From: an uncultured Acidobacteriota bacterium
Lineage (GTDB): Bacteria > Acidobacteriota > Terriglobia > Terriglobales > Acidobacteriaceae
DNA: 64,000 nt
NCBI GenBank assembly: GCA_903832055.1
Contig: CAILAC010000002.1
Location: 1-64,000 of the forward strand
Direction of reading: 5' to 3'
The notes under the pieces are model-generated. The model was not told the DNA's origin and did not search any database. It saw only the letters and a list, made by a program, of their open reading frames with translations. Both the position numbers and the translations under genes were made by a program. Shown piece by piece: positions 1-64,000 of this stretch; within the stretch, counting starts at the first letter, position 1, and the number at the start of each line of letters is the position of its first letter.

Positions 1-19
1 AATCCCTCACTCTCCGCCA
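1..19 (+). tRNA. 3' end of a probable tRNA-Ser gene (cut by window start)
   Basis: The first 19 bases read as the end of a tRNA: the last bases of a T-loop (AAT), a T-stem 3' strand (CCCTC), an acceptor 3' strand (ACTCTCC), discriminator G and an encoded CCA. This end sequence resembles bacterial tRNA-Ser. The rest of the gene lies outside the window, so the identity is inferred. It could instead be the tRNA-end copy left as an att site, because an integrase remnant follows within 150 bp. Confidence 0.55.
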
Positions 20-42
20 TTAACCTGTTTTAAGACTTGCAA

Positions 43-162
43 AGACATCCAGAGACATCCAGAGAAGTGAGATAAGCTCCTGAAAAATCAGGGGCCTTCG
101 TAATTTTACGTCCAAAGTCGTACTGCATTAGCCAACTGCTGCCGGGGGTACTTCCGGGGGTA
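43..162. repeat. Short direct repeats between tRNA end and integrase remnant
   Basis: Two small tandem repeats are visible: AGACATCCAG twice at 43-52 and 53-62, and CCGGGGGTA twice at 142-150 and 154-162. Between them is a small hairpin (CCTGA at 79-83, TCAGG at 88-92). Repeats of this kind often lie between a tRNA attachment site and the integrase of tRNA-targeting islands, where they may serve as arm-type or recombination-directionality sites. The role is inferred from position. Confidence 0.4.
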
Positions 163-165
163 TTT

Positions 166-309
166 TTGCGAACTGACACCGAAATTCGCAAATCAAAGGC
201 TTCTGCGGAGGCCTATCGCCTCACCGATGGGCAAGGTCTCTACCTTTGGGTCACCCCGGCTGGCGGCAAGGTCCTGCCCTTTCCGGATCGAGACGTTTCA
301 GAGCTGTAG
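166..309 (+). pseudogene. Truncated P4-type tyrosine integrase (DUF4102 N-terminus only)
   Basis: A 47-residue reading frame from a TTG codon carries the hallmark N-terminal arm-DNA-binding domain of P4-like island integrases: TDTEIRKSKAS followed by YRLTDGQGLYLWVTPAGGK. Homology stops right after the GGK motif, where intact integrases continue with the W-x-F-R-Y strand. The frame runs into unrelated sequence and ends at TAG. The core-binding and catalytic domains (R-H-R-Y) are absent from the window. It sits just downstream of a tRNA-Ser end, the usual target of this family, so it is most likely the scar of a lost genomic island. Confidence 0.75.
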
Positions 310-337
310 ATTGAGAAACAACTTGCCTACAGTAGAT

Positions 338-2497
338 TTAATGAAAGTTTTTGATCAGCACAGCATCGGTCATTTCCGAGCCTCGGGATAGGGCGAGACG
401 TCCATCGCGCGACCATTGGAAGTTGAAGATGGTTCCGGATTTGAAGTGCGTAATCGCAACTGCAGGTCCGCCGCTCACCGGCTGCTGCCAGATGTTACTG
501 ACCCCGTTCTCATTGTTGACGAACGAAACGGCCTTGCCGTCAGGTGTCCATGCAAGGGTTGATGTGGGTGCGGTGGGCGGCAGTACGAAGGTTCTTTTTG
601 GAGGGCCGCCGGTGATGGGAAGAATGGCCAGAACCGGCGTTTGATCCGGTCGAGGAACGTACGAGCATGAAACCCAGGCCCCATCCGGCGACACTGATGG
701 ATGATCGGCGTTGTAGCTGGTAAGCAGGGTGCTGGTTCCTCCCTGGCTGGGAACTTTCATGAGGACTGTTTTGTCTGCCTGAATGCTTGCGTACACAATC
801 GACTTACCGTCGGGAGCAAAGGATGGCGAGAAGTCCTGCGTGCCTTCTGTAAGTCGCGTCTGGCGGCCATCCTTCAAATCGATGAGGTAGAGGTTAGCCC
901 TGTCGCCTTGAGACCAGCGCACAAAGACCATGGAATCCCCTCGCGGCGACACGGCCACATCGGAGAGCCCGTCGGACGCGGTGGACAAGTACTGGTGCGG
1001 GTTGGAGCCATCGCTGTTGATAACGGTCAGGGTGAGGCTATCGGACTGCGAGATGTAAGCGATCCGGTCATCGGGCGCCCACGCCAAACCCAGGCTGCCG
1101 TCCTCATTCTGATTTTCGCTGCTCAAGATGCGTGTTTCCAATTCCTTGCCGGAGGCAAGAGTCTGCAACGTACTCAGAACGACTTTGTGCACTCCGAGCA
1201 GAGCTTTCCCATCGGCAGTTCCCCGAATGGCAATGTAATCAGACAATTCGTGAGTAATGGCGCGCACTGCTCCTCCCGCGAGAGGAACGAGATAGAGCTG
1301 ACTCCGACTAAAATCGGCTGGCTGGCCGACAACCAGCAAGGTCGAATCAGGCCCTAACCCCCAAATGTCGTCTATCGAATGCCAGGGTTGGGAGGACAGT
1401 TGGCGCGTGGTGCCGCCGTTGAGCGGGAGCGCGATCAGCATGTTGCGCGAGGGGAAGATCAATGACCGGCCATCAGCCGTCCAGGTGACGCGGTTCAAGT
1501 GAATCCCGGGAGCTGGGTACGAAGCAAGGATACGCAAGTCCGAGCCGTCGATATTGGCAGTTACAACGCTATCGACGCCATGAGACATGAGAGTGCTGCG
1601 TACAAAAGCAACCTTCAACCCGTCCGGCGAAATTGCCATCGCTCCGGAAATCCCTGAGAGGACGCGGGTAGCTTCCCCGCCGAGGATGGAGACGCGGTAA
1701 AGGTCGCCTGCCGCGGCGGAGGGCTGATGTCGGTCAAAGTAGAGATAGTTGCCATCCGCCGAAAAATCGACGCCCCAGCATCGATCAGTACCCAAAGTAG
1801 TCACCTGCAAAACACGCCCGGTGGCCAGTTGCCGGAGCCAGAGGCTCTCCTGGCCCGCGATCATGCGTGCATACGCGACATATTTTCCATCCGGCGAAAT
1901 ATCGGCGGCTATGATGTCGCCGCTGATGGTCACACGGGTCAATTCAAGGTCTTCCGAGGGAGTGTTATGCCCAGCGTTTCGAGTCTTCCACCCGAAATAG
2001 ATGCAACCTGCCAGCATGACAACGGCCGCTAAAGCCAGAAGAGCATTTCTTCGCCGACGCGTGGGCGGGCGGGAATCCGGAATTGAAGCCACAACCGGCG
2101 GTGACGAAGCTGAATCCCACGCTTGGGCCTGAGGCGGAGGAAAAGGCTCCGGTGCCGCGGTGTCCTGCGCTGCAACCTCTTCGATGCTGGCGACAAAGCG
2201 GTAGCCGGCGCCGATGACGGTCTCAATGTATTTGGGCGAAGCGGGGTCATCGCCGAGCTGACTGCGCAGGTGATTCATGGCGGTGTTGATGCCGGCGACA
2301 ACATCGATGTTCTGCGTATCCTTCCACAGGCATGCGGCAATCTCGTCGCGCGTGACCAGCTCACCGCGGCGGGTGACCAGCAACAGAAGGAGACGCAACC
2401 GTGAGACGGGAAGCCTAATCCGCACTCCGCGCCTGCGCAGCTCCAGTCGCCCGCGGTCCAGCTCAAATGGGCCGAATTGAAAAACGCTGGCTTTCAT
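338..2497 (-). CDS. Membrane-anchored winged-helix regulator with TolB/PD40 beta-propeller
   Basis: The protein has 719 aa from the ATG at 2497 (FQFGPFELD follows). An open extension to 2557 adds 20 residues that do not look conserved. Residues about 5-105 form an OmpR/CadC-type winged helix (FGPFELD; YIETVIGAGYRFVA). A proline-rich linker leads to one membrane helix near residues 150-170 (LLALAAVVMLAGCIYFG). The remainder is a series of WD40-like PD40 blades (SPDGKYVAYAR, APDGKSIVYAS, TPDGKAVSFV). This design, common in Acidobacteria, suggests a one-component regulator whose sensing propeller lies outside the membrane. It is divergent from the Gly-rich secreted protein gene at 2789, and the 11-bp tandem repeat in between is a plausible target. 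The ligand is unknown. Confidence 0.85.
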   Translation of the reverse strand: MKASVFQFGPFELDRGRLELRRRGVRIRLPVSRLRLLLLLVTRRGELVTRDEIAACLWKDTQNIDVVAGINTAMNHLRSQLGDDPASPKYIETVIGAGYRFVASIEEVAAQDTAAPEPFPPPQAQAWDSASSPPVVASIPDSRPPTRRRRNALLALAAVVMLAGCIYFGWKTRNAGHNTPSEDLELTRVTISGDIIAADISPDGKYVAYARMIAGQESLWLRQLATGRVLQVTTLGTDRCWGVDFSADGNYLYFDRHQPSAAAGDLYRVSILGGEATRVLSGISGAMAISPDGLKVAFVRSTLMSHGVDSVVTANIDGSDLRILASYPAPGIHLNRVTWTADGRSLIFPSRNMLIALPLNGGTTRQLSSQPWHSIDDIWGLGPDSTLLVVGQPADFSRSQLYLVPLAGGAVRAITHELSDYIAIRGTADGKALLGVHKVVLSTLQTLASGKELETRILSSENQNEDGSLGLAWAPDDRIAYISQSDSLTLTVINSDGSNPHQYLSTASDGLSDVAVSPRGDSMVFVRWSQGDRANLYLIDLKDGRQTRLTEGTQDFSPSFAPDGKSIVYASIQADKTVLMKVPSQGGTSTLLTSYNADHPSVSPDGAWVSCSYVPRPDQTPVLAILPITGGPPKRTFVLPPTAPTSTLAWTPDGKAVSFVNNENGVSNIWQQPVSGGPAVAITHFKSGTIFNFQWSRDGRLALSRGSEMTDAVLIKNFH

Positions 2498-2577
2498 CGT
2501 CGGAGCCTTTGCCGTTGGTGATATGCGGGGGAAGCGGTACGGGCGTAAGTGTATCAAAATCAGGCGAATCTATCTTC

Positions 2578-2599
2578 AGATCGAATTGAGATCGAATTG
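2578..2599. promoter_or_regulatory. Perfect 11-bp tandem direct repeat, candidate winged-helix operator
   Basis: AGATCGAATTG occurs twice head to tail (2578-2588 and 2589-2599) in the divergent intergenic region between the winged-helix regulator gene and the Gly-rich protein gene. OmpR/PhoB-type winged helices are known to bind direct repeats spaced by about one helical turn. That this is the site of the neighbouring regulator is inference. Confidence 0.45.
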
Positions 2600-2618
2600 A
2601 CACCGCTTGTATGGACTT

Positions 2619-2634
2619 TGGCATCGGGCCTGCC
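2619..2634 (+). promoter_or_regulatory. Possible sigma-54 (-24/-12) promoter for the Gly-rich protein gene
   Basis: The sequence has TGGCA, then seven bases, then TGC, placing GG and GC 12 bp apart start to start as in the sigma-54 consensus. It lies about 155 bp upstream of the start at 2789 and 20 bp downstream of the tandem repeat. The match is partial and could be chance. Confidence 0.25.
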
Positions 2635-2788
2635 TAGATTATCAGCAACCTTCCCCCGAGGTGCTTTTAGACCGGAGATGAATCCGTAGTTCTGGGCAAG
2701 CTCTTGCAAAGATCAACGTTCACCCGGGCCAGTCCTGGTTCCCTAAAATCTTGTTTCTGTTTGCCGTGAGTCGCTGAAGGAGACTGCA

Positions 2789-5700
2789 ATGTTTGGAATG
2801 AGCGAAAAGTTTCGCCCCGTGCTGGCTGCACTCGCGATGGGCATGGCTGGGTTGCCACTGGTTGGATTCGCGCAGAGCGGCCAGACGATTCAGGTAGCGA
2901 ACGGCGACGCGGCTGGGCTGATCACGGCAATTCAGACACTCAATGCAAACGGGGGCGGCACCATCGATCTGGCCAGTGGTGGAACCTACTCGGTGACCGC
3001 GCCGTCGGACTGGTGGTATGGACCCAACGCCTTTCCCGCAATCGCCAGCACCATCACGATCGACGGTAACGGCGCCACGATCAGCCGCGCCGCGGGGAGT
3101 CCTAAATTCCGGTTCTTCTATATCTCAGGCGGGTTCTCGACGCTTCCCGCCGGCAACCTGACAATCCATGACCTCACCCTAACCGGCGGCCTGGCGCAGG
3201 GCGGAAACGGCGGCAGCGGATTCGCGGGCGGCGGCGGCGGCGCCGGCATGGGCGGAGCGGTCTACAACCAGGGCGTCTTCACCGCGACCGCACTCACATT
3301 CCTATCCAATTCCGCGGTGGGGGGTAGCGGCGGCACGAACGACTATCAAAGTGGCGATGGCGGCGGTGGCGGGATAGGCGGAAACGGCGGAAACGGCGGA
3401 AACAACGGGGCCGCGCGTGGCTACTACGACGGCTCCGGAGGAGGTTTCAAATTCAGCGGCACGACGACTCCGACGAATACTCCGACTTACAGCTCTGCGC
3501 CCGGCGGCGGATTTTTGGGCAGCGAAGGAGGCCAGATGCCCAACGGCGGCACGAGCGCATTCGGAGGCAACGGTGGCGGCGCGGGCGTTCGCCTGGGGGT
3601 CCAGCTTGTAGCAGGGTATGGCGGCGGAGGAGGAGGCTATGCGGCCGGCAGCAATGCACCTTCACCGTATGGCGCATACGGTGGGGGAGTTGGCGGCTGC
3701 TGCGTTTATGACCCTAATCCCGCATACAACGGTGGTGGCGGCGCATTTGGCGGTGGCGGTGGCACCGGCAGGATCGTGCAAGCTCCCGGCGGGGGCGGCG
3801 GAGTGGGCGGGGGCGGAGCCGGGGGCGGAGCCGGCGGCGGCTACGGCGGGGGCGGGGGCGGAGCCAGCGGCTTTGGCGGGGCGTTCTACCTAGGCGCCGC
3901 CAGCGTCTTCGGCGGCGGAGCCGGCGGCGATGCCAATATCGGAGGCGCCGCCCCCGGCTTTGGCGGCGCCAACGGCGGCAATGCCGATGGCTGCTTAGGC
4001 CTCTACTGTACTTATCCCGGCGGCGGCGGTGGCGGCGCGGGCATGGGGGGTGCGATCTTCAATCAGCTCGGCACCGTGACCTTGCAGTCTTCTCAGCTCA
4101 ACTCAAATTCAGCCTCCGGCGGCGGCAGCCCTGCGACCGCGGGAACCTCAGACGGTTTCGGCGGCGCGGTTTTCAATCTCAACGGCACTGTGACTCTCTC
4201 CAGTGTTAGTTACTCGGGCAACACAGCGACGAACTCCGCCGGCACAGCCGATGTTGGCGCTGCGGTCTATAACCTCTCTCACGACGGCGGGATCACGGCC
4301 GCCGGGCAGACTTCCAGAGCCTTGCTGGTTCTGGTTGGAACCACAATCTCCACCACCAACGGCGATCTGGTCAACAACCAGGTGAACGGAACAGCGGCCG
4401 TAATAACACTCAGCAACCTGACGCAAACCTACACAGGCAGTCCGTTGATGCCGGCGGTGAGCACGATTCCCTCCGGTCTTGCGATTGTGTGGTCGGGAAC
4501 GCCCCAGACCAATGCGGGCAGCTATACCGTTACCGCGACCATCAACGACCCGGTTTATACGGGAGCAGCGGTTGCGACGTTCGTAATTCAGCCCGCAGCA
4601 GCGACCGTGACCCTGTCTAACCTGACGCAGACCTACACTGGCAACCCGCTCACCCCCACCGCAGCCACGGTTCCCGCTGGCCTGCAGACAGTACTGTCCG
4701 GCGTACCGCAAACCAAGGCAGGCAGCTATACCGCGATCGCAAGCGTCAACGACCCCAACTATGTCGGCTCGGCAAGCGGGACTTTCGTCATCCAGCCCGC
4801 GGCGGCTACCGTGACCCTGTCTAACCTGACGCAGACCTACACTGGCAGCCCGCTCACGCCCACCGCAGCCACGGTTCCCGCCGGCCTGCAAACAGTACTG
4901 ACCGGCGTACCACAAACCAACGCAGGCAGCTATCCGATTACCGCGACCATTCAGAACGCCAACTATCAGGGATCGGCGAGCGGAACGTTCACGATAAGCC
5001 AAGCTTCGGCAAACTTCAGCATAAGTGGAACTTATACCTTCAACGGCTCTGCGCAGACGCCAACAGTCACGTCGTCGATAGCCGGGCTGACTTATACCAT
5101 CACAGGCGCGGCGAAGACCAAAGCCGGCAGCTACCCGATCACAATCACACCTACAAATCCCAATTACGCCCCGGCTCAAGTCATTTTTGTGATCAATCCT
5201 TACCCAGTCAGAGTCATCGTTCACGCGTTTCCCACCGCCACCACCATTCCGGCGGCATGCGCAAACACAACGGATCCGTGCTCGCAATACGGCGACCAGG
5301 TGATTTATGGCGTCCAGGTCCGTCCGGGATCATTCGCCGGCGTGAATACCATGGATTGGACATCCTGCGGAGCGGGAACTACATCACAATGCATGAACAT
5401 AACGATTACAGGACCAGGCGGCTTTTCGCAGTCGGTGCTCGATCCCGTCAGTGGAACTTCCACCCAACTGGACGGGAAAACTACCAATTCCCCTCTCGCC
5501 ATCAATTCGACACCGGGCACTTATCAAATTGTGGCGACCCCCCTGGCAACGAACCCCAATTTCAGCTTCAGTGCGCCGCCGATTCAGGAGGTTGTCGTCC
5601 CTCGGCCCGCCTATCTCACCTATACGGGACTGACCGATTTCACCGTCTCCAGTTCGTCGAACACAGAGTCGCTTATCTTCACCTACACGGTTCAGGATCC

Positions 5701-6565
5701 GTCGGCTCTGGCCTCAACGAATCCCATTTACGACCCCCTCCCCGGCGCGATTGCCAATGCACAAATTGGTTTGACACTCACGGGCTATACGGGGCCTCGC
5801 ATTTCATTCACCGGTCAGTGCGCTCCGCAGTTTGTCACTCCCACGTCCGCCACCACCGGGACCCTGACCTGCACCATGCCCAATGTTCCGGTGAACTCGA
5901 CTTTCATTCTGACGCCGACTGCCGGACCGAACTCCTACTACGCTCCGAGCGCGGGCGCCACCAGCGTCACGATTACCGACGGAAACAATGGCGTTGGTTC
6001 AGTGACTGCCGACGGATACCAGACCGCGACTTACCTCGACAAAGAGGACGAATCAGCCGGCAAATACAAGCCGAGTGGCTTGATTGTGCCGGCGCCGGGT
6101 ACAAAGGTCACCTTTAAGCTGAACTCGAGGTACGTCACCGATCCGACGGCAGCTTTGAAGGGCAAAGCCTCGGTGGTTTTGACTTCCAAGTGCCTCAGAC
6201 ATATCCCGGGCTATTTACCCCGTCGAGGGGAAAACGGCCTGTGCGTTTATAGAATCGAATCCGGCACCATCCAGAACCTGAGCCTGTACCCAGCCCCGCC
6301 CAGTCCGTCTTATGCCACCTTCAGTTCCACCGCCACAATTTTCGACGTGACTGACGGTAAAGCCTTCGCCCTGGTCAGGAACGTTGAGTTGCAGATGCAG
6401 ATGTCGTTTGCATCAGGCGCCACTGACAAAAACACCATCGCCATTCAGGCGGTCGATAAGGAGCACGGTCTCTGGTTCTCAAATAACTGGACGGGACAGA
6501 AAACTGGGATCTCAAGCAGCGCACCAACGCTGCAGAGTGGAACGTTAACCTTGAACCCGCAGTAG
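2789..6565 (+). CDS. Secreted glycine-rich, MBG-repeat surface protein (adhesin-like)
   Basis: The protein has 1258 aa. The ATG follows a good ribosome site (GAAGGAGACTGCA). A Sec signal peptide is evident (LAALAMGMAGLPLVGFAQ). Residues about 35-120 and 420-520 look like a pectin-lyase-type right-handed beta-helix (ITIDGNGATI; LTIHDLTLTGG). Between them lies a long Gly-rich stretch (about residues 135-425, many GGGG runs), like PE-PGRS or trimeric surface proteins. Residues about 535-805 hold four MBG/YDG-type repeats (TYTGSPL...AGSYTVTATI), three of them with exactly 204-bp spacing. A C-terminal part of about 450 aa is not recognised. No autotransporter barrel, LPXTG or PEP-CTERM tail is visible. 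The likely role is cell-surface or extracellular matrix. Confidence 0.75.
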   Translation: MFGMSEKFRPVLAALAMGMAGLPLVGFAQSGQTIQVANGDAAGLITAIQTLNANGGGTIDLASGGTYSVTAPSDWWYGPNAFPAIASTITIDGNGATISRAAGSPKFRFFYISGGFSTLPAGNLTIHDLTLTGGLAQGGNGGSGFAGGGGGAGMGGAVYNQGVFTATALTFLSNSAVGGSGGTNDYQSGDGGGGGIGGNGGNGGNNGAARGYYDGSGGGFKFSGTTTPTNTPTYSSAPGGGFLGSEGGQMPNGGTSAFGGNGGGAGVRLGVQLVAGYGGGGGGYAAGSNAPSPYGAYGGGVGGCCVYDPNPAYNGGGGAFGGGGGTGRIVQAPGGGGGVGGGGAGGGAGGGYGGGGGGASGFGGAFYLGAASVFGGGAGGDANIGGAAPGFGGANGGNADGCLGLYCTYPGGGGGGAGMGGAIFNQLGTVTLQSSQLNSNSASGGGSPATAGTSDGFGGAVFNLNGTVTLSSVSYSGNTATNSAGTADVGAAVYNLSHDGGITAAGQTSRALLVLVGTTISTTNGDLVNNQVNGTAAVITLSNLTQTYTGSPLMPAVSTIPSGLAIVWSGTPQTNAGSYTVTATINDPVYTGAAVATFVIQPAAATVTLSNLTQTYTGNPLTPTAATVPAGLQTVLSGVPQTKAGSYTAIASVNDPNYVGSASGTFVIQPAAATVTLSNLTQTYTGSPLTPTAATVPAGLQTVLTGVPQTNAGSYPITATIQNANYQGSASGTFTISQASANFSISGTYTFNGSAQTPTVTSSIAGLTYTITGAAKTKAGSYPITITPTNPNYAPAQVIFVINPYPVRVIVHAFPTATTIPAACANTTDPCSQYGDQVIYGVQVRPGSFAGVNTMDWTSCGAGTTSQCMNITITGPGGFSQSVLDPVSGTSTQLDGKTTNSPLAINSTPGTYQIVATPLATNPNFSFSAPPIQEVVVPRPAYLTYTGLTDFTVSSSSNTESLIFTYTVQDPSALASTNPIYDPLPGAIANAQIGLTLTGYTGPRISFTGQCAPQFVTPTSATTGTLTCTMPNVPVNSTFILTPTAGPNSYYAPSAGATSVTITDGNNGVGSVTADGYQTATYLDKEDESAGKYKPSGLIVPAPGTKVTFKLNSRYVTDPTAALKGKASVVLTSKCLRHIPGYLPRRGENGLCVYRIESGTIQNLSLYPAPPSPSYATFSSTATIFDVTDGKAFALVRNVELQMQMSFASGATDKNTIAIQAVDKEHGLWFSNNWTGQKTGISSSAPTLQSGTLTLNPQ
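4399..5204 (+). repeat. Four MBG-domain tandem repeats, 204-bp period
   Basis: Within the Gly-rich protein gene, copies of a 68-codon unit align at CCTG positions 4417, 4621 and 4825, an exact 204-bp period. The second and third are nearly identical at DNA level over the first 130 bases, and a fourth diverged copy follows. Such identity points to recent duplication or gene conversion. Confidence 0.8.
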
Positions 6566-6569
6566 ACCG

Positions 6570-6600
6570 CAGCGGCTGAGGCCCTTCGGCGAGGCCGCTG
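6570..6600 (+). terminator. Hairpin after the Gly-rich protein gene
   Basis: CAGCGGC (6570-6576) pairs with GCCGCTG (6594-6600) four bases beyond the stop codon region. No run of T follows, so an intrinsic terminator is possible but not convincing. Confidence 0.3.
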
Positions 6601-6689
6601 TACGTTCCACAGATCGAGATTAAGGAAAATCAAAGATTCGTTCCCGCCGACGCGTGGTATCTCGCGTGTTGGACGAACAGGCGTTTGCT

Positions 6690-7150
6690 CAACAAGAAAC
6701 ATCGGTTCGGGTGGGCAGAATGGAATGCCACCGAGGCGGTGCGGTGTCTGACGACAGACCTGACCGAGTTGCGCGAAGAGAGCTCCAAACGTCTAGCTTC
6801 TGGCACAGGGGGAGAGAAGACCGAAGTGCCGAATGGCAAGTTTGTAGTGGTCAGGCACGTGGTCGGCGAGATGATCGATGAGACCGGAGGGGGAGTAGCG
6901 GGTCACTACCTCTTTCTTCAGTTTGTGGTCCTGGGGGCGGAAGCTGACCTCTCCCGGAGTGTGGTCGAGAATGCGAAATTGCGCCAGTGGTGGCCTGCGG
7001 ACCTACCTGCCCGCGTACCGAATGAAATGCTCTTTGGGGCGCAGGGCTGGACGTCAACGCTCCACCAGCGCTCGTATTGCGCGGTGAGTTGGGCGCACAA
7101 GGAATGCGGGGGCAGGTTTGACGCGATGAGTCCACGGCGAAGGGCTTCTC
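6690..7150 (-). pseudogene. Decayed IS91-family (Y2) transposase
   Basis: Read on the minus strand in shifting frames, this stretch gives the C-terminal part of an IS91-type rolling-circle transposase: YERWWSVDV, KEHFIRYAGR, VRRPPLAQFRILDHTPGEV, DHKLKKEVVTRYS, HLADHVPDHYKLAIRHFGLL, then GALFAQLGQ. It is broken by a frameshift between WWSVDV and KEHF (about 7050), by a TAG at 7003-7005 exactly where the family has Tyr in the AGRYVRRP motif, and by a second TAG at 6793-6795. The N-terminal zinc-binding part and the element ends are not visible. The long plus-strand open frame over the same bases (6685-7206) is an antisense shadow. Confidence 0.75.
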
Positions 7151-7316
7151 GCGGCCGGGGTAGGCGCGGGACTTGCAGGTGTGGAGGACAACCTTCTGCT
7201 CAGTAGCGGACGCGTAGACCTCGGAACCTGGCGCTTTCGTCTGGGGCATCCCAGAAGGCATGTGGACAATTTATGAGAACTTTTGGTCACAAGTGGTAAA
7301 GACGTAGTGTTGCCCG

Positions 7317-8441
7317 ATGGCTAAGCTGACTGAGGTGCGTCATTCTGGAATGAAACTTCCCTTTCCCTCAGAAATCACGTCGCGACCTTTTGGAGTTGCC
7401 CCCGGCGGACTGCCGATTGAGTCCTGGAAGCTTACCGGAGTCGGTGGTCTTCAACTCGAAGCGATCCCCTATGGCGCCACCATCACCCGACTGGTGGTGC
7501 CAGACAAGGCAGGGCGTCTCGACGATGTTGTTCTCGGTTTCAACAGCCTCGAGGATTACCTGCGAGGCAGTGCATACTTCGGGGCAGCCATTGGTCGCGT
7601 TGCTGGCAGGATCGGCGGGGGAAGCTTCACGGTCGACGGCATGTCCTATGAGCTCGTGCGCAATGACGGGCCAAACCATCTTCACGGCGGCATCCTCGGA
7701 TTCGACAAGAAGATCTGGCACCTCGAAGCGACACGAAACGATCAGGGCGAGCCTTCGCTGGTTTTCACGTATACGAGCCCGAATGGCGAAGAGGGTTATC
7801 CCGGATCAGTTCACGTACGGCTCACATATACCGTCACCGACGATAACAAGCTGATCGTGGATGTTCAGGCTAAGTCAGACCAGTCGACTCCTTTCAACTT
7901 CACACAGCATTCTTACTTCAACCTCGCCGGTGAAGGGTCTGGCGCGATTACTGATCATGTTTTGCAAATCTTTGCGGACGACTTCGTTCCGGTCGATGAC
8001 ACGATGGCTCTATCTGGAAGCCTCGTGCCCGTAACTGGCCAGCGAAACGACTTCCGGCGACCAAGGAGCCTCCGCGAAGCAATCCCCGTGCTCTCTGGAA
8101 GACATGGCGACCTGTACCGCATTCAGCCTCCGCCCGGCGGTGCCGAGACGGGTCTCAGAATGGCGGCAAGATTGGTTCATCCAGAGAGTGGCCGAGTGCT
8201 CGAGATTTCAACCACTGAGGAGTATCTCCAGTTCTACACTGGGGTCGCCATTGACGGAACAATTTCAGGCAAGTCGGGTCGGTCTTACGGTGCCCACGCA
8301 GGGCTTTGCCTTGAGTGCGAGGGATATCCAGATGGGGCAAATCAACCGGCGCTGGGCAATATCGTCCTTCGTCCCGGCGGAACGAAGCGCTCTACTACCA
8401 TCTACAACTTTTCAATCGACACGCAGGAGGGTTGCCTGTGA
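7317..8441 (+). CDS. galM: Aldose 1-epimerase (mutarotase)
   Basis: The protein has 374 aa and interconverts alpha and beta anomers of aldoses such as galactose or glucose. It shows the family signatures: GATI in the first strands, NHLHGG carrying a substrate-binding His, TQHSYFNLAG with the catalytic acid His, and a C-terminal LECEGYPDGANQ whose Glu is at the position of the catalytic base. Length is normal for the GalM family. No signal peptide is seen, so it is cytoplasmic. It is the first gene of a plus-strand run with the oxygenase fusion (45-bp gap), a TIM-barrel isomerase and a sugar porter, which suggests a role in entry of a specific sugar rather than general galactose use. The ATG at 7317 has a weak ribosome site; the ATG at 7350 is possible. 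Confidence 0.9.
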   Translation: MAKLTEVRHSGMKLPFPSEITSRPFGVAPGGLPIESWKLTGVGGLQLEAIPYGATITRLVVPDKAGRLDDVVLGFNSLEDYLRGSAYFGAAIGRVAGRIGGGSFTVDGMSYELVRNDGPNHLHGGILGFDKKIWHLEATRNDQGEPSLVFTYTSPNGEEGYPGSVHVRLTYTVTDDNKLIVDVQAKSDQSTPFNFTQHSYFNLAGEGSGAITDHVLQIFADDFVPVDDTMALSGSLVPVTGQRNDFRRPRSLREAIPVLSGRHGDLYRIQPPPGGAETGLRMAARLVHPESGRVLEISTTEEYLQFYTGVAIDGTISGKSGRSYGAHAGLCLECEGYPDGANQPALGNIVLRPGGTKRSTTIYNFSIDTQEGCL

Positions 8442-8486
8442 CAAAGCAAGCACTCATTGCAAGAATCTCTCTACACGGAAAACGAT

Positions 8487-10769
8487 ATGGCAAGTGAAGC
8501 TTACGCTCCATCGAGCAGCGCGGCGAAACTCGACTACAGCCTGACAGGTGTGAACGCGAGGCTTGCCATTGAGAAGGGCCTTGCCGAAGCCGACTGGTAC
8601 CAGTGTCCCGTCGAGCGTGACGCGATGCGCCAGCTTCTGGAGAGGCGCGACGCACCGGCGATTCGCGATACCGTTTTGTGGTTTGCGCTCATCTTCGCCA
8701 GTGGCTACACGGTCTACGCGCTCTGGGGCACCTACTGGGCTGTATTCCCCTATCTCATCTACAGCGTGCTTTACGCTTCAACGTCCGATTCGCGCTGGCA
8801 CGAGAGCGGGCATGGCACGGCTTTTCGTACCGATTGGCTCAATTATGCGCTCTATGAAATCGCCTCATTCATGGTGATGCGCGAGTCGACGGTCTGGCGC
8901 TGGAGTCACAACCGCCACCATAGTGACACCATCATCGTGGGCCGTGACCCTGAGATCGCTGTTCCCCGGCCGCCAGATATTGCTGCAATGATCAAGGGCT
9001 TCTTCAACCTTCACGTTTATCGGAAGTATTTCAGCAGGATTTGTCTTCACTCACTCGGCAGGATGGCCGACGAGGAAAGGACATACATCCCGGAGATGGA
9101 GTTTTCGGCTGTCTACCTTCGCGCGCGCATCTATGTCCTCATTTACGGCTCAGTGATTGGGCTGGCCATCTATTCCAGATCGCTTCTTCCCTTGATGTTT
9201 GTGGGATTCACCAACTTCTTCGGGTCATGGCTTCTCTCGGTATACGGCCTTACACAGCACACCGGACTTGCCGAAAATGTCCTCGATCACCGTCTGAATT
9301 GCCGGACAGTCTATATGGGGGCGATCAATCGGTATCTCTACTGGAACATGAATTATCACGTTGAGCACCACATGTTCCCTCTCGTTCCCTACCACGCACT
9401 TCCCAGGCTGCATGCTGCGGTGAAACAAGATTGCCCGATGCCCTACCCGAGTCTTTTGGGTGCATGGCGAGAGATTATCCCGACCGTCCTCAGACAAGTT
9501 AGGGATCCAGCCTTCCACGTAAAGCGCAGGATTCCGCCTCCCACCCCCGCATCGCCCACTTTGGTCCACACTTCAAATGCTGCAGCGGACCCAGATGGTT
9601 GGGCGGATGTTTGCCCTGCAAAGGAACTCCGAGCCTCCGACATCGTGCGATTTGACCACGGCCTCAAAACCTACGCCATCTATAGAACCGGAGAGGGGAA
9701 GCTCTACGCAACGGACGGAGTTTGCACGCATGGCAACACGCATCTCTCGAATGGCCTCGTGATTCAGAACATGATTGAGTGCCCCAAGCACAACGGGCGA
9801 TTCAATCTCGCAGACGGCTCGCCCGCTCGCGCGCCCATCTGCCGTGGACTCACAACCTATCCTGTCGAAGAGCGTGCCGGGCGAATTGTTCTCAAGGTAT
9901 CGAGTCCGGCAGGAAGCGGCGCTCGCCCCCAGCAAGCATACCGCTTTCGCGTTGTGAGCAATCAGAGTGTGGCTACCTTTATCAAGGAACTCGTTCTGGA
10001 ACCACTCGATATCACCGAGCCCCTTGTCTTCACACCCGGCGATTATCTTCAGTTCGATATTCCGGCCTATAACCAGATACGCTTTCGAGACTTCGAAATT
10101 CCAGAACCTTTCGCGACCATCTGGAGAACGCAACACGTCTTCGATCTTGTCTCCACAAATGATGGCCCTGCCCGGCGCAACAACTACTCTCTCGCCAGCA
10201 ATCAGCGAACAGAGCGCTTGCTGCGTCTCAACGTGCGCATTGCAACGCCTCCTCCGGGCCAGGACTGCCCTCCGGGCGCAGGCTCAAGCTACATGTTCAG
10301 CCTCAGGCCCGGTGACACGGTCACGGCAATTGGTCCCTTCGGAGACTTCCATATCAAGCCCAGCCAGCGCGAAATGGTGTACATTGGCGGCGGTGCCGGC
10401 ATGGCTCCTCTGCGTGCACATCTCTCCCATCTGCTTGAAACCGAGGATTCACCGCGGCGGATCAGCTTCTGGTACGGCGCGCGCTCAAGACAGGAGATCT
10501 TTTACGAAGGCTACTTCCGAAGCCTGGCTGAAACGAACCAAAACTTCCGCTTCCATCTCGCCCTGTCTTCTCCGTTGGACGAGGACAATTGGACGGGGCA
10601 TGTCGGCTTCATTCACCAGGTCGTGCTTGAGCAGTATCTGCACAACCATCCCAGGCCAGCATCCGCAGAGTATTACCTGTGTGGCCCTCCCATGATGATC
10701 AAGGCCTGCACGAGAATGCTCGAATCAGTTGGAGTTCCAAGGCAGCAGATTGCGTACGACGAATTCTAG
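8487..10769 (+). CDS. Three-domain oxygenase: desaturase-type diiron + Rieske ferredoxin + NqrF-type reductase
   Basis: This 760-aa fusion carries a complete electron-transfer chain. Residues about 1-335 are a membrane desaturase/hydroxylase domain with the diiron His boxes HESGHGT (from 105), HNRHH (from 141) and HVEHH (from 291), and a MocD-like segment HHSDTIIVGRDPEI. Residues about 365-465 are a Rieske-type [2Fe-2S] ferredoxin (CTH at 413, CPKH at 432), like MocE. Residues about 475-760 closely resemble the FAD/NAD(P)H C-terminal part of NqrF (LNVRIATPPPG, FSLRPGD, GGGAGMAP from 634, WYGARS, EDNWTG, CGPP from 732), like MocF. In rhizobia MocD/E/F are separate proteins implicated in O-demethylating a rhizopine. 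By analogy this enzyme may hydroxylate or demethylate a sugar or cyclitol at the inner membrane. A TTG at 8457 is an alternative start. Confidence 0.85.
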   Translation: MASEAYAPSSSAAKLDYSLTGVNARLAIEKGLAEADWYQCPVERDAMRQLLERRDAPAIRDTVLWFALIFASGYTVYALWGTYWAVFPYLIYSVLYASTSDSRWHESGHGTAFRTDWLNYALYEIASFMVMRESTVWRWSHNRHHSDTIIVGRDPEIAVPRPPDIAAMIKGFFNLHVYRKYFSRICLHSLGRMADEERTYIPEMEFSAVYLRARIYVLIYGSVIGLAIYSRSLLPLMFVGFTNFFGSWLLSVYGLTQHTGLAENVLDHRLNCRTVYMGAINRYLYWNMNYHVEHHMFPLVPYHALPRLHAAVKQDCPMPYPSLLGAWREIIPTVLRQVRDPAFHVKRRIPPPTPASPTLVHTSNAAADPDGWADVCPAKELRASDIVRFDHGLKTYAIYRTGEGKLYATDGVCTHGNTHLSNGLVIQNMIECPKHNGRFNLADGSPARAPICRGLTTYPVEERAGRIVLKVSSPAGSGARPQQAYRFRVVSNQSVATFIKELVLEPLDITEPLVFTPGDYLQFDIPAYNQIRFRDFEIPEPFATIWRTQHVFDLVSTNDGPARRNNYSLASNQRTERLLRLNVRIATPPPGQDCPPGAGSSYMFSLRPGDTVTAIGPFGDFHIKPSQREMVYIGGGAGMAPLRAHLSHLLETEDSPRRISFWYGARSRQEIFYEGYFRSLAETNQNFRFHLALSSPLDEDNWTGHVGFIHQVVLEQYLHNHPRPASAEYYLCGPPMMIKACTRMLESVGVPRQQIAYDEF

Positions 10770-10780
10770 AAAGGCTGAAC

Positions 10781-11710
10781 ATGAAGAGCTTTTCAAACTT
10801 TCTCAATGACGGGTCACAGAACGCTCCGCGGCTGAGCGTCTTTCTGAATCTCGATACGCTATTCAATCTGCGTGCGGATAGCATCTGGCTCGCTTCGGAC
10901 ACGATCCGCGGATACGATCGCCTCCGCAACGATGGATTCGATGGAGTCCAGCTGACTGCAAACAATATTTCACTGGCAGGCGTTCCTCTACCCTACTGCG
11001 GCCTCGACAGAATCAATACGCCCGAGCAGGCTGACCCTATCATTGCCAGACACTCGCAAGGCGGAGATCTCTGCATCACAGTTCACGCGGGCTGGGGCCT
11101 AGAAAGCGACGACGAATCGCACCGGCTGGTCGATGCAATTCTTGCTGCAGCTGAGCGATACAAGTTCCCGGTATTCCTTGAGACCCACCGCGCCACAATC
11201 ACCCAGGATCTATGGCGAACTGTCCAGATCACCCGGAAGTTCCCGGAGATCCGCTTCAACGGAGACTTCAGCCACTACTACTGCGGCCAGGAACTTGTGT
11301 ACGGCGATTGGTCAGACAAACTCGCGTTCATGCAGCCTGTCTTCGAACGCACCGGTTTCCTGCACGGTAGAATCGCCAGCCCCGGCTGCATGCAGGTAAC
11401 GGTCGATCGCGATCTGGGGTTGCGGCCATCGCAGGCGCACGGCGACATCAATTATCTCGCCCACTTTCGCGAACTCTGGACCAGCGCGATGCTGGGCTTC
11501 CTCGGCACAGCGGTGCCCGGGGACGTGCTCATTTTCGCTCCTGAACTTCTCTCGGGCGCCAATTACTACGCGCGCATGTTTCCTGACGCCACCATGCGGC
11601 TCGTCGAGGAGTCTGACCGCTATGAGCAGGCGCTTCTTTTGAAATCTCTCGCGCTGGCATGCTTTGCCGAAGCGAAAACCCTCTTCAACACAAGCGGTAC
11701 AACAGACTGA
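10781..11710 (+). CDS. Sugar phosphate isomerase/epimerase-like TIM-barrel protein
   Basis: The protein has 309 aa from the ATG at 10781, which follows AAAGG and lies 11 bp after the oxygenase stop. It has the xylose-isomerase-like (AP endonuclease 2) TIM-barrel pattern: an early strand FDGVQLTANN, HAGWG, metal-ligand candidates in FLETHR (Glu), NGDFSHYYCG (Asp, His) and FLHGRIASPG (His), and a late FAPELL (Glu). Such enzymes isomerise, epimerise or dehydrate sugars and inositol derivatives (IolE, IolI and similar). The exact reaction cannot be read from sequence. Tight spacing to the oxygenase suggests it handles the oxygenase product. Confidence 0.75.
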   Translation: MKSFSNFLNDGSQNAPRLSVFLNLDTLFNLRADSIWLASDTIRGYDRLRNDGFDGVQLTANNISLAGVPLPYCGLDRINTPEQADPIIARHSQGGDLCITVHAGWGLESDDESHRLVDAILAAAERYKFPVFLETHRATITQDLWRTVQITRKFPEIRFNGDFSHYYCGQELVYGDWSDKLAFMQPVFERTGFLHGRIASPGCMQVTVDRDLGLRPSQAHGDINYLAHFRELWTSAMLGFLGTAVPGDVLIFAPELLSGANYYARMFPDATMRLVEESDRYEQALLLKSLALACFAEAKTLFNTSGTTD

Positions 11711-11769
11711 AATTGCAATTGAAGAGCACAGCTTGGCCAGCAGCATCAATTCAGTTCAGAGGTAAAACA

Positions 11770-13140
11770 GTGAGCCGCACCGAATCGATCAATCTGCGTT
11801 ACGTACTTTTTCTGGCCTGCACAGCCGCCCTTGGTGGTCTGCTATTTGGATTTGACATCGCGATCATCACCGGTGCGGGCCCCTTCATCACGCGCCACTT
11901 TGGTCTGAGCGATCTTGGTCTCGGATGGGCGTTCAGTTCCCTTCTATTCGGCTGCGTATTTGGCAGCTTTGCCAGCGGCCGTCTGGCAGACCGCTACGGA
12001 AGAAAGCCACTCCTTCAGATCGTGGCCGTCCTCTTTGCTCTCACTTCAATCGCGACTGCCCTCGCGCCGTCCTTCACTGCCTTCATCATCGCTCGGCTTC
12101 TGGGCGGTGTCGCCGTGGGAGGAGTATCCCTCCTTTCGCCCATGTACGTATCCGAGGTCTCGCCCCCCTCGATCCGCGGCCGCATGGGAACCCTTTACCA
12201 GATGTCGATCATCGTCGGAATCATCGTCTCCTACGGCATCAATTTCATGCTTCGCAACGCGGGGCCGGCCAACTGGCGATGGATGTTTGCCAGTGGAGTC
12301 GTTCCGTCCGCAGTCTTTCTGGCCTGCGTCCTGCTCGCTCCTGAGTCACCTCGATTCCTGGCTCTGAAAGGCAAACGCGAAGAAGCCTTCGGCCTGCTCG
12401 AGCGCATCAGTGGCAAGCAAGTCGCCCAGGCACAGGTCGCAGAGATCGAGGCTAGCCTGCACAAGAATCAGCAGAACTGGCGCGGTCTGCTGCGGCCGGG
12501 AATGAGCAGGGCTTTCTCTGTCAGCATTGGACTTGCCATCCTCATCCACTTCTCGGGAATCAACACAGTCATCGACTATGCTCCCGCCATCTTCCAGTCA
12601 GCCGGCTGGAAGGTCGATGGGGCGTTGGCGTCCACATTCCTGGTAGGCATTACGGAGTTAGTCTTCACCATCGTGTCTCTCTGGTTCATCGATAGCTATG
12701 GCCGCAAGCCTCTCTACGTGGTCGGGTCAGCAGGCATGGCACTCTGCCTGCTCGCGATGGTCTGGGCTGTCGTGACAGGCCACTTCTACGGCGGCCTCGT
12801 TCTCGTCCTCATCCTGTCTTACCTGGCATTCTTTGCCGCATGCATCGGCCCAGTATTCTGGACTCTGGTACCAGAGATTTTCCCCAATGACATTCGGGGC
12901 ATGGCGATGACTGTTCCTGTACTGGTGCAATGGGTGGCCAATGCGATCGTAGTTCTCCTCTTCCCCTATGCTTTTCACGTCATAGGGAAAGCATTTACCT
13001 TTGGCGTGCTTGCACTGATGGCAATGGCCCAGGGCGTGTTTACCCTGCTTTACGTGCCAGAAACAAAGGACAAGACGCTCGAAGAGATTGAGAAGTCCTG
13101 GAGCGATCCAGTCGTGGTCGCGGTAAGTAAGACCAACTGA
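11770..13140 (+). CDS. MFS sugar porter
   Basis: The protein has 456 aa from a GTG at 11770 preceded by AGAGG at 7-bp spacing; the upstream extension overlaps the isomerase gene and lacks a ribosome site. Twelve hydrophobic segments and all sugar-porter signatures are present: GRLADRYGRK in the 2-3 loop, ARLLGGVAVGG, PESPRFL after helix 6, IDSYGRKPLY in the 8-9 loop and the end motif VPETKDKTLEEIE. It belongs to the XylE/GLUT-type proton symporter family of the inner membrane. Being the last gene of the galM-oxygenase-isomerase run, it probably imports the sugar these enzymes act on. Confidence 0.88.
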   Translation: MSRTESINLRYVLFLACTAALGGLLFGFDIAIITGAGPFITRHFGLSDLGLGWAFSSLLFGCVFGSFASGRLADRYGRKPLLQIVAVLFALTSIATALAPSFTAFIIARLLGGVAVGGVSLLSPMYVSEVSPPSIRGRMGTLYQMSIIVGIIVSYGINFMLRNAGPANWRWMFASGVVPSAVFLACVLLAPESPRFLALKGKREEAFGLLERISGKQVAQAQVAEIEASLHKNQQNWRGLLRPGMSRAFSVSIGLAILIHFSGINTVIDYAPAIFQSAGWKVDGALASTFLVGITELVFTIVSLWFIDSYGRKPLYVVGSAGMALCLLAMVWAVVTGHFYGGLVLVLILSYLAFFAACIGPVFWTLVPEIFPNDIRGMAMTVPVLVQWVANAIVVLLFPYAFHVIGKAFTFGVLALMAMAQGVFTLLYVPETKDKTLEEIEKSWSDPVVVAVSKTN

Positions 13141-13184
13141 ATATGATCAATCCTTTCTCTCCTGAGCTCATGTATTGCAGTGAT

Positions 13185-14087
13185 TCACAACTCACGAGGT
13201 CTTGAAGCCATGGCCTCGCGCGGACCCCTTCCGTAAGCCTGCTTGAATACTTTGTAGAACTGCGCATAGCTCCCGAAGCCGGCAGCGTACACCGCTTCGG
13301 CAAGGGTCTTCTGATCAGACTGTTTGTACTCTTCGACAAATTTCGCTAACTTCAGCGAATTGCGATAGCGGCTCATCGGAATGCCCATCTGCCTTTGGAA
13401 CATGCGGCTCAGGTAGGACTTGCTCGCCCCGCAGGCTTTGGCCAGAACTTCAAGACTGCTTTCACTCTCCTCCGCGCTCAGGAGCGTGAGAGCGCGGCGC
13501 ACCACCGGATGCAGAGTTACGGCATCGCGCACCGGCTTGCCCGTCAGTTGGTATCGCCAGCAAAGCAGAAGCAGGTAGTGCAGCCCGGCGTTCAACGTGT
13601 CTGGATCGCGATGTTCAAAGCGAAACTCAGAGACGGGGCCGAAACCCGCCTCCAGATTGAGCAACTCCGCATCCAGAGAGTCCTGCATGAGCGAATCGAG
13701 AATGCTGCGAATCATCCCAAAAGACTCAACATTCAGCAGCGTGTTCAGAACACCGTCATGCTTCTGCAGGCTCTCGCGCAGATCTCCGTATAATTCGGTG
13801 CGGCAAGCTCTGCGAATCAGCGAAGGCTTGAACACTGCCACATAGAACTGCGCATTTGCAGACCGGCTGACAAGCTGATGATCCTGTCGCGGAAAAAGCC
13901 ATAGCAGGGTTCTGGGAAGAAAGGTGAAGCGGCGTCCATCAACGACGTAAGTGACCGTACCCTGCACAACCAGGTTCAACTCAAGCTCGTTGTGGTGATG
14001 GCTCTGGATCTCCTTGAGATTGCGGGTGGAATCGGCCAGATACAGCAGGCCATCGTACGTCTTCGAAAGTTTCAGATCCACCAACAT
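13185..14087 (-). CDS. AraC-family transcriptional regulator
   Basis: The protein has 300 aa. The N-terminal half is a cupin-like sensing domain (HHNELELNLVVQGTVTYVVDG), and the C-terminal 100 residues carry the double HTH of AraC/XylS proteins (SLEVLAKACGASKSYLSRMF and the second motif TLAEAVYAAGFGSYAQFYKVF with the conserved Gly-Phe-x-Ser-x-x-x-F pattern). It is convergent with the sugar porter gene (44 bp between stops) and divergent from the secreted glycosidase-like gene, with 205 bp in between. It is the obvious local regulator for both units; the inducer is presumably the imported sugar (inference). Confidence 0.9.
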   Translation of the reverse strand: MLVDLKLSKTYDGLLYLADSTRNLKEIQSHHHNELELNLVVQGTVTYVVDGRRFTFLPRTLLWLFPRQDHQLVSRSANAQFYVAVFKPSLIRRACRTELYGDLRESLQKHDGVLNTLLNVESFGMIRSILDSLMQDSLDAELLNLEAGFGPVSEFRFEHRDPDTLNAGLHYLLLLCWRYQLTGKPVRDAVTLHPVVRRALTLLSAEESESSLEVLAKACGASKSYLSRMFQRQMGIPMSRYRNSLKLAKFVEEYKQSDQKTLAEAVYAAGFGSYAQFYKVFKQAYGRGPREAMASRPREL

Positions 14088-14256
14088 GTGGGCAATATAC
14101 GATAACTATTCGTCAAGTGTCGAGAAGACATGTCCATCGACGATCAGTGATAAGGGATTGGCCGAGAATGTTCATTTACCGGGCTGCGGTTCATCAAACG
14201 TCCCTTCCCCAATAGAAGCGTGAGAACGTCCGGGCCCCAGATTCAAAGACTTAATG

Positions 14257-14270
14257 TTGCAACGTTTCAA
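14257..14270. promoter_or_regulatory. LacI-type operator-like palindrome upstream of the glycosidase-like gene
   Basis: TTGCAACGTTTCAA is a 14-bp palindrome with one mismatched pair and a central CG, the pattern typical of LacI/GalR operators. It lies 22 bp before the ATG at 14293, just upstream of the ribosome site GGAGGAAATA. No LacI-family gene is present in the window, so a distant regulator would be needed. Confidence 0.4.
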
Positions 14271-14292
14271 CGATTCAAGGCTGGAGGAAATA

Positions 14293-16695
14293 ATGAAAGC
14301 GCAGGTCAATCGCTGGCGGCTTCTTGCCCTCGTCGCAGGAACAATCATGTTGGTGTGCCTCAATTCGCGTGTGGCTGCCGCGATTGCATGTGAAAACTCT
14401 GCCCCTATGGCGACAGGCAAGCAGATCGACTCCGGTGACGTTCCGGGCGACCGCTGGATGGAAATTGACCTCTATTGGTTTGAACAGACCGACATTCCCG
14501 GCTCTGTGAGCTGCTTCTGGAATCGCTTCGCGCCCCTGTACAGCAATATCAAAGGCGACCGCGGTGTGATCCTCAACGTCGGCTGGACTGTCGGCTACAT
14601 CATGGAATGGACGGGCAATCCAGAGCAGCGGATCACACTGCCAACTGGAACCGGCCAGCAACCCTGGGTAAAGGAATCAGCGCCGCTGGCAGGGGACACT
14701 GACCAACGCAGGGGCGCATGGAAGCAGCGCTTCGCCTCGCCCACCATCGTGACGCGGCTGGGGTACGGAGCATGGACGTACGCAGACCTGCGCCGTCTCA
14801 CAGACGCCCTACGGTCCGAGGCCGCCCACCGCGGAATCGCTGGCTTCAAAGTGGGTAGCCTGGCTTACGCCTGGGACGATGCATATGGTGAAATTGCGCC
14901 CTGGGCAAAACTCCACCCAGAAGCATTCAGTACCTGGCAGTTCACCAGAGATGGACAGAAGCAGACCGGGAAGTATTTCGATCCCTCTGTCACCCTGCAC
15001 CGCGATTCCACCCGACTCGGAGGTCTGCCCAAGGGAATCCCCGAAGGATTGCCCATCCCTGACGCTTTTGCAGCTCAGTGGGGAAGCCTATCAAAGGCAG
15101 CCGGACTGGACGCGATCATGCTTCGCGACTCTTTTGGCATGCCGGTCCCGTATCAGCGAGCCGGCCCCGACGGCCTGCTCGAGCCATCTCCCGAAGCCAT
15201 CGAGAAACGCACCAGAGCGACCTCGGCGCTGATCCGTGAGACCAAGACCGCCAATCCCTCTGCAATCGTCATGATGTACTCCAACGCTGCAAGCGCCTAT
15301 GGAGACTGGCGATGCAACGGCTTCGATCTCGAACAAATTGCAAGGGAAGGGTATCTCGACGTGTGGGTGGATCAAACCTGGGCCGGGGCCTGGAATGAAG
15401 TGGGAGTACGTCACAATTCATTCTGGAACGACCCGGCTCTTGGCTGGACCTACCAGCTTGCCTACACACTCGTGCACGCCGCAATCCTTGCCGACACACA
15501 CGTCAAACACTACCCCCTGATTGAAACCTTTGACGCATGGGAGTCCTGGGACGTATTGCATACGGTACCCGACCGACTTCGCTGGGGCATATGGGCCTAT
15601 TCGCACGCCTCTGTCAAGACGCCCAAGGGAATCAAGGTTCCCGGCGGGTCATATATCTCCTGGGCTAATCAGGGAAAACGCCTCTTGAGCAGCGACGATG
15701 TGGCTTTTCTCAATTCAAACATCAGCGATGCAGTCATCGATGCGCACAACACGAAAGATGTCTACGGTCCAACAATCGTCTACGCGCGCAGCGCGGCTCA
15801 GTGGCAAGCTCAACACGCAAATCCTGATCACCATGCAAAGGAGTGGCTCGACGAGCAGGTTGGATCAGTGGTCAAATGGCCCATTCCTGTCCTGTCCGCA
15901 ACACGCATTGAGTGGCTGCCGCGGGTCGATTCCGACATGTTCCTTCTGGGGGCCGCCTCTCACCTCACCGCAGATGAAAGCAGAGAGATTCACCGGCTGG
16001 CGCGGCTTGGCACACCAATCGCGCTGATTGGCAGCCCCGGTACCGGTTTTGATGCTGCCCTGCAGGACTTGTCCAGTCTTCAAAGCGAGGGTGACAATTC
16101 TGCCCAGGCATCGGTTCTCAAAGGAACGGCTTCGAGCTACGGAGCATCCCTGGCACGCAACGTTTCAGACCAGTTTCCAATTCAGCAGGTCCTTTCAAAA
16201 AACAAAGTTGCCGTAAATGCCAGTCTCGTCTATTCCGTTGAAGGAAGCCCTGCACTGGTGATAAACCAGGGCAAGCATTCTCGCGTATTGACCTGGGACC
16301 CTCCGGAGTTCTCAGTTGAGTGGGACACGAGACTGCTCGACCTATGGCGTGGCAGTGCGGCTCCCTACGTACTGGCTGCAGGAGCAGTAAATGCCCTGCT
16401 CACAGACTCAGGCGCATTGCACGCCGCGGTCATTGATTCGAAAGAAGCGATGAACCTGACGTCGTGGCAAACCCGGGACGGCAGGATTCACCTGATGGTG
16501 GGCAACCTCGAAGAGGGCCTGAGCGACGACGCGGACGCAAGCCGCAAAGCCACCATCGAACTGCCGCTCAAATGGGGAAATCCCACCTGGAAAGCCCTCT
16601 GGTCTGGAGCAAATTTCAACCAGCAAGGCAACACCATTCACTTCAATCTTGAACAGGCTCGCTCGGCACAACTTGTTTCAGAGGGCGCGAAATAA
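14293..16695 (+). CDS. Secreted glycoside-hydrolase-like protein of unknown family
   Basis: The protein has 800 aa from the ATG at 14293 with a strong ribosome site (GGAGGAAATA). An N-terminal signal peptide is visible (LLALVAGTIMLVCLNSRVAAA). The core looks like an (alpha/beta)8 hydrolase: GVILNVGWTVGYIMEW, GIAGFKVGSLAYAWDD, GLDAIMLRDSFGMP, AIVMMYSNAAS, YLDVWVDQTWAG and HYPLIETFDAWESWD contain acidic residues at strand ends. Residues about 450-640 resemble a GATase/GH42-trimerisation-like fold (LLGAASHLTADE, GTPIALIGSPGTG), and a beta domain ends the chain. I cannot name a CAZy family. It is likely periplasmic and may release the sugar handled by the neighbouring operon. Confidence 0.6.
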   Translation: MKAQVNRWRLLALVAGTIMLVCLNSRVAAAIACENSAPMATGKQIDSGDVPGDRWMEIDLYWFEQTDIPGSVSCFWNRFAPLYSNIKGDRGVILNVGWTVGYIMEWTGNPEQRITLPTGTGQQPWVKESAPLAGDTDQRRGAWKQRFASPTIVTRLGYGAWTYADLRRLTDALRSEAAHRGIAGFKVGSLAYAWDDAYGEIAPWAKLHPEAFSTWQFTRDGQKQTGKYFDPSVTLHRDSTRLGGLPKGIPEGLPIPDAFAAQWGSLSKAAGLDAIMLRDSFGMPVPYQRAGPDGLLEPSPEAIEKRTRATSALIRETKTANPSAIVMMYSNAASAYGDWRCNGFDLEQIAREGYLDVWVDQTWAGAWNEVGVRHNSFWNDPALGWTYQLAYTLVHAAILADTHVKHYPLIETFDAWESWDVLHTVPDRLRWGIWAYSHASVKTPKGIKVPGGSYISWANQGKRLLSSDDVAFLNSNISDAVIDAHNTKDVYGPTIVYARSAAQWQAQHANPDHHAKEWLDEQVGSVVKWPIPVLSATRIEWLPRVDSDMFLLGAASHLTADESREIHRLARLGTPIALIGSPGTGFDAALQDLSSLQSEGDNSAQASVLKGTASSYGASLARNVSDQFPIQQVLSKNKVAVNASLVYSVEGSPALVINQGKHSRVLTWDPPEFSVEWDTRLLDLWRGSAAPYVLAAGAVNALLTDSGALHAAVIDSKEAMNLTSWQTRDGRIHLMVGNLEEGLSDDADASRKATIELPLKWGNPTWKALWSGANFNQQGNTIHFNLEQARSAQLVSEGAK

Positions 16696-16831
16696 ATCCG
16701 GACGAAGGGCATCGTGTCGAGTCACACGTCAGTCCCCTTCAGTCCGGCGCAAAAGCGCAACCCCCAGGGCTGAGTCCCAGCTTCGCCGCTTCATTGCGAA
16801 GCCAAATCGGCGTGCGAACATCGAATAGACA

Positions 16832-18376
16832 ATGACTTCCTCCGACGCATCCTCAGCCTCGCCCATTGCCCCTTCCGGCTCCAGCCATCCCTCTGTGCAT
16901 TTTGGCTTCGAAAACACCTACGCTCGGCTGCCGGAGCGCTTCTTCGCGAGAGTGGACCCCACCCCCGTCACAGCTCCCGGCCTGATCAAAGTGAACCTCG
17001 AGTTGGCCCGCAGCCTTGGCCTGAACCCCGACGAACTCGCCTCGCCGGAAGGCGTCGAGATTCTCGCCGGTAACCGTGTCGCTACGGGGTCAGAACCTCT
17101 CGCTCTCGCCTATGCGGGGCATCAGTTCGGCCACTTCGTACCGCAACTGGGCGATGGCCGTGCCAACCTGCTCGGCGAGGTACGCGCGCGCGATGGCAGC
17201 CGCTACGACATCCAGCTCAAGGGCTCAGGCCCTACCCCGTTCTCCCGACGGGGCGACGGCAGAGCCGCCCTCGGCCCAGTCCTGCGCGAATACATCGTCA
17301 GCGAAGCCATGGCGGCGCTCGGCATACCCACCTCGCGCGCCCTCGCCGCGGTCACCACGGGCGAACGCGTCTTCCGCGAAGCCATCCTGCCCGGAGCGGT
17401 CTTCACCCGCGTCGCAGCCAGCCATCTACGTGTTGGCACTTTCCAGTATTTCGCCGCACAGGGCGACACCGATGCGATACGCACCCTCGCAGATTACGCA
17501 ATCGCCCGTCACTATCCTCAGGCCGCACAGTCAAGTCACCCGTACCGGGCGTTGCTCGATTCCGTCATCTCTCGCCACACCCGCCTGGTCGCCCAATGGA
17601 TGCTCATCGGATTCATCCACGGCGTGATGAACACCGACAATACCTCCATTTCCGGCGAAACCATTGACTACGGCCCCTGCGCCTTCCTCGAAGAATACGA
17701 TCCGCTCAAGGTCTTCAGCTCCATTGACCAGATGGGCCGCTATGCCTATAGCAACCAGCCTCTCGCCGCGCGCTGGAACCTCACCCGCCTCGCCGAAGCG
17801 CTACTGCCAATCCTCGTCGAAGAGGCGGGGAGCAAGGAGGCCGCCATCGCCTCTGCGAACGAGGCGCTGGCCGCCTTTGATCCGCAATTTGAAGCTGCAC
17901 GTCTTGCCGGCTTGCGCCGCAAGCTTGGTCTCTTCACAGAGCAGGCGGGCGATGCCGCCCTCGCTGAAGACTTTCTGAAGCAAATGGCCCTCAACCGCGC
18001 CGACTTCACCCTGACTTTTCGCCACCTTTGCGACGCCGCCACCGGCAAGGAGGGCGATGAAAGGGTCCGCCAATTCTTCACCTCCACCGGTTCCTTTGAC
18101 GCCTGGTCCGCCCGCTGGAGAGAGCGCATCGCAGCAGAGGATGCATCACCTCAGACCCGCGCAGCAGAGATGCGAAAAGCCAATCCCACCTTCATCCCGC
18201 GCAATCACCTTGTCGAAGCGGCACTGAACGCGGCTGTTACCCGGCAGGACTTCAAGCCTTTTGAAGAGCTCATCGACGTCCTGTCCCATCCCTACCAAGA
18301 CCAGCCAGGCCGGGAGCGATACACCATACCCGCTCAGCCTGATGAGGCCGTCACCCAAACCTTCTGCGGCACATAA
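16832..18376 (+). CDS. selO: Protein adenylyltransferase SelO (YdiU/UPF0061)
   Basis: The protein has 514 aa. SelO is a pseudokinase-fold enzyme that transfers AMP from ATP to Ser, Thr or Tyr of target proteins, with a role in redox stress. Visible signatures: [13 protein letters not shown] at the start, [65 protein letters not shown] (the metal-binding/catalytic Asp region) and [13 protein letters not shown]. The tail ends FCGT, keeping the C-terminal Cys that is selenocysteine in animal SelO and forms a regulatory disulfide in bacteria. Length is usual. It stands alone between the sugar cluster and a GNAT gene on the other strand. Confidence 0.92.
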
Positions 18377-18435
18377 CTCCGCTGCCTGCTTGCAACTCCG
18401 GTCCCAATTTTTGCTCGCAAATCATCGCGACGCAG

Positions 18436-18915
18436 CTATCTGCCCGCGCTCAAATCCCGGCGATAGCAAAGCGCATTCTGGCCGTGGCCATAAAACTCAA
18501 AATCGATGCCGGTTTGCACAAAACCTGCCCGCTCATACAGTGCAATCGCGTTCTGGTTCTTCTCATCCACATGCAGGGCAATCGCTGCGCACCCAGCTTC
18601 GCGCGCACTCACTACGGCGCACTCCAACAGCGAAGTCGCAACGCCCATCCGCCGGAATGCCGGCAGCACTTCAATTGTCCAGATGTAAGCCGTTGTTGGC
18701 TCGTCTTCCCCACGCAGCCCCACCATGGCAAATCCAGCGCGAATATTGTCCACAATGCCAATCCATGTATGGCAATGCGGGTCAATCGTCAGCGAACGCG
18801 TCAGCGCCCGGCTAAACCGCACCGATGGAGGGAAACACACTTCCTCAACCGCAAACAGTGCCGGCAAATCTTCGGCCTCAAACAACCGGCATGTGACAGC
18901 ACTACCCGCTGGCAT
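18436..18915 (-). CDS. GNAT-family N-acetyltransferase (RimI-like)
   Basis: The protein has 159 aa with the full GNAT core: an N-terminal RLFEAEDLPALFAVEEVCFP, strand 4 IWTIEVLPAFRRMGVATSLLE containing the acetyl-CoA pyrophosphate loop (R-x-x-G-V-A), and motif B ALHVDEKNQNAIALYERAGF. This is typical of RimI and related alpha-N-acetyltransferases acting on protein N-termini, but a small-molecule substrate cannot be excluded. It is downstream of the phosphofructokinase gene on the same strand; the hairpin between them suggests separate transcription. Confidence 0.8.
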   Translation of the reverse strand: MPAGSAVTCRLFEAEDLPALFAVEEVCFPPSVRFSRALTRSLTIDPHCHTWIGIVDNIRAGFAMVGLRGEDEPTTAYIWTIEVLPAFRRMGVATSLLECAVVSAREAGCAAIALHVDEKNQNAIALYERAGFVQTGIDFEFYGHGQNALCYRRDLSAGR

Positions 18916-18949
18916 TTCAACCTTTCAATCTCAACTCAAAATAAGAAAC

Positions 18950-18987
18950 CCAGGTCTCCACCAGCAACCTGCGCCGTGAAGACCTGG
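18950..18987 (-). terminator. Terminator downstream of the phosphofructokinase gene
   Basis: On the minus strand an 8-bp stem (CCAGGTCT at 18980-18987 with AGACCTGG at 18950-18957) is followed by the T-rich run GTTTCTTATTTTG. It lies 26 bp after the phosphofructokinase stop. The loop is long (22 nt), so strength is uncertain. Confidence 0.5.
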
Positions 18988-19012
18988 ACTCAGTGTTCCA
19001 AAAAGGCTTGGG

Positions 19013-20047
19013 TTACACCTTCGCTTCGAGATCCGTAATCACATCAAAGAACCGCTGATCCAACCGACGGTTCATTGCCACAGCTTCCTTGATCGTGATG
19101 TCTGTGATGTCGGTACCCTTCAGCACCGCAATCCGGCCCCACTTCTGCTGGTGCACCATGTCGATCGCGTGCAGGCCATAGCGCTGACCCAGCAAACGGT
19201 CATAGGCCGTGGGCGAACCGCCACGTACCAGGTGACCGAGGTTCACTGAGCGAGTCTCGTAGCCCGTCTTCTTTTCAATCAGGTCGGCCAGTGCTTCGCC
19301 AATGCCCGACAGACGCGCGTGACCAAAGGAATCAACCTGCGCCGCGCCAACCACCTGGCCACCGCCAGGCAATTCACAACCCTCAGCCACCACCACCACG
19401 CCATAGTGCTTGCCGCGGTCGTAGTTGTACTTCAGCAGCGCCGAAACATGGTCAATGTCGATCGGCCTTTCAGGCACCAACACAACATCTGCACCACCAG
19501 CTACGCCTGCCGCATAGGCAATCCAGCCCGCATCGCGGCCCATCACCTCAATCACCACGACGCGGTTGTGCGAGTCAGCAGTCGTCCGGATCCGGTCAAC
19601 AGACTCGGTCGCAATCGCCACCGCGGTATCAAAGCCAAACGTAGCGTCCGTTCCGTTGATGTCGTTATCAATGGTCTTTGGCACGCCAACACCAGGGATG
19701 CCCGCATCCGTCAGCGCCAGGGTCACTGACTGCGTATCGTCGCCGCCCAGGGCGATCAACGCGTCAATTCCATTCGCACGCAACACTTCCTGTACCTTTT
19801 CAATGCCGCCCGGAATCTTCTTCACATTGGTGCGCGAAGAGTGCAGAATCGTTCCGCCCAGCAGCTGAATCCCGTCCACCTTCTCCAGCGTCAGCGGAAT
19901 CCAGTTGTTGTCCAGAACTCCGCGCCAGCCGTTCAAAAAACCAACAAACTCATCGCCATACTTGTTGATTCCCTTCTTCACTGCGGCATAGATCACTGCG
20001 TTCAATCCAGGGCAATCTCCGCCACCCGTCAACAAACCAATCTTCAT
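19013..20047 (-). CDS. pfp: 6-phosphofructokinase, probably pyrophosphate-dependent
   Basis: The protein has 344 aa from the ATG at 20047, preceded by AGGAGA; an open extension to 20104 is not conserved. It phosphorylates fructose 6-phosphate in glycolysis. PFK motifs are present: LTGGGDCPGLN, ALGGDDT, PKTIDNDINGTD, VEVMGRDAGW-type (IEVMGRDAGWIA) and NLGHLVRGGSPTAYDR. In ATP-using PFKs the two selector positions (104 and 124 of the E. coli enzyme) are Gly (GGDGS, PGTIDND). Here they are Asp (GGDDT) and Lys (PKTIDND), the established signature of PPi-dependent enzymes, which work reversibly. The substrate prediction rests on these two residues only. Confidence 0.88.
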   Translation of the reverse strand: MKIGLLTGGGDCPGLNAVIYAAVKKGINKYGDEFVGFLNGWRGVLDNNWIPLTLEKVDGIQLLGGTILHSSRTNVKKIPGGIEKVQEVLRANGIDALIALGGDDTQSVTLALTDAGIPGVGVPKTIDNDINGTDATFGFDTAVAIATESVDRIRTTADSHNRVVVIEVMGRDAGWIAYAAGVAGGADVVLVPERPIDIDHVSALLKYNYDRGKHYGVVVVAEGCELPGGGQVVGAAQVDSFGHARLSGIGEALADLIEKKTGYETRSVNLGHLVRGGSPTAYDRLLGQRYGLHAIDMVHQQKWGRIAVLKGTDITDITIKEAVAMNRRLDQRFFDVITDLEAKV

Positions 20048-20314
20048 CACTCGTCTCCTGATATTTTTTATCCCCGGCAGCAACCTGCGCCACCAGAACA
20101 CCAACTACAGTCTACCCGTTCACCCCTCGCCCGGCACCTATTTTGAACTGTCGATTAGTGTGCTTTTGGGGGCTTATCCCCGCTCACATTGAAAACACTC
20201 CATCACGACTCGCCCGATGCATCACAATCGAGTTGTGTATCTGAAACCTCAGGACTAATATCGTTTCGTATCGCAACTATGCCCACTTCAAATCCCCCCA
20301 CGAGGTTCAATCGA

Positions 20315-21577
20315 ATGAAGCCTTCGCTCAGGCTCGTGGTCGCTCCTGCAATCACCATTCTCTGCCTCATCGCAATCATCTTCGTCTGGCACATCCTGCA
20401 CCCAGCCAAAAACCCACTCGTCCCAGGCAATGATCCCAAAGATGCGCAGAGCATTGGCGACTTCGATGCCTTCCAGCAGTCGCTCGCCAGCCGCGTCTTT
20501 CAACGATTCGGCGCCGATGCCTCTGGCAATGACTTCAGCGTTGTCGTCGCCACGACCGCCTATCCCGTCGGAACCCTGCTCCGCTCCAGCGGCTCTGTTC
20601 CCGCCGACCTTACCGACTGCGTCCCCCAGTCCGCCCCCATCGCTTTTCCTGCCGAACACCTCTTTCCCGCCTACACACTTTCGTCTGACACCGCCCTCTC
20701 CGCCAACCTGGGCTCCCACGCTATCCAGGGGCTCGACAGCGCCGGAGTCGACCTGAGGCAATCCTCCACAATCCGCTACACCATCGAGAAGACGGCCATC
20801 CAAATCATGGATGACCGCTCCGTCGAAACCGTGACCGCGCAGGGCGAATGCGGCAAATACATATCAGACCATCCGGGCATGCGCCTCATTCGCGGAACAG
20901 TCATGGGCAAGATCAGCTTCACCGTCAAAGTTGACAATCCCGCCTCGGTCAAGGCGCAGCTCTCGAAGATCGGGGGATTCAGCATCAACGACAATCCCGG
21001 CTCCTCTCTCCTCACTATTTCTGACGATGAGAGCCAGCCCATCGTTGAGCTCCTCTCAGAGTTCAACCACGCTCCACCCGGCTCCAATGCCAATCCAACT
21101 CCAAAAGCCATTGCCTCAGCTTCTATTGACCGCTTCCCTGCGTCCATCCATTCAACCCCCACTTCATCAGGCGTCACCGGTTCCAAGGTCTCCTCCCCTC
21201 CTGGAACCATGCCAAAGAGCTCCGGTCATCCGGTAATCGTCAGCCCTCCCCCTCCGGTTACGCCTACCGTGGTCGCCCACATGTTCATCCAGCAAGACAA
21301 GAACGACGCTCCCGATGCAGGCACAAAAATGATCCACAGCCTCCGCGCAGCCTGGCCCAACGCCAACGTTGAAGCGAAAGCACAGCTCATTCCTTCAGAA
21401 AAAATGCCCGAAATCGCCCAGGTACGCTACTTCAACGCCTCAGACCTCGATCGCGCCACCAAATGCCTCAACATCCTCAAATCCACCTACCCCAATAGCC
21501 GCGTCGTCCGTATCGGTCTGCCCTCCCCTGAGGGTCAGCTCGAAGTCTGGCTCCCCAAAGTAAAAGCCCACCCCTAA
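20315..21577 (+). CDS. Membrane-anchored periplasmic protein of unknown function
   Basis: The protein has about 420 aa from the ATG at 20315, which has GAGG nine bases upstream; an ATG at 20279 and a TTG at 20189 are open alternatives. One N-terminal membrane helix (VVAPAITILCLIAIIFVWHIL) is followed by a soluble region, a Pro/Ser/Thr-rich linker (about residues 275-325) and a C-terminal alpha/beta part (MIHSLRAAWPNANVEAKAQ, ATKCLNILKSTYPNSRVVRIGLP) that resembles small SPOR-like or LytR-C-like folds in layout. No family is recognised. It is divergent from the phosphofructokinase gene and precedes the DUF2339/DUF3999 operon by about 450 bp. Confidence 0.6.
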   Translation: MKPSLRLVVAPAITILCLIAIIFVWHILHPAKNPLVPGNDPKDAQSIGDFDAFQQSLASRVFQRFGADASGNDFSVVVATTAYPVGTLLRSSGSVPADLTDCVPQSAPIAFPAEHLFPAYTLSSDTALSANLGSHAIQGLDSAGVDLRQSSTIRYTIEKTAIQIMDDRSVETVTAQGECGKYISDHPGMRLIRGTVMGKISFTVKVDNPASVKAQLSKIGGFSINDNPGSSLLTISDDESQPIVELLSEFNHAPPGSNANPTPKAIASASIDRFPASIHSTPTSSGVTGSKVSSPPGTMPKSSGHPVIVSPPPPVTPTVVAHMFIQQDKNDAPDAGTKMIHSLRAAWPNANVEAKAQLIPSEKMPEIAQVRYFNASDLDRATKCLNILKSTYPNSRVVRIGLPSPEGQLEVWLPKVKAHP

Positions 21578-21785
21578 TCTCTTTCCGCACATCGTAGACT
21601 GACGAATCCCCATTTCCGGGACCAGCAGCATCTTCATCCGGCACTGAATGCAAGCTTTCCGCTCACAGCTTTCAGTCGATCGCCGCAAATGCACGCACTC
21701 AATTTGCCTTGATTTATGCGGGATTGATTTCGCCAGGCAACGATAGCTTCCAAAGCAAGGAATACGGGGACTTGATCAACACAGA

Positions 21786-21962
21786 ATGGGTAGTTCGCCT
21801 AACGGATCACAAAACCCTTGGTTCCTCTCCCGCGAAACAAGTATCCCCGGCGTTTTTGCCGCCGGAGATCTCCGCGCCGGAGCCATGAACCGCGTTGCAT
21901 CTGCCGTCGGCGAGGGCTCCATGGTTGTTCGCCTCGTCCACGAGTTCCTCGCCCTCACCTGA
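21786..21962 (+). pseudogene. C-terminal fragment of a thioredoxin-reductase-like flavoprotein
   Basis: The frame encodes NPWFLSRETSIPGVFAAGD followed by LRAGAMNRVASAVGEGSMV and VRLVHEFLA before a TGA. This is the well-conserved C-terminal FAD-binding GD motif and the end helix of the thioredoxin reductase family (usually LETSVPGVFAAGDVR...RVASAVGEGS). The Rossmann domains and the CxxC are missing: upstream sequence to 21578 gives no matching frame. It is therefore a gene remnant, although an ATG at 21786 would allow a 58-residue peptide. Confidence 0.75.
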
Positions 21963-22025
21963 GCATCGCCAAGCCTGCAAATCACCGCTGGAAATGCCAT
22001 CCTCCATCCTGTAAAGTGAACGGCA

Positions 22026-23921
22026 ATGAATCCCTACCCATCGCGCAACCTTGAAGATCAGGTAGCACTGCTGACCGCGCGCCTCTTCCGCATGGAACAG
22101 GCCCTTCGAAGTCACGGCATCCTGCCCCTGGAGGAACGCCCGGTCGCTCCAGAAACTCTCCATGTTACCGTCACCGCTCCCGGCCAGGTCGCGCAGGAAC
22201 CCACACCACCCCCTCCTCCGCCGCCACCCCGGCCCGTTATCCAGCCAACGGTAGCTGCCCCCGCCTTCACTGCGGCCCATCAACACGACGAGCGCTCCCT
22301 TGAGAGCCGCATCGGCTCCCAGTGGTTCAATCGCATTGGCATCGTCGCCATCCTCATCGGCATGGCCTGGTTCCTCAAGCTCGCCATCGATAACCAGTGG
22401 ATTGGCCCCCTCGGCCGCGTCTTCATTGGTCTCCTCGCCGGCGCTGCCTTCATCGCCTGGTCCGAACGATTCCGCAGCAAAGGCTACGCGGTCTTTTCCT
22501 ACTCCCTCAAGGCCGTCGGCAGCGGCATCCTTTATCTGTCGCTGTGGGCCGCTTTTTCCCTCTTCCACCTGCTGCCTTCCACCGTAGCCTTTGCCGCCAT
22601 GATCCTCGTCACCGCCTTCAATGCGTTCATGGCCTGGCGTCAGGACGCGGAACTCCTCGCCCTTTACGCTATCGTCGGTGGCTTCAGCACGCCCCTGCTG
22701 CTGTCTACCGGCGAAAATCACGAAGTCGCCCTCTTCTCCTACCTCTTCCTCCTCAACGCCGCCACTCTACTGCTCGTCGCCCTCCGCCCCTGGTCGCGTC
22801 TCCTCTTTGCCAGCGCGCTCGGCACCTGCTTCTTCTTCGTCGCCTGGTACGCGGAGTACTACTCCAACGCGCAATTCAACACCACCGCCTTCTTTCTCAC
22901 CCTCTTTTTCCTCGTCTATGCACTCGCGCCGTTCCTTATCCAGACCCATCCCTCAGACGATCTGAAGCAGTCCGGCTGGGACGGTCTTGTGATCGTCATC
23001 CTCCCCATCGCCAACGCTGCGCTCACCTTCATCGGCTTCTATGTGATGCTCGAAGCATCCAACTTCCCCAGCGCAGAACCCTGGCTTGCCGTCACATTTT
23101 CCGCCATCTACCTGGCCCTGCGCCGTCTGCCTGCACGGGGAAAACTCAACGACAACCTGCCGCTGTTGGATTCTCTTCACCTCGCTGCAGCTGTCGTCTT
23201 CCTCACCATCGCCATTCCCCTCAAAGCGCATGGCCGCTGGCTCACCATCGGATGGCTCGTCGAGGGCGCAGCCCTGCTCTGGGTCGCCCACAAGATGCGC
23301 ACCCTGATACTCCGATGGCTCTCCCTGGCCTGCCTGCTGCTTGGCCTCTGCGCGCTGCTCGCGGTCGATCCTCCGGCTGCGACGACACCACTCTTCAACG
23401 CACGCTTCGGCACCTACTCTGTCGCCATCGCTGTCTTTGCCTTCGTCGCCTGGCTTTGCTACCGCGCCCCCGACGAAGAAAGCTCCGAACACGCCATTCC
23501 CTGGACCAGTCTCGGCCTCGTGGCCGCCCTGATCACCAACGCGCTGCTGCTCGTCGCCGTCAGTCTTGAAATTCACAGCTTCTGGTGGTCCCTCCGCTGG
23601 CATGGCGACGACGCATTCGCCCACGACTTCCACATCTACGCCCAGTTCACCTACTCCGCCTTCTTCATGCTCTACGGAGCCATTCTGCTCACCGCTGGAT
23701 TCGCCCGCCGCTCCGCATTCCTCCGCTGGCAGGCAATGATCCTGCTAGCCGCCACCATCGGCAAAGTCTTCGTCGTCGATGTCAGCGAACTCAGCCAGGG
23801 ATTCCGCGTCCTCAGCTTCCTCGGCCTCGGCGCGCTCCTGCTCGCCGTCAGCTTCATCTACCAGCGCGACTGGCTCAACCTCCGCAACCCCTCCACCGCT
23901 CCCAGGGAGGAAACGCATTGA
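22026..23921 (+). CDS. DUF2339 polytopic membrane protein
   Basis: The protein has 631 aa. A short coiled N-terminus (LEDQVALLTARLFRMEQAL) and a Pro-rich linker (eight prolines in a row near residue 65) precede the family signature SRIGSQWFNRIGIVAILIGMAWFLKLAIDNQWIGP, rewritten here only in part: WFNRIGIVAILIGMAWFLK. About 15 or more membrane helices follow, including the conserved GGFSTPLLLSTGENHEVALF. DUF2339 proteins are inner-membrane proteins of unknown function, often paired with DUF3999, as here: its TGA overlaps the TTG start of the next gene, suggesting translational coupling. A link to envelope or exopolysaccharide functions is only a guess. Confidence 0.88.
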   Translation: MNPYPSRNLEDQVALLTARLFRMEQALRSHGILPLEERPVAPETLHVTVTAPGQVAQEPTPPPPPPPPRPVIQPTVAAPAFTAAHQHDERSLESRIGSQWFNRIGIVAILIGMAWFLKLAIDNQWIGPLGRVFIGLLAGAAFIAWSERFRSKGYAVFSYSLKAVGSGILYLSLWAAFSLFHLLPSTVAFAAMILVTAFNAFMAWRQDAELLALYAIVGGFSTPLLLSTGENHEVALFSYLFLLNAATLLLVALRPWSRLLFASALGTCFFFVAWYAEYYSNAQFNTTAFFLTLFFLVYALAPFLIQTHPSDDLKQSGWDGLVIVILPIANAALTFIGFYVMLEASNFPSAEPWLAVTFSAIYLALRRLPARGKLNDNLPLLDSLHLAAAVVFLTIAIPLKAHGRWLTIGWLVEGAALLWVAHKMRTLILRWLSLACLLLGLCALLAVDPPAATTPLFNARFGTYSVAIAVFAFVAWLCYRAPDEESSEHAIPWTSLGLVAALITNALLLVAVSLEIHSFWWSLRWHGDDAFAHDFHIYAQFTYSAFFMLYGAILLTAGFARRSAFLRWQAMILLAATIGKVFVVDVSELSQGFRVLSFLGLGALLLAVSFIYQRDWLNLRNPSTAPREETH

Positions 23922-25183
23922 AGCCGCTCCCCTGGCTCGCCCTATTCGCCCTGGTCAATGCAACACCAGAAATTCGCTACTTCCACTACCAGCGACCGCT
24001 CCCAATCCCGCCTGCCCGGTCAGGCCAATCCTGCGTCTCAATCCCGGCGGAGATCTTCGCCCACGCCGCTCCCAGCCTGGCCGATCTGCGCCTTTACGCC
24101 AACACAGCAGAAACGCCCTACGTGCTTCGCATCGCTCCTTCAGCGACCATTGCGCCAGAGCTCCAGACCTCCATGTCGCCCCTCAATCTCGGCCAACAAC
24201 ACGGGCAAAGCACCTTCGACGCCGAGCTGCCCAAAACAAATTACAGTGACGTTCAATTGAACATCACCGCGCAGAACTTCATCGCAACAGCCACCGTTTC
24301 CGGAAGCCAAACCCCTTCTGGAGGCGCTTCGACAAAGCTCGGCTCCTTCACCGTCTTTGACCTGTCCAGCCAGAAACTCGGCCGAAGCACCATTCTTCAC
24401 TTACCGGAATCCAACTTCTCCTACCTGCATTTCCAGATCAGCAGCCCCATCAAACCCGAGAACATTGCCGGGCTCACCATCAACCACCTCACCGAGGTAA
24501 AGCCCCAATTCACATCGATTGCCGAATCCACCCGGTCCGTCGCAAAGAATCGTGCTTCCATCTTCGAATTCACTCTGCCCGCCAATGTCCCCATCGACCG
24601 GGTCCTCTTCATTCCCGGCCCCCAGCCCATCAACTTCAGCCGGGGAGTGGATATTGATATTGCTCCAGCGATCCAGCCCTCAAATCACGACGATGGAGCA
24701 GGGTCGGCCGACCATCTCTCGTCCGGCAACATCCTGCGCATCCACACCACCCAGAATGGCCACCAGATCGACGAAGAGCATTTAGCCATCGACTTGGTCG
24801 GCACACCGTCCGCCGCCACAGCACTCGTCACGGTCACCATCCACAACGGTGACGACCAGCCTCTGAATCTGCAATCAGTTCAGCTTCAGATGCGCCAGCG
24901 CTCCCTTTGCTTCGAAGCGACCCCCGGCAGCAGCTATACCCTCGATTACGGCGACCCCGCTCTCGCAGCGCCCCAATATGACTACGCTTCTCTCTTCACA
25001 CCCCAGGCCGATGCCATCCAACCCTCCGCCGGTCAGGAGACTTCCAACCCGCAGTACTCCTCCAGATCAGATACCCGGCCCTTCACCGAGAGGTATCCCG
25101 CATTGCTCTGGGGAGCGCTCATCGCGGTCGTCGCACTTTTGGGAGCGATCGCATTCCGCTCCGGCAATTCCCTCAAAACCTGA
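23918..25183 (+). CDS. DUF3999 family protein
   Basis: The protein has 421 aa starting at a TTG (23918) with GGGAGG seven bases upstream; the start overlaps the DUF2339 stop as TTGA. Open sequence further upstream is a shadow of DUF2339. A hydrophobic N-terminus (PLPWLALFALVNA) acts as signal sequence. The bulk is beta-rich and periplasmic (EIRYFHYQRPLPIP, YVLRIAPS, FEFTLPANVPIDRVLF), and a single C-terminal membrane helix (LLWGALIAVVALLGAIAF) anchors it. This matches DUF3999, the standard partner of DUF2339. The two proteins probably form an inner-membrane complex; function is unknown. Confidence 0.8.
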   Translation: MKPLPWLALFALVNATPEIRYFHYQRPLPIPPARSGQSCVSIPAEIFAHAAPSLADLRLYANTAETPYVLRIAPSATIAPELQTSMSPLNLGQQHGQSTFDAELPKTNYSDVQLNITAQNFIATATVSGSQTPSGGASTKLGSFTVFDLSSQKLGRSTILHLPESNFSYLHFQISSPIKPENIAGLTINHLTEVKPQFTSIAESTRSVAKNRASIFEFTLPANVPIDRVLFIPGPQPINFSRGVDIDIAPAIQPSNHDDGAGSADHLSSGNILRIHTTQNGHQIDEEHLAIDLVGTPSAATALVTVTIHNGDDQPLNLQSVQLQMRQRSLCFEATPGSSYTLDYGDPALAAPQYDYASLFTPQADAIQPSAGQETSNPQYSSRSDTRPFTERYPALLWGALIAVVALLGAIAFRSGNSLKT

Positions 25184-25617
25184 GCCTTGCCGATAATTAC
25201 GGCCCAAAGGCGCATCATCAGAATCAGCACCAAAATCTTCCGTCAAACCAACAGTCAGGAGTACCCCAGATACAGAGAACACCACCAAAACACCCCAAAA
25301 TGCGCCCAAAACACACCATTTTTTGCCTCTAAATACATTTAAATCAATGCTTTACGCGAAAAACCCCTACCCCCCCCTCTTATCGACCATTTTGACCATA
25401 TTCCTTTTGCTCCTTCGGCAGTCTGCGTCTTGCCTCGGGAAAGCCAGTCCAGTCCCTCAGGCAAGCTCACGGGCAGCCCCCTTTCTCTATTCTCAAGCCC
25501 TGCACTTTATCAAGTAGTAAACAAATGGTCGAGTAAACTGCGCCGCCATCATGCGCAACCCACAGTCCTCCCAGATAGGCTGTGAGAAACGGTCGGCAGG
25601 TGTTTCAATAGAACTAC
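25184..25617. other. Intergenic region without a recognised gene
   Basis: No convincing gene is seen. The stretch is locally AT-rich around 25310-25400 and contains a run of eight C near 25372. A short open frame at 25323 has no coding character. The promoter for the 216-aa membrane protein is presumably here but is not obvious. Confidence 0.5.
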
Positions 25618-26268
25618 ATGCCCCAGACCGGAACCATCCTGCTTCTTTCGTTCCTCGTCTTCGTAACTGCCATTCTGCTTGTCATCTTGCAGCTTACGCG
25701 GCTTGGCTACCTCGTTCGCACTTCGATCCCTGATCGCCCACGACGACGCATGTTCCTCTCATCGGTCGCGTTCTTCGTAACTTTTCTCGGCGTCCGGCTG
25801 CTCGTCTATCTCGTCGTTCATGGAGATGGGCCCTTCGACTGGGTCATCGTCGGCGGAAGGCACATCCATCACCTTGTATGGGGAATCCTCATCCTGCTCC
25901 TGGTCGGCTACGGATGGCTGCTCGACCTGGGCCGCGCCCATTCGCCAACATCCATCCTGCTCAGCCGCATCATGTCCATCGCCTACGGAGTTGGAGCCGC
26001 CCTCACGCTCGACGAGTTTGCCCTCTGGCTAAACCTTGACCCCGACGCCTACTGGGTCAGAACCGGTGGACGCCTGAGCATTGACGCCGTCATCCTCTTC
26101 GGCTCACTGCTCGTGATTGGCGCCTGGGGAGCGCCCTTCTTTCAGGCCCTCAAACGCCTCTGGGGAAGAGGTGGCCGTCTGAGACACCATATGGTCAAAC
26201 CGATTCGTCGCGTGCGGTGGCCTCGTCGGCATAAAGGTCCGCAATTACCTCCGCGTATCGCTGACTGA
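25618..26268 (+). CDS. Small integral membrane protein, conserved hypothetical
   Basis: The protein has 216 aa with about five membrane helices (ILLLSFLVFVTAILLVILQL; LSSVAFFVTFLGVRLLVYLVV; LVWGILILLLVGYGWLLDLG; IMSIAYGVGAALTLDEFALWL; AVILFGSLLVIGAWGAPFF, segments approximate). A HIHHLVWG motif and the acidic LDEFALWLNLDPDAYW segment look like conserved polar patches within the membrane. The C-terminal tail is very basic. I know of similar hypothetical proteins but no function. Its last 74 bp overlap, in opposite orientation, the end of the acyl-CoA synthetase gene. Confidence 0.7.
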   Translation: MPQTGTILLLSFLVFVTAILLVILQLTRLGYLVRTSIPDRPRRRMFLSSVAFFVTFLGVRLLVYLVVHGDGPFDWVIVGGRHIHHLVWGILILLLVGYGWLLDLGRAHSPTSILLSRIMSIAYGVGAALTLDEFALWLNLDPDAYWVRTGGRLSIDAVILFGSLLVIGAWGAPFFQALKRLWGRGGRLRHHMVKPIRRVRWPRRHKGPQLPPRIAD

Positions 26269-28006
26269 TCACTCGCCGCTTGAGCTTCATGCTCGGCGTC
26301 AGTTCCCCGCCCTCAAGAGTCCACTCCTCGGCCACTACCCTGAAACGCTTCATCGTCTCAAAGTTCGCCAGCCCACCGTTTACCTGCCGCACAATGTCGT
26401 CAAAGAGCGCAACCACTCGCGCGTTCGCAACCAGTTCACTTCGCGTCGCAGCACTGATACCCTCCTGGCGCGCCCAATCTTCAAGCGCTGCAAAGTTCGG
26501 CGAGATCAGCACTGACGCAAACTTGTGCCTGTCTCCTACCATCGCGGCCTGCGCTACCAGGAGACTTTGCTTGAGTTTGCCCTCGATCGGCTGCGGCGCA
26601 ATCAGCTTGCCGCCTGAGGTCTTCAGCAACTCCTTTTTGCGATCGGTAATGTACAGGAACCCATCGTCGTCAATCCGCGCAATATCGCCAGTCGAAAACC
26701 ACCCTTCCGCAACCATCGTCGCCGCCGTTTCCACGGGCTTTTTCCAATACCCCAGAAAGACACTCGGACCCCGAACCAGCAACTCTCCATCGGCTGCCAA
26801 CCGGCACTCCACAGTCGGCAGCGGTTTGCCGACCGAACCCATCCGGTGCGCAACTGGCGTATTCAGCGCGATCACTGGCGAAGTCTCCGTCAAACCGTAA
26901 CCCTCCAGCACGGAAATCCCCACCGACGCAAACCAGTTCCCCGTATCCATTCCCAACGGCGCACCACCAGAAATGAACCGCTCAATCCGTCCGCCAAACG
27001 CCTCACGAATCTTTGAATACACCAGTTTGTCCGCCAACTTCCATCGCAATGACGAGGGCTTGCGACCGGCATGTATATCCTCGCGAAACCCCGCACCCAG
27101 CCCAACCGCCCAGGCCAATATCCGCTTCTTTACCGGCGAGGTCGCTGACTTCCCTTCCACACCCTGACGCACCTTTTCGTAGACTCGCGGCACACCCACC
27201 AGCACTGTCGGCTTGACCTCCTTCAGCGCCTGAATCAGCTTTTCAAACTGCGGGCAATAGGCTACCTGCGCGCTGTTGAAGAACATGGCGTAGTCAAGCG
27301 CCCGGGCCGTGATGTGCGAAAGCGGCAGATAGGATATGGATGAATCCCGCGGCCCGAAGCCAAATTCACGCGTCGAAAGACTGGTGTTGACCGCAATACT
27401 GCCGTGCGTCAGCATCACGCCCTTGGGTTCACCGGTCGTCCCCGATGTATAAATCAAGGTCGCCAAATCCTCTGGTCGCGCCGACCTCACCAGGGCTTCA
27501 AACTCTCCGTCCTGCAACTCTTGAAACCCAGGCTTCTCCTTCAGCAGCGCACTGAACATCTCCACGTCGCTCGGATTCTGCACAAAATCCATCATCACAA
27601 CGTGTTCCAGTGCCGTGCCTGCGCGCACCGCCGCCACCTTCTCATACATCACCTGCGTCGAGACCACGATGACCCGCGCACCTGAATCTCGCAACAGTTC
27701 CCCGATCTGCTCCGCAGTCAAAGTCGGATAGATCGGTACGTCCACCGCCCCAATCGCCAGCACGGCAAAGTCGGTAATCTGCCACTCCCAGCGGTTCTCG
27801 CTGAGCAGCGCAATTCGGTCTCCCCGCTGAATGCCCCATTGCAGGAAGGAGTTCGCGAGAGCGCTTACTTTTCGGTAAACCTCCTCCGAAGAGATTCCCT
27901 GCCACTCCCCGGCAGCATTCTGCCACAACATCGCGTCTGTTCTGCCGGAGCCCGCCACTCGCAGGAAAAGTTCGTTCACCGTCTCGATTGCCGAAAAACC
28001 GCTCAT
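26195..28006 (-). CDS. Long-chain acyl-CoA synthetase (AMP-forming)
   Basis: The protein has 603 aa from the ATG at 28006; a TTG at 28030 is an upstream alternative. It activates fatty acids to acyl-CoA via an acyl-adenylate. Visible motifs: the ATP/AMP loop YTSGTTGEPKGVMLTHG, GGAPLG, GYGLTETSPVIALNTP, STGDIARIDDDGFLYITDRK and the hinge and catalytic Lys region KELLKTSGGKLIAP. The DRKKELLKTSGGK signature and length are those of FadD15-like long-chain ligases, peripheral to the membrane. It is divergent from an MFS exporter gene (150 bp in between) and convergent with the small membrane protein gene, overlapping it by 74 bp. Confidence 0.9.
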   Translation of the reverse strand: MSGFSAIETVNELFLRVAGSGRTDAMLWQNAAGEWQGISSEEVYRKVSALANSFLQWGIQRGDRIALLSENRWEWQITDFAVLAIGAVDVPIYPTLTAEQIGELLRDSGARVIVVSTQVMYEKVAAVRAGTALEHVVMMDFVQNPSDVEMFSALLKEKPGFQELQDGEFEALVRSARPEDLATLIYTSGTTGEPKGVMLTHGSIAVNTSLSTREFGFGPRDSSISYLPLSHITARALDYAMFFNSAQVAYCPQFEKLIQALKEVKPTVLVGVPRVYEKVRQGVEGKSATSPVKKRILAWAVGLGAGFREDIHAGRKPSSLRWKLADKLVYSKIREAFGGRIERFISGGAPLGMDTGNWFASVGISVLEGYGLTETSPVIALNTPVAHRMGSVGKPLPTVECRLAADGELLVRGPSVFLGYWKKPVETAATMVAEGWFSTGDIARIDDDGFLYITDRKKELLKTSGGKLIAPQPIEGKLKQSLLVAQAAMVGDRHKFASVLISPNFAALEDWARQEGISAATRSELVANARVVALFDDIVRQVNGGLANFETMKRFRVVAEEWTLEGGELTPSMKLKRRVISQRYAEVIADLYADEATARDESV

Positions 28007-28179
28007 AATCCTCACCGCCAAATCCGTCAATTACCAACGAGCCAGTGTAGCAGCGCTCGTTAAGCTCCGGCGCATATCCGCGCCAACCCCAAAAGACGCT
28101 GCTTGCTTGAAATTCACCCTTTCGGCAGAAACGGGTGAACTCATTCAAAATGGAAAGCAGTTAAGATGAAGCAACCTCC

Positions 28180-29448
28180 ATGAATGAATCGCAAACATCC
28201 CCTGTAAATGACGTGCCGACCGCGCCGACCGCACTTTCGATGCGTGAGGTTCTGCGCATCACGACAATGCGCCGCCTCTGGTACGCGCAAATTGTCTCCA
28301 ACTTCGGCGACTTCCTGGCCCTCTTCGCGGTCATCGGCGTGCTCGCCTTCAAGCTCCACGCCACCGCCCAGCAGGTCACCGGCGTCCAGATCGCCTACCA
28401 GGTTCCGCTCGCAGTGCTCGGCATACTCGCTGGAGTTTTCGTCGATCGCTGGCCGCTGAAACGGACACTGGTATCGAGCGACCTTATCCGTGGTCTGCTC
28501 TGCCTGCTGCTCATCGTTTCCACGCAGATCTGGCATTTCTACCTGATCCTGGCCGCCATCAGCATTGTCTCCAGCTTCTTTGGACCAGCCCAGGGCGTGG
28601 TGATTCGCGAAGCTGTACCGCTGCACGGGTTGCGCAGTTCCAACGCGCTCATGCAGCAGGTCATGTTCATCATGCGCATCGTAGGACCCGCTGCCGCTGG
28701 CATGCTGGTTGCTTCATTCGGAGCCAGAGCCTGTTACTGGCTCGATGCCGCCAGCTTCATCGCATCAGCCTGCTTCATTGGTTCCATCGCGATCAAGCGC
28801 TCCGCAGCAGTGCACCATCACACCGTTGCAGAAGACAAGGGAGCTGTCGCCAAGGTCTGGCACGACATGCAACAAGGGCTTTCGTTCATCTTTCATCATG
28901 CCGCGCTGTTGTTTGTCATCCTGGCTCTCGCTGCCGGAATGTTCATCATGGGTTGCTTTGGGCCATTGATTGCCGTGTACGTGCGCGATTCGCTTCATGC
29001 TGGAAACACCATCTATGGGTGGGCCAGCGCGATGATCGGCGTCGGCATTCTCTGCGGCATCAACCTGCTCAATACATTCGGCACGAAAATCAAGAACACG
29101 GTGCTGGTATACTCCGGCCTCTCGGGCATCGCAGTTGGCCTGGTGCTGCTCACCGCAGTTACACATATCTGGAGCACCCTGATCGGAAACTTCCTCATCG
29201 GATTTTGCGTCGCCGGGATCATCATCCCAGCTCAGACGCTGATGCAGCAGGAGACACCGCCGCACTTGATGGGCCGGGTCGGTAGCACGATGATGTCAGT
29301 CATTTTCTCGGCGCAGATCCTTGGTCTGCTGCTTTCGGGCGCGCTTGCACAGGTGACGAGTGTTCGCCATGTGTTTGCTTTATGTGCCGGAATGCTGGCT
29401 CTTCTGATTCTTGCCGGGAAACTCTTTATGGAGCCAAAGGCCGCCTGA
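28180..29448 (+). CDS. MFS transporter (MFS_3/EntS-like exporter family)
   Basis: The protein has 422 aa with twelve predicted helices. N-terminal RRLWYAQIVSNFGDFLALFAVIGVLAFKL-type start (seen as LWYAQIVSNFGDFLALF), LAGVFVDRWPLKRTLVSSDLIRG as motif A, and a central cytoplasmic loop with HHHT are characteristic of the MFS_3 group that includes the enterobactin exporter EntS and macrolide-efflux-like proteins. No siderophore genes are nearby, so the substrate is unknown. A strong hairpin terminator follows 16 bp after the stop. Confidence 0.82.
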   Translation: MNESQTSPVNDVPTAPTALSMREVLRITTMRRLWYAQIVSNFGDFLALFAVIGVLAFKLHATAQQVTGVQIAYQVPLAVLGILAGVFVDRWPLKRTLVSSDLIRGLLCLLLIVSTQIWHFYLILAAISIVSSFFGPAQGVVIREAVPLHGLRSSNALMQQVMFIMRIVGPAAAGMLVASFGARACYWLDAASFIASACFIGSIAIKRSAAVHHHTVAEDKGAVAKVWHDMQQGLSFIFHHAALLFVILALAAGMFIMGCFGPLIAVYVRDSLHAGNTIYGWASAMIGVGILCGINLLNTFGTKIKNTVLVYSGLSGIAVGLVLLTAVTHIWSTLIGNFLIGFCVAGIIIPAQTLMQQETPPHLMGRVGSTMMSVIFSAQILGLLLSGALAQVTSVRHVFALCAGMLALLILAGKLFMEPKAA

Positions 29449-29463
29449 TCATTCAGATAAATG

Positions 29464-29498
29464 AGGCGCCGCCGAGAGCAGTAGCTTCGGCGGCGCCT
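29464..29498. terminator. Shared hairpin terminator between the MFS exporter and the giant gene
   Basis: A perfect 12-bp GC-rich stem (AGGCGCCGCCGA at 29464-29475 with TCGGCGGCGCCT at 29487-29498) with an 11-nt loop lies between the convergent stop codons at 29448 and 29520. TTGTTGTTG follows on the plus strand. It probably serves both strands; the T-run is better for the plus strand. Confidence 0.75.
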
Positions 29499-29519
29499 TG
29501 TTGTTGACATTGAGACAGT

Positions 29520-32500
29520 CTATTGCGTGGTAAAGGTTGAAACGACGCCCGGAGCATAGAACGGGTTTCCGGCGATGTCGGTCAAGTACCAGTTTGGATT
29601 CGACGTCACAAGGTCGTAGATGGTTGCAGCAGTAAGCGGTGCTGTCGGCGTCACCTGCACAGTCTTGTAATCGGCTGAGATGGTGATTGTCGCAGGCACT
29701 ACGACCGAGGTGTTGTGGTTGCGCAGGTAGATATGACCCGTGTCGATCAGAATCGGGTTCATGGCAGTGCTGAAGGTGAGCGAAACGGCGGGTGTTGCCG
29801 TGTTCACCCCGGTTGCGCCATTCAGCGGGCTTGCCGCTGTCACAGTGGGGTTGGCCCATGCAAAACTCGAACCCGTCGTGAAAGTCCGAGTAACGGGAGT
29901 CATCGGATTGCCGTTGTAGTCCTGTACTCCGGAGATGTTGTAGGTGTAGGTGGTATTCGCCTTCAGCGACCAGGGCAATATCACTGCCACCTCGGTGTTG
30001 CCATTGTTCAGGGATACCCCAATTGGTATGGGACTTCCACCGTTGGGGGTGAGCGTGATATTTCCCAGCGAGTTGAGAGCGATTGGCTCGCTGAAGAGAA
30101 GTCCGAGACTGGTGCTGTTCCAGGGACCATTGTTGGTATTGATCGGCACATTGGTCATGGCGTTCGGCGGGTTGGACTGGATCAGGACGGGACCGGTAAC
30201 GCTTGGGCCGCTGCCGGTGTAGAAGACTGCTGTGGAGTTGTATTGCCCATTGCCGGTGAGATCGATGGCACCACCGCAGGTGTAGTAGAACTGCGCGTTG
30301 GCCGCGAGACTGGCGGTCGGTGTCAGGGTTGCAGTGAGCAAGTCAGGCGAAACGGAGTAGGTGACTGGAACGTGAGTTCCACCGGCATAACTGTAGATGT
30401 AGGTGTTACCCGCCGTGATGCTGCTGGGGTCCATGGGCTGTGAGTAACGGCAGTTGAAGATTGCATTGGTCGCAACTCCAGTCTGCCCGTAGGCGAAGTC
30501 GAGAGTCACCGTCGGCGTGGCGTAGTCAGGCATCGCCGCGGTTGTGAATTGCGTGGTACTGGAGTTGAAGAGGTTGCCCGCATAATCCAGCAGCCCATTG
30601 AGACTGACCTGGATATTGGACGATGGCGGCAACCCGTTTTCTGGTGTGAAGTTGGCGCCGATGGCATCATTGCCACTGTAGACGAAGGACCAGCTACCAT
30701 GAACAGCGCTGCCGCCGTTGCTGACCTGTGCGGTGGTCGGATTGACCGAGGTGCGATCGACCGGCTTGGAAAAGACGAGTCGAATGTATGCATTGGTGCC
30801 TACATTGACCGAGGCATCCGGCGGCCCGACGGTGACGGTTCCGGAAGTTACGTCAGGGCCAGAGTTCGTGGTGAAGTAGGTGGTCCAGCAAGAGCTTTGA
30901 GCCGCAACGCCGTTGGTGCCTTTGACGGATGAGTTTGCGCAGACGTAGTAAGTTGTGGCCGGGGCAAAGGGTGCCGTCGGTGTAAGTCGAACCAGCTTTG
31001 GTGATGGCTGCGTGATGGTGACGGGCAAATTTCCATTGAAATACACATTGCCGGCCAGAGTAGTGCCATCGATGGGAAGACTGAACAAAAGATCAACGAC
31101 GGCATTGGTGGGTACGTTGCCTGATCCGTAACTCGGACTGACCGCTACGATTACGGGCGCATCGGTTGAAGGATGGGCCGTGGGCTGAATGTAGAACGTA
31201 CCACTGTTGCCGGTAAATACGTCGCTGTAGATGTCTCGCACGTTGGAGAAGAACCATTGAACGACGGCCCCGCTTGGGAAAGGCACACTGGGCGTGTACT
31301 GCACCTCAAAATCACTGGCCAGCGAATGAATGGTTCCGGCGTAGACCTGCCCGTTGACGGTGACGATGAGGTTGCCCGCCAGTGTGGTGGGATCAACTGG
31401 CCGATTGAGGAAGAGAGTTAGCAGCGTATCGGTGGCAACCCCGGTCGCATTGAATGTTGGGCTGACATTGTTGACGGTGCCATTGCCGGTGGCGGGATTG
31501 TAACCAGTGGTGAAAGTGCTGGTGAAGAGGTTGGTGAGTGAGTTGCCCGATGGATCGGTGATGCCGCCGGCAGGCAAGCTGATGGTGAAGTTTGTTCCGA
31601 CAGGGAGCGTACCGGCGTTGAACGTCATCGTTCGGTCGTCGGCTGACATGGTGATACTGCCGCGATCGAACAGACTTTGACCTGCAAAAAGCAGAGCATT
31701 GTTGCCGTTGCTGTAGACACTGTAGGGATTGATGGACTTGTTGAATGTGACGGAAACCGACATGTCCGGGCGAACACCTGTCGCTCCGTTCGCCGGATTG
31801 ACCGAAAGAACCTGCAAGGCCGAGGTGTCTGGCGAGCCGGTGACAACCGTGAAGTAGACAATTTGCTGGTTGTAGCAGCCGCCATTGAGGAATACATCAC
31901 CGAGTACGTCGGTCGGGCCGCCGCACTCTCCCATGTAAATGGTCGCTCCAGCCGGATAGGGACTGGTGGGCGTGAATGTTACCTGGTTGCCACTGACGGT
32001 ATAGGTTCCGGCAAGGCCGTAGTTACTGTTCCACGAATTCATGACCAACAGAGTGTTGCTATTGACAGAAGTCGGATTCAGTATCTGGCTAAAGGTGAGA
32101 ATGATGGGCTGCGTTGCCGAAACACCAGTAGCGCCGAGTGGGATATTGGTGCTGACGAGAGTCAATCCTCCACCGGATGTAGTGCTGCCTGTGGTGAAGG
32201 TACTATTCAGCGGTACGACAGGGTTGCCGACTGCATCCCAGAACCCGCCAACCTTGACGGAATAGGTGATATTCGGCAACAGGGGGCTGGCCGGCGTGAA
32301 GAGAAGCGTCTGGTTATTCGGTTGAGTCACTGTTCCAGCGACGGCGTGATTGAGATTATCCAGCAGCCGAATCGAGGTTTGATTCCAACTGAGGGGATCG
32401 ATTTGCTCGCTGATATTTGCGGTGATGATTGAGTTGAGCGGAATGCCTGTTGCTCCGCTGCCGGGCGTGATGGCGACTGTGGGTCCGGCAACATCTGTGC

Positions 32501-35500
32501 CGCTTGAAGTGTAGAAGTAGATGTCCAGTTGATTGCCATTGTTACCGTTCTGGTCCTGGAATCCACAGCAAGCCTGGAAGTGGTAGCGGGTGTTTGGCAG
32601 CAGCGGACTCACCGGCACCAAGGTTACCTGCATACCATTGGACGAAAGCGACAGGGTGAGGGGGACGAACTGTCCCGTATCGGCAAGGAACATCCGGAAG
32701 GTGCTGTTGGAAACCGTGATCGGGTTCAACGGCTTGTTGAAGACGATTTTGGGTGCGACGTTGGTGCCGACCGTGGAGTTGTTGGCGGGTGCATAGGTAA
32801 CCGCAGTGGGCGCTCCCAGATCGAAGGTTGACCCGGTGGTGAAGCTGTTTGTCACGGTCGCGACAAGGTTGCCTGCTGGATCTTTGACGCCGGCGATGGT
32901 GAGCAGATAGGTAGTGTTTGGAGCCAGCGGAGCGTTGGGAAGGACCTGGAGTACGGAGTTGCCCGCGATGAGAGAGGGCGTGGCCGCGACCGGTGTTCCG
33001 CCGGTTGAGAGCACAACGCCGCCAAGAGTGTTGGGGTCAAGATGTGCGGTGAATTGCGCTTGAATCAGGACGTTTGTTCCAACGCCTGTGGCGCCATTGA
33101 GGGGGTTGAACTGAACCACACCAGGCGCTACTGACGCACCGGTGAAATCGGCATAGAAGTAGAGGACCACCCCTTGAACTCCGTTGCCAGCAAGGTCAGT
33201 GCCTCCAGTTACATAGAGGTAGTACTGGCGGCCAGCGGCTAATGGAGCCGTAGGCACGAGGTAGGCGACGGACTGGTCGGCGCTCCAGGAGAGCGTAGCG
33301 GCGACATTTGTGCCCAGGAGCGTGTCATAGATGCGAATGTTGCCGGTGTTGAAGGTGGTGACATCCATCGATTCGCTGAACTGAATGGTGATGGCTGAGT
33401 TGGTGGGTATGCTCTCGTTGCTTGTGACGCTGGTCCATACCACCGTTGGCTGGTTAAAGTCCGGTCCAGGCCCAGTAAGGAAGTTGGAAGTGAAGTTGAC
33501 TGCGTGGCCCTGCTGGTCAAGAACATTGGTGAGTTTGATGACCAGATTTGCGCTGCTCGGAAGCGGAGCATTGGGCACAAACTGCACCCTGGTGTCATTG
33601 GAACTGAACCAGTAGCTGCCCGCCAGAGGCGTGCCGCCGTGGGTCACCTGGAAACTCGAACTGTTGATGCTGACCGGATCAATCGCCTTGCTGAAGACAA
33701 CTCCAGGCTGGACGTTGACGCCAACATTGCCTGCGCCATTAAATGGTACCGCGCTGAGGACATTGGGAAGCGATGTATCAGTTGTTGTACCAGTGTAGTT
33801 ATACCAACTGGTCGCCGTGGCTGGGACGCTGGTGGAGCTGTGCAGTCCCGCTGTGAGATAGGTGTAAATGTAGGTGCTGGCGGAGAGGTTACTTGCGGGA
33901 ACAATGCGCACCACGTTTGGCTGGGGCATGGAATAAGTTCCAGCTACATGCAGGCCGGTGCTTGAGTCATAGAGATAGATGTTTGAGCTATTGACAGTTG
34001 CCGGATCCAGGGGAGTGTTGAACTGGATGTCAAATTCAGTATTGATTGGAATGGTGGACGTATAAGCCGCAGGAGAAACGACTTGAACAGCGGGCACCAG
34101 GGTGCTGGTATCCCCGGCGACATAGAAGTAGCCTGAAGCGGAGTTGATCTGTGTGCCGTAGGTGACGTCGGTGAGGCCGCCATTGGTCCACCACTGGATC
34201 AAAGCGCCGGGCGTGAAGGGAGTGGAGGGTGTGAAGACGAGCGTGTAGCCGTTGTCAAGCACCTGGACATTGCCGGTGAGCGCCGCGTTATTCTGAGCCA
34301 CCTGGATACCGTTACTGGCGCCGGCCGGGTTGATGGGAAGGTTGCTGAAGAGCACCAGCGGAGCATTGGCATCGATGCCACTGCTGGCGTTGCCGGGGCG
34401 CGAGGAAATGATGGTGCCGTTGAAGTTTGAGTCATAGTAGGTGGTGGTGAACTGACTGCTGTAGTTAGCCAGCGGATTGCCTGACCAATCCTGAATGCCG
34501 CTGTTGAGATATGCAGTCATTACCGAGCTTGAAGGCAGCGGGTAGCAGTTGAACTGGATCGAGGAGTTATCCTGCGAACGGCTGTAGCTGGTGCATGTAG
34601 GGCTCTGCGAGTCTCCAGTAAAGAGTGCGAAGTCGATGCCCGCGCCGCTGTTGACGGTTCCCGGATTGAGAGAACGGTTGAAGGTGGCGGTAACCGGTGC
34701 GCGGAGACCCACATTGGTGGCTCCAAAGGCCGGCGAAAACGCAACAACCTGGAATGAAGTTGCAGGTGGTGTGACGACGCTCCCGGTCGTGAACTGGAGC
34801 CACTGAAGTCCATAGCAGCCAGGGTAGGTATCTCCTGCTGTGTCATATGGCCCGTTGCAGTTGCCTACGTAGATGCTTGTGTTGATTGGGAAGGGGCTAT
34901 CAGGCGTGAAGATAACCTGGCTACCAGTGACCTGATAGGTGCCTGCGAGTATCTGATTGCTGTTCCAACCAATCATGACCGGCAGTGTGCTGGAGCTAAC
35001 CGTTGCTGGGTCAAGTGGATGGTTGAAGTTGAGCGTGATGGTCGAGTTGGTGGACACGCCGGTTGAGGCGCTGGTCGGGGTCGAGCTGACGAGGGACAAT
35101 CCGCCGGTAAAGCTTGCGCCGCAGGTCTGGATGCTGGCCTGCAAACGGAAGGCTTCATAGGAGTTATCGGTCGTTCCCCATTGCAGCGAGAGTGTGTTGA
35201 GGCCTGCATTGAGGTCACCTACCGGTAGCGGGATCATCAGCGGATAGAGGCTGCCCGAGGAGCCGATTTGTGCGGTAATGGCGTTGCCGTTGAGCAGCAG
35301 GGTTCCGTAGTCATCAATCCCCACTCCGCCGACGAGACACAGGTTCGTCAAGCTATACCCGGTCAGGTTGAAGGTGGTGGAGTATGTGCCGAGGGTGTTC
35401 CCAGTTGTGCTGTTTGGATTGATCGCAACCCAGTCGGAACCGGGACCGTTTGCCAACCAGTAGTTGTACCAGCCCGTGTCTCCCGGCCCGACGACCTGCA

Positions 35501-38500
35501 GAGGCTGAGCGGTACTGCTCCCGTTGGGTACGACGACCCAGTGCCCGTCATTGGTATTGTTGGCGGTAATCAGGTTGCCGGAAGCATCGAGGCCTGTCGA
35601 CAGGATCACAGGTGCGACAGTGGTGGAAGTGGTGAAGGTGCTGGTTGAGGTGGAGCCAATATTCCCGACGAGATCCTTATAACCACTCACCTGAATCGTG
35701 AACTGAGTATTGCCTTTGAGCAGTGCGTTGGGTACGAAGGTCAGGGTCATCTGATCCGCGCCCACGGTTGTGGTACCCGCCAAAGCTGCGCCTCCGCCGG
35801 TTGGCGTCACACGGATGACGTTGAAGATGGCGGGATCCATCGGTTCGTTGAAGTGCACAACGACCTGTGCGTTAATCGGAACAGACGTGCTTGCGTTGGC
35901 CGGGAAGACGGACTTGACCTGGATAGGCACAAGGTCGGTTCCCGCGCCTGTTGTGAAGTATCCATCCACTCCGTAGAGATAGTTTCCGTCGATGTCGTAG
36001 CTGGTACCCGAGCTCATATGAACGCGGTAGTAGGCATTCGGCAAAAGCGGTGCGCTTGGGGCAAACGTGGCGCTCTTCGCGTCGGAGGCAAGACTGACTG
36101 TTCCAAGGATGTACTTGCCTGAATCGGCGTTGTACATCAGCAGTGAACTGGTGTTGATGTTGAGTGGGTTGACGGGCTTTGTGAAGAGTATCTTCGGCAC
36201 AAAGTTGGTGCCCACATTCGTTTGGTAGTTCACGAAATCGATGGAGGCGTAGTTGCTGGCGGTATCGGTGCCGCTACCGGTAGTGAAGCTGAAGGCCCCG
36301 GTTGTGACGACATTGCCAGCTGTATCCGCGAGAGGCGAAGCGTAGCTCACCGTGTAGGTCGTCGATGGCGATAACGGGGCTGTGGGAGTGAAGGTGAGGA
36401 TGTTTCCAGGTCCCCAGCAGCAGGTTGCCTGACTGTTCCAGGCAAAGGTTCCAGCAACGGGCGTGGCACCATGCTTGACGGTCACTCCGCTGACCGTTGA
36501 TTGATCCATATCCGCGCTGAACTGCAATTGAACCGCGACATTGGTACCGACGCCTGTGCTACCGGCGCGCGGGTTGGTCAGGACAACAGCAGGTGGCGTT
36601 GTGTTGGCCGAGAACGTGGTGTAGAGATAGACCGTGTATTGGCCGAAAGCATTGCCGGCCGCGTCTTTGATACCACCGTTCATCTGGAAGTAATACTGTG
36701 AGTTCACCGCCAGCAGAGAGCTCGGCACAAAGGTCAACACGCGACCCGTTGCATCAAGGTTCACAGCGCCGGGTACCAAAACCCATCCACTGGGGTTGGT
36801 GGTTAGATACATTTTCACCGTCGCCGTCGTCAACGTGGTCCTATCCATGGGCTGGCTGAAAACGGCGATGATGTTGCTGTTGATCGGCATCCCGCCCGCA
36901 TTCGCGCCAGGGCTGAAGGTGATGACCGTAGGCGGAGTAATGGCCGGGGCCTGCACGGTAAAGCCGCCCGGAATATGCTCGACCTCGGCACCCGTGGTGA
37001 CGACCACATCCTGCGGCCCTACGGCAGCGCCCGGTGCAACCGCGATGGTAGCGGTCAGTGTGGTGGGATTGGCCACCACGACTGGACCTGCAACTCCCGC
37101 TGCCGCTCCTCCCACGCTCACTTCAGGGCCGAAGCTCGCCTTGGTTGTTGCTCCCCAATTGGTGTACTGGCCGGTAAGGGTCACGTTGACGGTGGCCCCG
37201 GGAGCCCCAATATTTGGGTTGATTTGCGTGATGATCGGGGTTCCCGGCGTGACACTGAAACCACTGTTGAGCGTCACGGTTTCGCTGTTGGTGGTAACCG
37301 TAATGTCGCGGCTGCCAACCGTTGCATTGGCCGCGACCGTCACATTGGCCGTCAGCTGGGTGAGGCTGCTGACGGTGACCACATTCACCGTGATCCCAGA
37401 GCCAAAGCTGACCGTTGAAATCCCCTGCTGGAAGTTGGTGAACTGGCCTGTGACCACGACATTGGCCGTTGATCCTGCCTGCGCGGAAACGGGGAGAGCA
37501 GTCAACAAGGCTGGTACGCCAGTGAGCACGGTAAAGCCGCCTGTAATGCTGGCTGTCTCAGCATTGGTGGTTACCGTTACGGTGCGCGAACCGAGGGTTG
37601 CGGTGGGGCTGATGGTGATGTTGGCAACCGCAGATGTCGAACTGCTGACCGTGGTTGAATTGACCGTGATACCCGCGCCAAAGCTGGCATGGCTGGCGCC
37701 GTTGACAAAATTGGTGAACAGCCCGGTGAGGGTGACATTGACGTTGCTTGTCCCCTGCGTGCCGGTGGGTGGGTTGACGACGGAGAGATGCGGACTACCA
37801 CCATTGACGGTGAAACCGCCGAGAATCGTTGCGACTTCGCCGCCGGTTGTCAAAGAGACGTCATAGGCAGCGAGAGGCGTTGAACTGGGGATGGTGATGT
37901 TGACTTTTGCATGCAGAGCATCGACGACAGTAATGCCGGTGACCGAGATGCCGCCGCCAAAAGCTGCTGAAGTGACACCGGATGCGAAGTTAGTCTGGCT
38001 GCCGGTGACCTGGATGACATAGGAATTGTTTTGGCCGCCGGAGGACGGGCTGAGGCTGAGGATGGCTGCCGGGCCGCGCGTGACCTGGAAGCCATTGGTG
38101 AGGGCAACGACCTCTGCCCCGGTGGTCACGGAGACGTTGCGGTATCCAAGCGCGGTAGTGGGCTGAACCGTAATGTTGGCAACGATCTGGGTGGCGCTGT
38201 TTACCGTGACTGAATTGACCGCAATACCGGTGCCGAAGCTGGCGGTGCTCGTGCCGTTAACGAAGTGAGTGAATGCGCCGGTGATGGTGACGTTTTCGCT
38301 CTGGCCCTGGGTTCCAGTGTTGGAAACGGCAGCGAGCAACTCAGGCTGGGTTTGAGTAATCGTGAAGGCGTTGACCTTGGTTGCTACTTCGCCAAGAGTG
38401 GTCGTGGTTACGTTGACCTGGCCTGCTGGTGCATTGATATTCACAGTAATATTCGCCGTAATCGAGGTTGGCGAATTGACGGTGAAGCTGTTGACAAGCA

Positions 38501-41500
38501 CGTTGGGGAAATTGAGTAAGGTTACGCCCTGCTGCCAATGGGTGTTGATTCCATTGATCTGAACTGCTGGCAGATTGACGGATTGTCCACCAGTGGCCGG
38601 TGTGACGCTGTTGACGACCGCCGGCCCAGGCGAAACATACATCGCGTACGGAAGCGTCAGGATCTGGGTGCCGGTGCTGACGGTCAATGTGCGGTAGCCA
38701 AGGTCGGTGGTGGGCTGCACATAGCCGTTGACCGTCAGTGTCGAGTCTCCGGTGACAGAGACGTGAGTGATCGTAACGCCGAGACCAAAATCGACAGTCG
38801 GTGGGTTGGCGAGCCAGTGCGTTGCCTGGCCAAGGATCGTGAAGACGGCCGAACCCTGCTGCGGCACCGAACCTGGTCCCGAGGAAAGCAACAGGGGCGT
38901 TCCGACCTGGACGACGAAGCCGTTGTTGATATTTGCCACTTCGCCAAGAGTCTGGGCACTCGCGCCGGTGGGCCCTATTGGCGCCAAAGCGGGCAGAGCC
39001 AATGTAAGCGTAGCGTCTGTAGCACTGTTCACGGTGGTGCTGGTGACGACGATTCCAGCGCCAAAGCTGAAGTGTGTCGCGGGGTTCCAGTGAGTGTTCT
39101 GCCCGGTGACATCGACCGTGATCGTGGAGCCCTGAGGTGCAGTATTCGGCGTGATGGCAGAAATGAGCGCAAGACTCGGTGTCACTGAGAAGCCTGCACC
39201 GCTGACCTGAACACCCTGCGTGGTTGCCACAACGCTGCGGCCGCCAAGTGTAGCCAGTTGATCGACACTGATGCTTTGCGTGGCGATCGTGGGCCCGAGA
39301 ATCGTCGGCGGACCGTTGACGGTGATGCCGGGGCCGAAACTGAATGAGGTGGTGTTATCAAAGGTCGTGAATTGACCAATGATATTGACCACAACGTTTT
39401 GCGCGCCCTGCAGAGCAGAGCCAGGATCGACGATGCTCAGGGTTGGGACGCTTACAACGACGTTGAAGCCGGCGCTCTCAGTTTCAGAGCCAGTGGTGAA
39501 AACGATCAGGTTTGATTGCGCATGGGATGCGGTGATGGTGATGTTGGCGATGGCGCTGGTGGGGCTGGTGACCTGGAAGGTATTCACCGTAATACCGCTG
39601 CCAAAGGTAGCCTGAGTGCCGGTGGTTGGATTTGGATCCCAATGGGTATTGGAGCCAGCAAAGCTGATGGTGAAGGTCTGACCTGGCAACCCGGACGACG
39701 GCCAGTAATAGGAGATGTACGGCGTAGGCGGTACAGGCGTGTAGACCTGGAAGTTGCTGGTAAGCCCCTGTGCGCCGGTCTGGACGACGACCGTGCGATA
39801 TCCATCCTTGGCCGCGGGATCAACATTGATGACCGCCTGGATGGTGGTGTTATTGCCAACGACGTAGGAGGACACAGTTACGCCTGGTCCAAAGCTAACG
39901 GTGGTATTTGCCTGCGTCCACTGGGTATAGATGCCATGGATCGTTACCTGAAGCTGGCTGGTCCCGGGGGTGGCGTTGTTGGGCGACAGGTAAGTAATCA
40001 CGGGAACGCCGCCGGTGACGACAAATGCGCCGCTATCAACGAGCGACTCTCCGGCGGTGACCATGTAGACGGATCGCGCACCTGGATTGGCTGCTTCAGC
40101 AATCGACATATCGACAGTGGCGCTGGTGGGGCTGTTGATCACAACCGAATTGATGGTGATATCGGAACCGGCACCAGGAATCCAGAACTGGGTAAAGTTC
40201 TGCGCCCAGTGGGTGTTCGCACCAGTGATGTTGAAGACGACTTCCTGACCTTCATTGCCCGTGGCCGGAGCGACGTTGGAGATGATGGCAGGCCCGGGGA
40301 TGATGCTGAAAACGCTGGCGGTGACAATCTCACTGCCGGTGCTGCCTGGGGGTGAATTGGGCGGGCAGGGATTATGGGTATCAATCAGGTATTTGCACGG
40401 GACACCCGGCGTGGTGACGGTGACCGAGCGCCCGCCCGCATACGACAGCGGATCGATGCTGATGTTGACCATCAGATCAGACGAATCGGTGAAGGAGATA
40501 CTGTTGACCGTAATCCCAGCACCAAATGTGGCGGTACTGGCGGCGCTGAAGTGGGTGTACTGGCCCACGAGATGGATGTCAAGATTTTGAACACCCTGTT
40601 CCGCCTGGTTTGGCAGTGCTTCGTTGAGCGTTCCCACACCAGGGGTTACCGAGAAGGCAAACTGCTGAGTTGCAACTTCGCCATAGGTTGTCATGGTGGC
40701 AGTTGCAAAACCGGTCGGAGCTGCCGTGGTGACCGCCAGTGCAACCTGTGCAGTTGTGGGGCTCGTCACGTTCACGCTGCCCACATTGATGCCGGGGCCA
40801 AAGTTTGCCGTCGTCACGCCAGCGATAAAGTGCGAGAAGGAACCAGTAACGGTGACAGTCTCGGTGGAGCCTTGAACGCCAATATTTGGGCTCACTGAGG
40901 TAATCTGCGCCGGACCTTTTGCGACGCAGAAGACCCCAGGTATTCCGGTTACCTGTTCGCTGCCTGTCGTGATCGTGATGACGTGGCCGCATGGGGAGCC
41001 ATAATCGACGTATGCGTTGGGGCTGACGGTAATGCTGGCAGTCAGATTGCTGGAGTCAATGACGTTGATTGAATTGACCGTGATGTCAGCGTTATATGCA
41101 GCCGAAGTTACCCCTTGTTGCCAGTGAGTAAAGCGGCCCAGCACCTGCACTGTGAGGGTAACGCCCTGCTGGGCAACGTTGGGCGTGGTGGCGAGCAGGG
41201 TGGCAAAGCCCTGCTCAATATCGATGGCCTGCTGGAGCGTCACAACCTCGCCATCCGTTCTTGCCGTAAGCGGGACAAAGCCGACGGGTGAACTGGAGAG
41301 AACAGTGATCTGCACGGTGGCCGTGGTCGGACTGTTGATGGTGAGTTGGTCGATGAGGACGCCGCCGCCAAAGCTGAAGGTGGTTTCACCCTGGAGCCAG
41401 TGAGTGCCGACGCCGACGACATTGAGCGTGGAAGTCTGCAATTGCGCTACAACCCATGGCCCGGAGCCGCCGCCGCAGAAATTCACGATATTGCCGTTGC

Positions 41501-44500
41501 AGTTCTGCACGGCCGGTAGCACGCTGGCGATCAGCGCGGCGTTGGGCGTTACAGTGAAGCCTGCGCCGCTCACGATCTCTGAACCCGTCATAAGGATGAC
41601 GCTGTTGCCACCTACGGGAGCAGTGGGAGAGACCGCAATGGTGGCCGTAGCCGTGGTTGGGCTGGTTACGACAAAGTTGGATACTGTCACCCCAGCGCCG
41701 AGGATGGCTTGAGTCTGTCCCTGCACCCAGTGGGTGAGCGAGCCAGTGATCACGACGTTTGCGGTTGCGCCCTGTGCCGCGCTCGACGGCGTCACACTGA
41801 CAATCGTCGGACTGCCGGGGCCGTCCACGGCAAAGCCAGAGATCACCTGCTCCGTGCCGGTGTTGACAAAAACTGTCTGCCATCCGGCTGGCGAGGGCGT
41901 AGGAGTTCCAGCATTTGAATAGGTGGTCGTGATATTTGCAACCAGTGTGGTGGCCGAGTTAACCGTCACGCTGTTGACGGTAACGAAAGGCCCAAAGAGA
42001 ACCTGGGTAGTGCCAGCCGCGAAATGAGTATTCGAGCCGGTTATGGTCACGTTCATCGTGGTACTTTGCGGCCCGTGGTACGGCGACACATTGACGATCG
42101 ATGCGGGATTACTTGTGACGTTGAAATAGGTGCTGACGATTTCGCCGCCAGTGGTAAACGTGATGGTCCGCAGGCCCAGCGCAGCCGTCGGGGTAAGTGT
42201 CACGGTTGCTGTCGCGCCTACCGGGCTGGTAATGACAAAGTTAGAGAGGGTGACGCCCTGCCCACTTATAACTGGCAGTGTCGTGGGACCAAAGTGTGTG
42301 AACTTCCCGGTAAAGCTGACACTCAGCGTTGTTCCAGGCAAGCTATTGGCAGGACTTACCGTCAGCGTTGGTGTCTGGGCATAGACAGAAATGTTGGCAT
42401 TGACGATTTGTCCGCCAGTGGCCATGTAGAACGCAAATGTACCGACCGAGGTATCCGTAGACACACTGATGTCGAGATTGGCGTGGGTAGCGTCAACGAT
42501 GGTGACCTTGTTGACCTGAATATTTTCAAATGGGGATGGATAGAAGGCAGACTTCGTTGTGCCCTGGACCCAATTGGTATTCAAACCGACGACAGCGAGG
42601 GTGACTTGCCCGCCCTGCGGCACACTGTTAGGCGTAACGCTGATGATCTGAGCGCTTGAGGGCGTAACAGTAAAGCTGAATGGGAACTCGGTCGTTGCGC
42701 CGGCAGGGCCGCTGACGAGGTTGGCCGCGACGCCGCCCACGTTCGCATTCTGCGAAACAGTGATATTGGCGGTGACGACGTGAGGCGAATTCACCGTAAG
42801 CGAGTTGACGACAATGTTGCCTCCGAAGTTCGCCAGGATATTGCTCTGGTTGAAATTCGTAAAGGAGTTGCCCGTGATGACCACGTTGAGTGTTTGGCCC
42901 TGGATTGCCGTGCTTGGTGTGACAGAGAGTAGAGCTGGTGTCGCCCCTGTGACGGTAAAGGCACTGCCGAGCGTGGCAATTTCGCCGCCCGTTGAAACGG
43001 TGACACTCTGGACGCCGACCGTCGCTGACTGAGCTACCGCGAGCTGCGCAATTGCTGTAGTTGGGCTGGTCACCTGCACATTGCCCACGATGACGCCGCC
43101 GGAGATAGAAACCTGTGTCGCATCTTGCAGGAAGTGGGTGCCGGAAGCAGTGAGCGTTACAGGCAGACTCTGCCCCTGGGCCGCCACGCTGGGGCTCACG
43201 CTCAGTAGGGTCGCGCTATTCGGTCCAATCTGAAAGGCCTGAGGTCCGGAAGTCGCAAATTCCCCGCCCGTGACCAGCGTGATGGAGCGATAGCCAATCG
43301 GGGTGGTATTGCTGATCGTAATGTTGGCAACCGCGTCGGTGGGGCTATTCACCGTCAGTGAATTGATCGCGATGCCATCGCCAAAGTTGGCATACGTAGT
43401 GCCGCCAACAAAATTGGTGCCAACGCCCGTCAAGTCCACATTGAAGGTCTGCCCCTGCTTGCCAAAGCTTGGCGTGACCGCCGAGATTGTATGCGCATTC
43501 GAAGCTGAAGCAATGATGAAAGCGGAATGTAGTTGCGCGACTTCTGTACCTCCACCTGCCAGTGGAGTCGTGACCTTGATGTTGCGCGCGCCCGCAATCG
43601 CCGAGGCACTAATCGCCAACTGAGCCGAGATGGAGTTTGCTGTTGTCGTCGCAGGATTGGGAACTGTCGCCGTGATGGCGTTGGGGATTGCGCTGCTATT
43701 GGTATCGACAAAGGTGATCACGGAAGCCGACGAGAAGTGAGTCCAGGTATTGCCGGTGATGGTGGCCATCACAGTAGCACTTGGGCTGCCGGCCCCGGGC
43801 GAAACTACGGCAACAGCCGCTGGCGGATTCGTTGTACTTGCCGATCCGAGCAACTGCACCACAAGGGGCGACCCCACGGCCGCTGTATGCATCACGGTCA
43901 GCGAACCGGACAGTGGTCCAGGCGTGGCTGTGGCGCTGGGGGCAAAATTCACCGAAAGAGTGCATGTGGAGTGGGCCGCAATGACACCAGATGCGCAATT
44001 GCTGGTCGCTTGAAAATTGCCCGCCGGGGTGAGAGTGAAGCTTTCTGATTGGTTCTCGTGATTCGTTAGAACGATGTTTTTAACCGGGCTGATGGTGCCC
44101 AACTTCTGCGCAGAGAAAGTCAACGCACCAGGCGTCAACGTGAGTGGCGCATTTCCCATTCCAGACAGGTTGACCACCTGCGGGCTGGTAAACGCATCGT
44201 CATATACTTGCACCTGACCCGCACGTACGCCACCGATGGTTGGTGCAAAGCTGACCGTCAGGTTGCAGGATGCGCCGCCAGCAAGCGATGCCGGAGCAAT
44301 CGGGCACGTTGTCGAAGTCTGCTGAAAATCGCCATTGATCTGGAAGCTGGTGATATGAATGGGCGTCAGCAGGTCCTGGTTTTTCACGACAATTGTCTGG
44401 TATGGGCTGGTGCTGCCGACGTTTGCCGCAAAACTGGTCAGCGACAAAGGCGTCACTGTGACCGGTGCAGAACCAGAACCAGAAAGTGGAATCGTCTGTG

Positions 44501-46187
44501 GGCTGCCGAGCGCGTCATCGACGAGACTCAGCGTGGCACTGCGGGTTCCAGTGCCAGACGGCGAAAAAGTGACTGCCAGGGTGCAACTAGAGATTGCTGG
44601 AAGTGGCGTCGGTGCAGCCGGGCAAGCACTGGTGACTGCGAAATCACTGCTGTTGGGCCCGGCAATCGCGATTGAAGATATCTTGAGCCCGATGTTCTGC
44701 TTATTGGCGACCGTGATCGTTTTTGCGGGGCTGGTCGTGCCTAAGAACTGCGATGTGAATTTAATCGGGTTGGGTGTGACAAGCACAGGAGCTACAGCAA
44801 CGGCAGACACATTGAAAGCAAGCGGACTGCCGGGAGCATTGTGATTGATGTTGATCGTGCCCGTTTGCGGCCCAGTTGCTGACGCATTGAGGCGCACAGC
44901 TATGGTGCAGGAGGATGTGGCTGGCACGGTCAGAGGCGCCAACGGGCAGGTGCTGCTGCTGTCCAGCGTGTAGTCGCCGGCAAACCCGGTGATTGAGGCG
45001 ATCGCTAACGGCGTGATCTGATTGTTTTTCAGTGTTTCAGCAAGAATGACGGGCTGACCGACAACTGCATTACCAAAATTGAGATTTGTCTGGCTTATTG
45101 AGACTGCCGCAATGCCGGTGCCTCCCAGGCTCGCGGTGATCGAACTCGGCGTGGCATCCTCATTGATGGTCAATACAGAGGGTGGCACTGCACCCAGGGA
45201 CGACGGCGTAAAAATAACGCTGACAAGACAACTGCTGCGCGGCGGAACCGGTGTGCCAACGGCGCACGTGGTGGTACCAGGCGCAATTGCAAACGGCGCG
45301 GGCACAGTAATCGATGAAAGATTGAGCGCGATGGCCTGATTGTTAATCAGCTGAATGTTTTTGAAGGCACTCGTGGTGTTGACAACCTGATTGCCAAAAT
45401 TTGCCCCAGTGGGCGCGAAAATCACGGCAGGTACGCCAGTGCCCGTGAGCATTGCGAATTGCGGACTGTTGGCGGCTGAATCCAGCACGGTGATCTGCCC
45501 GCCGGCAGCTGCACCGATGGCCACGGGATTGAACGTGAGCCCGATCAAACAACTCTGCCCGGCGGCCAGAGTGCCTCCCGCAATTGGGCAGGTGGTCGCG
45601 CTGCTTGCGCTTGTATCCAGAGCGAATGCTCCGCCAATCAAGACGGAGTTGAGCGTCAGGGGGGACGATTGATTGTTTTTCAATGCCACCGACTTTGCCG
45701 CACTGGTTGTGTTGACGACCACAGTGCCAAAGCCGACGGAAGCCGGGCTGAGGGTCACAGGCGCAACGCCGACCCCGGTCAAAGCAACGGTCTGAGGACT
45801 GTTGCTGGCATCGGTGGTGAGTGTAAGAGTTCCAGGCGGCTGCACACCGATCGAGGGAGGCGTGAGAGTAAGGCCTATGGCGCAGGTTTGACCAGCCGGA
45901 AGAGTGCCGGGGTTGGGGCAGGTGGTAGACGCAGCAAGCGCAAATCCGGCACCGCCGGAGACAGCCAGTGAGGAAATATGGAGAGGGATCGCCTGAGTGT
46001 TTTTGAGCGAGACAATTTTGATTGAACTAGCCTGATTGACAACGACGTTGCCAAAGTTGACCGTTGTGGGAGAAATCGCAGTCTGAGCTCCCCCAAAACT
46101 TGCTGTAAACAGGCAGAAAAGAGCCGCAATTGAAGGCAAAATCGCCTTTTGAACTCGCCGGGTAACAAACAGACCACTACGTAACAT
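29520..46187 (-). CDS. Giant 5555-aa secreted multi-Ig-repeat protein
   Basis: A 16.7-kb gene with one intact frame. The ATG at 46187 follows GGAGAG; the signal peptide ends near FTASFGGAQ. Three tiers of repeats fill the chain. Residues about 36-785 are seven ASH/choice-of-anchor-type domains (VNFGNVVVN, LKNNQ, TCAIGLTLTP). Residues about 795-3080 are 24 IPT/TIG-like units of about 95 aa (VTPNSxxQG, VTGxxTHW, FGxGI, VxSPTxAxAxI, TTGxE). Residues about 3085-5555 are 21 SbsA Ig-like (Big_5) units (GATGVGTN, FSEPMDP, TFTPTxPL, DxAGN, FTTGS), plus an inserted jelly-roll-like domain at about 3525-3690. No catalytic domain, LPXTG, autotransporter barrel or sorting tag is visible. Likely a cell-surface fibre or adhesin; the export route is unclear. 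Confidence 0.85.
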   Translation of the reverse strand: MLRSGLFVTRRVQKAILPSIAALFCLFTASFGGAQTAISPTTVNFGNVVVNQASSIKIVSLKNTQAIPLHISSLAVSGGAGFALAASTTCPNPGTLPAGQTCAIGLTLTPPSIGVQPPGTLTLTTDASNSPQTVALTGVGVAPVTLSPASVGFGTVVVNTTSAAKSVALKNNQSSPLTLNSVLIGGAFALDTSASSATTCPIAGGTLAAGQSCLIGLTFNPVAIGAAAGGQITVLDSAANSPQFAMLTGTGVPAVIFAPTGANFGNQVVNTTSAFKNIQLINNQAIALNLSSITVPAPFAIAPGTTTCAVGTPVPPRSSCLVSVIFTPSSLGAVPPSVLTINEDATPSSITASLGGTGIAAVSISQTNLNFGNAVVGQPVILAETLKNNQITPLAIASITGFAGDYTLDSSSTCPLAPLTVPATSSCTIAVRLNASATGPQTGTININHNAPGSPLAFNVSAVAVAPVLVTPNPIKFTSQFLGTTSPAKTITVANKQNIGLKISSIAIAGPNSSDFAVTSACPAAPTPLPAISSCTLAVTFSPSGTGTRSATLSLVDDALGSPQTIPLSGSGSAPVTVTPLSLTSFAANVGSTSPYQTIVVKNQDLLTPIHITSFQINGDFQQTSTTCPIAPASLAGGASCNLTVSFAPTIGGVRAGQVQVYDDAFTSPQVVNLSGMGNAPLTLTPGALTFSAQKLGTISPVKNIVLTNHENQSESFTLTPAGNFQATSNCASGVIAAHSTCTLSVNFAPSATATPGPLSGSLTVMHTAAVGSPLVVQLLGSASTTNPPAAVAVVSPGAGSPSATVMATITGNTWTHFSSASVITFVDTNSSAIPNAITATVPNPATTTANSISAQLAISASAIAGARNIKVTTPLAGGGTEVAQLHSAFIIASASNAHTISAVTPSFGKQGQTFNVDLTGVGTNFVGGTTYANFGDGIAINSLTVNSPTDAVANITISNTTPIGYRSITLVTGGEFATSGPQAFQIGPNSATLLSVSPSVAAQGQSLPVTLTASGTHFLQDATQVSISGGVIVGNVQVTSPTTAIAQLAVAQSATVGVQSVTVSTGGEIATLGSAFTVTGATPALLSVTPSTAIQGQTLNVVITGNSFTNFNQSNILANFGGNIVVNSLTVNSPHVVTANITVSQNANVGGVAANLVSGPAGATTEFPFSFTVTPSSAQIISVTPNSVPQGGQVTLAVVGLNTNWVQGTTKSAFYPSPFENIQVNKVTIVDATHANLDISVSTDTSVGTFAFYMATGGQIVNANISVYAQTPTLTVSPANSLPGTTLSVSFTGKFTHFGPTTLPVISGQGVTLSNFVITSPVGATATVTLTPTAALGLRTITFTTGGEIVSTYFNVTSNPASIVNVSPYHGPQSTTMNVTITGSNTHFAAGTTQVLFGPFVTVNSVTVNSATTLVANITTTYSNAGTPTPSPAGWQTVFVNTGTEQVISGFAVDGPGSPTIVSVTPSSAAQGATANVVITGSLTHWVQGQTQAILGAGVTVSNFVVTSPTTATATIAVSPTAPVGGNSVILMTGSEIVSGAGFTVTPNAALIASVLPAVQNCNGNIVNFCGGGSGPWVVAQLQTSTLNVVGVGTHWLQGETTFSFGGGVLIDQLTINSPTTATVQITVLSSSPVGFVPLTARTDGEVVTLQQAIDIEQGFATLLATTPNVAQQGVTLTVQVLGRFTHWQQGVTSAAYNADITVNSINVIDSSNLTASITVSPNAYVDYGSPCGHVITITTGSEQVTGIPGVFCVAKGPAQITSVSPNIGVQGSTETVTVTGSFSHFIAGVTTANFGPGINVGSVNVTSPTTAQVALAVTTAAPTGFATATMTTYGEVATQQFAFSVTPGVGTLNEALPNQAEQGVQNLDIHLVGQYTHFSAASTATFGAGITVNSISFTDSSDLMVNISIDPLSYAGGRSVTVTTPGVPCKYLIDTHNPCPPNSPPGSTGSEIVTASVFSIIPGPAIISNVAPATGNEGQEVVFNITGANTHWAQNFTQFWIPGAGSDITINSVVINSPTSATVDMSIAEAANPGARSVYMVTAGESLVDSGAFVVTGGVPVITYLSPNNATPGTSQLQVTIHGIYTQWTQANTTVSFGPGVTVSSYVVGNNTTIQAVINVDPAAKDGYRTVVVQTGAQGLTSNFQVYTPVPPTPYISYYWPSSGLPGQTFTISFAGSNTHWDPNPTTGTQATFGSGITVNTFQVTSPTSAIANITITASHAQSNLIVFTTGSETESAGFNVVVSVPTLSIVDPGSALQGAQNVVVNIIGQFTTFDNTTSFSFGPGITVNGPPTILGPTIATQSISVDQLATLGGRSVVATTQGVQVSGAGFSVTPSLALISAITPNTAPQGSTITVDVTGQNTHWNPATHFSFGAGIVVTSTTVNSATDATLTLALPALAPIGPTGASAQTLGEVANINNGFVVQVGTPLLLSSGPGSVPQQGSAVFTILGQATHWLANPPTVDFGLGVTITHVSVTGDSTLTVNGYVQPTTDLGYRTLTVSTGTQILTLPYAMYVSPGPAVVNSVTPATGGQSVNLPAVQINGINTHWQQGVTLLNFPNVLVNSFTVNSPTSITANITVNINAPAGQVNVTTTTLGEVATKVNAFTITQTQPELLAAVSNTGTQGQSENVTITGAFTHFVNGTSTASFGTGIAVNSVTVNSATQIVANITVQPTTALGYRNVSVTTGAEVVALTNGFQVTRGPAAILSLSPSSGGQNNSYVIQVTGSQTNFASGVTSAAFGGGISVTGITVVDALHAKVNITIPSSTPLAAYDVSLTTGGEVATILGGFTVNGGSPHLSVVNPPTGTQGTSNVNVTLTGLFTNFVNGASHASFGAGITVNSTTVSSSTSAVANITISPTATLGSRTVTVTTNAETASITGGFTVLTGVPALLTALPVSAQAGSTANVVVTGQFTNFQQGISTVSFGSGITVNVVTVSSLTQLTANVTVAANATVGSRDITVTTNSETVTLNSGFSVTPGTPIITQINPNIGAPGATVNVTLTGQYTNWGATTKASFGPEVSVGGAAAGVAGPVVVANPTTLTATIAVAPGAAVGPQDVVVTTGAEVEHIPGGFTVQAPAITPPTVITFSPGANAGGMPINSNIIAVFSQPMDRTTLTTATVKMYLTTNPSGWVLVPGAVNLDATGRVLTFVPSSLLAVNSQYYFQMNGGIKDAAGNAFGQYTVYLYTTFSANTTPPAVVLTNPRAGSTGVGTNVAVQLQFSADMDQSTVSGVTVKHGATPVAGTFAWNSQATCCWGPGNILTFTPTAPLSPSTTYTVSYASPLADTAGNVVTTGAFSFTTGSGTDTASNYASIDFVNYQTNVGTNFVPKILFTKPVNPLNINTSSLLMYNADSGKYILGTVSLASDAKSATFAPSAPLLPNAYYRVHMSSGTSYDIDGNYLYGVDGYFTTGAGTDLVPIQVKSVFPANASTSVPINAQVVVHFNEPMDPAIFNVIRVTPTGGGAALAGTTTVGADQMTLTFVPNALLKGNTQFTIQVSGYKDLVGNIGSTSTSTFTTSTTVAPVILSTGLDASGNLITANNTNDGHWVVVPNGSSTAQPLQVVGPGDTGWYNYWLANGPGSDWVAINPNSTTGNTLGTYSTTFNLTGYSLTNLCLVGGVGIDDYGTLLLNGNAITAQIGSSGSLYPLMIPLPVGDLNAGLNTLSLQWGTTDNSYEAFRLQASIQTCGASFTGGLSLVSSTPTSASTGVSTNSTITLNFNHPLDPATVSSSTLPVMIGWNSNQILAGTYQVTGSQVIFTPDSPFPINTSIYVGNCNGPYDTAGDTYPGCYGLQWLQFTTGSVVTPPATSFQVVAFSPAFGATNVGLRAPVTATFNRSLNPGTVNSGAGIDFALFTGDSQSPTCTSYSRSQDNSSIQFNCYPLPSSSVMTAYLNSGIQDWSGNPLANYSSQFTTTYYDSNFNGTIISSRPGNASSGIDANAPLVLFSNLPINPAGASNGIQVAQNNAALTGNVQVLDNGYTLVFTPSTPFTPGALIQWWTNGGLTDVTYGTQINSASGYFYVAGDTSTLVPAVQVVSPAAYTSTIPINTEFDIQFNTPLDPATVNSSNIYLYDSSTGLHVAGTYSMPQPNVVRIVPASNLSASTYIYTYLTAGLHSSTSVPATATSWYNYTGTTTDTSLPNVLSAVPFNGAGNVGVNVQPGVVFSKAIDPVSINSSSFQVTHGGTPLAGSYWFSSNDTRVQFVPNAPLPSSANLVIKLTNVLDQQGHAVNFTSNFLTGPGPDFNQPTVVWTSVTSNESIPTNSAITIQFSESMDVTTFNTGNIRIYDTLLGTNVAATLSWSADQSVAYLVPTAPLAAGRQYYLYVTGGTDLAGNGVQGVVLYFYADFTGASVAPGVVQFNPLNGATGVGTNVLIQAQFTAHLDPNTLGGVVLSTGGTPVAATPSLIAGNSVLQVLPNAPLAPNTTYLLTIAGVKDPAGNLVATVTNSFTTGSTFDLGAPTAVTYAPANNSTVGTNVAPKIVFNKPLNPITVSNSTFRMFLADTGQFVPLTLSLSSNGMQVTLVPVSPLLPNTRYHFQACCGFQDQNGNNGNQLDIYFYTSSGTDVAGPTVAITPGSGATGIPLNSIITANISEQIDPLSWNQTSIRLLDNLNHAVAGTVTQPNNQTLLFTPASPLLPNITYSVKVGGFWDAVGNPVVPLNSTFTTGSTTSGGGLTLVSTNIPLGATGVSATQPIILTFSQILNPTSVNSNTLLVMNSWNSNYGLAGTYTVSGNQVTFTPTSPYPAGATIYMGECGGPTDVLGDVFLNGGCYNQQIVYFTVVTGSPDTSALQVLSVNPANGATGVRPDMSVSVTFNKSINPYSVYSNGNNALLFAGQSLFDRGSITMSADDRTMTFNAGTLPVGTNFTISLPAGGITDPSGNSLTNLFTSTFTTGYNPATGNGTVNNVSPTFNATGVATDTLLTLFLNRPVDPTTLAGNLIVTVNGQVYAGTIHSLASDFEVQYTPSVPFPSGAVVQWFFSNVRDIYSDVFTGNSGTFYIQPTAHPSTDAPVIVAVSPSYGSGNVPTNAVVDLLFSLPIDGTTLAGNVYFNGNLPVTITQPSPKLVRLTPTAPFAPATTYYVCANSSVKGTNGVAAQSSCWTTYFTTNSGPDVTSGTVTVGPPDASVNVGTNAYIRLVFSKPVDRTSVNPTTAQVSNGGSAVHGSWSFVYSGNDAIGANFTPENGLPPSSNIQVSLNGLLDYAGNLFNSSTTQFTTAAMPDYATPTVTLDFAYGQTGVATNAIFNCRYSQPMDPSSITAGNTYIYSYAGGTHVPVTYSVSPDLLTATLTPTASLAANAQFYYTCGGAIDLTGNGQYNSTAVFYTGSGPSVTGPVLIQSNPPNAMTNVPINTNNGPWNSTSLGLLFSEPIALNSLGNITLTPNGGSPIPIGVSLNNGNTEVAVILPWSLKANTTYTYNISGVQDYNGNPMTPVTRTFTTGSSFAWANPTVTAASPLNGATGVNTATPAVSLTFSTAMNPILIDTGHIYLRNHNTSVVVPATITISADYKTVQVTPTAPLTAATIYDLVTSNPNWYLTDIAGNPFYAPGVVSTFTTQ
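29523..36935 (-). repeat. SbsA-Ig array with nine-domain higher-order period
   Basis: By eye, domain n of the 21 Big_5 units resembles domain n+9 more than its neighbours. Examples: units 5 and 14 share WNSN...LAGTY and a C-x-GP-x-D loop; units 7 and 16 share QWW/QWF strands; units 10 and 19 share IYxY strands; units 2, 11 and 20 share FTTGS ends. The period is about 2.9-3.0 kb (unit 10 starts near 33450, unit 19 near 30520). Confidence 0.65.
35115..35612 (-). other. Inserted jelly-roll-like domain inside the Ig array
   Basis: Between Big_5 units 4 and 5 of the giant protein lies a segment of about 165 residues of different character (DGHWVVVPNGS, GDTGWYNYWLANGPGSDWV, CLVGGVGIDDYGTLLLNGN, NTLSLQWGTTDNSYEAFRLQ). 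The pattern resembles galactose-binding-like or PEP-anchored beta-sandwich domains. The corresponding place between units 13 and 14 lacks it. Confidence 0.55.
36936..43810 (-). repeat. Array of 24 IPT/TIG-like repeats
   Basis: Twenty-four successive units of about 85-110 residues each begin with a variant of SVTP-x-x-x-x-QG and end with a variant of TTG-x-E...F-x-V. A THW or TNF tripeptide in the middle of nearly every unit is a striking constant. Units 9, 10 and 12 carry Cys-containing insertions. Confidence 0.75.
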
Positions 46188-46530
46188 GGCGCAACTCTCC
46201 TAAATTTCTGCCTGCGCAATTACAGCGCAGCAATACTGACGCACGACGGTGAGCCGAACCCGTCATAGTGCGGCAGTGATTGAAATCGTTTCATGAAAAA
46301 TTCCGGGTGATGTACAGGCTTCGCTGTAGATGGCTTAAAGTAAAGCACTTGCAGGACTAGTACCGCACAAATAGACTCAATGTGCTCTGACTGTTGGGAG
46401 CGGCTGGAACTAGTGCCGAAAATCCAACTGGGTTTATACCACACGAATAACAGGGCGGCAAGCTAATTTTCTTTCTCAGCATTTTTGACTCGATCAGCAT
46501 GTCTGAATCGCAGAAGTGCCCGGCGGAGCG
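46188..46530. other. Leader/promoter region of the giant gene
   Basis: No gene is present in these 343 bp between the giant gene and the GH5 gene, both on the minus strand. It holds a ribosome site at 46195-46200, a possible sigma-54 site and two ACTAGTnCCG direct repeats (46356-46365 and 46409-46418, 53 bp apart, about five helical turns). Confidence 0.5.
46349..46366 (-). promoter_or_regulatory. Possible sigma-54 promoter for the giant gene
   Basis: On the minus strand the sequence reads CGGTACTAGTCCTGCA: GG, ten bases, GC, with AC after the GG and TGCA at the -12 element, close to the sigma-54 consensus. It lies about 160 bp upstream of the ATG. The match is partial. Confidence 0.3.
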
Positions 46531-48315
46531 CTACTGAATATTGACCGAAATCTGAACAGAACCCAGACTGAGTCCGCTGGAAGTCCCCAAAACTGTGAAT
46601 ATGTAATTGCCTGCAGTTGTTGAAGGCGGCACTGGCCCCGTCACGGGCGCACTGCCCGAGTTGCAACTGGAAATGAAAGTTGCCAGCATAGCCACCGTGA
46701 CGAGTTGCAGCATCTTGCGGGCCTTGCGAGGAGAGGCAAGCATCCAGAAGAGACATCCCAACGTTAAACCGCCAGAGACCGGGCCGAGCATGCCTCGTAT
46801 CTTGGCTGGTGCTGACGGGTTCGGTATAACACCCTTTCGAGCTACGGTTGCTCCGGGACCGGAGGAACTGACACTTACTGTTGTAGTTGTAGCACCTGAG
46901 CTACTCAGGACAACCGATCCCGGTATAGAGCAAGTCGGCAAGTTTACTGGATTGTCTGGAACCCCTATAAGCGTGCAACTGAGGTTAACCGTCCCTGTAA
47001 ATCCGCTTCTGGGCTCAATCGTGAGAATCGAAGAACCCGACAAGCCCGGCTGAGAAATCGCTATATCGCCGCTTGAGGTCAGCTTAAACTGCACGCTGTT
47101 GGCGCTATTCATTCCTGCGACCGCCGCAGTCAACGCCGGCAGTGCATCTCCGTTCCATGCAGGGTTCAGCAGCCCATAAGCCTCGGGAGCGCCATATGTT
47201 CGGCCATTTCCTGTAGGCTGTGTGCCATTGATTGGCCAGTACGATCCATCGACACTGTTTGACTGCAAAAACTTGGTTACATATCCAAACCAGGTTCCGC
47301 CGTCAATTTGTTTGCCGCTCACGACACAGGTAACAGCAGTGTTACATGTACCAAACTCACCCAGCCACAGTGGCACTGTCGGACTGCCAGTTACAAGGTA
47401 TCCCCACCGTGGAGTAATTCTGCTGACGTAATCGTTGTAACTGCTCAAACCTGTGTAATCAAAGCCGTAGTCGTGCGCTGAATAGACCAGTTGATTGGCA
47501 ACGTTCAACTGGACTGGCAGCGCGGCAACACCGGAAAGGTCAAGCGCATATCCCACGCCCTCCGCAAAAATCAACAGGTGGGGGTTGACTCCGAGAACTG
47601 CATTCCCTCCCCGTTCCGCCGCAGCATGCCAGTCCGTCGAAGCGTCCCCGCCCCAGGTGGCAGTTGTGCGTGGCTCATTACGCAGGTCTGCGCCGATCAC
47701 GAGTGGATTGTTCTTGTAGCGCGCAGCCATTCCCTGCCAATCGGCAATCCACGCTGACTCAGGGAATCGGCTGTTGTACCAGAGCGTGTTGCCATCGGAA
47801 TCGCTGCAGCAAAACTCCGCATCGCTGTTATGGTTGTCCAGAATCACCATGATTCCGGCACTCGTCAGAGCGCTTACCACCTGGTCCAGAATCGTGAGCG
47901 CATTTTCGCCCTGCAAGCTCGAATTTGCCGTCAAAGCATACCCGGCAACCACTGGATTCGTCTCGTACATCTGGTTTGACCAGGGCAGCCGCACCGTGGT
48001 GAACCCAAGGCGCTTGATATGGGCAACAATACTCTCCAGTGGGGCGCTTTCCAATCCTCCCACCACAAAGTCTGCTGACTCAGTACCGTACCAATTCACC
48101 GATTTCAGACGGACTCGCACCCCATTGCTGTCGACGACAGTTGCTCCGACAGTGTGCAGCGGAAATGCCGGCTGAGCAAAGGCACTTGGAGAAAGACAAA
48201 AGAGCACCAAAAGCAAAAGCAACGAGCAGGCACACAACTTAGATATGGAACATGACGGCATCTGATGCGCAGCGATCAATTCTGCAGAAATATCAATCTC
48301 CTTTGGAGTCTTCAT
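46531..48315 (-). CDS. Secreted GH5-family glycoside hydrolase (cellulase-like) with C-terminal Ig and hydrophobic segments
   Basis: The protein has 594 aa (start at 48315; an ATG at 48261 would give a cleaner signal peptide, ending at SPSAFA). The catalytic domain, residues about 50-400, shows GH5 motifs: VRLKSVNWYG, HIKRLGFTTVRLPWS, GIMVILDNHN, GADLRNEP with the acid/base Glu, and VPLWLGEFGT with the nucleophile Glu. It should cleave beta-1,4-glucans or mannans outside the cytoplasm. Residues about 415-510 look like an Ig-like module (GFTGTVNLSCTLIGVP). Two hydrophobic segments follow (GGLTLGCLFWMLA and VTVAMLATFISSC), then a short beta end. It is upstream of the giant gene on the same strand. 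Confidence 0.85.
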   Translation of the reverse strand: MKTPKEIDISAELIAAHQMPSCSISKLCACSLLLLLVLFCLSPSAFAQPAFPLHTVGATVVDSNGVRVRLKSVNWYGTESADFVVGGLESAPLESIVAHIKRLGFTTVRLPWSNQMYETNPVVAGYALTANSSLQGENALTILDQVVSALTSAGIMVILDNHNSDAEFCCSDSDGNTLWYNSRFPESAWIADWQGMAARYKNNPLVIGADLRNEPRTTATWGGDASTDWHAAAERGGNAVLGVNPHLLIFAEGVGYALDLSGVAALPVQLNVANQLVYSAHDYGFDYTGLSSYNDYVSRITPRWGYLVTGSPTVPLWLGEFGTCNTAVTCVVSGKQIDGGTWFGYVTKFLQSNSVDGSYWPINGTQPTGNGRTYGAPEAYGLLNPAWNGDALPALTAAVAGMNSANSVQFKLTSSGDIAISQPGLSGSSILTIEPRSGFTGTVNLSCTLIGVPDNPVNLPTCSIPGSVVLSSSGATTTTVSVSSSGPGATVARKGVIPNPSAPAKIRGMLGPVSGGLTLGCLFWMLASPRKARKMLQLVTVAMLATFISSCNSGSAPVTGPVPPSTTAGNYIFTVLGTSSGLSLGSVQISVNIQ

Positions 48316-48418
48316 TGACCCAACTCAAGCAACACAGCCAATCTCAGGGAGCAATCCAGTTGTAGCGCAATTGCTCCCTAGCCAATGCATCAAGTATGCG
48401 GGCATACTCATGATCATT

Positions 48419-51400
48419 TCATGGAATTTGCTGTTTGGGTCCGTTGGAGGCTTCGAGCCTTCCTCCGCGAATCCACTCCAGAATGGTCTGATACTGATCG
48501 CTTGATTCGTTCCCATGCCAGCGCTGTCCGCCGTTGTGCGTTGCCAGGTAATCGCCTACATTACCCGCACTGTCGCTTGGCCTGGTTGGCTTGATCACCA
48601 GCAGGCTCCGGTCCGGGTTGGTGATATCCACGACCCGCATGGCGTATTTGTAATTCTCCTTGCTGTCCTGATCCGAGAAGGAGCCCTGTGCATTCGGCGG
48701 CTCAAGCTTGAAAATCACGTGGCTTGCATGACAGAAGACGCATGCCTTGCCATCGGGCCCAGGCTTGGCCAGAATCGGCTCGACCTTGGAAACAAAGAAG
48801 CGAAAATCGAGCACCGCGCCGGGCTGTACATCCTGCAGCGCGTCCGCAAGGCTTTTGCCCTTGAGAACACTGCTCGAAATCAGCTTGAGACGCGGATTTG
48901 TCGAGGCCTGCAGCTTGTCCATCGCGGCACGAAAATCGTCCCGCTTTTCGACGCCCTTCACTTTACGCAGTGTATCCAGTGCAGCGGCGCTTACGTTTGC
49001 ATCGGGATTCAACATTGCTGCCAGAATCGTATCGACGACAAGCGGATACTCCAGCGGCTCCTTGACTCTCATCGCGGCGGCGTGACGATTCAGGTAGTCC
49101 TGATCCTGCGAAACCGCGCCACCGGAGACACCCAAACGCTTCTTGAGAAATTGGGGATTGCTCGCCTCTTCCATCAAAATGCTCAGGGCAGACGCATTCA
49201 AGCCGGCGTACGCAGCCTTCACGGCCGTTGCTGTATCCGGATCATTCAGGAAGTGCTCGAACGAAATACGCACAGCGGCCCTTTGCACCTCCGGGCTGAA
49301 GGAATGCAGCCCTGCAAGCACTTGCTCCTGCAGCTTCGGCTCATGCACCAGATTTGGGAACGAAGATGCTGCGTCGAGTATCTCCGCATAATTCTTTGGC
49401 CTGGGCTTCGCTTCAAGCATCGCTCTTAGAGCGTCCTGCACTCCGGCCTGCTGCTTCCATGCAGAGCTCTCCGGCAGCGCCGCGAGTAGCGGAAGAACCA
49501 CAGCCTGGCTGTCAGGGTTCCCCTGCTTGAGAATTTCGACAACCTTGTCTACCAGATGCGGGTCGGGAGCGGAAGGCGAATCAAGATTCAGAATTCCCCG
49601 TTGCCCACCCTCATAGACATAACGTACCGTCTGCCGCACATCGGCATTCGCATCCTCTGAAAGATTGAGAGCCGCCAGAGTGAACCGCGCGTCGCCCGCT
49701 TCGCTCAACGTGCTGCCCGCTTTCAATACCTCAATCTTCATCGTGTCGTCTGCGCCCTTGAGGCAGTCGAGCAACGCGTTTTCAAGCTCCGGCCCAGAGC
49801 TCTTGAAGAAGTGAATCAGGTCGCTGTCGTTGCCAATGCGCGTCTGGAAGAACCCATTGTGCACGTCGTATTTGAAGTTGACGGTCTCGCGATAAGGAGA
49901 ATATTCGTATCCAGCCCGATGCAGGTCTGGCACGCCGGTAATGTACTTTGTGAGCACTGCCGGCAATCCAATCGACACCGTGTCTGCCTTCATCTCTGGC
50001 AAGGCATAGTGGCGAATATGAAAATCCCACAGCGCGTTGAGGATGCCCTCGCGCCCCAGCGGTGTACCCTCGCGCAACACCTTGGCGAGTACCTGCGCCT
50101 GATCACGCACAGCTGCTTCATAGCCTGTGTTGATGCGGTCCTTGTCATCGTCTTTTGAACTTGCCCTCACCCAAGCCGAGAGGTAGCCCGTGTTTTCGTC
50201 GAGCAAGTTGTAGACGCTCTCCTGCAGACCGCGGCGCACCATTGCGTCGGTCTCAGTGTTGAGACGCGTTGCCAGGGCTTCAAGCGTTCCGCGGCGAACC
50301 TCCGGCTTGTCGATTTGCCAGTAATACCAGCGCCACACTCCGCCGGCCGCTTCAAAGCGCACATAAGGAACAGGGTCGTTCAGGTCCTTTTCGAGAGCTG
50401 CCAGCAAATCCGTGTCGAATGTCAGATCGCGGAAGTGTTGATTAAAGACTCGAGCAGCACCCCAGCGTGTGCGTGGGTCAGCAGAGCCGAGCGCAGCCGC
50501 GAGCAGTTTGCGCCCCTCAGGTGCCGCATCCTGCCGCCGCGACAGAATCATTCGAACGGCATACGCCGAAGCGTTTTGGACCATCTTCGTGGGGTCGCCC
50601 AGGCCCTTGACCAGGGCAGGCATCGCGCCCGGATCGGCCATGTGACCAAGCGCGCGCGCCGCTGCCTCACGCGCCAGAGGCTGATCGTTGTCTGTAAGTA
50701 CCTCGCGAATCTGCCGCAATACTGGCTCTGATGCAAGGTCCCAATACTGGTCAAGCTGCTGCAAAAGCAGCGGTAGATCATTCTTGGCGAGCGTCGCCGG
50801 TGGTGCCGGATAAGCTGCGTCCCAGTTCTTTGCCTTGGTCGGGCCGGGGTAGAGCGTCGACAGGGCCATCACAGCAAACTGTGTCGCCCGGAACGGCGTG
50901 TTAAAGCCCTGGTAGACCGGGTCGCCTTCCCAGCTACCCTCGGGACGCTGAGCGGCAAGCATCGCCTTCACAGCAAGCGCAAGACGCTCGTCCGTCTCGG
51001 GATGATGACCAGCCTCCGCCAGCGCCAGAACGGCATTGTATGAAATGAAATCAGCTGCCTTTGCCTTCTTGTCAAATGGGTACGGCCACCCGCCTTCAGG
51101 CGTCTCGTACTCATAAAGCTTGTCTACCAGCGCCTTGATCTGGGTGGCGTATTTCTCGTGGTCCAATTCAGAGAGCAACATGATTTTCCAACTAAGGTCG
51201 ATCATGTTCTTTGGCTCGTAAGGCAGCGCAAGTTGCTCGACATGATCGCGCTCTTCCAGCCAATCCTGCTTGTGCGTTTCTTCATAAGCCAGATTGAAGG
51301 TATGCCAGCTCTGTTGCGCAATCTCAAACGGACTGACATCCGGCTCGCAACCGTCGGCCTCATCGCCGGGCATAACCTTGAGCCCCTTGTAGTGAATCTT

Positions 51401-52717
51401 CAAAAAGTTCGCGTAGGGTAAGTCGAAGTCCTTGCGCGGCTTGTCATGAGTAACATTCTGCTCAAATGCGTGCGCTATCAACGGCAGTCGGCTGGCCTCG
51501 GTGCGAGCCGTATAAATCATGCGTACCCAATTGGTGTTGGGTTCGCCATAGAGCGGCCTCGTGTTGTTGTAAATGCGATCGGTAATGAACTCAAGGCTCG
51601 CGCGCTGTGTCGGCGCGTAACCGTTCTGAACTGCCCGTAGATACCCGCGCGAAGTAAACTGCGATGGATGGCACGCGATGCAGAGCTGCGTTTCAGAGTG
51701 CTGCATCGTCGTGCGCATCGCGATGGATCCGCGACGAGGTGTATTTGATAACCAGCTGTCGCCCATGTTGATCAGAAAATCCATACCGGCGCGCACTGCG
51801 TCATGCGGATCCTTGTTCGGCGGAACATTGTACTGATAGGTGTGTAACTGATACGCGGGGTGGTTGGCGGCCACGCGCACATAATACTCTTGCCCAGGCT
51901 GCAGGATTCGAGTACGGAACTTATAAAGTCCTGGATAATTCTGCGTCGCTTCCACCTGATAAACAAACTGACCTTCATTGAACGGAACAACATCCTGCTG
52001 ACCGGCAGCATCCTTGCCTAACTGGAAGATATCCACATCCAGTGGCACATCGCGGTCGGTTACGTTCAGCACAAAGTAGACGAGCTTCGGTTGCTTCTCG
52101 TGAAAGGTAAAGTGGAACCACTGGAAGCCCTTCATCATGGCGGCATAGCCATCTTCAGCTTTTGAGGGCGCATAAGGCCGCTCATCGCTGCTTCCGAAGA
52201 TCGTCTGGCCGAGCTCAAACGGCTGCGCATTCTGCCAGGTTCCATTGGGCGAGGCAGAGATGACCCCACGCTTGAGATCAGGTGCGCTGCCCACTGGAGC
52301 CGCCGAAGTCTGGAGAATCTTCGTCAGGGTGCTGCCAATCTCGGGAGCTTTCACTCCTGATGCCGAGCTCAGACTCACCGTCACCGGGCCCTCAGCCCTC
52401 GGCCTGAGCGTCAGGTACAAATCAAGATCGGCGGCGTGCAGCCACTTCGATTCAATCACTCCCTGCGCATCATTCACCGTCACCTTGACCGCATCATCGC
52501 CTCGCAGTTGTGCGGGGTCCTTGACCCCCAGCGTGAGCGCATACAGTGAGCCCGGATGCACTGCGGCAAGATTGATCTTCTGCTCAGCGGCGGGTGCAGC
52601 CTGATTGGCCCGCACTGAATGGCCCACATAGACGGTAGCGCCGATGATTCCTGCGGCAGTGGCAACCGGGACAAGTGCCCAGCTCAAGCGTCGTCGACTT
52701 CGCGGCGTGTTCTGCAT
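48419..52717 (-). CDS. Large periplasmic c-type cytochrome with alpha/alpha-barrel-like and HEAT-repeat regions
   Basis: The protein has 1432 aa. An N-terminal hydrophobic segment (ALVPVATAAGIIGATVYVG) serves as signal or anchor. Two haem c sites are visible: CIACH near residue 343 and CVFCH near residue 1324. Residues about 390-640 contain repeated Gly-Gly-Trp-type units (TPEGGWPYPF, RPEGSWEGDPVY) like prenyltransferase/squalene-cyclase barrels. Residues about 650-1270 are HEAT-like helical repeats (REAAARALGHMADPGAMPAL, DPVPYVRFEAAGGVW). Such combinations resemble Planctomycete/Acidobacterial cytochrome-HEAT proteins of unknown function. It is last in a minus-strand series with a propeller lipoprotein, cupredoxin-like lipoprotein and dihaem peroxidase, and may act as scaffold and electron carrier for them. 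Confidence 0.75.
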   Translation of the reverse strand: MQNTPRSRRRLSWALVPVATAAGIIGATVYVGHSVRANQAAPAAEQKINLAAVHPGSLYALTLGVKDPAQLRGDDAVKVTVNDAQGVIESKWLHAADLDLYLTLRPRAEGPVTVSLSSASGVKAPEIGSTLTKILQTSAAPVGSAPDLKRGVISASPNGTWQNAQPFELGQTIFGSSDERPYAPSKAEDGYAAMMKGFQWFHFTFHEKQPKLVYFVLNVTDRDVPLDVDIFQLGKDAAGQQDVVPFNEGQFVYQVEATQNYPGLYKFRTRILQPGQEYYVRVAANHPAYQLHTYQYNVPPNKDPHDAVRAGMDFLINMGDSWLSNTPRRGSIAMRTTMQHSETQLCIACHPSQFTSRGYLRAVQNGYAPTQRASLEFITDRIYNNTRPLYGEPNTNWVRMIYTARTEASRLPLIAHAFEQNVTHDKPRKDFDLPYANFLKIHYKGLKVMPGDEADGCEPDVSPFEIAQQSWHTFNLAYEETHKQDWLEERDHVEQLALPYEPKNMIDLSWKIMLLSELDHEKYATQIKALVDKLYEYETPEGGWPYPFDKKAKAADFISYNAVLALAEAGHHPETDERLALAVKAMLAAQRPEGSWEGDPVYQGFNTPFRATQFAVMALSTLYPGPTKAKNWDAAYPAPPATLAKNDLPLLLQQLDQYWDLASEPVLRQIREVLTDNDQPLAREAAARALGHMADPGAMPALVKGLGDPTKMVQNASAYAVRMILSRRQDAAPEGRKLLAAALGSADPRTRWGAARVFNQHFRDLTFDTDLLAALEKDLNDPVPYVRFEAAGGVWRWYYWQIDKPEVRRGTLEALATRLNTETDAMVRRGLQESVYNLLDENTGYLSAWVRASSKDDDKDRINTGYEAAVRDQAQVLAKVLREGTPLGREGILNALWDFHIRHYALPEMKADTVSIGLPAVLTKYITGVPDLHRAGYEYSPYRETVNFKYDVHNGFFQTRIGNDSDLIHFFKSSGPELENALLDCLKGADDTMKIEVLKAGSTLSEAGDARFTLAALNLSEDANADVRQTVRYVYEGGQRGILNLDSPSAPDPHLVDKVVEILKQGNPDSQAVVLPLLAALPESSAWKQQAGVQDALRAMLEAKPRPKNYAEILDAASSFPNLVHEPKLQEQVLAGLHSFSPEVQRAAVRISFEHFLNDPDTATAVKAAYAGLNASALSILMEEASNPQFLKKRLGVSGGAVSQDQDYLNRHAAAMRVKEPLEYPLVVDTILAAMLNPDANVSAAALDTLRKVKGVEKRDDFRAAMDKLQASTNPRLKLISSSVLKGKSLADALQDVQPGAVLDFRFFVSKVEPILAKPGPDGKACVFCHASHVIFKLEPPNAQGSFSDQDSKENYKYAMRVVDITNPDRSLLVIKPTRPSDSAGNVGDYLATHNGGQRWHGNESSDQYQTILEWIRGGRLEASNGPKQQIP

Positions 52718-52966
52718 GATATGACCTCAGTGATTGGCAAACATTTTGGGGTGGCGTAAACGGCCCTTGGAATGTCAAAACGGAAACTATATACGGATTG
52801 AGGTACAGCTTGGAAGTCACATTAAGATTTAATTCTGTCGCGTGCCGATTTCCCCCCGGCCAAATGACCGAGGAACGATCATCCGGCCCGGGTTCTCGAT
52901 GAGTTTCATAGCCTTGCGCTTGCAGTTCCAGGCTCCTTCGATGGCTGCTCCCACCGGAGACCGACC

Positions 52967-54028
52967 CTAGCGTGCCAGAACCACGACTCCCCACGGTCCT
53001 GAACCTGCCTTGACCCGCTTCGTCACTGTATTCGTTGCCAAATCGACGGCGCTGACATCATTTGACGGCCCATTCGCCGAATAAAGCGTCTTTCCATCGG
53101 GTGATAGCGCGATGCCCCAGGGCCGCTTGCCTACGGTCACCGAGCCAACGACAGCATTTGTAGCAGTATCCACGGTGAACACCTGCTGGCCCCTTCCCGT
53201 GCTCACGTAAAGTCGGCTTGCATCCGCTGAGAGCAGCAACCCCATCGGCTTGATGGCACCGGGTTTGCCAATCGGAACCGCCTTCAGCATCGTGTGCTTG
53301 ATTGCGTCCACGAGTACGACGCCGCCGTCATTCTCCGCGTTGATATAGGCCTTGGAACCGTCCGGCATAAAAGCAATTGAGCGTGGCCGATGCCCAACCT
53401 TGAAGGTGGCAACAACCGCGCCCTTGACGGGGTCGAGAACGGAAATCGCACCGTCTTCCTCTGAAGTCACAAAGACCTGCTTCCCATCAGGACTGGTTTT
53501 CACCCCTTCAGGCTGGCCACCCACCTTGATCGTCTTCAATACGGAGCCATGCTCGATGTCCACAATGCTGACGGATGAAATGTCCTCGTTCGAGATATAG
53601 AGCTGCTTTCCATCCTTGCTGAGATCAAAGTTTTCCGGATCAGATCCGCCTGGAATCATGCGCACGATCTTGTTCTGTGCCACGTCAAAAACTCCGATTC
53701 CGTCGGCGCCCTTATCTGGTGGCGGCAAAGTGCTTTCATCCACGTCCGGGCCCGCAATCGGCGAACCGCTCAACGCCACATAAAGCGTCTTTCCGTCAGC
53801 GCTCGGGTGAATGGCCCGCGGCCGTTTACCCAGCGGAACAGTCGTGATCACCGTAAACGAGGCGGAATCAATCACGCTGAGGTCGCCTGAGACCTCGTTG
53901 GTCACATAGATGCGGGGAGCTGTTGAGGCCGCGGCCAGTTCGGCCTCAGTCGCGGGTTTTGACGAATGGCAACCGGACAGAACCGCGCAGGAAAGCAGAA
54001 CAATCGATACAAATGGCGACGTACGCAT
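52967..54028 (-). CDS. YVTN-type seven-bladed beta-propeller lipoprotein
   Basis: The protein has 353 aa. The signal peptide ends in a lipobox (SCAVLSGC), so it is likely tethered to a membrane facing the periplasm or outside. Propeller blades repeat the YVTN pattern: RIYVTNEVSGDLSVIDSAS, GKTLYVALSGSP, GKQLYISNEDISSVSIVD, GKQVFVTSEEDGAISVLD, SKAYINAENDGGVVLVD, SRLYVSTGRGQ and GKTLYSANGPSNDVSAVD. These proteins commonly accompany periplasmic redox enzymes. It starts 3 bp after the cupredoxin-like gene, hence the same operon. Confidence 0.85.
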   Translation of the reverse strand: MRTSPFVSIVLLSCAVLSGCHSSKPATEAELAAASTAPRIYVTNEVSGDLSVIDSASFTVITTVPLGKRPRAIHPSADGKTLYVALSGSPIAGPDVDESTLPPPDKGADGIGVFDVAQNKIVRMIPGGSDPENFDLSKDGKQLYISNEDISSVSIVDIEHGSVLKTIKVGGQPEGVKTSPDGKQVFVTSEEDGAISVLDPVKGAVVATFKVGHRPRSIAFMPDGSKAYINAENDGGVVLVDAIKHTMLKAVPIGKPGAIKPMGLLLSADASRLYVSTGRGQQVFTVDTATNAVVGSVTVGKRPWGIALSPDGKTLYSANGPSNDVSAVDLATNTVTKRVKAGSGPWGVVVLAR

Positions 54029-54031
54029 ACT

Positions 54032-54838
54032 TCATTTCCCCTTCAATAGGACGTTGACGAGCGTGTTCGAATGAGGAGCAACCCTAACCTGCTGCTCGTG
54101 TGTACCGAGGCTCTCCTGCCATATCTCAATCGTGTAATCGCCTGGAGGCAGGTTAGGAAGCGTAAACGACCCATCCTCCTTCGACACGGCAAAGTAGGGA
54201 TTGTCCACCACGCCGATAAACGCATGCATCCAGCTGTGAATATTGCATTTAACGCGAATCATCACTTCCGGCTTGGTGAACTTGCGCGCCAGCGGGGCAT
54301 CTCCAGCACCCTGGCTGTGATTCCACTCCCGATTGACCTCGGCCATCGGATGAATGTTATGCGTCACAGGGTCAGAGTTAATCACCTGCAACGGTTGGTT
54401 CGTCTGAATGCCAAGTACACGAGGCCTGAACCAGCAGCCGTTCTGATCGATCACAACCGGGGTCGCGGGCGTCTCAAATCTCTTGCCCTCCAGCCCCTTC
54501 TTCACGTAAACAAAGGCGTTTCCCAGTGCTCCGGTGGGCGACACCACGAGAGACTCGTCCACCGCCCGGCCATGATGGGCCTCGACGCAGGCAGGATCTT
54601 CGCTCATATCAATCTTCTTTTGAACAGGCCGCCTGCCGCTGAAGTGAATCGTTCCGGAAATCGACCCCGCAGTGCTTGAATCGACGTGAAAGGCAGGAAC
54701 GGCCGCCTCCTGGACACGATCTGCCACAGGTTCGACCTTTGACTTGCCGGGAGAGCACCCGACAGCGATCGCCAGCAATCCCGCGCAGAACACTGAACTC
54801 CAGGAACCTAACGGACCAGATTGACCAATCTTCTTCAT
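54032..54838 (-). CDS. Cupredoxin-like/carboxypeptidase-regulatory-like lipoprotein
   Basis: The protein has 268 aa with a lipoprotein signal (LLAIAVGC). Residues about 60-215 resemble the plastocyanin-like domain found in methylamine-utilisation-type proteins: GTIHFSGRRP, GNAFVYVKKGLEG, QPLQVINSDPVTHNIHP and VKCNIHSWMHAFIGV, where His, Cys-x-x-His and Met/His could bind a type-1 copper. Residues about 220-268 form a carboxypeptidase-regulatory-like strand set (DGSFTLPNLPPGDYTIEIWQ). It is a candidate small electron carrier for the dihaem peroxidase, whose stop overlaps its ATG (ATGA). The copper site is inferred, not proven. Confidence 0.75.
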   Translation of the reverse strand: MKKIGQSGPLGSWSSVFCAGLLAIAVGCSPGKSKVEPVADRVQEAAVPAFHVDSSTAGSISGTIHFSGRRPVQKKIDMSEDPACVEAHHGRAVDESLVVSPTGALGNAFVYVKKGLEGKRFETPATPVVIDQNGCWFRPRVLGIQTNQPLQVINSDPVTHNIHPMAEVNREWNHSQGAGDAPLARKFTKPEVMIRVKCNIHSWMHAFIGVVDNPYFAVSKEDGSFTLPNLPPGDYTIEIWQESLGTHEQQVRVAPHSNTLVNVLLKGK

Positions 54839-56031
54839 TGCGACGAATCCTTCCCCGGAGGGCCAACATTGCGGGGATTTTCCCCCGTCAAAGACTCAAG
54901 GAACTCTATCAGGTCACGACGGTCCTGCCCCGAGAGGTTGATATTTGACATCTGCGTGTCCAGATTGGGATTGGAATTCCCCCGCCCCGCGTAAAAATCC
55001 ACTACGTCCTTCAGCGTCTTCAGCTTCCCATCGTGCATGTACGGCCCGCCCACGGCGACATTACGCAGTTGAGGCGTCTTGAACTTCCCACGGTCGGCCT
55101 CCAATTTCGTCACGGCAAACCGGCCCTGATCGCTGAGTTCGTCATTGTCTCCCACCCCTTCACCTGTGTTGTGAAACTCGCCGTCAGAGAACGATGCGTA
55201 GTGGGGACCGATCGCATGACAGGTGACGCAGTTGCCCCGGATAGGGTCCCTGAAAATCGCAAGTCCGCGCTTTTGCGCAGGCGTCAGTGCGTCCTTTTGC
55301 CCCAGATATTCGTAACGGTCAAATGGAGAGTTTCCAACCAGGATCGTTCGCTCAAAGCTGGCGAGCGCGTTTTCCACCCTCTTCATCGTGATCTCTTCTG
55401 AACCAAAGGCTTGTTTAAACATGGGCCTGTACGAAGAATCGCCCTGCAGTTTGGCAACCGACGCATCATGCGACTGATTCATCTCCAGCGGATCGGCGAT
55501 TGGACCGCCTACCTGATCTTCCAGGCTCTGTGCCCGGCCATCCCAAAAGTACAGCGAAGAATAAGCCGCATTGACCAGCGAAGGAGCATGACGGCGACCC
55601 AACGTTCCGCTCACTCCAAGCGAACGCTCCCGATCATCCGAAAACCGGTGCTGCGGTTGGTGGCAGGAAGCGCAGGACAGCGAATCGTCCTTCGAGAGCC
55701 GCGTGTCATAGAAAAGCCTGCGGCCAAGTGCAATGGTAGCCATGGTCGGCGGATTGTCGGGAGGCACCGGTACCGGCGGCAACCCCAGGGGAGCGCTGAT
55801 GCTAACCGCAGCACCGGCCGGCTTCGCCTGGGTCGTGCTTTTGCAACCTCCTATCAACGCAACTGAGCTCAGCAGGATGACCCAACCCAGATTGGATCGC
55901 CTAAAATCGGCGAACAAGAGCCCCCGTCGTCGAAATTCACTGCTTTTTCCCAATCCACACTTCCCTGGAGGAACAAACCCGCCGATTCTACCTGCGCTTT
56001 CCGAAGACGCGCTCCGCTGACTCAGTTTCAC
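54835..56031 (-). CDS. Dihaem cytochrome c peroxidase/MauG-family protein
   Basis: The protein has 398 aa. Two CxxCH haem sites, CASCHQPQHRF (Cys 120) and CVTCHAIGPHY (about residue 270), with LGRRLFYDTRLSKDDSLSC and GPYMHDGKLKTLKDVVDFY, define the CCP/MauG family, which reduces peroxide or oxidises and matures partner proteins in the periplasm. A lipobox-like IGGC lies at residue 63, unusually far from the GTG start at 56031. A TTG at 55917 would give a normal lipoprotein signal and may be the true start. It heads a four-gene minus-strand series and is divergent from the PQQ-like propeller genes. Confidence 0.88.
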   Translation of the reverse strand: MKLSQRSASSESAGRIGGFVPPGKCGLGKSSEFRRRGLLFADFRRSNLGWVILLSSVALIGGCKSTTQAKPAGAAVSISAPLGLPPVPVPPDNPPTMATIALGRRLFYDTRLSKDDSLSCASCHQPQHRFSDDRERSLGVSGTLGRRHAPSLVNAAYSSLYFWDGRAQSLEDQVGGPIADPLEMNQSHDASVAKLQGDSSYRPMFKQAFGSEEITMKRVENALASFERTILVGNSPFDRYEYLGQKDALTPAQKRGLAIFRDPIRGNCVTCHAIGPHYASFSDGEFHNTGEGVGDNDELSDQGRFAVTKLEADRGKFKTPQLRNVAVGGPYMHDGKLKTLKDVVDFYAGRGNSNPNLDTQMSNINLSGQDRRDLIEFLESLTGENPRNVGPPGKDSSQ

Positions 56032-56071
56032 ATCAAAAATCAGCCCGGTTCTGCATTTGAAAATAGTTTAA

Positions 56072-56101
56072 TTGACACATTTGGATGATGGCCGCTAGTA
56101 T
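56072..56101 (+). promoter_or_regulatory. Sigma-70-type promoter for the PQQ-like propeller genes
   Basis: A consensus -35 box TTGACA (56072-56077) is followed after 18 bp by TAGTAT (56096-56101), a good -10 box. Transcription would start near 56108, at the edge of the palindrome at 56110, about 165 bp before the first gene. Confidence 0.6.
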
Positions 56102-56109
56102 TCAGCACG

Positions 56110-56127
56110 AAATGAGACGTCTCATTT
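56110..56127. promoter_or_regulatory. 18-bp perfect palindromic operator
   Basis: AAATGAGACGTCTCATTT is a perfect inverted repeat with central CG, placed directly after the -10 box where a bound repressor would block initiation. The form fits LacI-type operators. No LacI gene is in the window, so the regulator must be elsewhere. Confidence 0.65.
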
Positions 56128-56270
56128 TGGATGCAGGTTTCGACCTGCCTCTCATCCTTCCTGGCACGTCGAGGTCTCTCTCGAGCGACTTCGGCGTGCA
56201 ACTTTCCCCATGTCAAGGTCAATGCCCCATCAGTCTTAATTTCAATTCTTCGAGGAGCCACTGGAGTCGG

Positions 56271-57833
56271 ATGCGCAACTATAAGGTACTCTCGTCTGTC
56301 TGCGTTCTCGGTTGCGCTTTGCTTGGTTCGAACCTTGCTGGCGCGCAATCCAGATCTGAATGGCTCACCAGCAGCGCGGACGCGGCCCGTGACAGCTGGC
56401 AGCGATCCGAATCCAGAATCACACCCAAAAATGCGGCTAAGCTGCAGCTTCTCTGGAAGGCCAAGGTGCCCACCAAGCCGATGGGCATGCTCTCATTCCG
56501 CGAACCTCTGATTGTCCAGGGCGTGAAAATCGCCGACAGCACCCATACTTTGGCTATTCTGGCCGGCGCAGTCAATGACGTTTACGCCATTGACGCCGAA
56601 AACGGGAAAGTTCTCTGGCAGACCAACCTCAAGTGGGCCTCTGATAAGCCACAGGAGCCTGGCGAAGGCAGTGGTTTTATCTGCACCAATGCAATGAGCG
56701 CCACGCCCGTCGTCTCGCCGGCTGATGCGCCGGTAAGGCGGCTGTATCTGCTCTCAAGCGATGGATACCTTCGCACCATTGACCTCTCCACCGGCGTTGA
56801 AAGCGACCAGCCAATCCAGGTTCTTCCCATGCCGTACGGCAAACCCTATGGATTGAATCTGGTCAACAATGTCATCTACACAGTCACCGGACAGGGATGC
56901 GGCGGCGTTCCAAACGCTCTCTACGCCGTCAATCTCCAGAATCGGAAGCTCACCGTCTCCGCGCCGCCCCAGGCTGGCCTGTGGGGCACTGCCGGTCCAG
57001 CCGTCGGTTCAGACGGAACCGTCTATTTCGCCTCAGGAGATGGTGCCTATGATGCAGCCGCAGGCAAGCTCTCCACCAGCGTACTGGGATTTACTTTTGC
57101 CAACGACCAGCTCACGCTCAAGGACTTCTACTCTCCCAGCAACCATGTCTGGCTGACGCGAAGAGACCTCGACATGAATGTGACCCCGGTCGTCTTCCCC
57201 TTCAAAGGGCGGGAATTCATCGTGGCTTCAGGCAAGGAGGGTCGCTACTTCGTCCTCGACAGCAAGTCCATGGGCGGGGCAGACCACATGACTCCGGTCT
57301 TTCGCAGCGAACTCTACTCCAACAAGAACGTGAACTTTCAGACTGAAGGCACCTGGGGCAGCTTGACCAGTTGGGAAGCTAAAGACGGCACGCGATGGGT
57401 CCTCGGACCGACTGGCGGCGAAGCCGCAGTTCCCTTCCCGAAGTCATATGGCCCAACCCCCCACGGCGGCATCATCGCTCTCAAGCTCAACGACAAAAAC
57501 GGCAAGATCGAACTTTCTCCAGCATGGCTTTCCCGCGATATGGTCACGTCAGAGCCGCCAGTCATCGCCAACGGAGTCGTGTTTGTTCTTGCCGCTGGCG
57601 AATACACCGGCCAGGCCAATGACGCAGTCGGTGGCCTCTTCAGCGCTGAAGAACGAATTCAGCATTCAGTCCCGGCAAAGCTGTACGCACTCGATGCCAT
57701 CACCGGCAAGGAGCTGTATTCAAGCGGCGAACAGGTGACATCATTCCTGCATCAGGCCGGGCTCTCGGTCGCCGAAGACAAAGTGATGTTTGGAACCTTT
57801 GACGGAACGATCTATTGCTTCGGTCTCAAGTAA
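56271..57833 (+). CDS. PQQ-like beta-propeller protein 1
   Basis: The protein has 520 aa from the ATG at 56271; the open frame from 56085 runs through the promoter and operator and is not coding. A signal peptide is visible (VLGCALLGSNLAGAQ). The mature part starts with a quinoprotein-like segment (DSWQRSESRITPKNAAKLQLLWKAKV) and continues with PQQ-type blades (VYAIDAENGKVLWQTNL, LYALDAITGKELYSSGEQ). Quinoprotein alcohol dehydrogenases share this fold, but I do not see a convincing vicinal disulfide or catalytic Asp, so enzyme activity is uncertain. It is first of a plus-strand run and has a paralogue directly downstream. Confidence 0.8.
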   Translation: MRNYKVLSSVCVLGCALLGSNLAGAQSRSEWLTSSADAARDSWQRSESRITPKNAAKLQLLWKAKVPTKPMGMLSFREPLIVQGVKIADSTHTLAILAGAVNDVYAIDAENGKVLWQTNLKWASDKPQEPGEGSGFICTNAMSATPVVSPADAPVRRLYLLSSDGYLRTIDLSTGVESDQPIQVLPMPYGKPYGLNLVNNVIYTVTGQGCGGVPNALYAVNLQNRKLTVSAPPQAGLWGTAGPAVGSDGTVYFASGDGAYDAAAGKLSTSVLGFTFANDQLTLKDFYSPSNHVWLTRRDLDMNVTPVVFPFKGREFIVASGKEGRYFVLDSKSMGGADHMTPVFRSELYSNKNVNFQTEGTWGSLTSWEAKDGTRWVLGPTGGEAAVPFPKSYGPTPHGGIIALKLNDKNGKIELSPAWLSRDMVTSEPPVIANGVVFVLAAGEYTGQANDAVGGLFSAEERIQHSVPAKLYALDAITGKELYSSGEQVTSFLHQAGLSVAEDKVMFGTFDGTIYCFGLK

Positions 57834-57907
57834 ACAAAGAGCAACCGCTGGTTCTGCAATCGCCAGGCTTTACAAGATCAGTAAGAAAACCATCGAGGGA
57901 CTTACGC

Positions 57908-59476
57908 GTGAACAAAGGACTGTTAATTGGAGCCGCCGCACTGTTCTGTGTCAATGCTCTGCTCTTTTCTAACCCAACGCTTGCCCAGGATCAGCGAGGC
58001 GACTGGGCCGTGACGGGAGCAGACTCCGGACAGACCGGCTGGCAAAAGGATGAGCAGGGCCTCTCACCAGAGACAGCTTCAAGCTTCACGTATCTCTGGA
58101 AAATCAAGCTCGGCCAACCATCGAAGAATCCAGAGTCATTCAGCGAACCACTGCTTGCGGGCCGGCTCATCAATGCCCAGGGATTCAAGGACTTCGTCTA
58201 CTGGGCCTCTGCCGACACACTCTATGGTGTCGATTCCGCTTTGGGAAACCTGATCTGGAAAAAGCAATACAAGTCAGGACCTGCGTCCTCTGGTTGCGAA
58301 GTCTCCAGCCTCGGCTTCCTGATGGAGCCGCCCGTCGTCATCAACTTCAACGCGCGGCGCAAGCGCGCTCCCGGCACCCCTCGGCCCCCGGATCCGCCTG
58401 CGGCGCTGCCGACAGAGCGCCGCCTGGGCGTGGCTCCCGGAGGCGGCTACTTTGGCTTGAAGGGCATCTATGTGTTGACACCCGACGGCATGCTGCACGA
58501 GCAGGTGATGACTACCGGTGACGACTTCGCTCCCCCGGTCAAGTTCCTTCCGCCAGCCAGCGGCGGCTCCTATGGAATGAACTTCACCAACAAGACCATC
58601 TATACCGCCACCGGCCGCAATTGCAACAGCGTCCCCAACGGCATCTGGGCCATTGATCTTTCAAAGCCGGAATACCCCGTCACCAAATACTCCACGGAAA
58701 AGACCCACACGCTCGCGTTGACAGGACCGATCGTCACACCCGAAGGAACCGCGATTTTTGTCACCAGTCCAGCAACATCCGACCCAAGCCAGCATCCCGG
58801 CAGCGTGGTCGCTACCGACAAAGACCTGAAGATCACGGATTGGTTCACCCCCGCGGATGGTATGGCCAGCGCCACGAGCATTTCCCCGGTCACTTTCCCC
58901 TTCAAAGAAAAGCAACTCGTCGCAGCGCCAGGCAAGGATGGCAGCATCGTTCTGCTTGACGCCTCGTCGCTCGGCGGTGCCGATCACCATTCACCGCTCT
59001 TTGAAACCACACCCATCGCCAAGCCGGGCGCAAAGCACGCCTGGGATGGATTTGCCAGCTGGACAGACAAGGCTGGTACAACCTGGGTCTATGCATCGAT
59101 CTCCACCGAAGTTTCACTCAGCGACGGCAGCGTTAAGATCAGCGGCCCCACCCCGCACGGAGGCGTCGTAGCCTTCAAGGTCGAAGACAACGATGGAAAG
59201 CTCGCTCTTAAACCGGTATGGGTTTCAGCTGACATGGTCAATCCCGCACCGCCGCGCATTGCCAACGGCGTAGTCGTTGCTCTCTCTGGCGGTGATGCCG
59301 CCACCCACGCAACCCTCTATGTGCTCAACTCCGCCACCGGCGCCGAACTCTATTCCAGCAAAAATACTGTTCCCACCTACACCCATCTTTCGGGCGTCGC
59401 CGTGGGTGACAGTCACGCCTTTTTCACCGATCACGAAAATGTGCTCTACGCCTTTGGAATTCCCCTGGAGCACTAG
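57908..59476 (+). CDS. PQQ-like beta-propeller protein 2 (paralogue)
   Basis: The protein has 522 aa from a GTG at 57908 with GAGGGA about seven bases upstream. A signal peptide is evident (LIGAAALFCVNALLFSNPTLAQ). It aligns by eye with the preceding gene over its whole length: RGDWAVTGADSGQTGWQ with SRSEWLTSSADAARDSWQ, TPHGGVVAFKVEDNDGKL with TPHGGIIALKLNDKNGKI, and ADMVNPAPPRIANGVV with RDMVTSEPPVIANGVV. This is a tandem duplication with marked divergence. A Pro/Arg-rich insertion (about residues 140-170) is unique to this copy. Periplasmic; substrate unknown. Confidence 0.8.
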   Translation: MNKGLLIGAAALFCVNALLFSNPTLAQDQRGDWAVTGADSGQTGWQKDEQGLSPETASSFTYLWKIKLGQPSKNPESFSEPLLAGRLINAQGFKDFVYWASADTLYGVDSALGNLIWKKQYKSGPASSGCEVSSLGFLMEPPVVINFNARRKRAPGTPRPPDPPAALPTERRLGVAPGGGYFGLKGIYVLTPDGMLHEQVMTTGDDFAPPVKFLPPASGGSYGMNFTNKTIYTATGRNCNSVPNGIWAIDLSKPEYPVTKYSTEKTHTLALTGPIVTPEGTAIFVTSPATSDPSQHPGSVVATDKDLKITDWFTPADGMASATSISPVTFPFKEKQLVAAPGKDGSIVLLDASSLGGADHHSPLFETTPIAKPGAKHAWDGFASWTDKAGTTWVYASISTEVSLSDGSVKISGPTPHGGVVAFKVEDNDGKLALKPVWVSADMVNPAPPRIANGVVVALSGGDAATHATLYVLNSATGAELYSSKNTVPTYTHLSGVAVGDSHAFFTDHENVLYAFGIPLEH

Positions 59477-59539
59477 AGTTTCGCGCTCCAGGAAATGGCA
59501 TCGCACAGATAAACAGAAATTCGCTCAGGAGAACAAGTT

Positions 59540-60760
59540 ATGGTCAGTCGCGCAGCAGTTCAGGAAGTCATCAACACCGGTGCAGGAGTCCTGCGCCTGG
59601 AGCCGTCGTGGGTACCGCGGTCCTTCATGATTCCCGGGCGCAGGCTCAAGCTCCATCCCGACGATCTCTACGCCTTCGGAGCTAACCGGGGCGGCATCAA
59701 CGAGCGCTGGTTCTCCTCAACCACCAAAGCCTCAAACGGCCCCCTGACGACGCCCGATGAAGGCCTCAGCTACGTGCACACCTCTGGCGGCTCGCGCTTT
59801 CTTCTCAAAGATGCTGTCGAAAACGCCGGTGACCTGCTCCTGGGTGCCGACGTGATGCAGCGCGAAGGCGGATGGAACCTGCTGTGCAAGTTCTTTGATA
59901 ACATGGGTCCGATTCCCCACCACATGCACCAGAGCGATGAGTTCGCCAAGCTTGTCGGTCACAAGGGCAAGCCGGAGGCCTACTACTTCCCTCCGCAGTA
60001 CAACCAGCTCAGCAACAACTTTCCTCACACCTACATGGGTCTTGAGCCCGGCACGACCAAAGACGACATCCGCCGCTGCCTTGAGAACTGGAACCGCGGC
60101 GACAACGGCATCATCTTCCATGCGCGCGCCTACCGCCTCGAACCAGGCAGCGGATGGCAGATCGATCCCGGCATCCTTCACGCGCCAGGCTCGCTCGTCA
60201 CCTACGAACCCCAGGTAAACAGCGATGTCTTCGCCATGTTCCAGTCTGAAGTGGAAGGCCGCATCGTCCCCTGGGATCTGCTCGTCAAAGACGTCCTCCC
60301 CGAATACCACCACGACCTCGACTACCTGATCAGCATGCTCGATTGGGAAGCCAACGTGAATCCCGAGTTCGGCAAATCCAACAAGCGCCACCCTGTCCCC
60401 GTTCGCGCTATCGCAGAGATGGAAGAGGCAGGCTATCGCGAAAACTGGATCACCTACGGCAGCCGCTATTACTCGGCAAAGGAGCTGACCGTACTCCCCG
60501 GCCGCAGCGTCACGATCAAGGATGCAGCTGCATACGGCCTGATCCTCACCCAGGGCTTTGGCACGCTCAATAAGACCGCAGTCTCCACGCCGTCGATGAT
60601 CCGCTTTGGCCAGCTCACCGAAGACGAGCTCTTCGTGACCGCCGCCGCTGCACAGGAAGGTGTCGCCATTCACAACCCCAGCACCACCGATCCTCTCGTC
60701 ATCCTCAAGCACTTCGGTCCCGGCAACCCAGACGCGGAATCCCTGCGTAGAGACCTCTAA
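59540..60760 (+). CDS. Cupin sugar isomerase-like protein (mannose-6-phosphate isomerase-like)
   Basis: The protein has 406 aa starting at an ATG after AGGAGAACAAGTT. It has a cupin metal site arranged as in class I phosphomannose isomerases: [23 protein letters not shown] (compare GKTEMWY of PMI) and [12 protein letters not shown] (compare the AGTVHA motif), followed by a second cupin-like half ([19 protein letters not shown]). No signal peptide is present, so it is cytoplasmic. It begins a tight series with a TIM-barrel isomerase (14-bp gap), a Gfo/Idh/MocA dehydrogenase and a DUF1080 protein, so it probably interconverts a keto-sugar in that pathway. Confidence 0.7.
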
Positions 60761-60774
60761 AAGGAAGACTCAAA

Positions 60775-61824
60775 ATGAGCATTGCAAAGCACAAACTCCC
60801 TGCCCTGCACAACGCCATGTGGCCGGGCATCGTCGGCAAGGGTTCAGACTCTGAACCCGCCATCGACCTCGACACAATGCTGAGTTTGACAGCGGCGGCC
60901 GAGGTCAATGGAACCAGGTTCGACGGCGTTGACCTGTTTCTTTCCCTGCCCCACACTGACATTGATTCAAGCGATGATGAGCTCAAGCAACTGGCAGACA
61001 AACTCTCCGCGCACCACCTCGTCGCCGGTTCGCTCGTCGCCCCTGTCTGGCCCCCGGTTGGCGGAGGCTCATCTATGGGCTCTGATGAGGAGCGCGCCCG
61101 CTTTCTCACCCAGGTGCGCAAAGCCTGCGCCATCGGCAAGAAACTTCGTGACCTCGGTATTCGCAACTACGGCGTCGTCCGCATCGACTCCGCCGCCGGC
61201 CCGTCTGATTGGGCAGCCAATCCCTCGGAAAACACAAAGCTCATCGCGGCAACCTTTCGCGAAGCCTGCACCATCGCCGAAGGCTATGGCGAACGCCTCG
61301 CTGCCGAAGGAGAAATCTGCTGGGGCGGCATGCACGGCTGGTGCCATATGGTCGATCTGCTCGAGCAGGTTGGCCGCCCGCAGACGCTCGGCTTCCAGGC
61401 CGACATGGCTCACACCATGCTCTACACCCTCGGCTACAACTCGCCCGAGAGCCGCCTGTTGCCAGAGAACTACGACTGGCAGGACCGCTCCGTCTTAAAA
61501 GCCGCGCTAAAGCAAGTCGCCGACGCCTTGCGCCCCTGGACCATCGACTTTCACGTGGCTCAGAACGACGGCACCGTCAAGGGCTCAGGCTCCCACGACA
61601 AAACCGGCCGCCACTGCCCTCCCGACGACCCCAACGGCAAGATGGATATTGTCGAAATCGCGGGCCTCTGGATGCGCAATGCCGATGGCTCCCCAACCCG
61701 CGCTTACTCACATATCTGCTGGGATGGATGCATGTTCCCCAACGCAATGATGACCTCGCCCGAGACCTGGGTCAAGATTCTCGCCACCATGATTCAGGTG
61801 CGAGACGCCCACGGCTGGGATTAA
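60775..61824 (+). CDS. Sugar phosphate isomerase/epimerase-like TIM-barrel protein
   Basis: The protein has 349 aa; the ATG follows AAAGGAAGA. The xylose-isomerase-like barrel has candidate metal ligands in [16 protein letters not shown] (Glu), [14 protein letters not shown] (Asp, His), [12 protein letters not shown] (His) and [10 protein letters not shown] (Asp). The sequence is longer than the 270-300 aa usual in this family, with an extra loop rich in His and Pro ([18 protein letters not shown]). Cytoplasmic. Its position between a PMI-like cupin and a MocA-type dehydrogenase suggests a role in sugar isomerisation or epimerisation; the substrate is unknown. Confidence 0.78.
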
Positions 61825-61842
61825 AAGACGGAGACGCGCACT

Positions 61843-62991
61843 GTGTCCACGAAAAAAGAATTGAACGTCGGTATCGTCGGCTATGGCTTCATGGGCCGCA
61901 CCCACTCCAACGCCTATCTGCAGGCTCCACGCTTTTTTGATCTGCCCTACCGCCCAGTATTGAAAGCTGTGTGCGCTCGCAACGCTGAGCGCGTGAAGGG
62001 CTTCGCAGAAAACTGGGGCTATCAGTCGGTTGAGACAGACTGGCGTGCGCTGGTCGCCCGGCCCGACATCGATCTCATCGATATCGCCAGCCCCAACGAC
62101 ACACATGCCGAGATCGCCATCGCCGCTGCAAAAGCCGGCAAGATGGTCCTCTGCGAAAAGCCGCTCGGCCGCACCGCGCTCGAAGCCAAAGCCATGGTTG
62201 ACGCCGTCGAGGCCGCCAACGTGCCCAACATGGTCTGGTACAACTACCGCCGCGTTCCCGCCGTCGTCATGCTCAAAAAGCTGCTCGACGAAGACCGATT
62301 CGGCCGCATCTTTCACTACCGCTCACAATTCCTTCAGGATTGGACCATCTCACAGGACCTGCCCCAGGGCGGTGAAGGCTTGTGGCGCCTCGATAGCTCA
62401 GTCGCAGGCAGCGGCGTCACCGGCGATCTCCTCGCGCACAACATCGACATGGCCCTGTGGCTCAATGGCCCGATCGTCGAAGTCTCGGCAATGACAGAGA
62501 CGTTCATCAAGGAGCGCAAACACAATCTCACCGGCCACGTAGAGCCGGTCAAAATCGACGACGCCAGCGCCTTCCTCTGCCGGTTTGAAAACGGCTCAAT
62601 GGCGATCTTCGAGGCCACTCGCTACGCCCGGGGACACAAAGCCCTCTTCACGCTTGAAATCAACGGCGAGCGCGCATCGGCCTCATGGGATCTGCACGAC
62701 CTGCATCGCCTCGAATACTTTGACCATCGCGATGAAGGCCAATTGCGCGGGTGGAAAAATATCCACATGACCGATGGTGACCATCCATACATGAAGAACT
62801 GGTGGGTCCCCGGACTCCAAATCGGCTACGAGCACACCTTCATCCATCAGGTCGCCGATTTCATCCTCGGCCTCGACGGCGGCATACCGGCTGCCCCCAC
62901 ATTCCGCGACGGATTGGCTACCGAATACGTCACCGACTCGGTTCTCAAATCGGCAAAGACCAAACAGTGGGAAAAAGTCCCCACCGCCTGA
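61843..62991 (+). CDS. Gfo/Idh/MocA-family oxidoreductase
   Basis: The protein has 382 aa from a GTG at 61843 (GGAG 10 bases upstream). The N-terminal Rossmann fold starts [17 protein letters not shown], a G-x-G-x-x-G nucleotide site, and includes [21 protein letters not shown] and MVLCEKPLG, whose Lys is the catalytic EKP lysine. The C-terminal half has [14 protein letters not shown], containing the conserved His and Asp of the active site. These NAD(P)-dependent enzymes oxidise or reduce sugar or inositol hydroxyls, often at C3. The neighbouring DUF1080 gene fits a 3-keto-glycoside pathway. Confidence 0.88.
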
Positions 62992-63030
62992 TCGTCATTC
63001 ATAGTGAGTGTCGCTGGAAGGATTAGAACA

Positions 63031-63918
63031 ATGATTTCACGCAAACAGAGCACGGTCATGAACCCGAAAACTCTTACCGCCATTTCCCTGGCCATCATCA
63101 GCCTGACCTGTGCGAACACAGGCATCGCGCAGGCGGCAAAGCCTGCACACAAGAAAGTGCCAGCCTTCCACTTCGTGCAGCCGGAGCCCATCAACTTTGA
63201 CGATCACGACGGCTGGACCCAGATCTTCGACGGCCAGACCCTCAAAAACTGGGATGGCGACACCGACGTGTGGCACGTTGAAGACGGCGCAATCGTCGGC
63301 GAATCCAGCCCCGAGCATCCTTCCGGCACCACCAACATCATCTGGCGCGGCGGCGAGCCCGCAAACTTTGAACTCAAGCTCGAAATGAAGCTTGAAGGCA
63401 ACGGCGCCAATGGCGGCGTGCAATATCGCAGTTTCCACGTCGAGCCAAAATTCGAGCCTCTGCCCGCCGATCTGACGCCCGAGCAACGCGCACAGAGGCA
63501 GCAGCACCAGGACCTCGACAAGAAGCATGCAAAGTGGAATCTATCCGGATATCAGGCCGACTTCGACTATGCCAACCAATACACCGGCCAGCTCTATGAG
63601 CAGAGTTCACCCCGCGGTATCATCGCCTGGCGTGGTCAGGTCGTAGCCACCGAACCAAACAAAAAGCCGGTGCTGCTGGCCCTGCTTGGTACCTCCGACG
63701 AGATGAAAGCCTTCATCAAACCAGACCAGTGGAATCAGGTCGAAATCATCGCCGAGGGCAATCTGCTCACCCACATCATCAACGGCCACATCATGTCTGT
63801 CCTGCTCGATACAGACACCAAATACAGCCAGGCCAAAGGCGTAATCGCTCTTGAAATCGAAGGCCCCGGCAACCTCAAAATCCGGCACCGCAACATCTGG
63901 TTGAAAAAGCTGCCGTGA
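63031..63918 (+). CDS. DUF1080 secreted 3-keto-glycoside hydrolase-like protein
   Basis: The protein has 295 aa from the ATG at 63031 (GGAAGG upstream; 63058 is an alternative). A signal peptide is visible (LTAISLAIISLTCANTGIAQA). The DUF1080 jelly-roll signature is present: DGWTQIFDGQTLKNWDGD, VWHVEDGAIVGES, NFELKLEMKLEG and GGVQYRSF, ending with HIINGHIMSVL and KIRHRNIWLKKL. Members of this family are now known to cleave 3-keto-glycosides (hydrolase or lyase). It is periplasmic or extracellular and follows the MocA-type dehydrogenase by 39 bp, consistent with a pathway in which a glycoside is oxidised at C3 and then split. Confidence 0.88.
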   Translation: MISRKQSTVMNPKTLTAISLAIISLTCANTGIAQAAKPAHKKVPAFHFVQPEPINFDDHDGWTQIFDGQTLKNWDGDTDVWHVEDGAIVGESSPEHPSGTTNIIWRGGEPANFELKLEMKLEGNGANGGVQYRSFHVEPKFEPLPADLTPEQRAQRQQHQDLDKKHAKWNLSGYQADFDYANQYTGQLYEQSSPRGIIAWRGQVVATEPNKKPVLLALLGTSDEMKAFIKPDQWNQVEIIAEGNLLTHIINGHIMSVLLDTDTKYSQAKGVIALEIEGPGNLKIRHRNIWLKKLP

Positions 63919-64000
63919 GCCGCGTCCAGTTCAAAGGCCGTCAAGCCGTTAGCATCGAAAATGAAGCCCTGCGGCTCACAGTCCTCATCGAGGGCGGCCA
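63915..64000 (+). CDS. Start of a probable aldose-epimerase-like gene (cut by window end)
   Basis: A GTG at 63915 overlaps the DUF1080 stop as GTGA, and the frame stays open to the window end: VSRVQFKGRQAVSIENEALR then LTVLIEGG. The pattern IENEALRLTVLIEGG resembles the first strand of aldose 1-epimerase-like or DUF4432 proteins often found beside MocA and DUF1080 genes. Only 28 residues are visible, so the call is tentative. Confidence 0.5.
   Translation, partial: MSRVQFKGRQAVSIENEALRLTVLIEGG

Follow-up and report, generated by a model that had tools for sequence, protein, structure and literature searches.

A candidate self-sufficient O-demethylase for O-methylated monosaccharides that joins a MocD-like diiron oxygenase, a Rieske ferredoxin and an NqrF-type reductase in one chain

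O-methyl sugars occur in the polysaccharides of plants, algae and bacteria, and their methyl ether blocks ordinary sugar catabolism. The oxidative route that we found described for monosaccharides consists of a cytochrome P450 that works with two redox partners in marine bacteria; the system of marine Flavobacteriia converts 6-O-methyl-D-galactose to the sugar and formaldehyde, and the structure of the Zobellia enzyme has been solved by crystallography (PMC10033563). In rhizopine catabolism the corresponding enzyme is MocD, described as an oxygenase that yields scyllo-inosamine from 3-O-methyl-scyllo-inosamine (PMC2593844). Two further papers report that the mocD promoter is rhizopine-inducible (PMC10107442) and that the name mocD is also borne by an unrelated mannopine gene (PMC6341043). 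Here we analyze a 64,000-nucleotide stretch of acidobacterial DNA (the window) in which the equivalents of such an oxygenase and its redox partners are encoded by one gene. A literature search that covered few subscription journals found no paper uniting a desaturase, a Rieske and an NqrF module. From its sequence and gene context, the protein is probably a self-sufficient, membrane-bound O-demethylase that uses O2 and NAD(P)H to act on O-methylated monosaccharides.

Domains and motifs of the fused protein

The fused diiron oxygenase, Rieske ferredoxin and NqrF-type reductase (8487..10769, plus strand) comprises 760 residues counted from the ATG at 8487, which lies within a mechanical open reading frame that begins at an upstream TTG (8457). 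As the sequence-only reading had held, three domains of an electron chain share this single polypeptide, for which Pfam returns FA_desaturase, Rieske, FAD_binding_6 and NAD_binding_1 in that order, each with a score above its curated cut-off. The MocD-like FA_desaturase domain (8736..9449, plus strand; residues 84-321, E 1.2e-30) carries the boxes HESGH, HNRHH and HVEHH at positions 105, 141 and 291, and a PF00487 domain with three such His boxes marks the MocD-type subfamily. It is followed by a MocE-like Rieske [2Fe-2S] domain (9600..9863, plus strand; residues 372-459, E 8e-17) with the ligand pairs CTH (413) and CPKH (432), and by an NqrF-type FAD/NAD reductase domain (9939..10766, plus strand) in which Pfam places FAD_binding_6 at residues 536-622 (E 1e-4) and NAD_binding_1 at 633-741 (E 7e-17), and in which GGGAGMAP and CGPPM lie at 634 and 732. 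At the threshold used, the only hydrophobic stretches lie in the desaturase part, at about residues 58-81 and 206-254.

The motifs are well kept among the 71 full-length relatives in the matches listed. All 71 have HExxH, HxxHH and HxEHH in the desaturase part and CxH and C.KHNG in the Rieske part (locus L106 reads CTHS), and in the reductase CGP is found in 71, NYS in 68 and GGGA in 61. Every motif had been called intact from the sequence, and this stands for the His boxes, the Rieske ligands and the NAD motifs, but not for the FAD motif: NqrF has R-x-Y-S, which we take to be the FAD-binding motif, whereas in the HMMER alignment the fusion has R-N-N-Y-S, one residue longer. NNYS recurs in 58 of the 71 full-length relatives in the matches listed, with RRNYS among the others. 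A PDB sequence search with the desaturase profile gave nothing at E 0.1, and an AlphaFold model of the whole fusion from an 11-sequence input was poor (pLDDT 54) and was set aside.

The likeness of the reductase to NqrF without the N-terminal part of NqrF, also claimed earlier, is confirmed. The NCBIfam model TIGR01941 (NqrF) scores the fusion at 329 bits against a cut-off of 295, and the best PDB matches are NqrF entries (e.g. 7qty, E 6e-83); the alignment covers model positions 130-403 only, so that the plant-type ferredoxin part found at the N-terminus of full-length NqrF is missing. Since this score exceeds the cut-off, annotation pipelines may wrongly label such fusions Na+-NQR subunit F. 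The window's genome yielded no other NqrF above the cut-off, and of 20 other fusion genomes only 2 contain the full-length protein. Two of 20 fusion genomes (G213:C37:913350-914189, and G246:C82:52017-52841 or C94:23407-24240) have a further NqrF-type match, within a frame of about 780-840 residues, which is probably a second copy of the fusion.

The protein had been described as MocD, MocE and MocF equivalents in one chain, a description that holds for MocD and needs amendment for the other two. The MocE model TIGR02377 gives the Rieske domain 111.7 bits, below its cut-off of 136, so that the domain is related to MocE but no member by the curated rule. The MocF of the Phyllobacterium zundukense Tri-48 locus is a Pyr_redox_2/Reductase_C protein, whereas the reductase of the fusion matches NqrF and FAD_binding_6/NAD_binding_1; judged by domain content, it is an equivalent of MocF and not its homologue.

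Spread of the fusion and kinship with MocD

The fusion is real. Although the window comes from a draft assembly in 18 contigs, the chance that separate genes were joined by a sequencing or annotation error is negligible, because the uncut architecture recurs in ten further full-length copies in the window's family and in 71 of the best 80 contigs (of at least 549), which excludes the frameshift error considered in the sequence-only reading. Within the family, 11 of 200 sampled genomes, the window's own included, carry the full fusion, the other ten at 62-72% identity. A sample of 297 genomes from the phylum contains three matches at E 1e-100, again counting the window's own, one of which spans residues 10-508 inside an 836-residue frame. 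When GTDB genome contigs were scanned with the desaturase alignment, at least 549 relatives were found; the best 80 of these contigs are 64-77% identical in the desaturase part, and the 71 uncut copies have at least 740 residues. The remaining nine are cut by contig ends (L065, L072, L096 and L102) or contain early stops (L070, L079, L087, L092 and L099). By record titles, the matches listed come mostly from Acidobacteriota and Verrucomicrobiota and also include Planctomycetota, Lentisphaerae, Kiritimatiellae and one Anaerolineae MAG. The fusion occurs patchily, yet copies from different phyla are highly identical, which suggests lateral transfer between them. Eight phage records match the fusion, none of which covers 80% of the protein. 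An NqrF-like stretch of 42% identity also occurs in a 4.8-kb record deposited as phage sequence (MT838854.1:2031-2903), which may be a bacterial contig under the wrong label.

Plasmid sequences searched by tblastn returned 286 records, mostly rhizobial, with a best identity of 54%. The desaturase domain is 52% identical to that of the Tri-48 locus (L118), where the MocR regulator (765 bits, cut-off 650) and the MocE ferredoxin (186 bits, cut-off 136) both exceed their NCBIfam cut-offs, and which by these scores is a true rhizopine locus. There, MocR and MocE are followed by the Pyr_redox_2 reductase, a PanB-like protein (126 bits, cut-off 272) and PurU, while in Mesorhizobium huakuii (L116) PurU and FolD adjoin MocDEF; PurU and FolD at these positions fit the disposal of formaldehyde and C1 units. 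The rhizobial arrangement, with PanB-like and PurU genes (L118:11747-13488) and also FolD (L116:11721-14334), is a possible folate route for methyl-derived formaldehyde. A search around 86 fusion loci for PanB-like and PurU genes had no match at any of them, and neither curated type of formaldehyde dehydrogenase reaches its cut-off in the window's genome.

We constructed a tree of 53 desaturase sequences: 38 fused (35 of the 71 full-length copies, the window, L011 and L012), nine of MocD type and six others, the last comprising three IolD-linked desaturases of the window's family, one from Paraburkholderia and two distant desaturases. The fused sequences form one clade (support 100/99), which is consistent with one origin of the fusion; it probably arose once and later spread between phyla. 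Fused and MocD-type rows together form a clade apart from the six others (98/99, with the program's long-branch warning), so that the desaturase domain groups with the MocD of the verified rhizopine locus; the MocD-type rows alone are not monophyletic, and one of the nine (L118) comes from that verified locus. Three very distant desaturases (DesA-like, Nostoc and Ruegeria) were dropped because an earlier tree that included them had weak support, with the fused clade at 90/66, and end branches of up to 10.

The placement bears on the reading of the protein as an acyl-lipid desaturase or alkane-type hydroxylase that is merely located among sugar genes. Such a function is suggested by the Pfam name FA_desaturase, by the weak matches of MocD (39 of 500 bits) and of an IolD-linked relative (38 of 500) to the DesB model, and by the existence of a three-domain AlkB fusion (PMC8918992). 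We nevertheless consider it very unlikely, as the domain clusters with MocD-type rows, in line with the sequence-only reading, and as the DesA model is matched, at 89 bits against a cut-off of 400, by the genome's second PF00487 protein.

Gene neighbourhoods of the fusion

At the window, the gene order is GalM, fusion, TIM barrel, sugar porter and a convergent AraC gene. An aldose 1-epimerase of the GalM type (7317..8441, plus strand; Pfam Aldose_epim, E 3e-75, with galM_Leloir below cut-off) is the first gene of a likely operon. Eleven bases past the stop codon of the fusion lies the ATG of a xylose-isomerase-like TIM barrel protein (10781..11710, plus strand), which has no Pfam match and is assigned by its predicted fold: the model (pLDDT 90) finds in Foldseek, at TM of about 0.5, UlaE, a D-psicose entry, xylose isomerases and IolE as top matches. 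An MFS sugar porter (11659..13140, plus strand; Pfam Sugar_tr, E 3e-111, and TIGR00879 above cut-off), whose true start is probably near 11771, follows, and facing it is an AraC-family regulator with an AraC_binding sensor domain (13185..14087, minus strand; Pfam HTH_18 and AraC_binding). A scan for promoters and terminators yielded no more than in shuffled sequence. Elsewhere in the window, the minus strand holds an open reading frame of 5555 residues (29520-46187).

Neighbours were counted at 86 fusion loci, taken from the best 80 of at least 549 contigs and from the family loci; L024 (a short contig) and L042, L053, L058 and L071 (copies of family loci) were left out, and other close relatives were kept. 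Seeds from these loci were searched by phmmer (E 1e-10) against stop-to-stop segments, so that the gaps are slightly understated, and both the seeds and MtaB were selected after inspection of the neighbourhoods. Of the 86 loci listed, 38 have a xylose-isomerase-like gene (kinds c2, c5 and c6) at most 1 kb from the fusion and 40 have one at most 8 kb from it, the numbers for GalM being 23 and 29; at up to 1 kb all of these genes are on the strand of the fusion, and because few more appear farther out, both can be said to cluster at the fusion. A sugar porter and an AraC regulator occur within 3 kb in 16 and 19 of the 86 loci listed, the steep fall with distance being the sole control for all four counts. 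Pfam AP_endonuc_2 backs the isomerase-like kinds in L022 (c5) and in three of four tested c6 members, while the window's kind, c2, is placed by fold search. A further kind, c31 (within 1 kb in 4 of 86), resembles a TIM barrel by eye and had no Pfam match in three members; with it the isomerase-like count is 42, without it 38. Of the 86 loci listed, 63 have a scored sugar-type gene no farther than 5 kb away (60 without three loci that have c31 only), as do 44 of the 50 with full 5-kb flanks on both sides; none was found within that distance in 23 of the 86, six of which have full flanks. RhaT is present in 5 of the 86 loci listed.

Other sugar-related genes were seen around individual copies. 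Upstream of the fusion in L072 (3417-7758) are Pfam-backed GH43, rhamnogalacturonan lyase (RGL11) and GH27-type alpha-galactosidase genes, and L055 and L073 hold genes related to this set. A Gfo/Idh oxidoreductase and an AP_endonuc_2-type TIM barrel recur near the fusion in L022, L075, L082, L092, L108 and others, the oxidoreductase within 3 kb in 8 of the 86 loci listed.

An isomerase-like gene so close and on the same strand in 38 of 86 loci also speaks against a lipid or alkane substrate. The earlier idea of a sugar or a cyclitol substrate is thus supported in its first half by the counts for isomerase-like and GalM genes, and an aldose appears to fit the gene context better than a cyclitol. 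Demethylation of O-methyl inositols (pinitol, ononitol or rhizopine) and not aldoses, as by the separate MocDEF proteins, would agree with the rhizobial MocD-type proteins being the nearest relatives, with an unfused desaturase of the window's family near IolD in L029 (925 bits, cut-off 715; L030 and L031 share the gene cluster, with IolD scored in L029 only) and with the iolG that follows the MocDEF set of Peteryoungia. We judge this unlikely, since the fusion loci hold aldose 1-epimerase, sugar porters and, in the five cases above, RhaT, and since an aldose 1-epimerase would be pointless for inositols, which have no anomeric carbon.

Genes for methyl-ether chemistry adjoin some copies of the fusion, although not the one in the window. 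Corrinoid genes stand beside the fusion in 5 of the 86 loci listed (L035, L045, L054, L070 and L093). In L093, which has L-rhamnose genes, the order is RhaT, the L-rhamnose mutarotase RhaM, FGGY kinase, URO-D (preceded by two unlabelled open reading frames), fusion, TIM, DUF1638, RACo, AraC, corrinoid protein and MtaB; L035 and L045 have similar corrinoid sets, and L054 and L070 parts thereof. Pfam backs the L093 set, the corrinoid protein and URO-D of L054 and the URO-D of L070. Eight of the 86 loci listed have a URO-D gene on the strand of the fusion and at most 3 kb away, and the nearest solved protein to that of L093 is a methylcobalamin:CoM methyltransferase. To obtain a control, we looked for MtaB in 50 genomes of the best 80 contigs, picked for long flanks and including all five corrinoid loci. 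It occurs in 14 of these chosen genomes, in four of which (L045, L054, L070 and L093) it is no more than 10 kb from the fusion, where 0.07 would be expected for 4.2-Mb genomes (nominal P of about 8e-7, for a family picked post hoc); in the genome of L035, which has corrinoid genes, MtaB was not found. A P450 gene adjoins the fusion in 2 of the 86 loci listed, L054 and L100. L054 has Fer2 and P450 genes, and its P450 matches PDB 6g5o, presumably the 6-O-methyl-galactose demethylase, at E 5e-112 with the next best match at 6e-42. The L100 P450 was rejected as a 6g5o type, as it has many better PDB relatives and 6g5o is outside its best 60. A literature search that covered few subscription journals and was judged by titles and opening lines of abstracts, with passages of PMC11264602, yielded no paper on O-methyl sugar demethylation by corrinoid genes in Verrucomicrobia.

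A reaction that leaves the methyl group alone, in which a sugar ring or side-chain carbon is hydroxylated or desaturated, would share the same sugar gene context, and MocD weakly matches the model of the L-arginine hydroxylase GntB (41 of 380 bits), which indicates polar hydroxylation substrates among relatives. That reaction would, however, leave the corrinoid methyltransferase and 6g5o-type P450 genes beside some copies without a role, and MocD is the closest relative whose pathway is known; we regard such a reaction as improbable. O-demethylation of a sugar is the reading we prefer, because the methyl ether is what MocD-type oxygenases and O-demethylation by corrinoid enzymes and P450 have in common, and an aldose rather than another substrate is indicated by the aldose epimerase, RhaT and sugar porters nearby.

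Proposed function and comparison with known systems

In the mechanism that we propose, hydride from NAD(P)H would reduce the FAD of the C-terminal NqrF-type module, from which, as the domain order suggests, electrons would pass via the Rieske cluster to the diiron site of the N-terminal membrane domain. By analogy with MocD, O2 would then hydroxylate the methoxy carbon, and the resulting hemiacetal would split into free sugar and formaldehyde. The gene families and their order further suggest that the porter imports the sugar, that the aldose 1-epimerase interconverts its anomers, that the TIM barrel protein isomerizes or epimerizes the sugar and that the AraC regulator senses it. If so, a single-gene, membrane-bound diiron alternative would explain how O-methyl sugars are opened in soil and freshwater bacteria, and the protein would be a compact biocatalyst that carries its own electron chain. 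The corrinoid genes beside some copies raise the idea that one sugar is demethylated by paired oxic and anoxic routes. A broader proposal, which we hold tentatively and at slightly less than even odds, is that the fusions form a widespread, undescribed family in Acidobacteriota and PVC bacteria of one-piece O-demethylases for O-methyl aldoses, in some cases O-methyl-rhamnose, partly clustered with an O2-independent corrinoid O-demethylase, so that the same sugars could be opened with and without O2.

The domains of the fusion recall several known systems. It has in common with NqrF, a subunit of the Na+-pumping NADH:quinone reductase, the FAD/NAD module, but lacks the N-terminal part of that protein. 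According to PMC8918992, the alkane monooxygenase ferr_ferrR_AlkB likewise gains self-sufficiency from a ferredoxin and a reductase fused to a class III diiron membrane hydroxylase, with the redox partners at the N-terminus and alkane as substrate; in the window's fusion the partners are C-terminal, the ferredoxin is of Rieske type and the reductase of NqrF type. The P450 6-O-methyl-D-galactose demethylase described in PMC10033563 performs the oxidative O-demethylation of a monosaccharide with the help of a ferredoxin and a reductase, as proposed here, but is a haem enzyme with separate partners, whereas the fusion would be a diiron membrane enzyme. Closest is the rhizobial rhizopine oxygenase MocD-MocE-MocF, which has a desaturase of the same subfamily, a MocE-like Rieske ferredoxin and the same expected chemistry of O-demethylation. 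It consists of three separate proteins instead of one, its MocF is of the Pyr_redox_2/Reductase_C and not the NqrF type, and its genes lie in an inosamine context, whereas the fusion is found among aldose genes.
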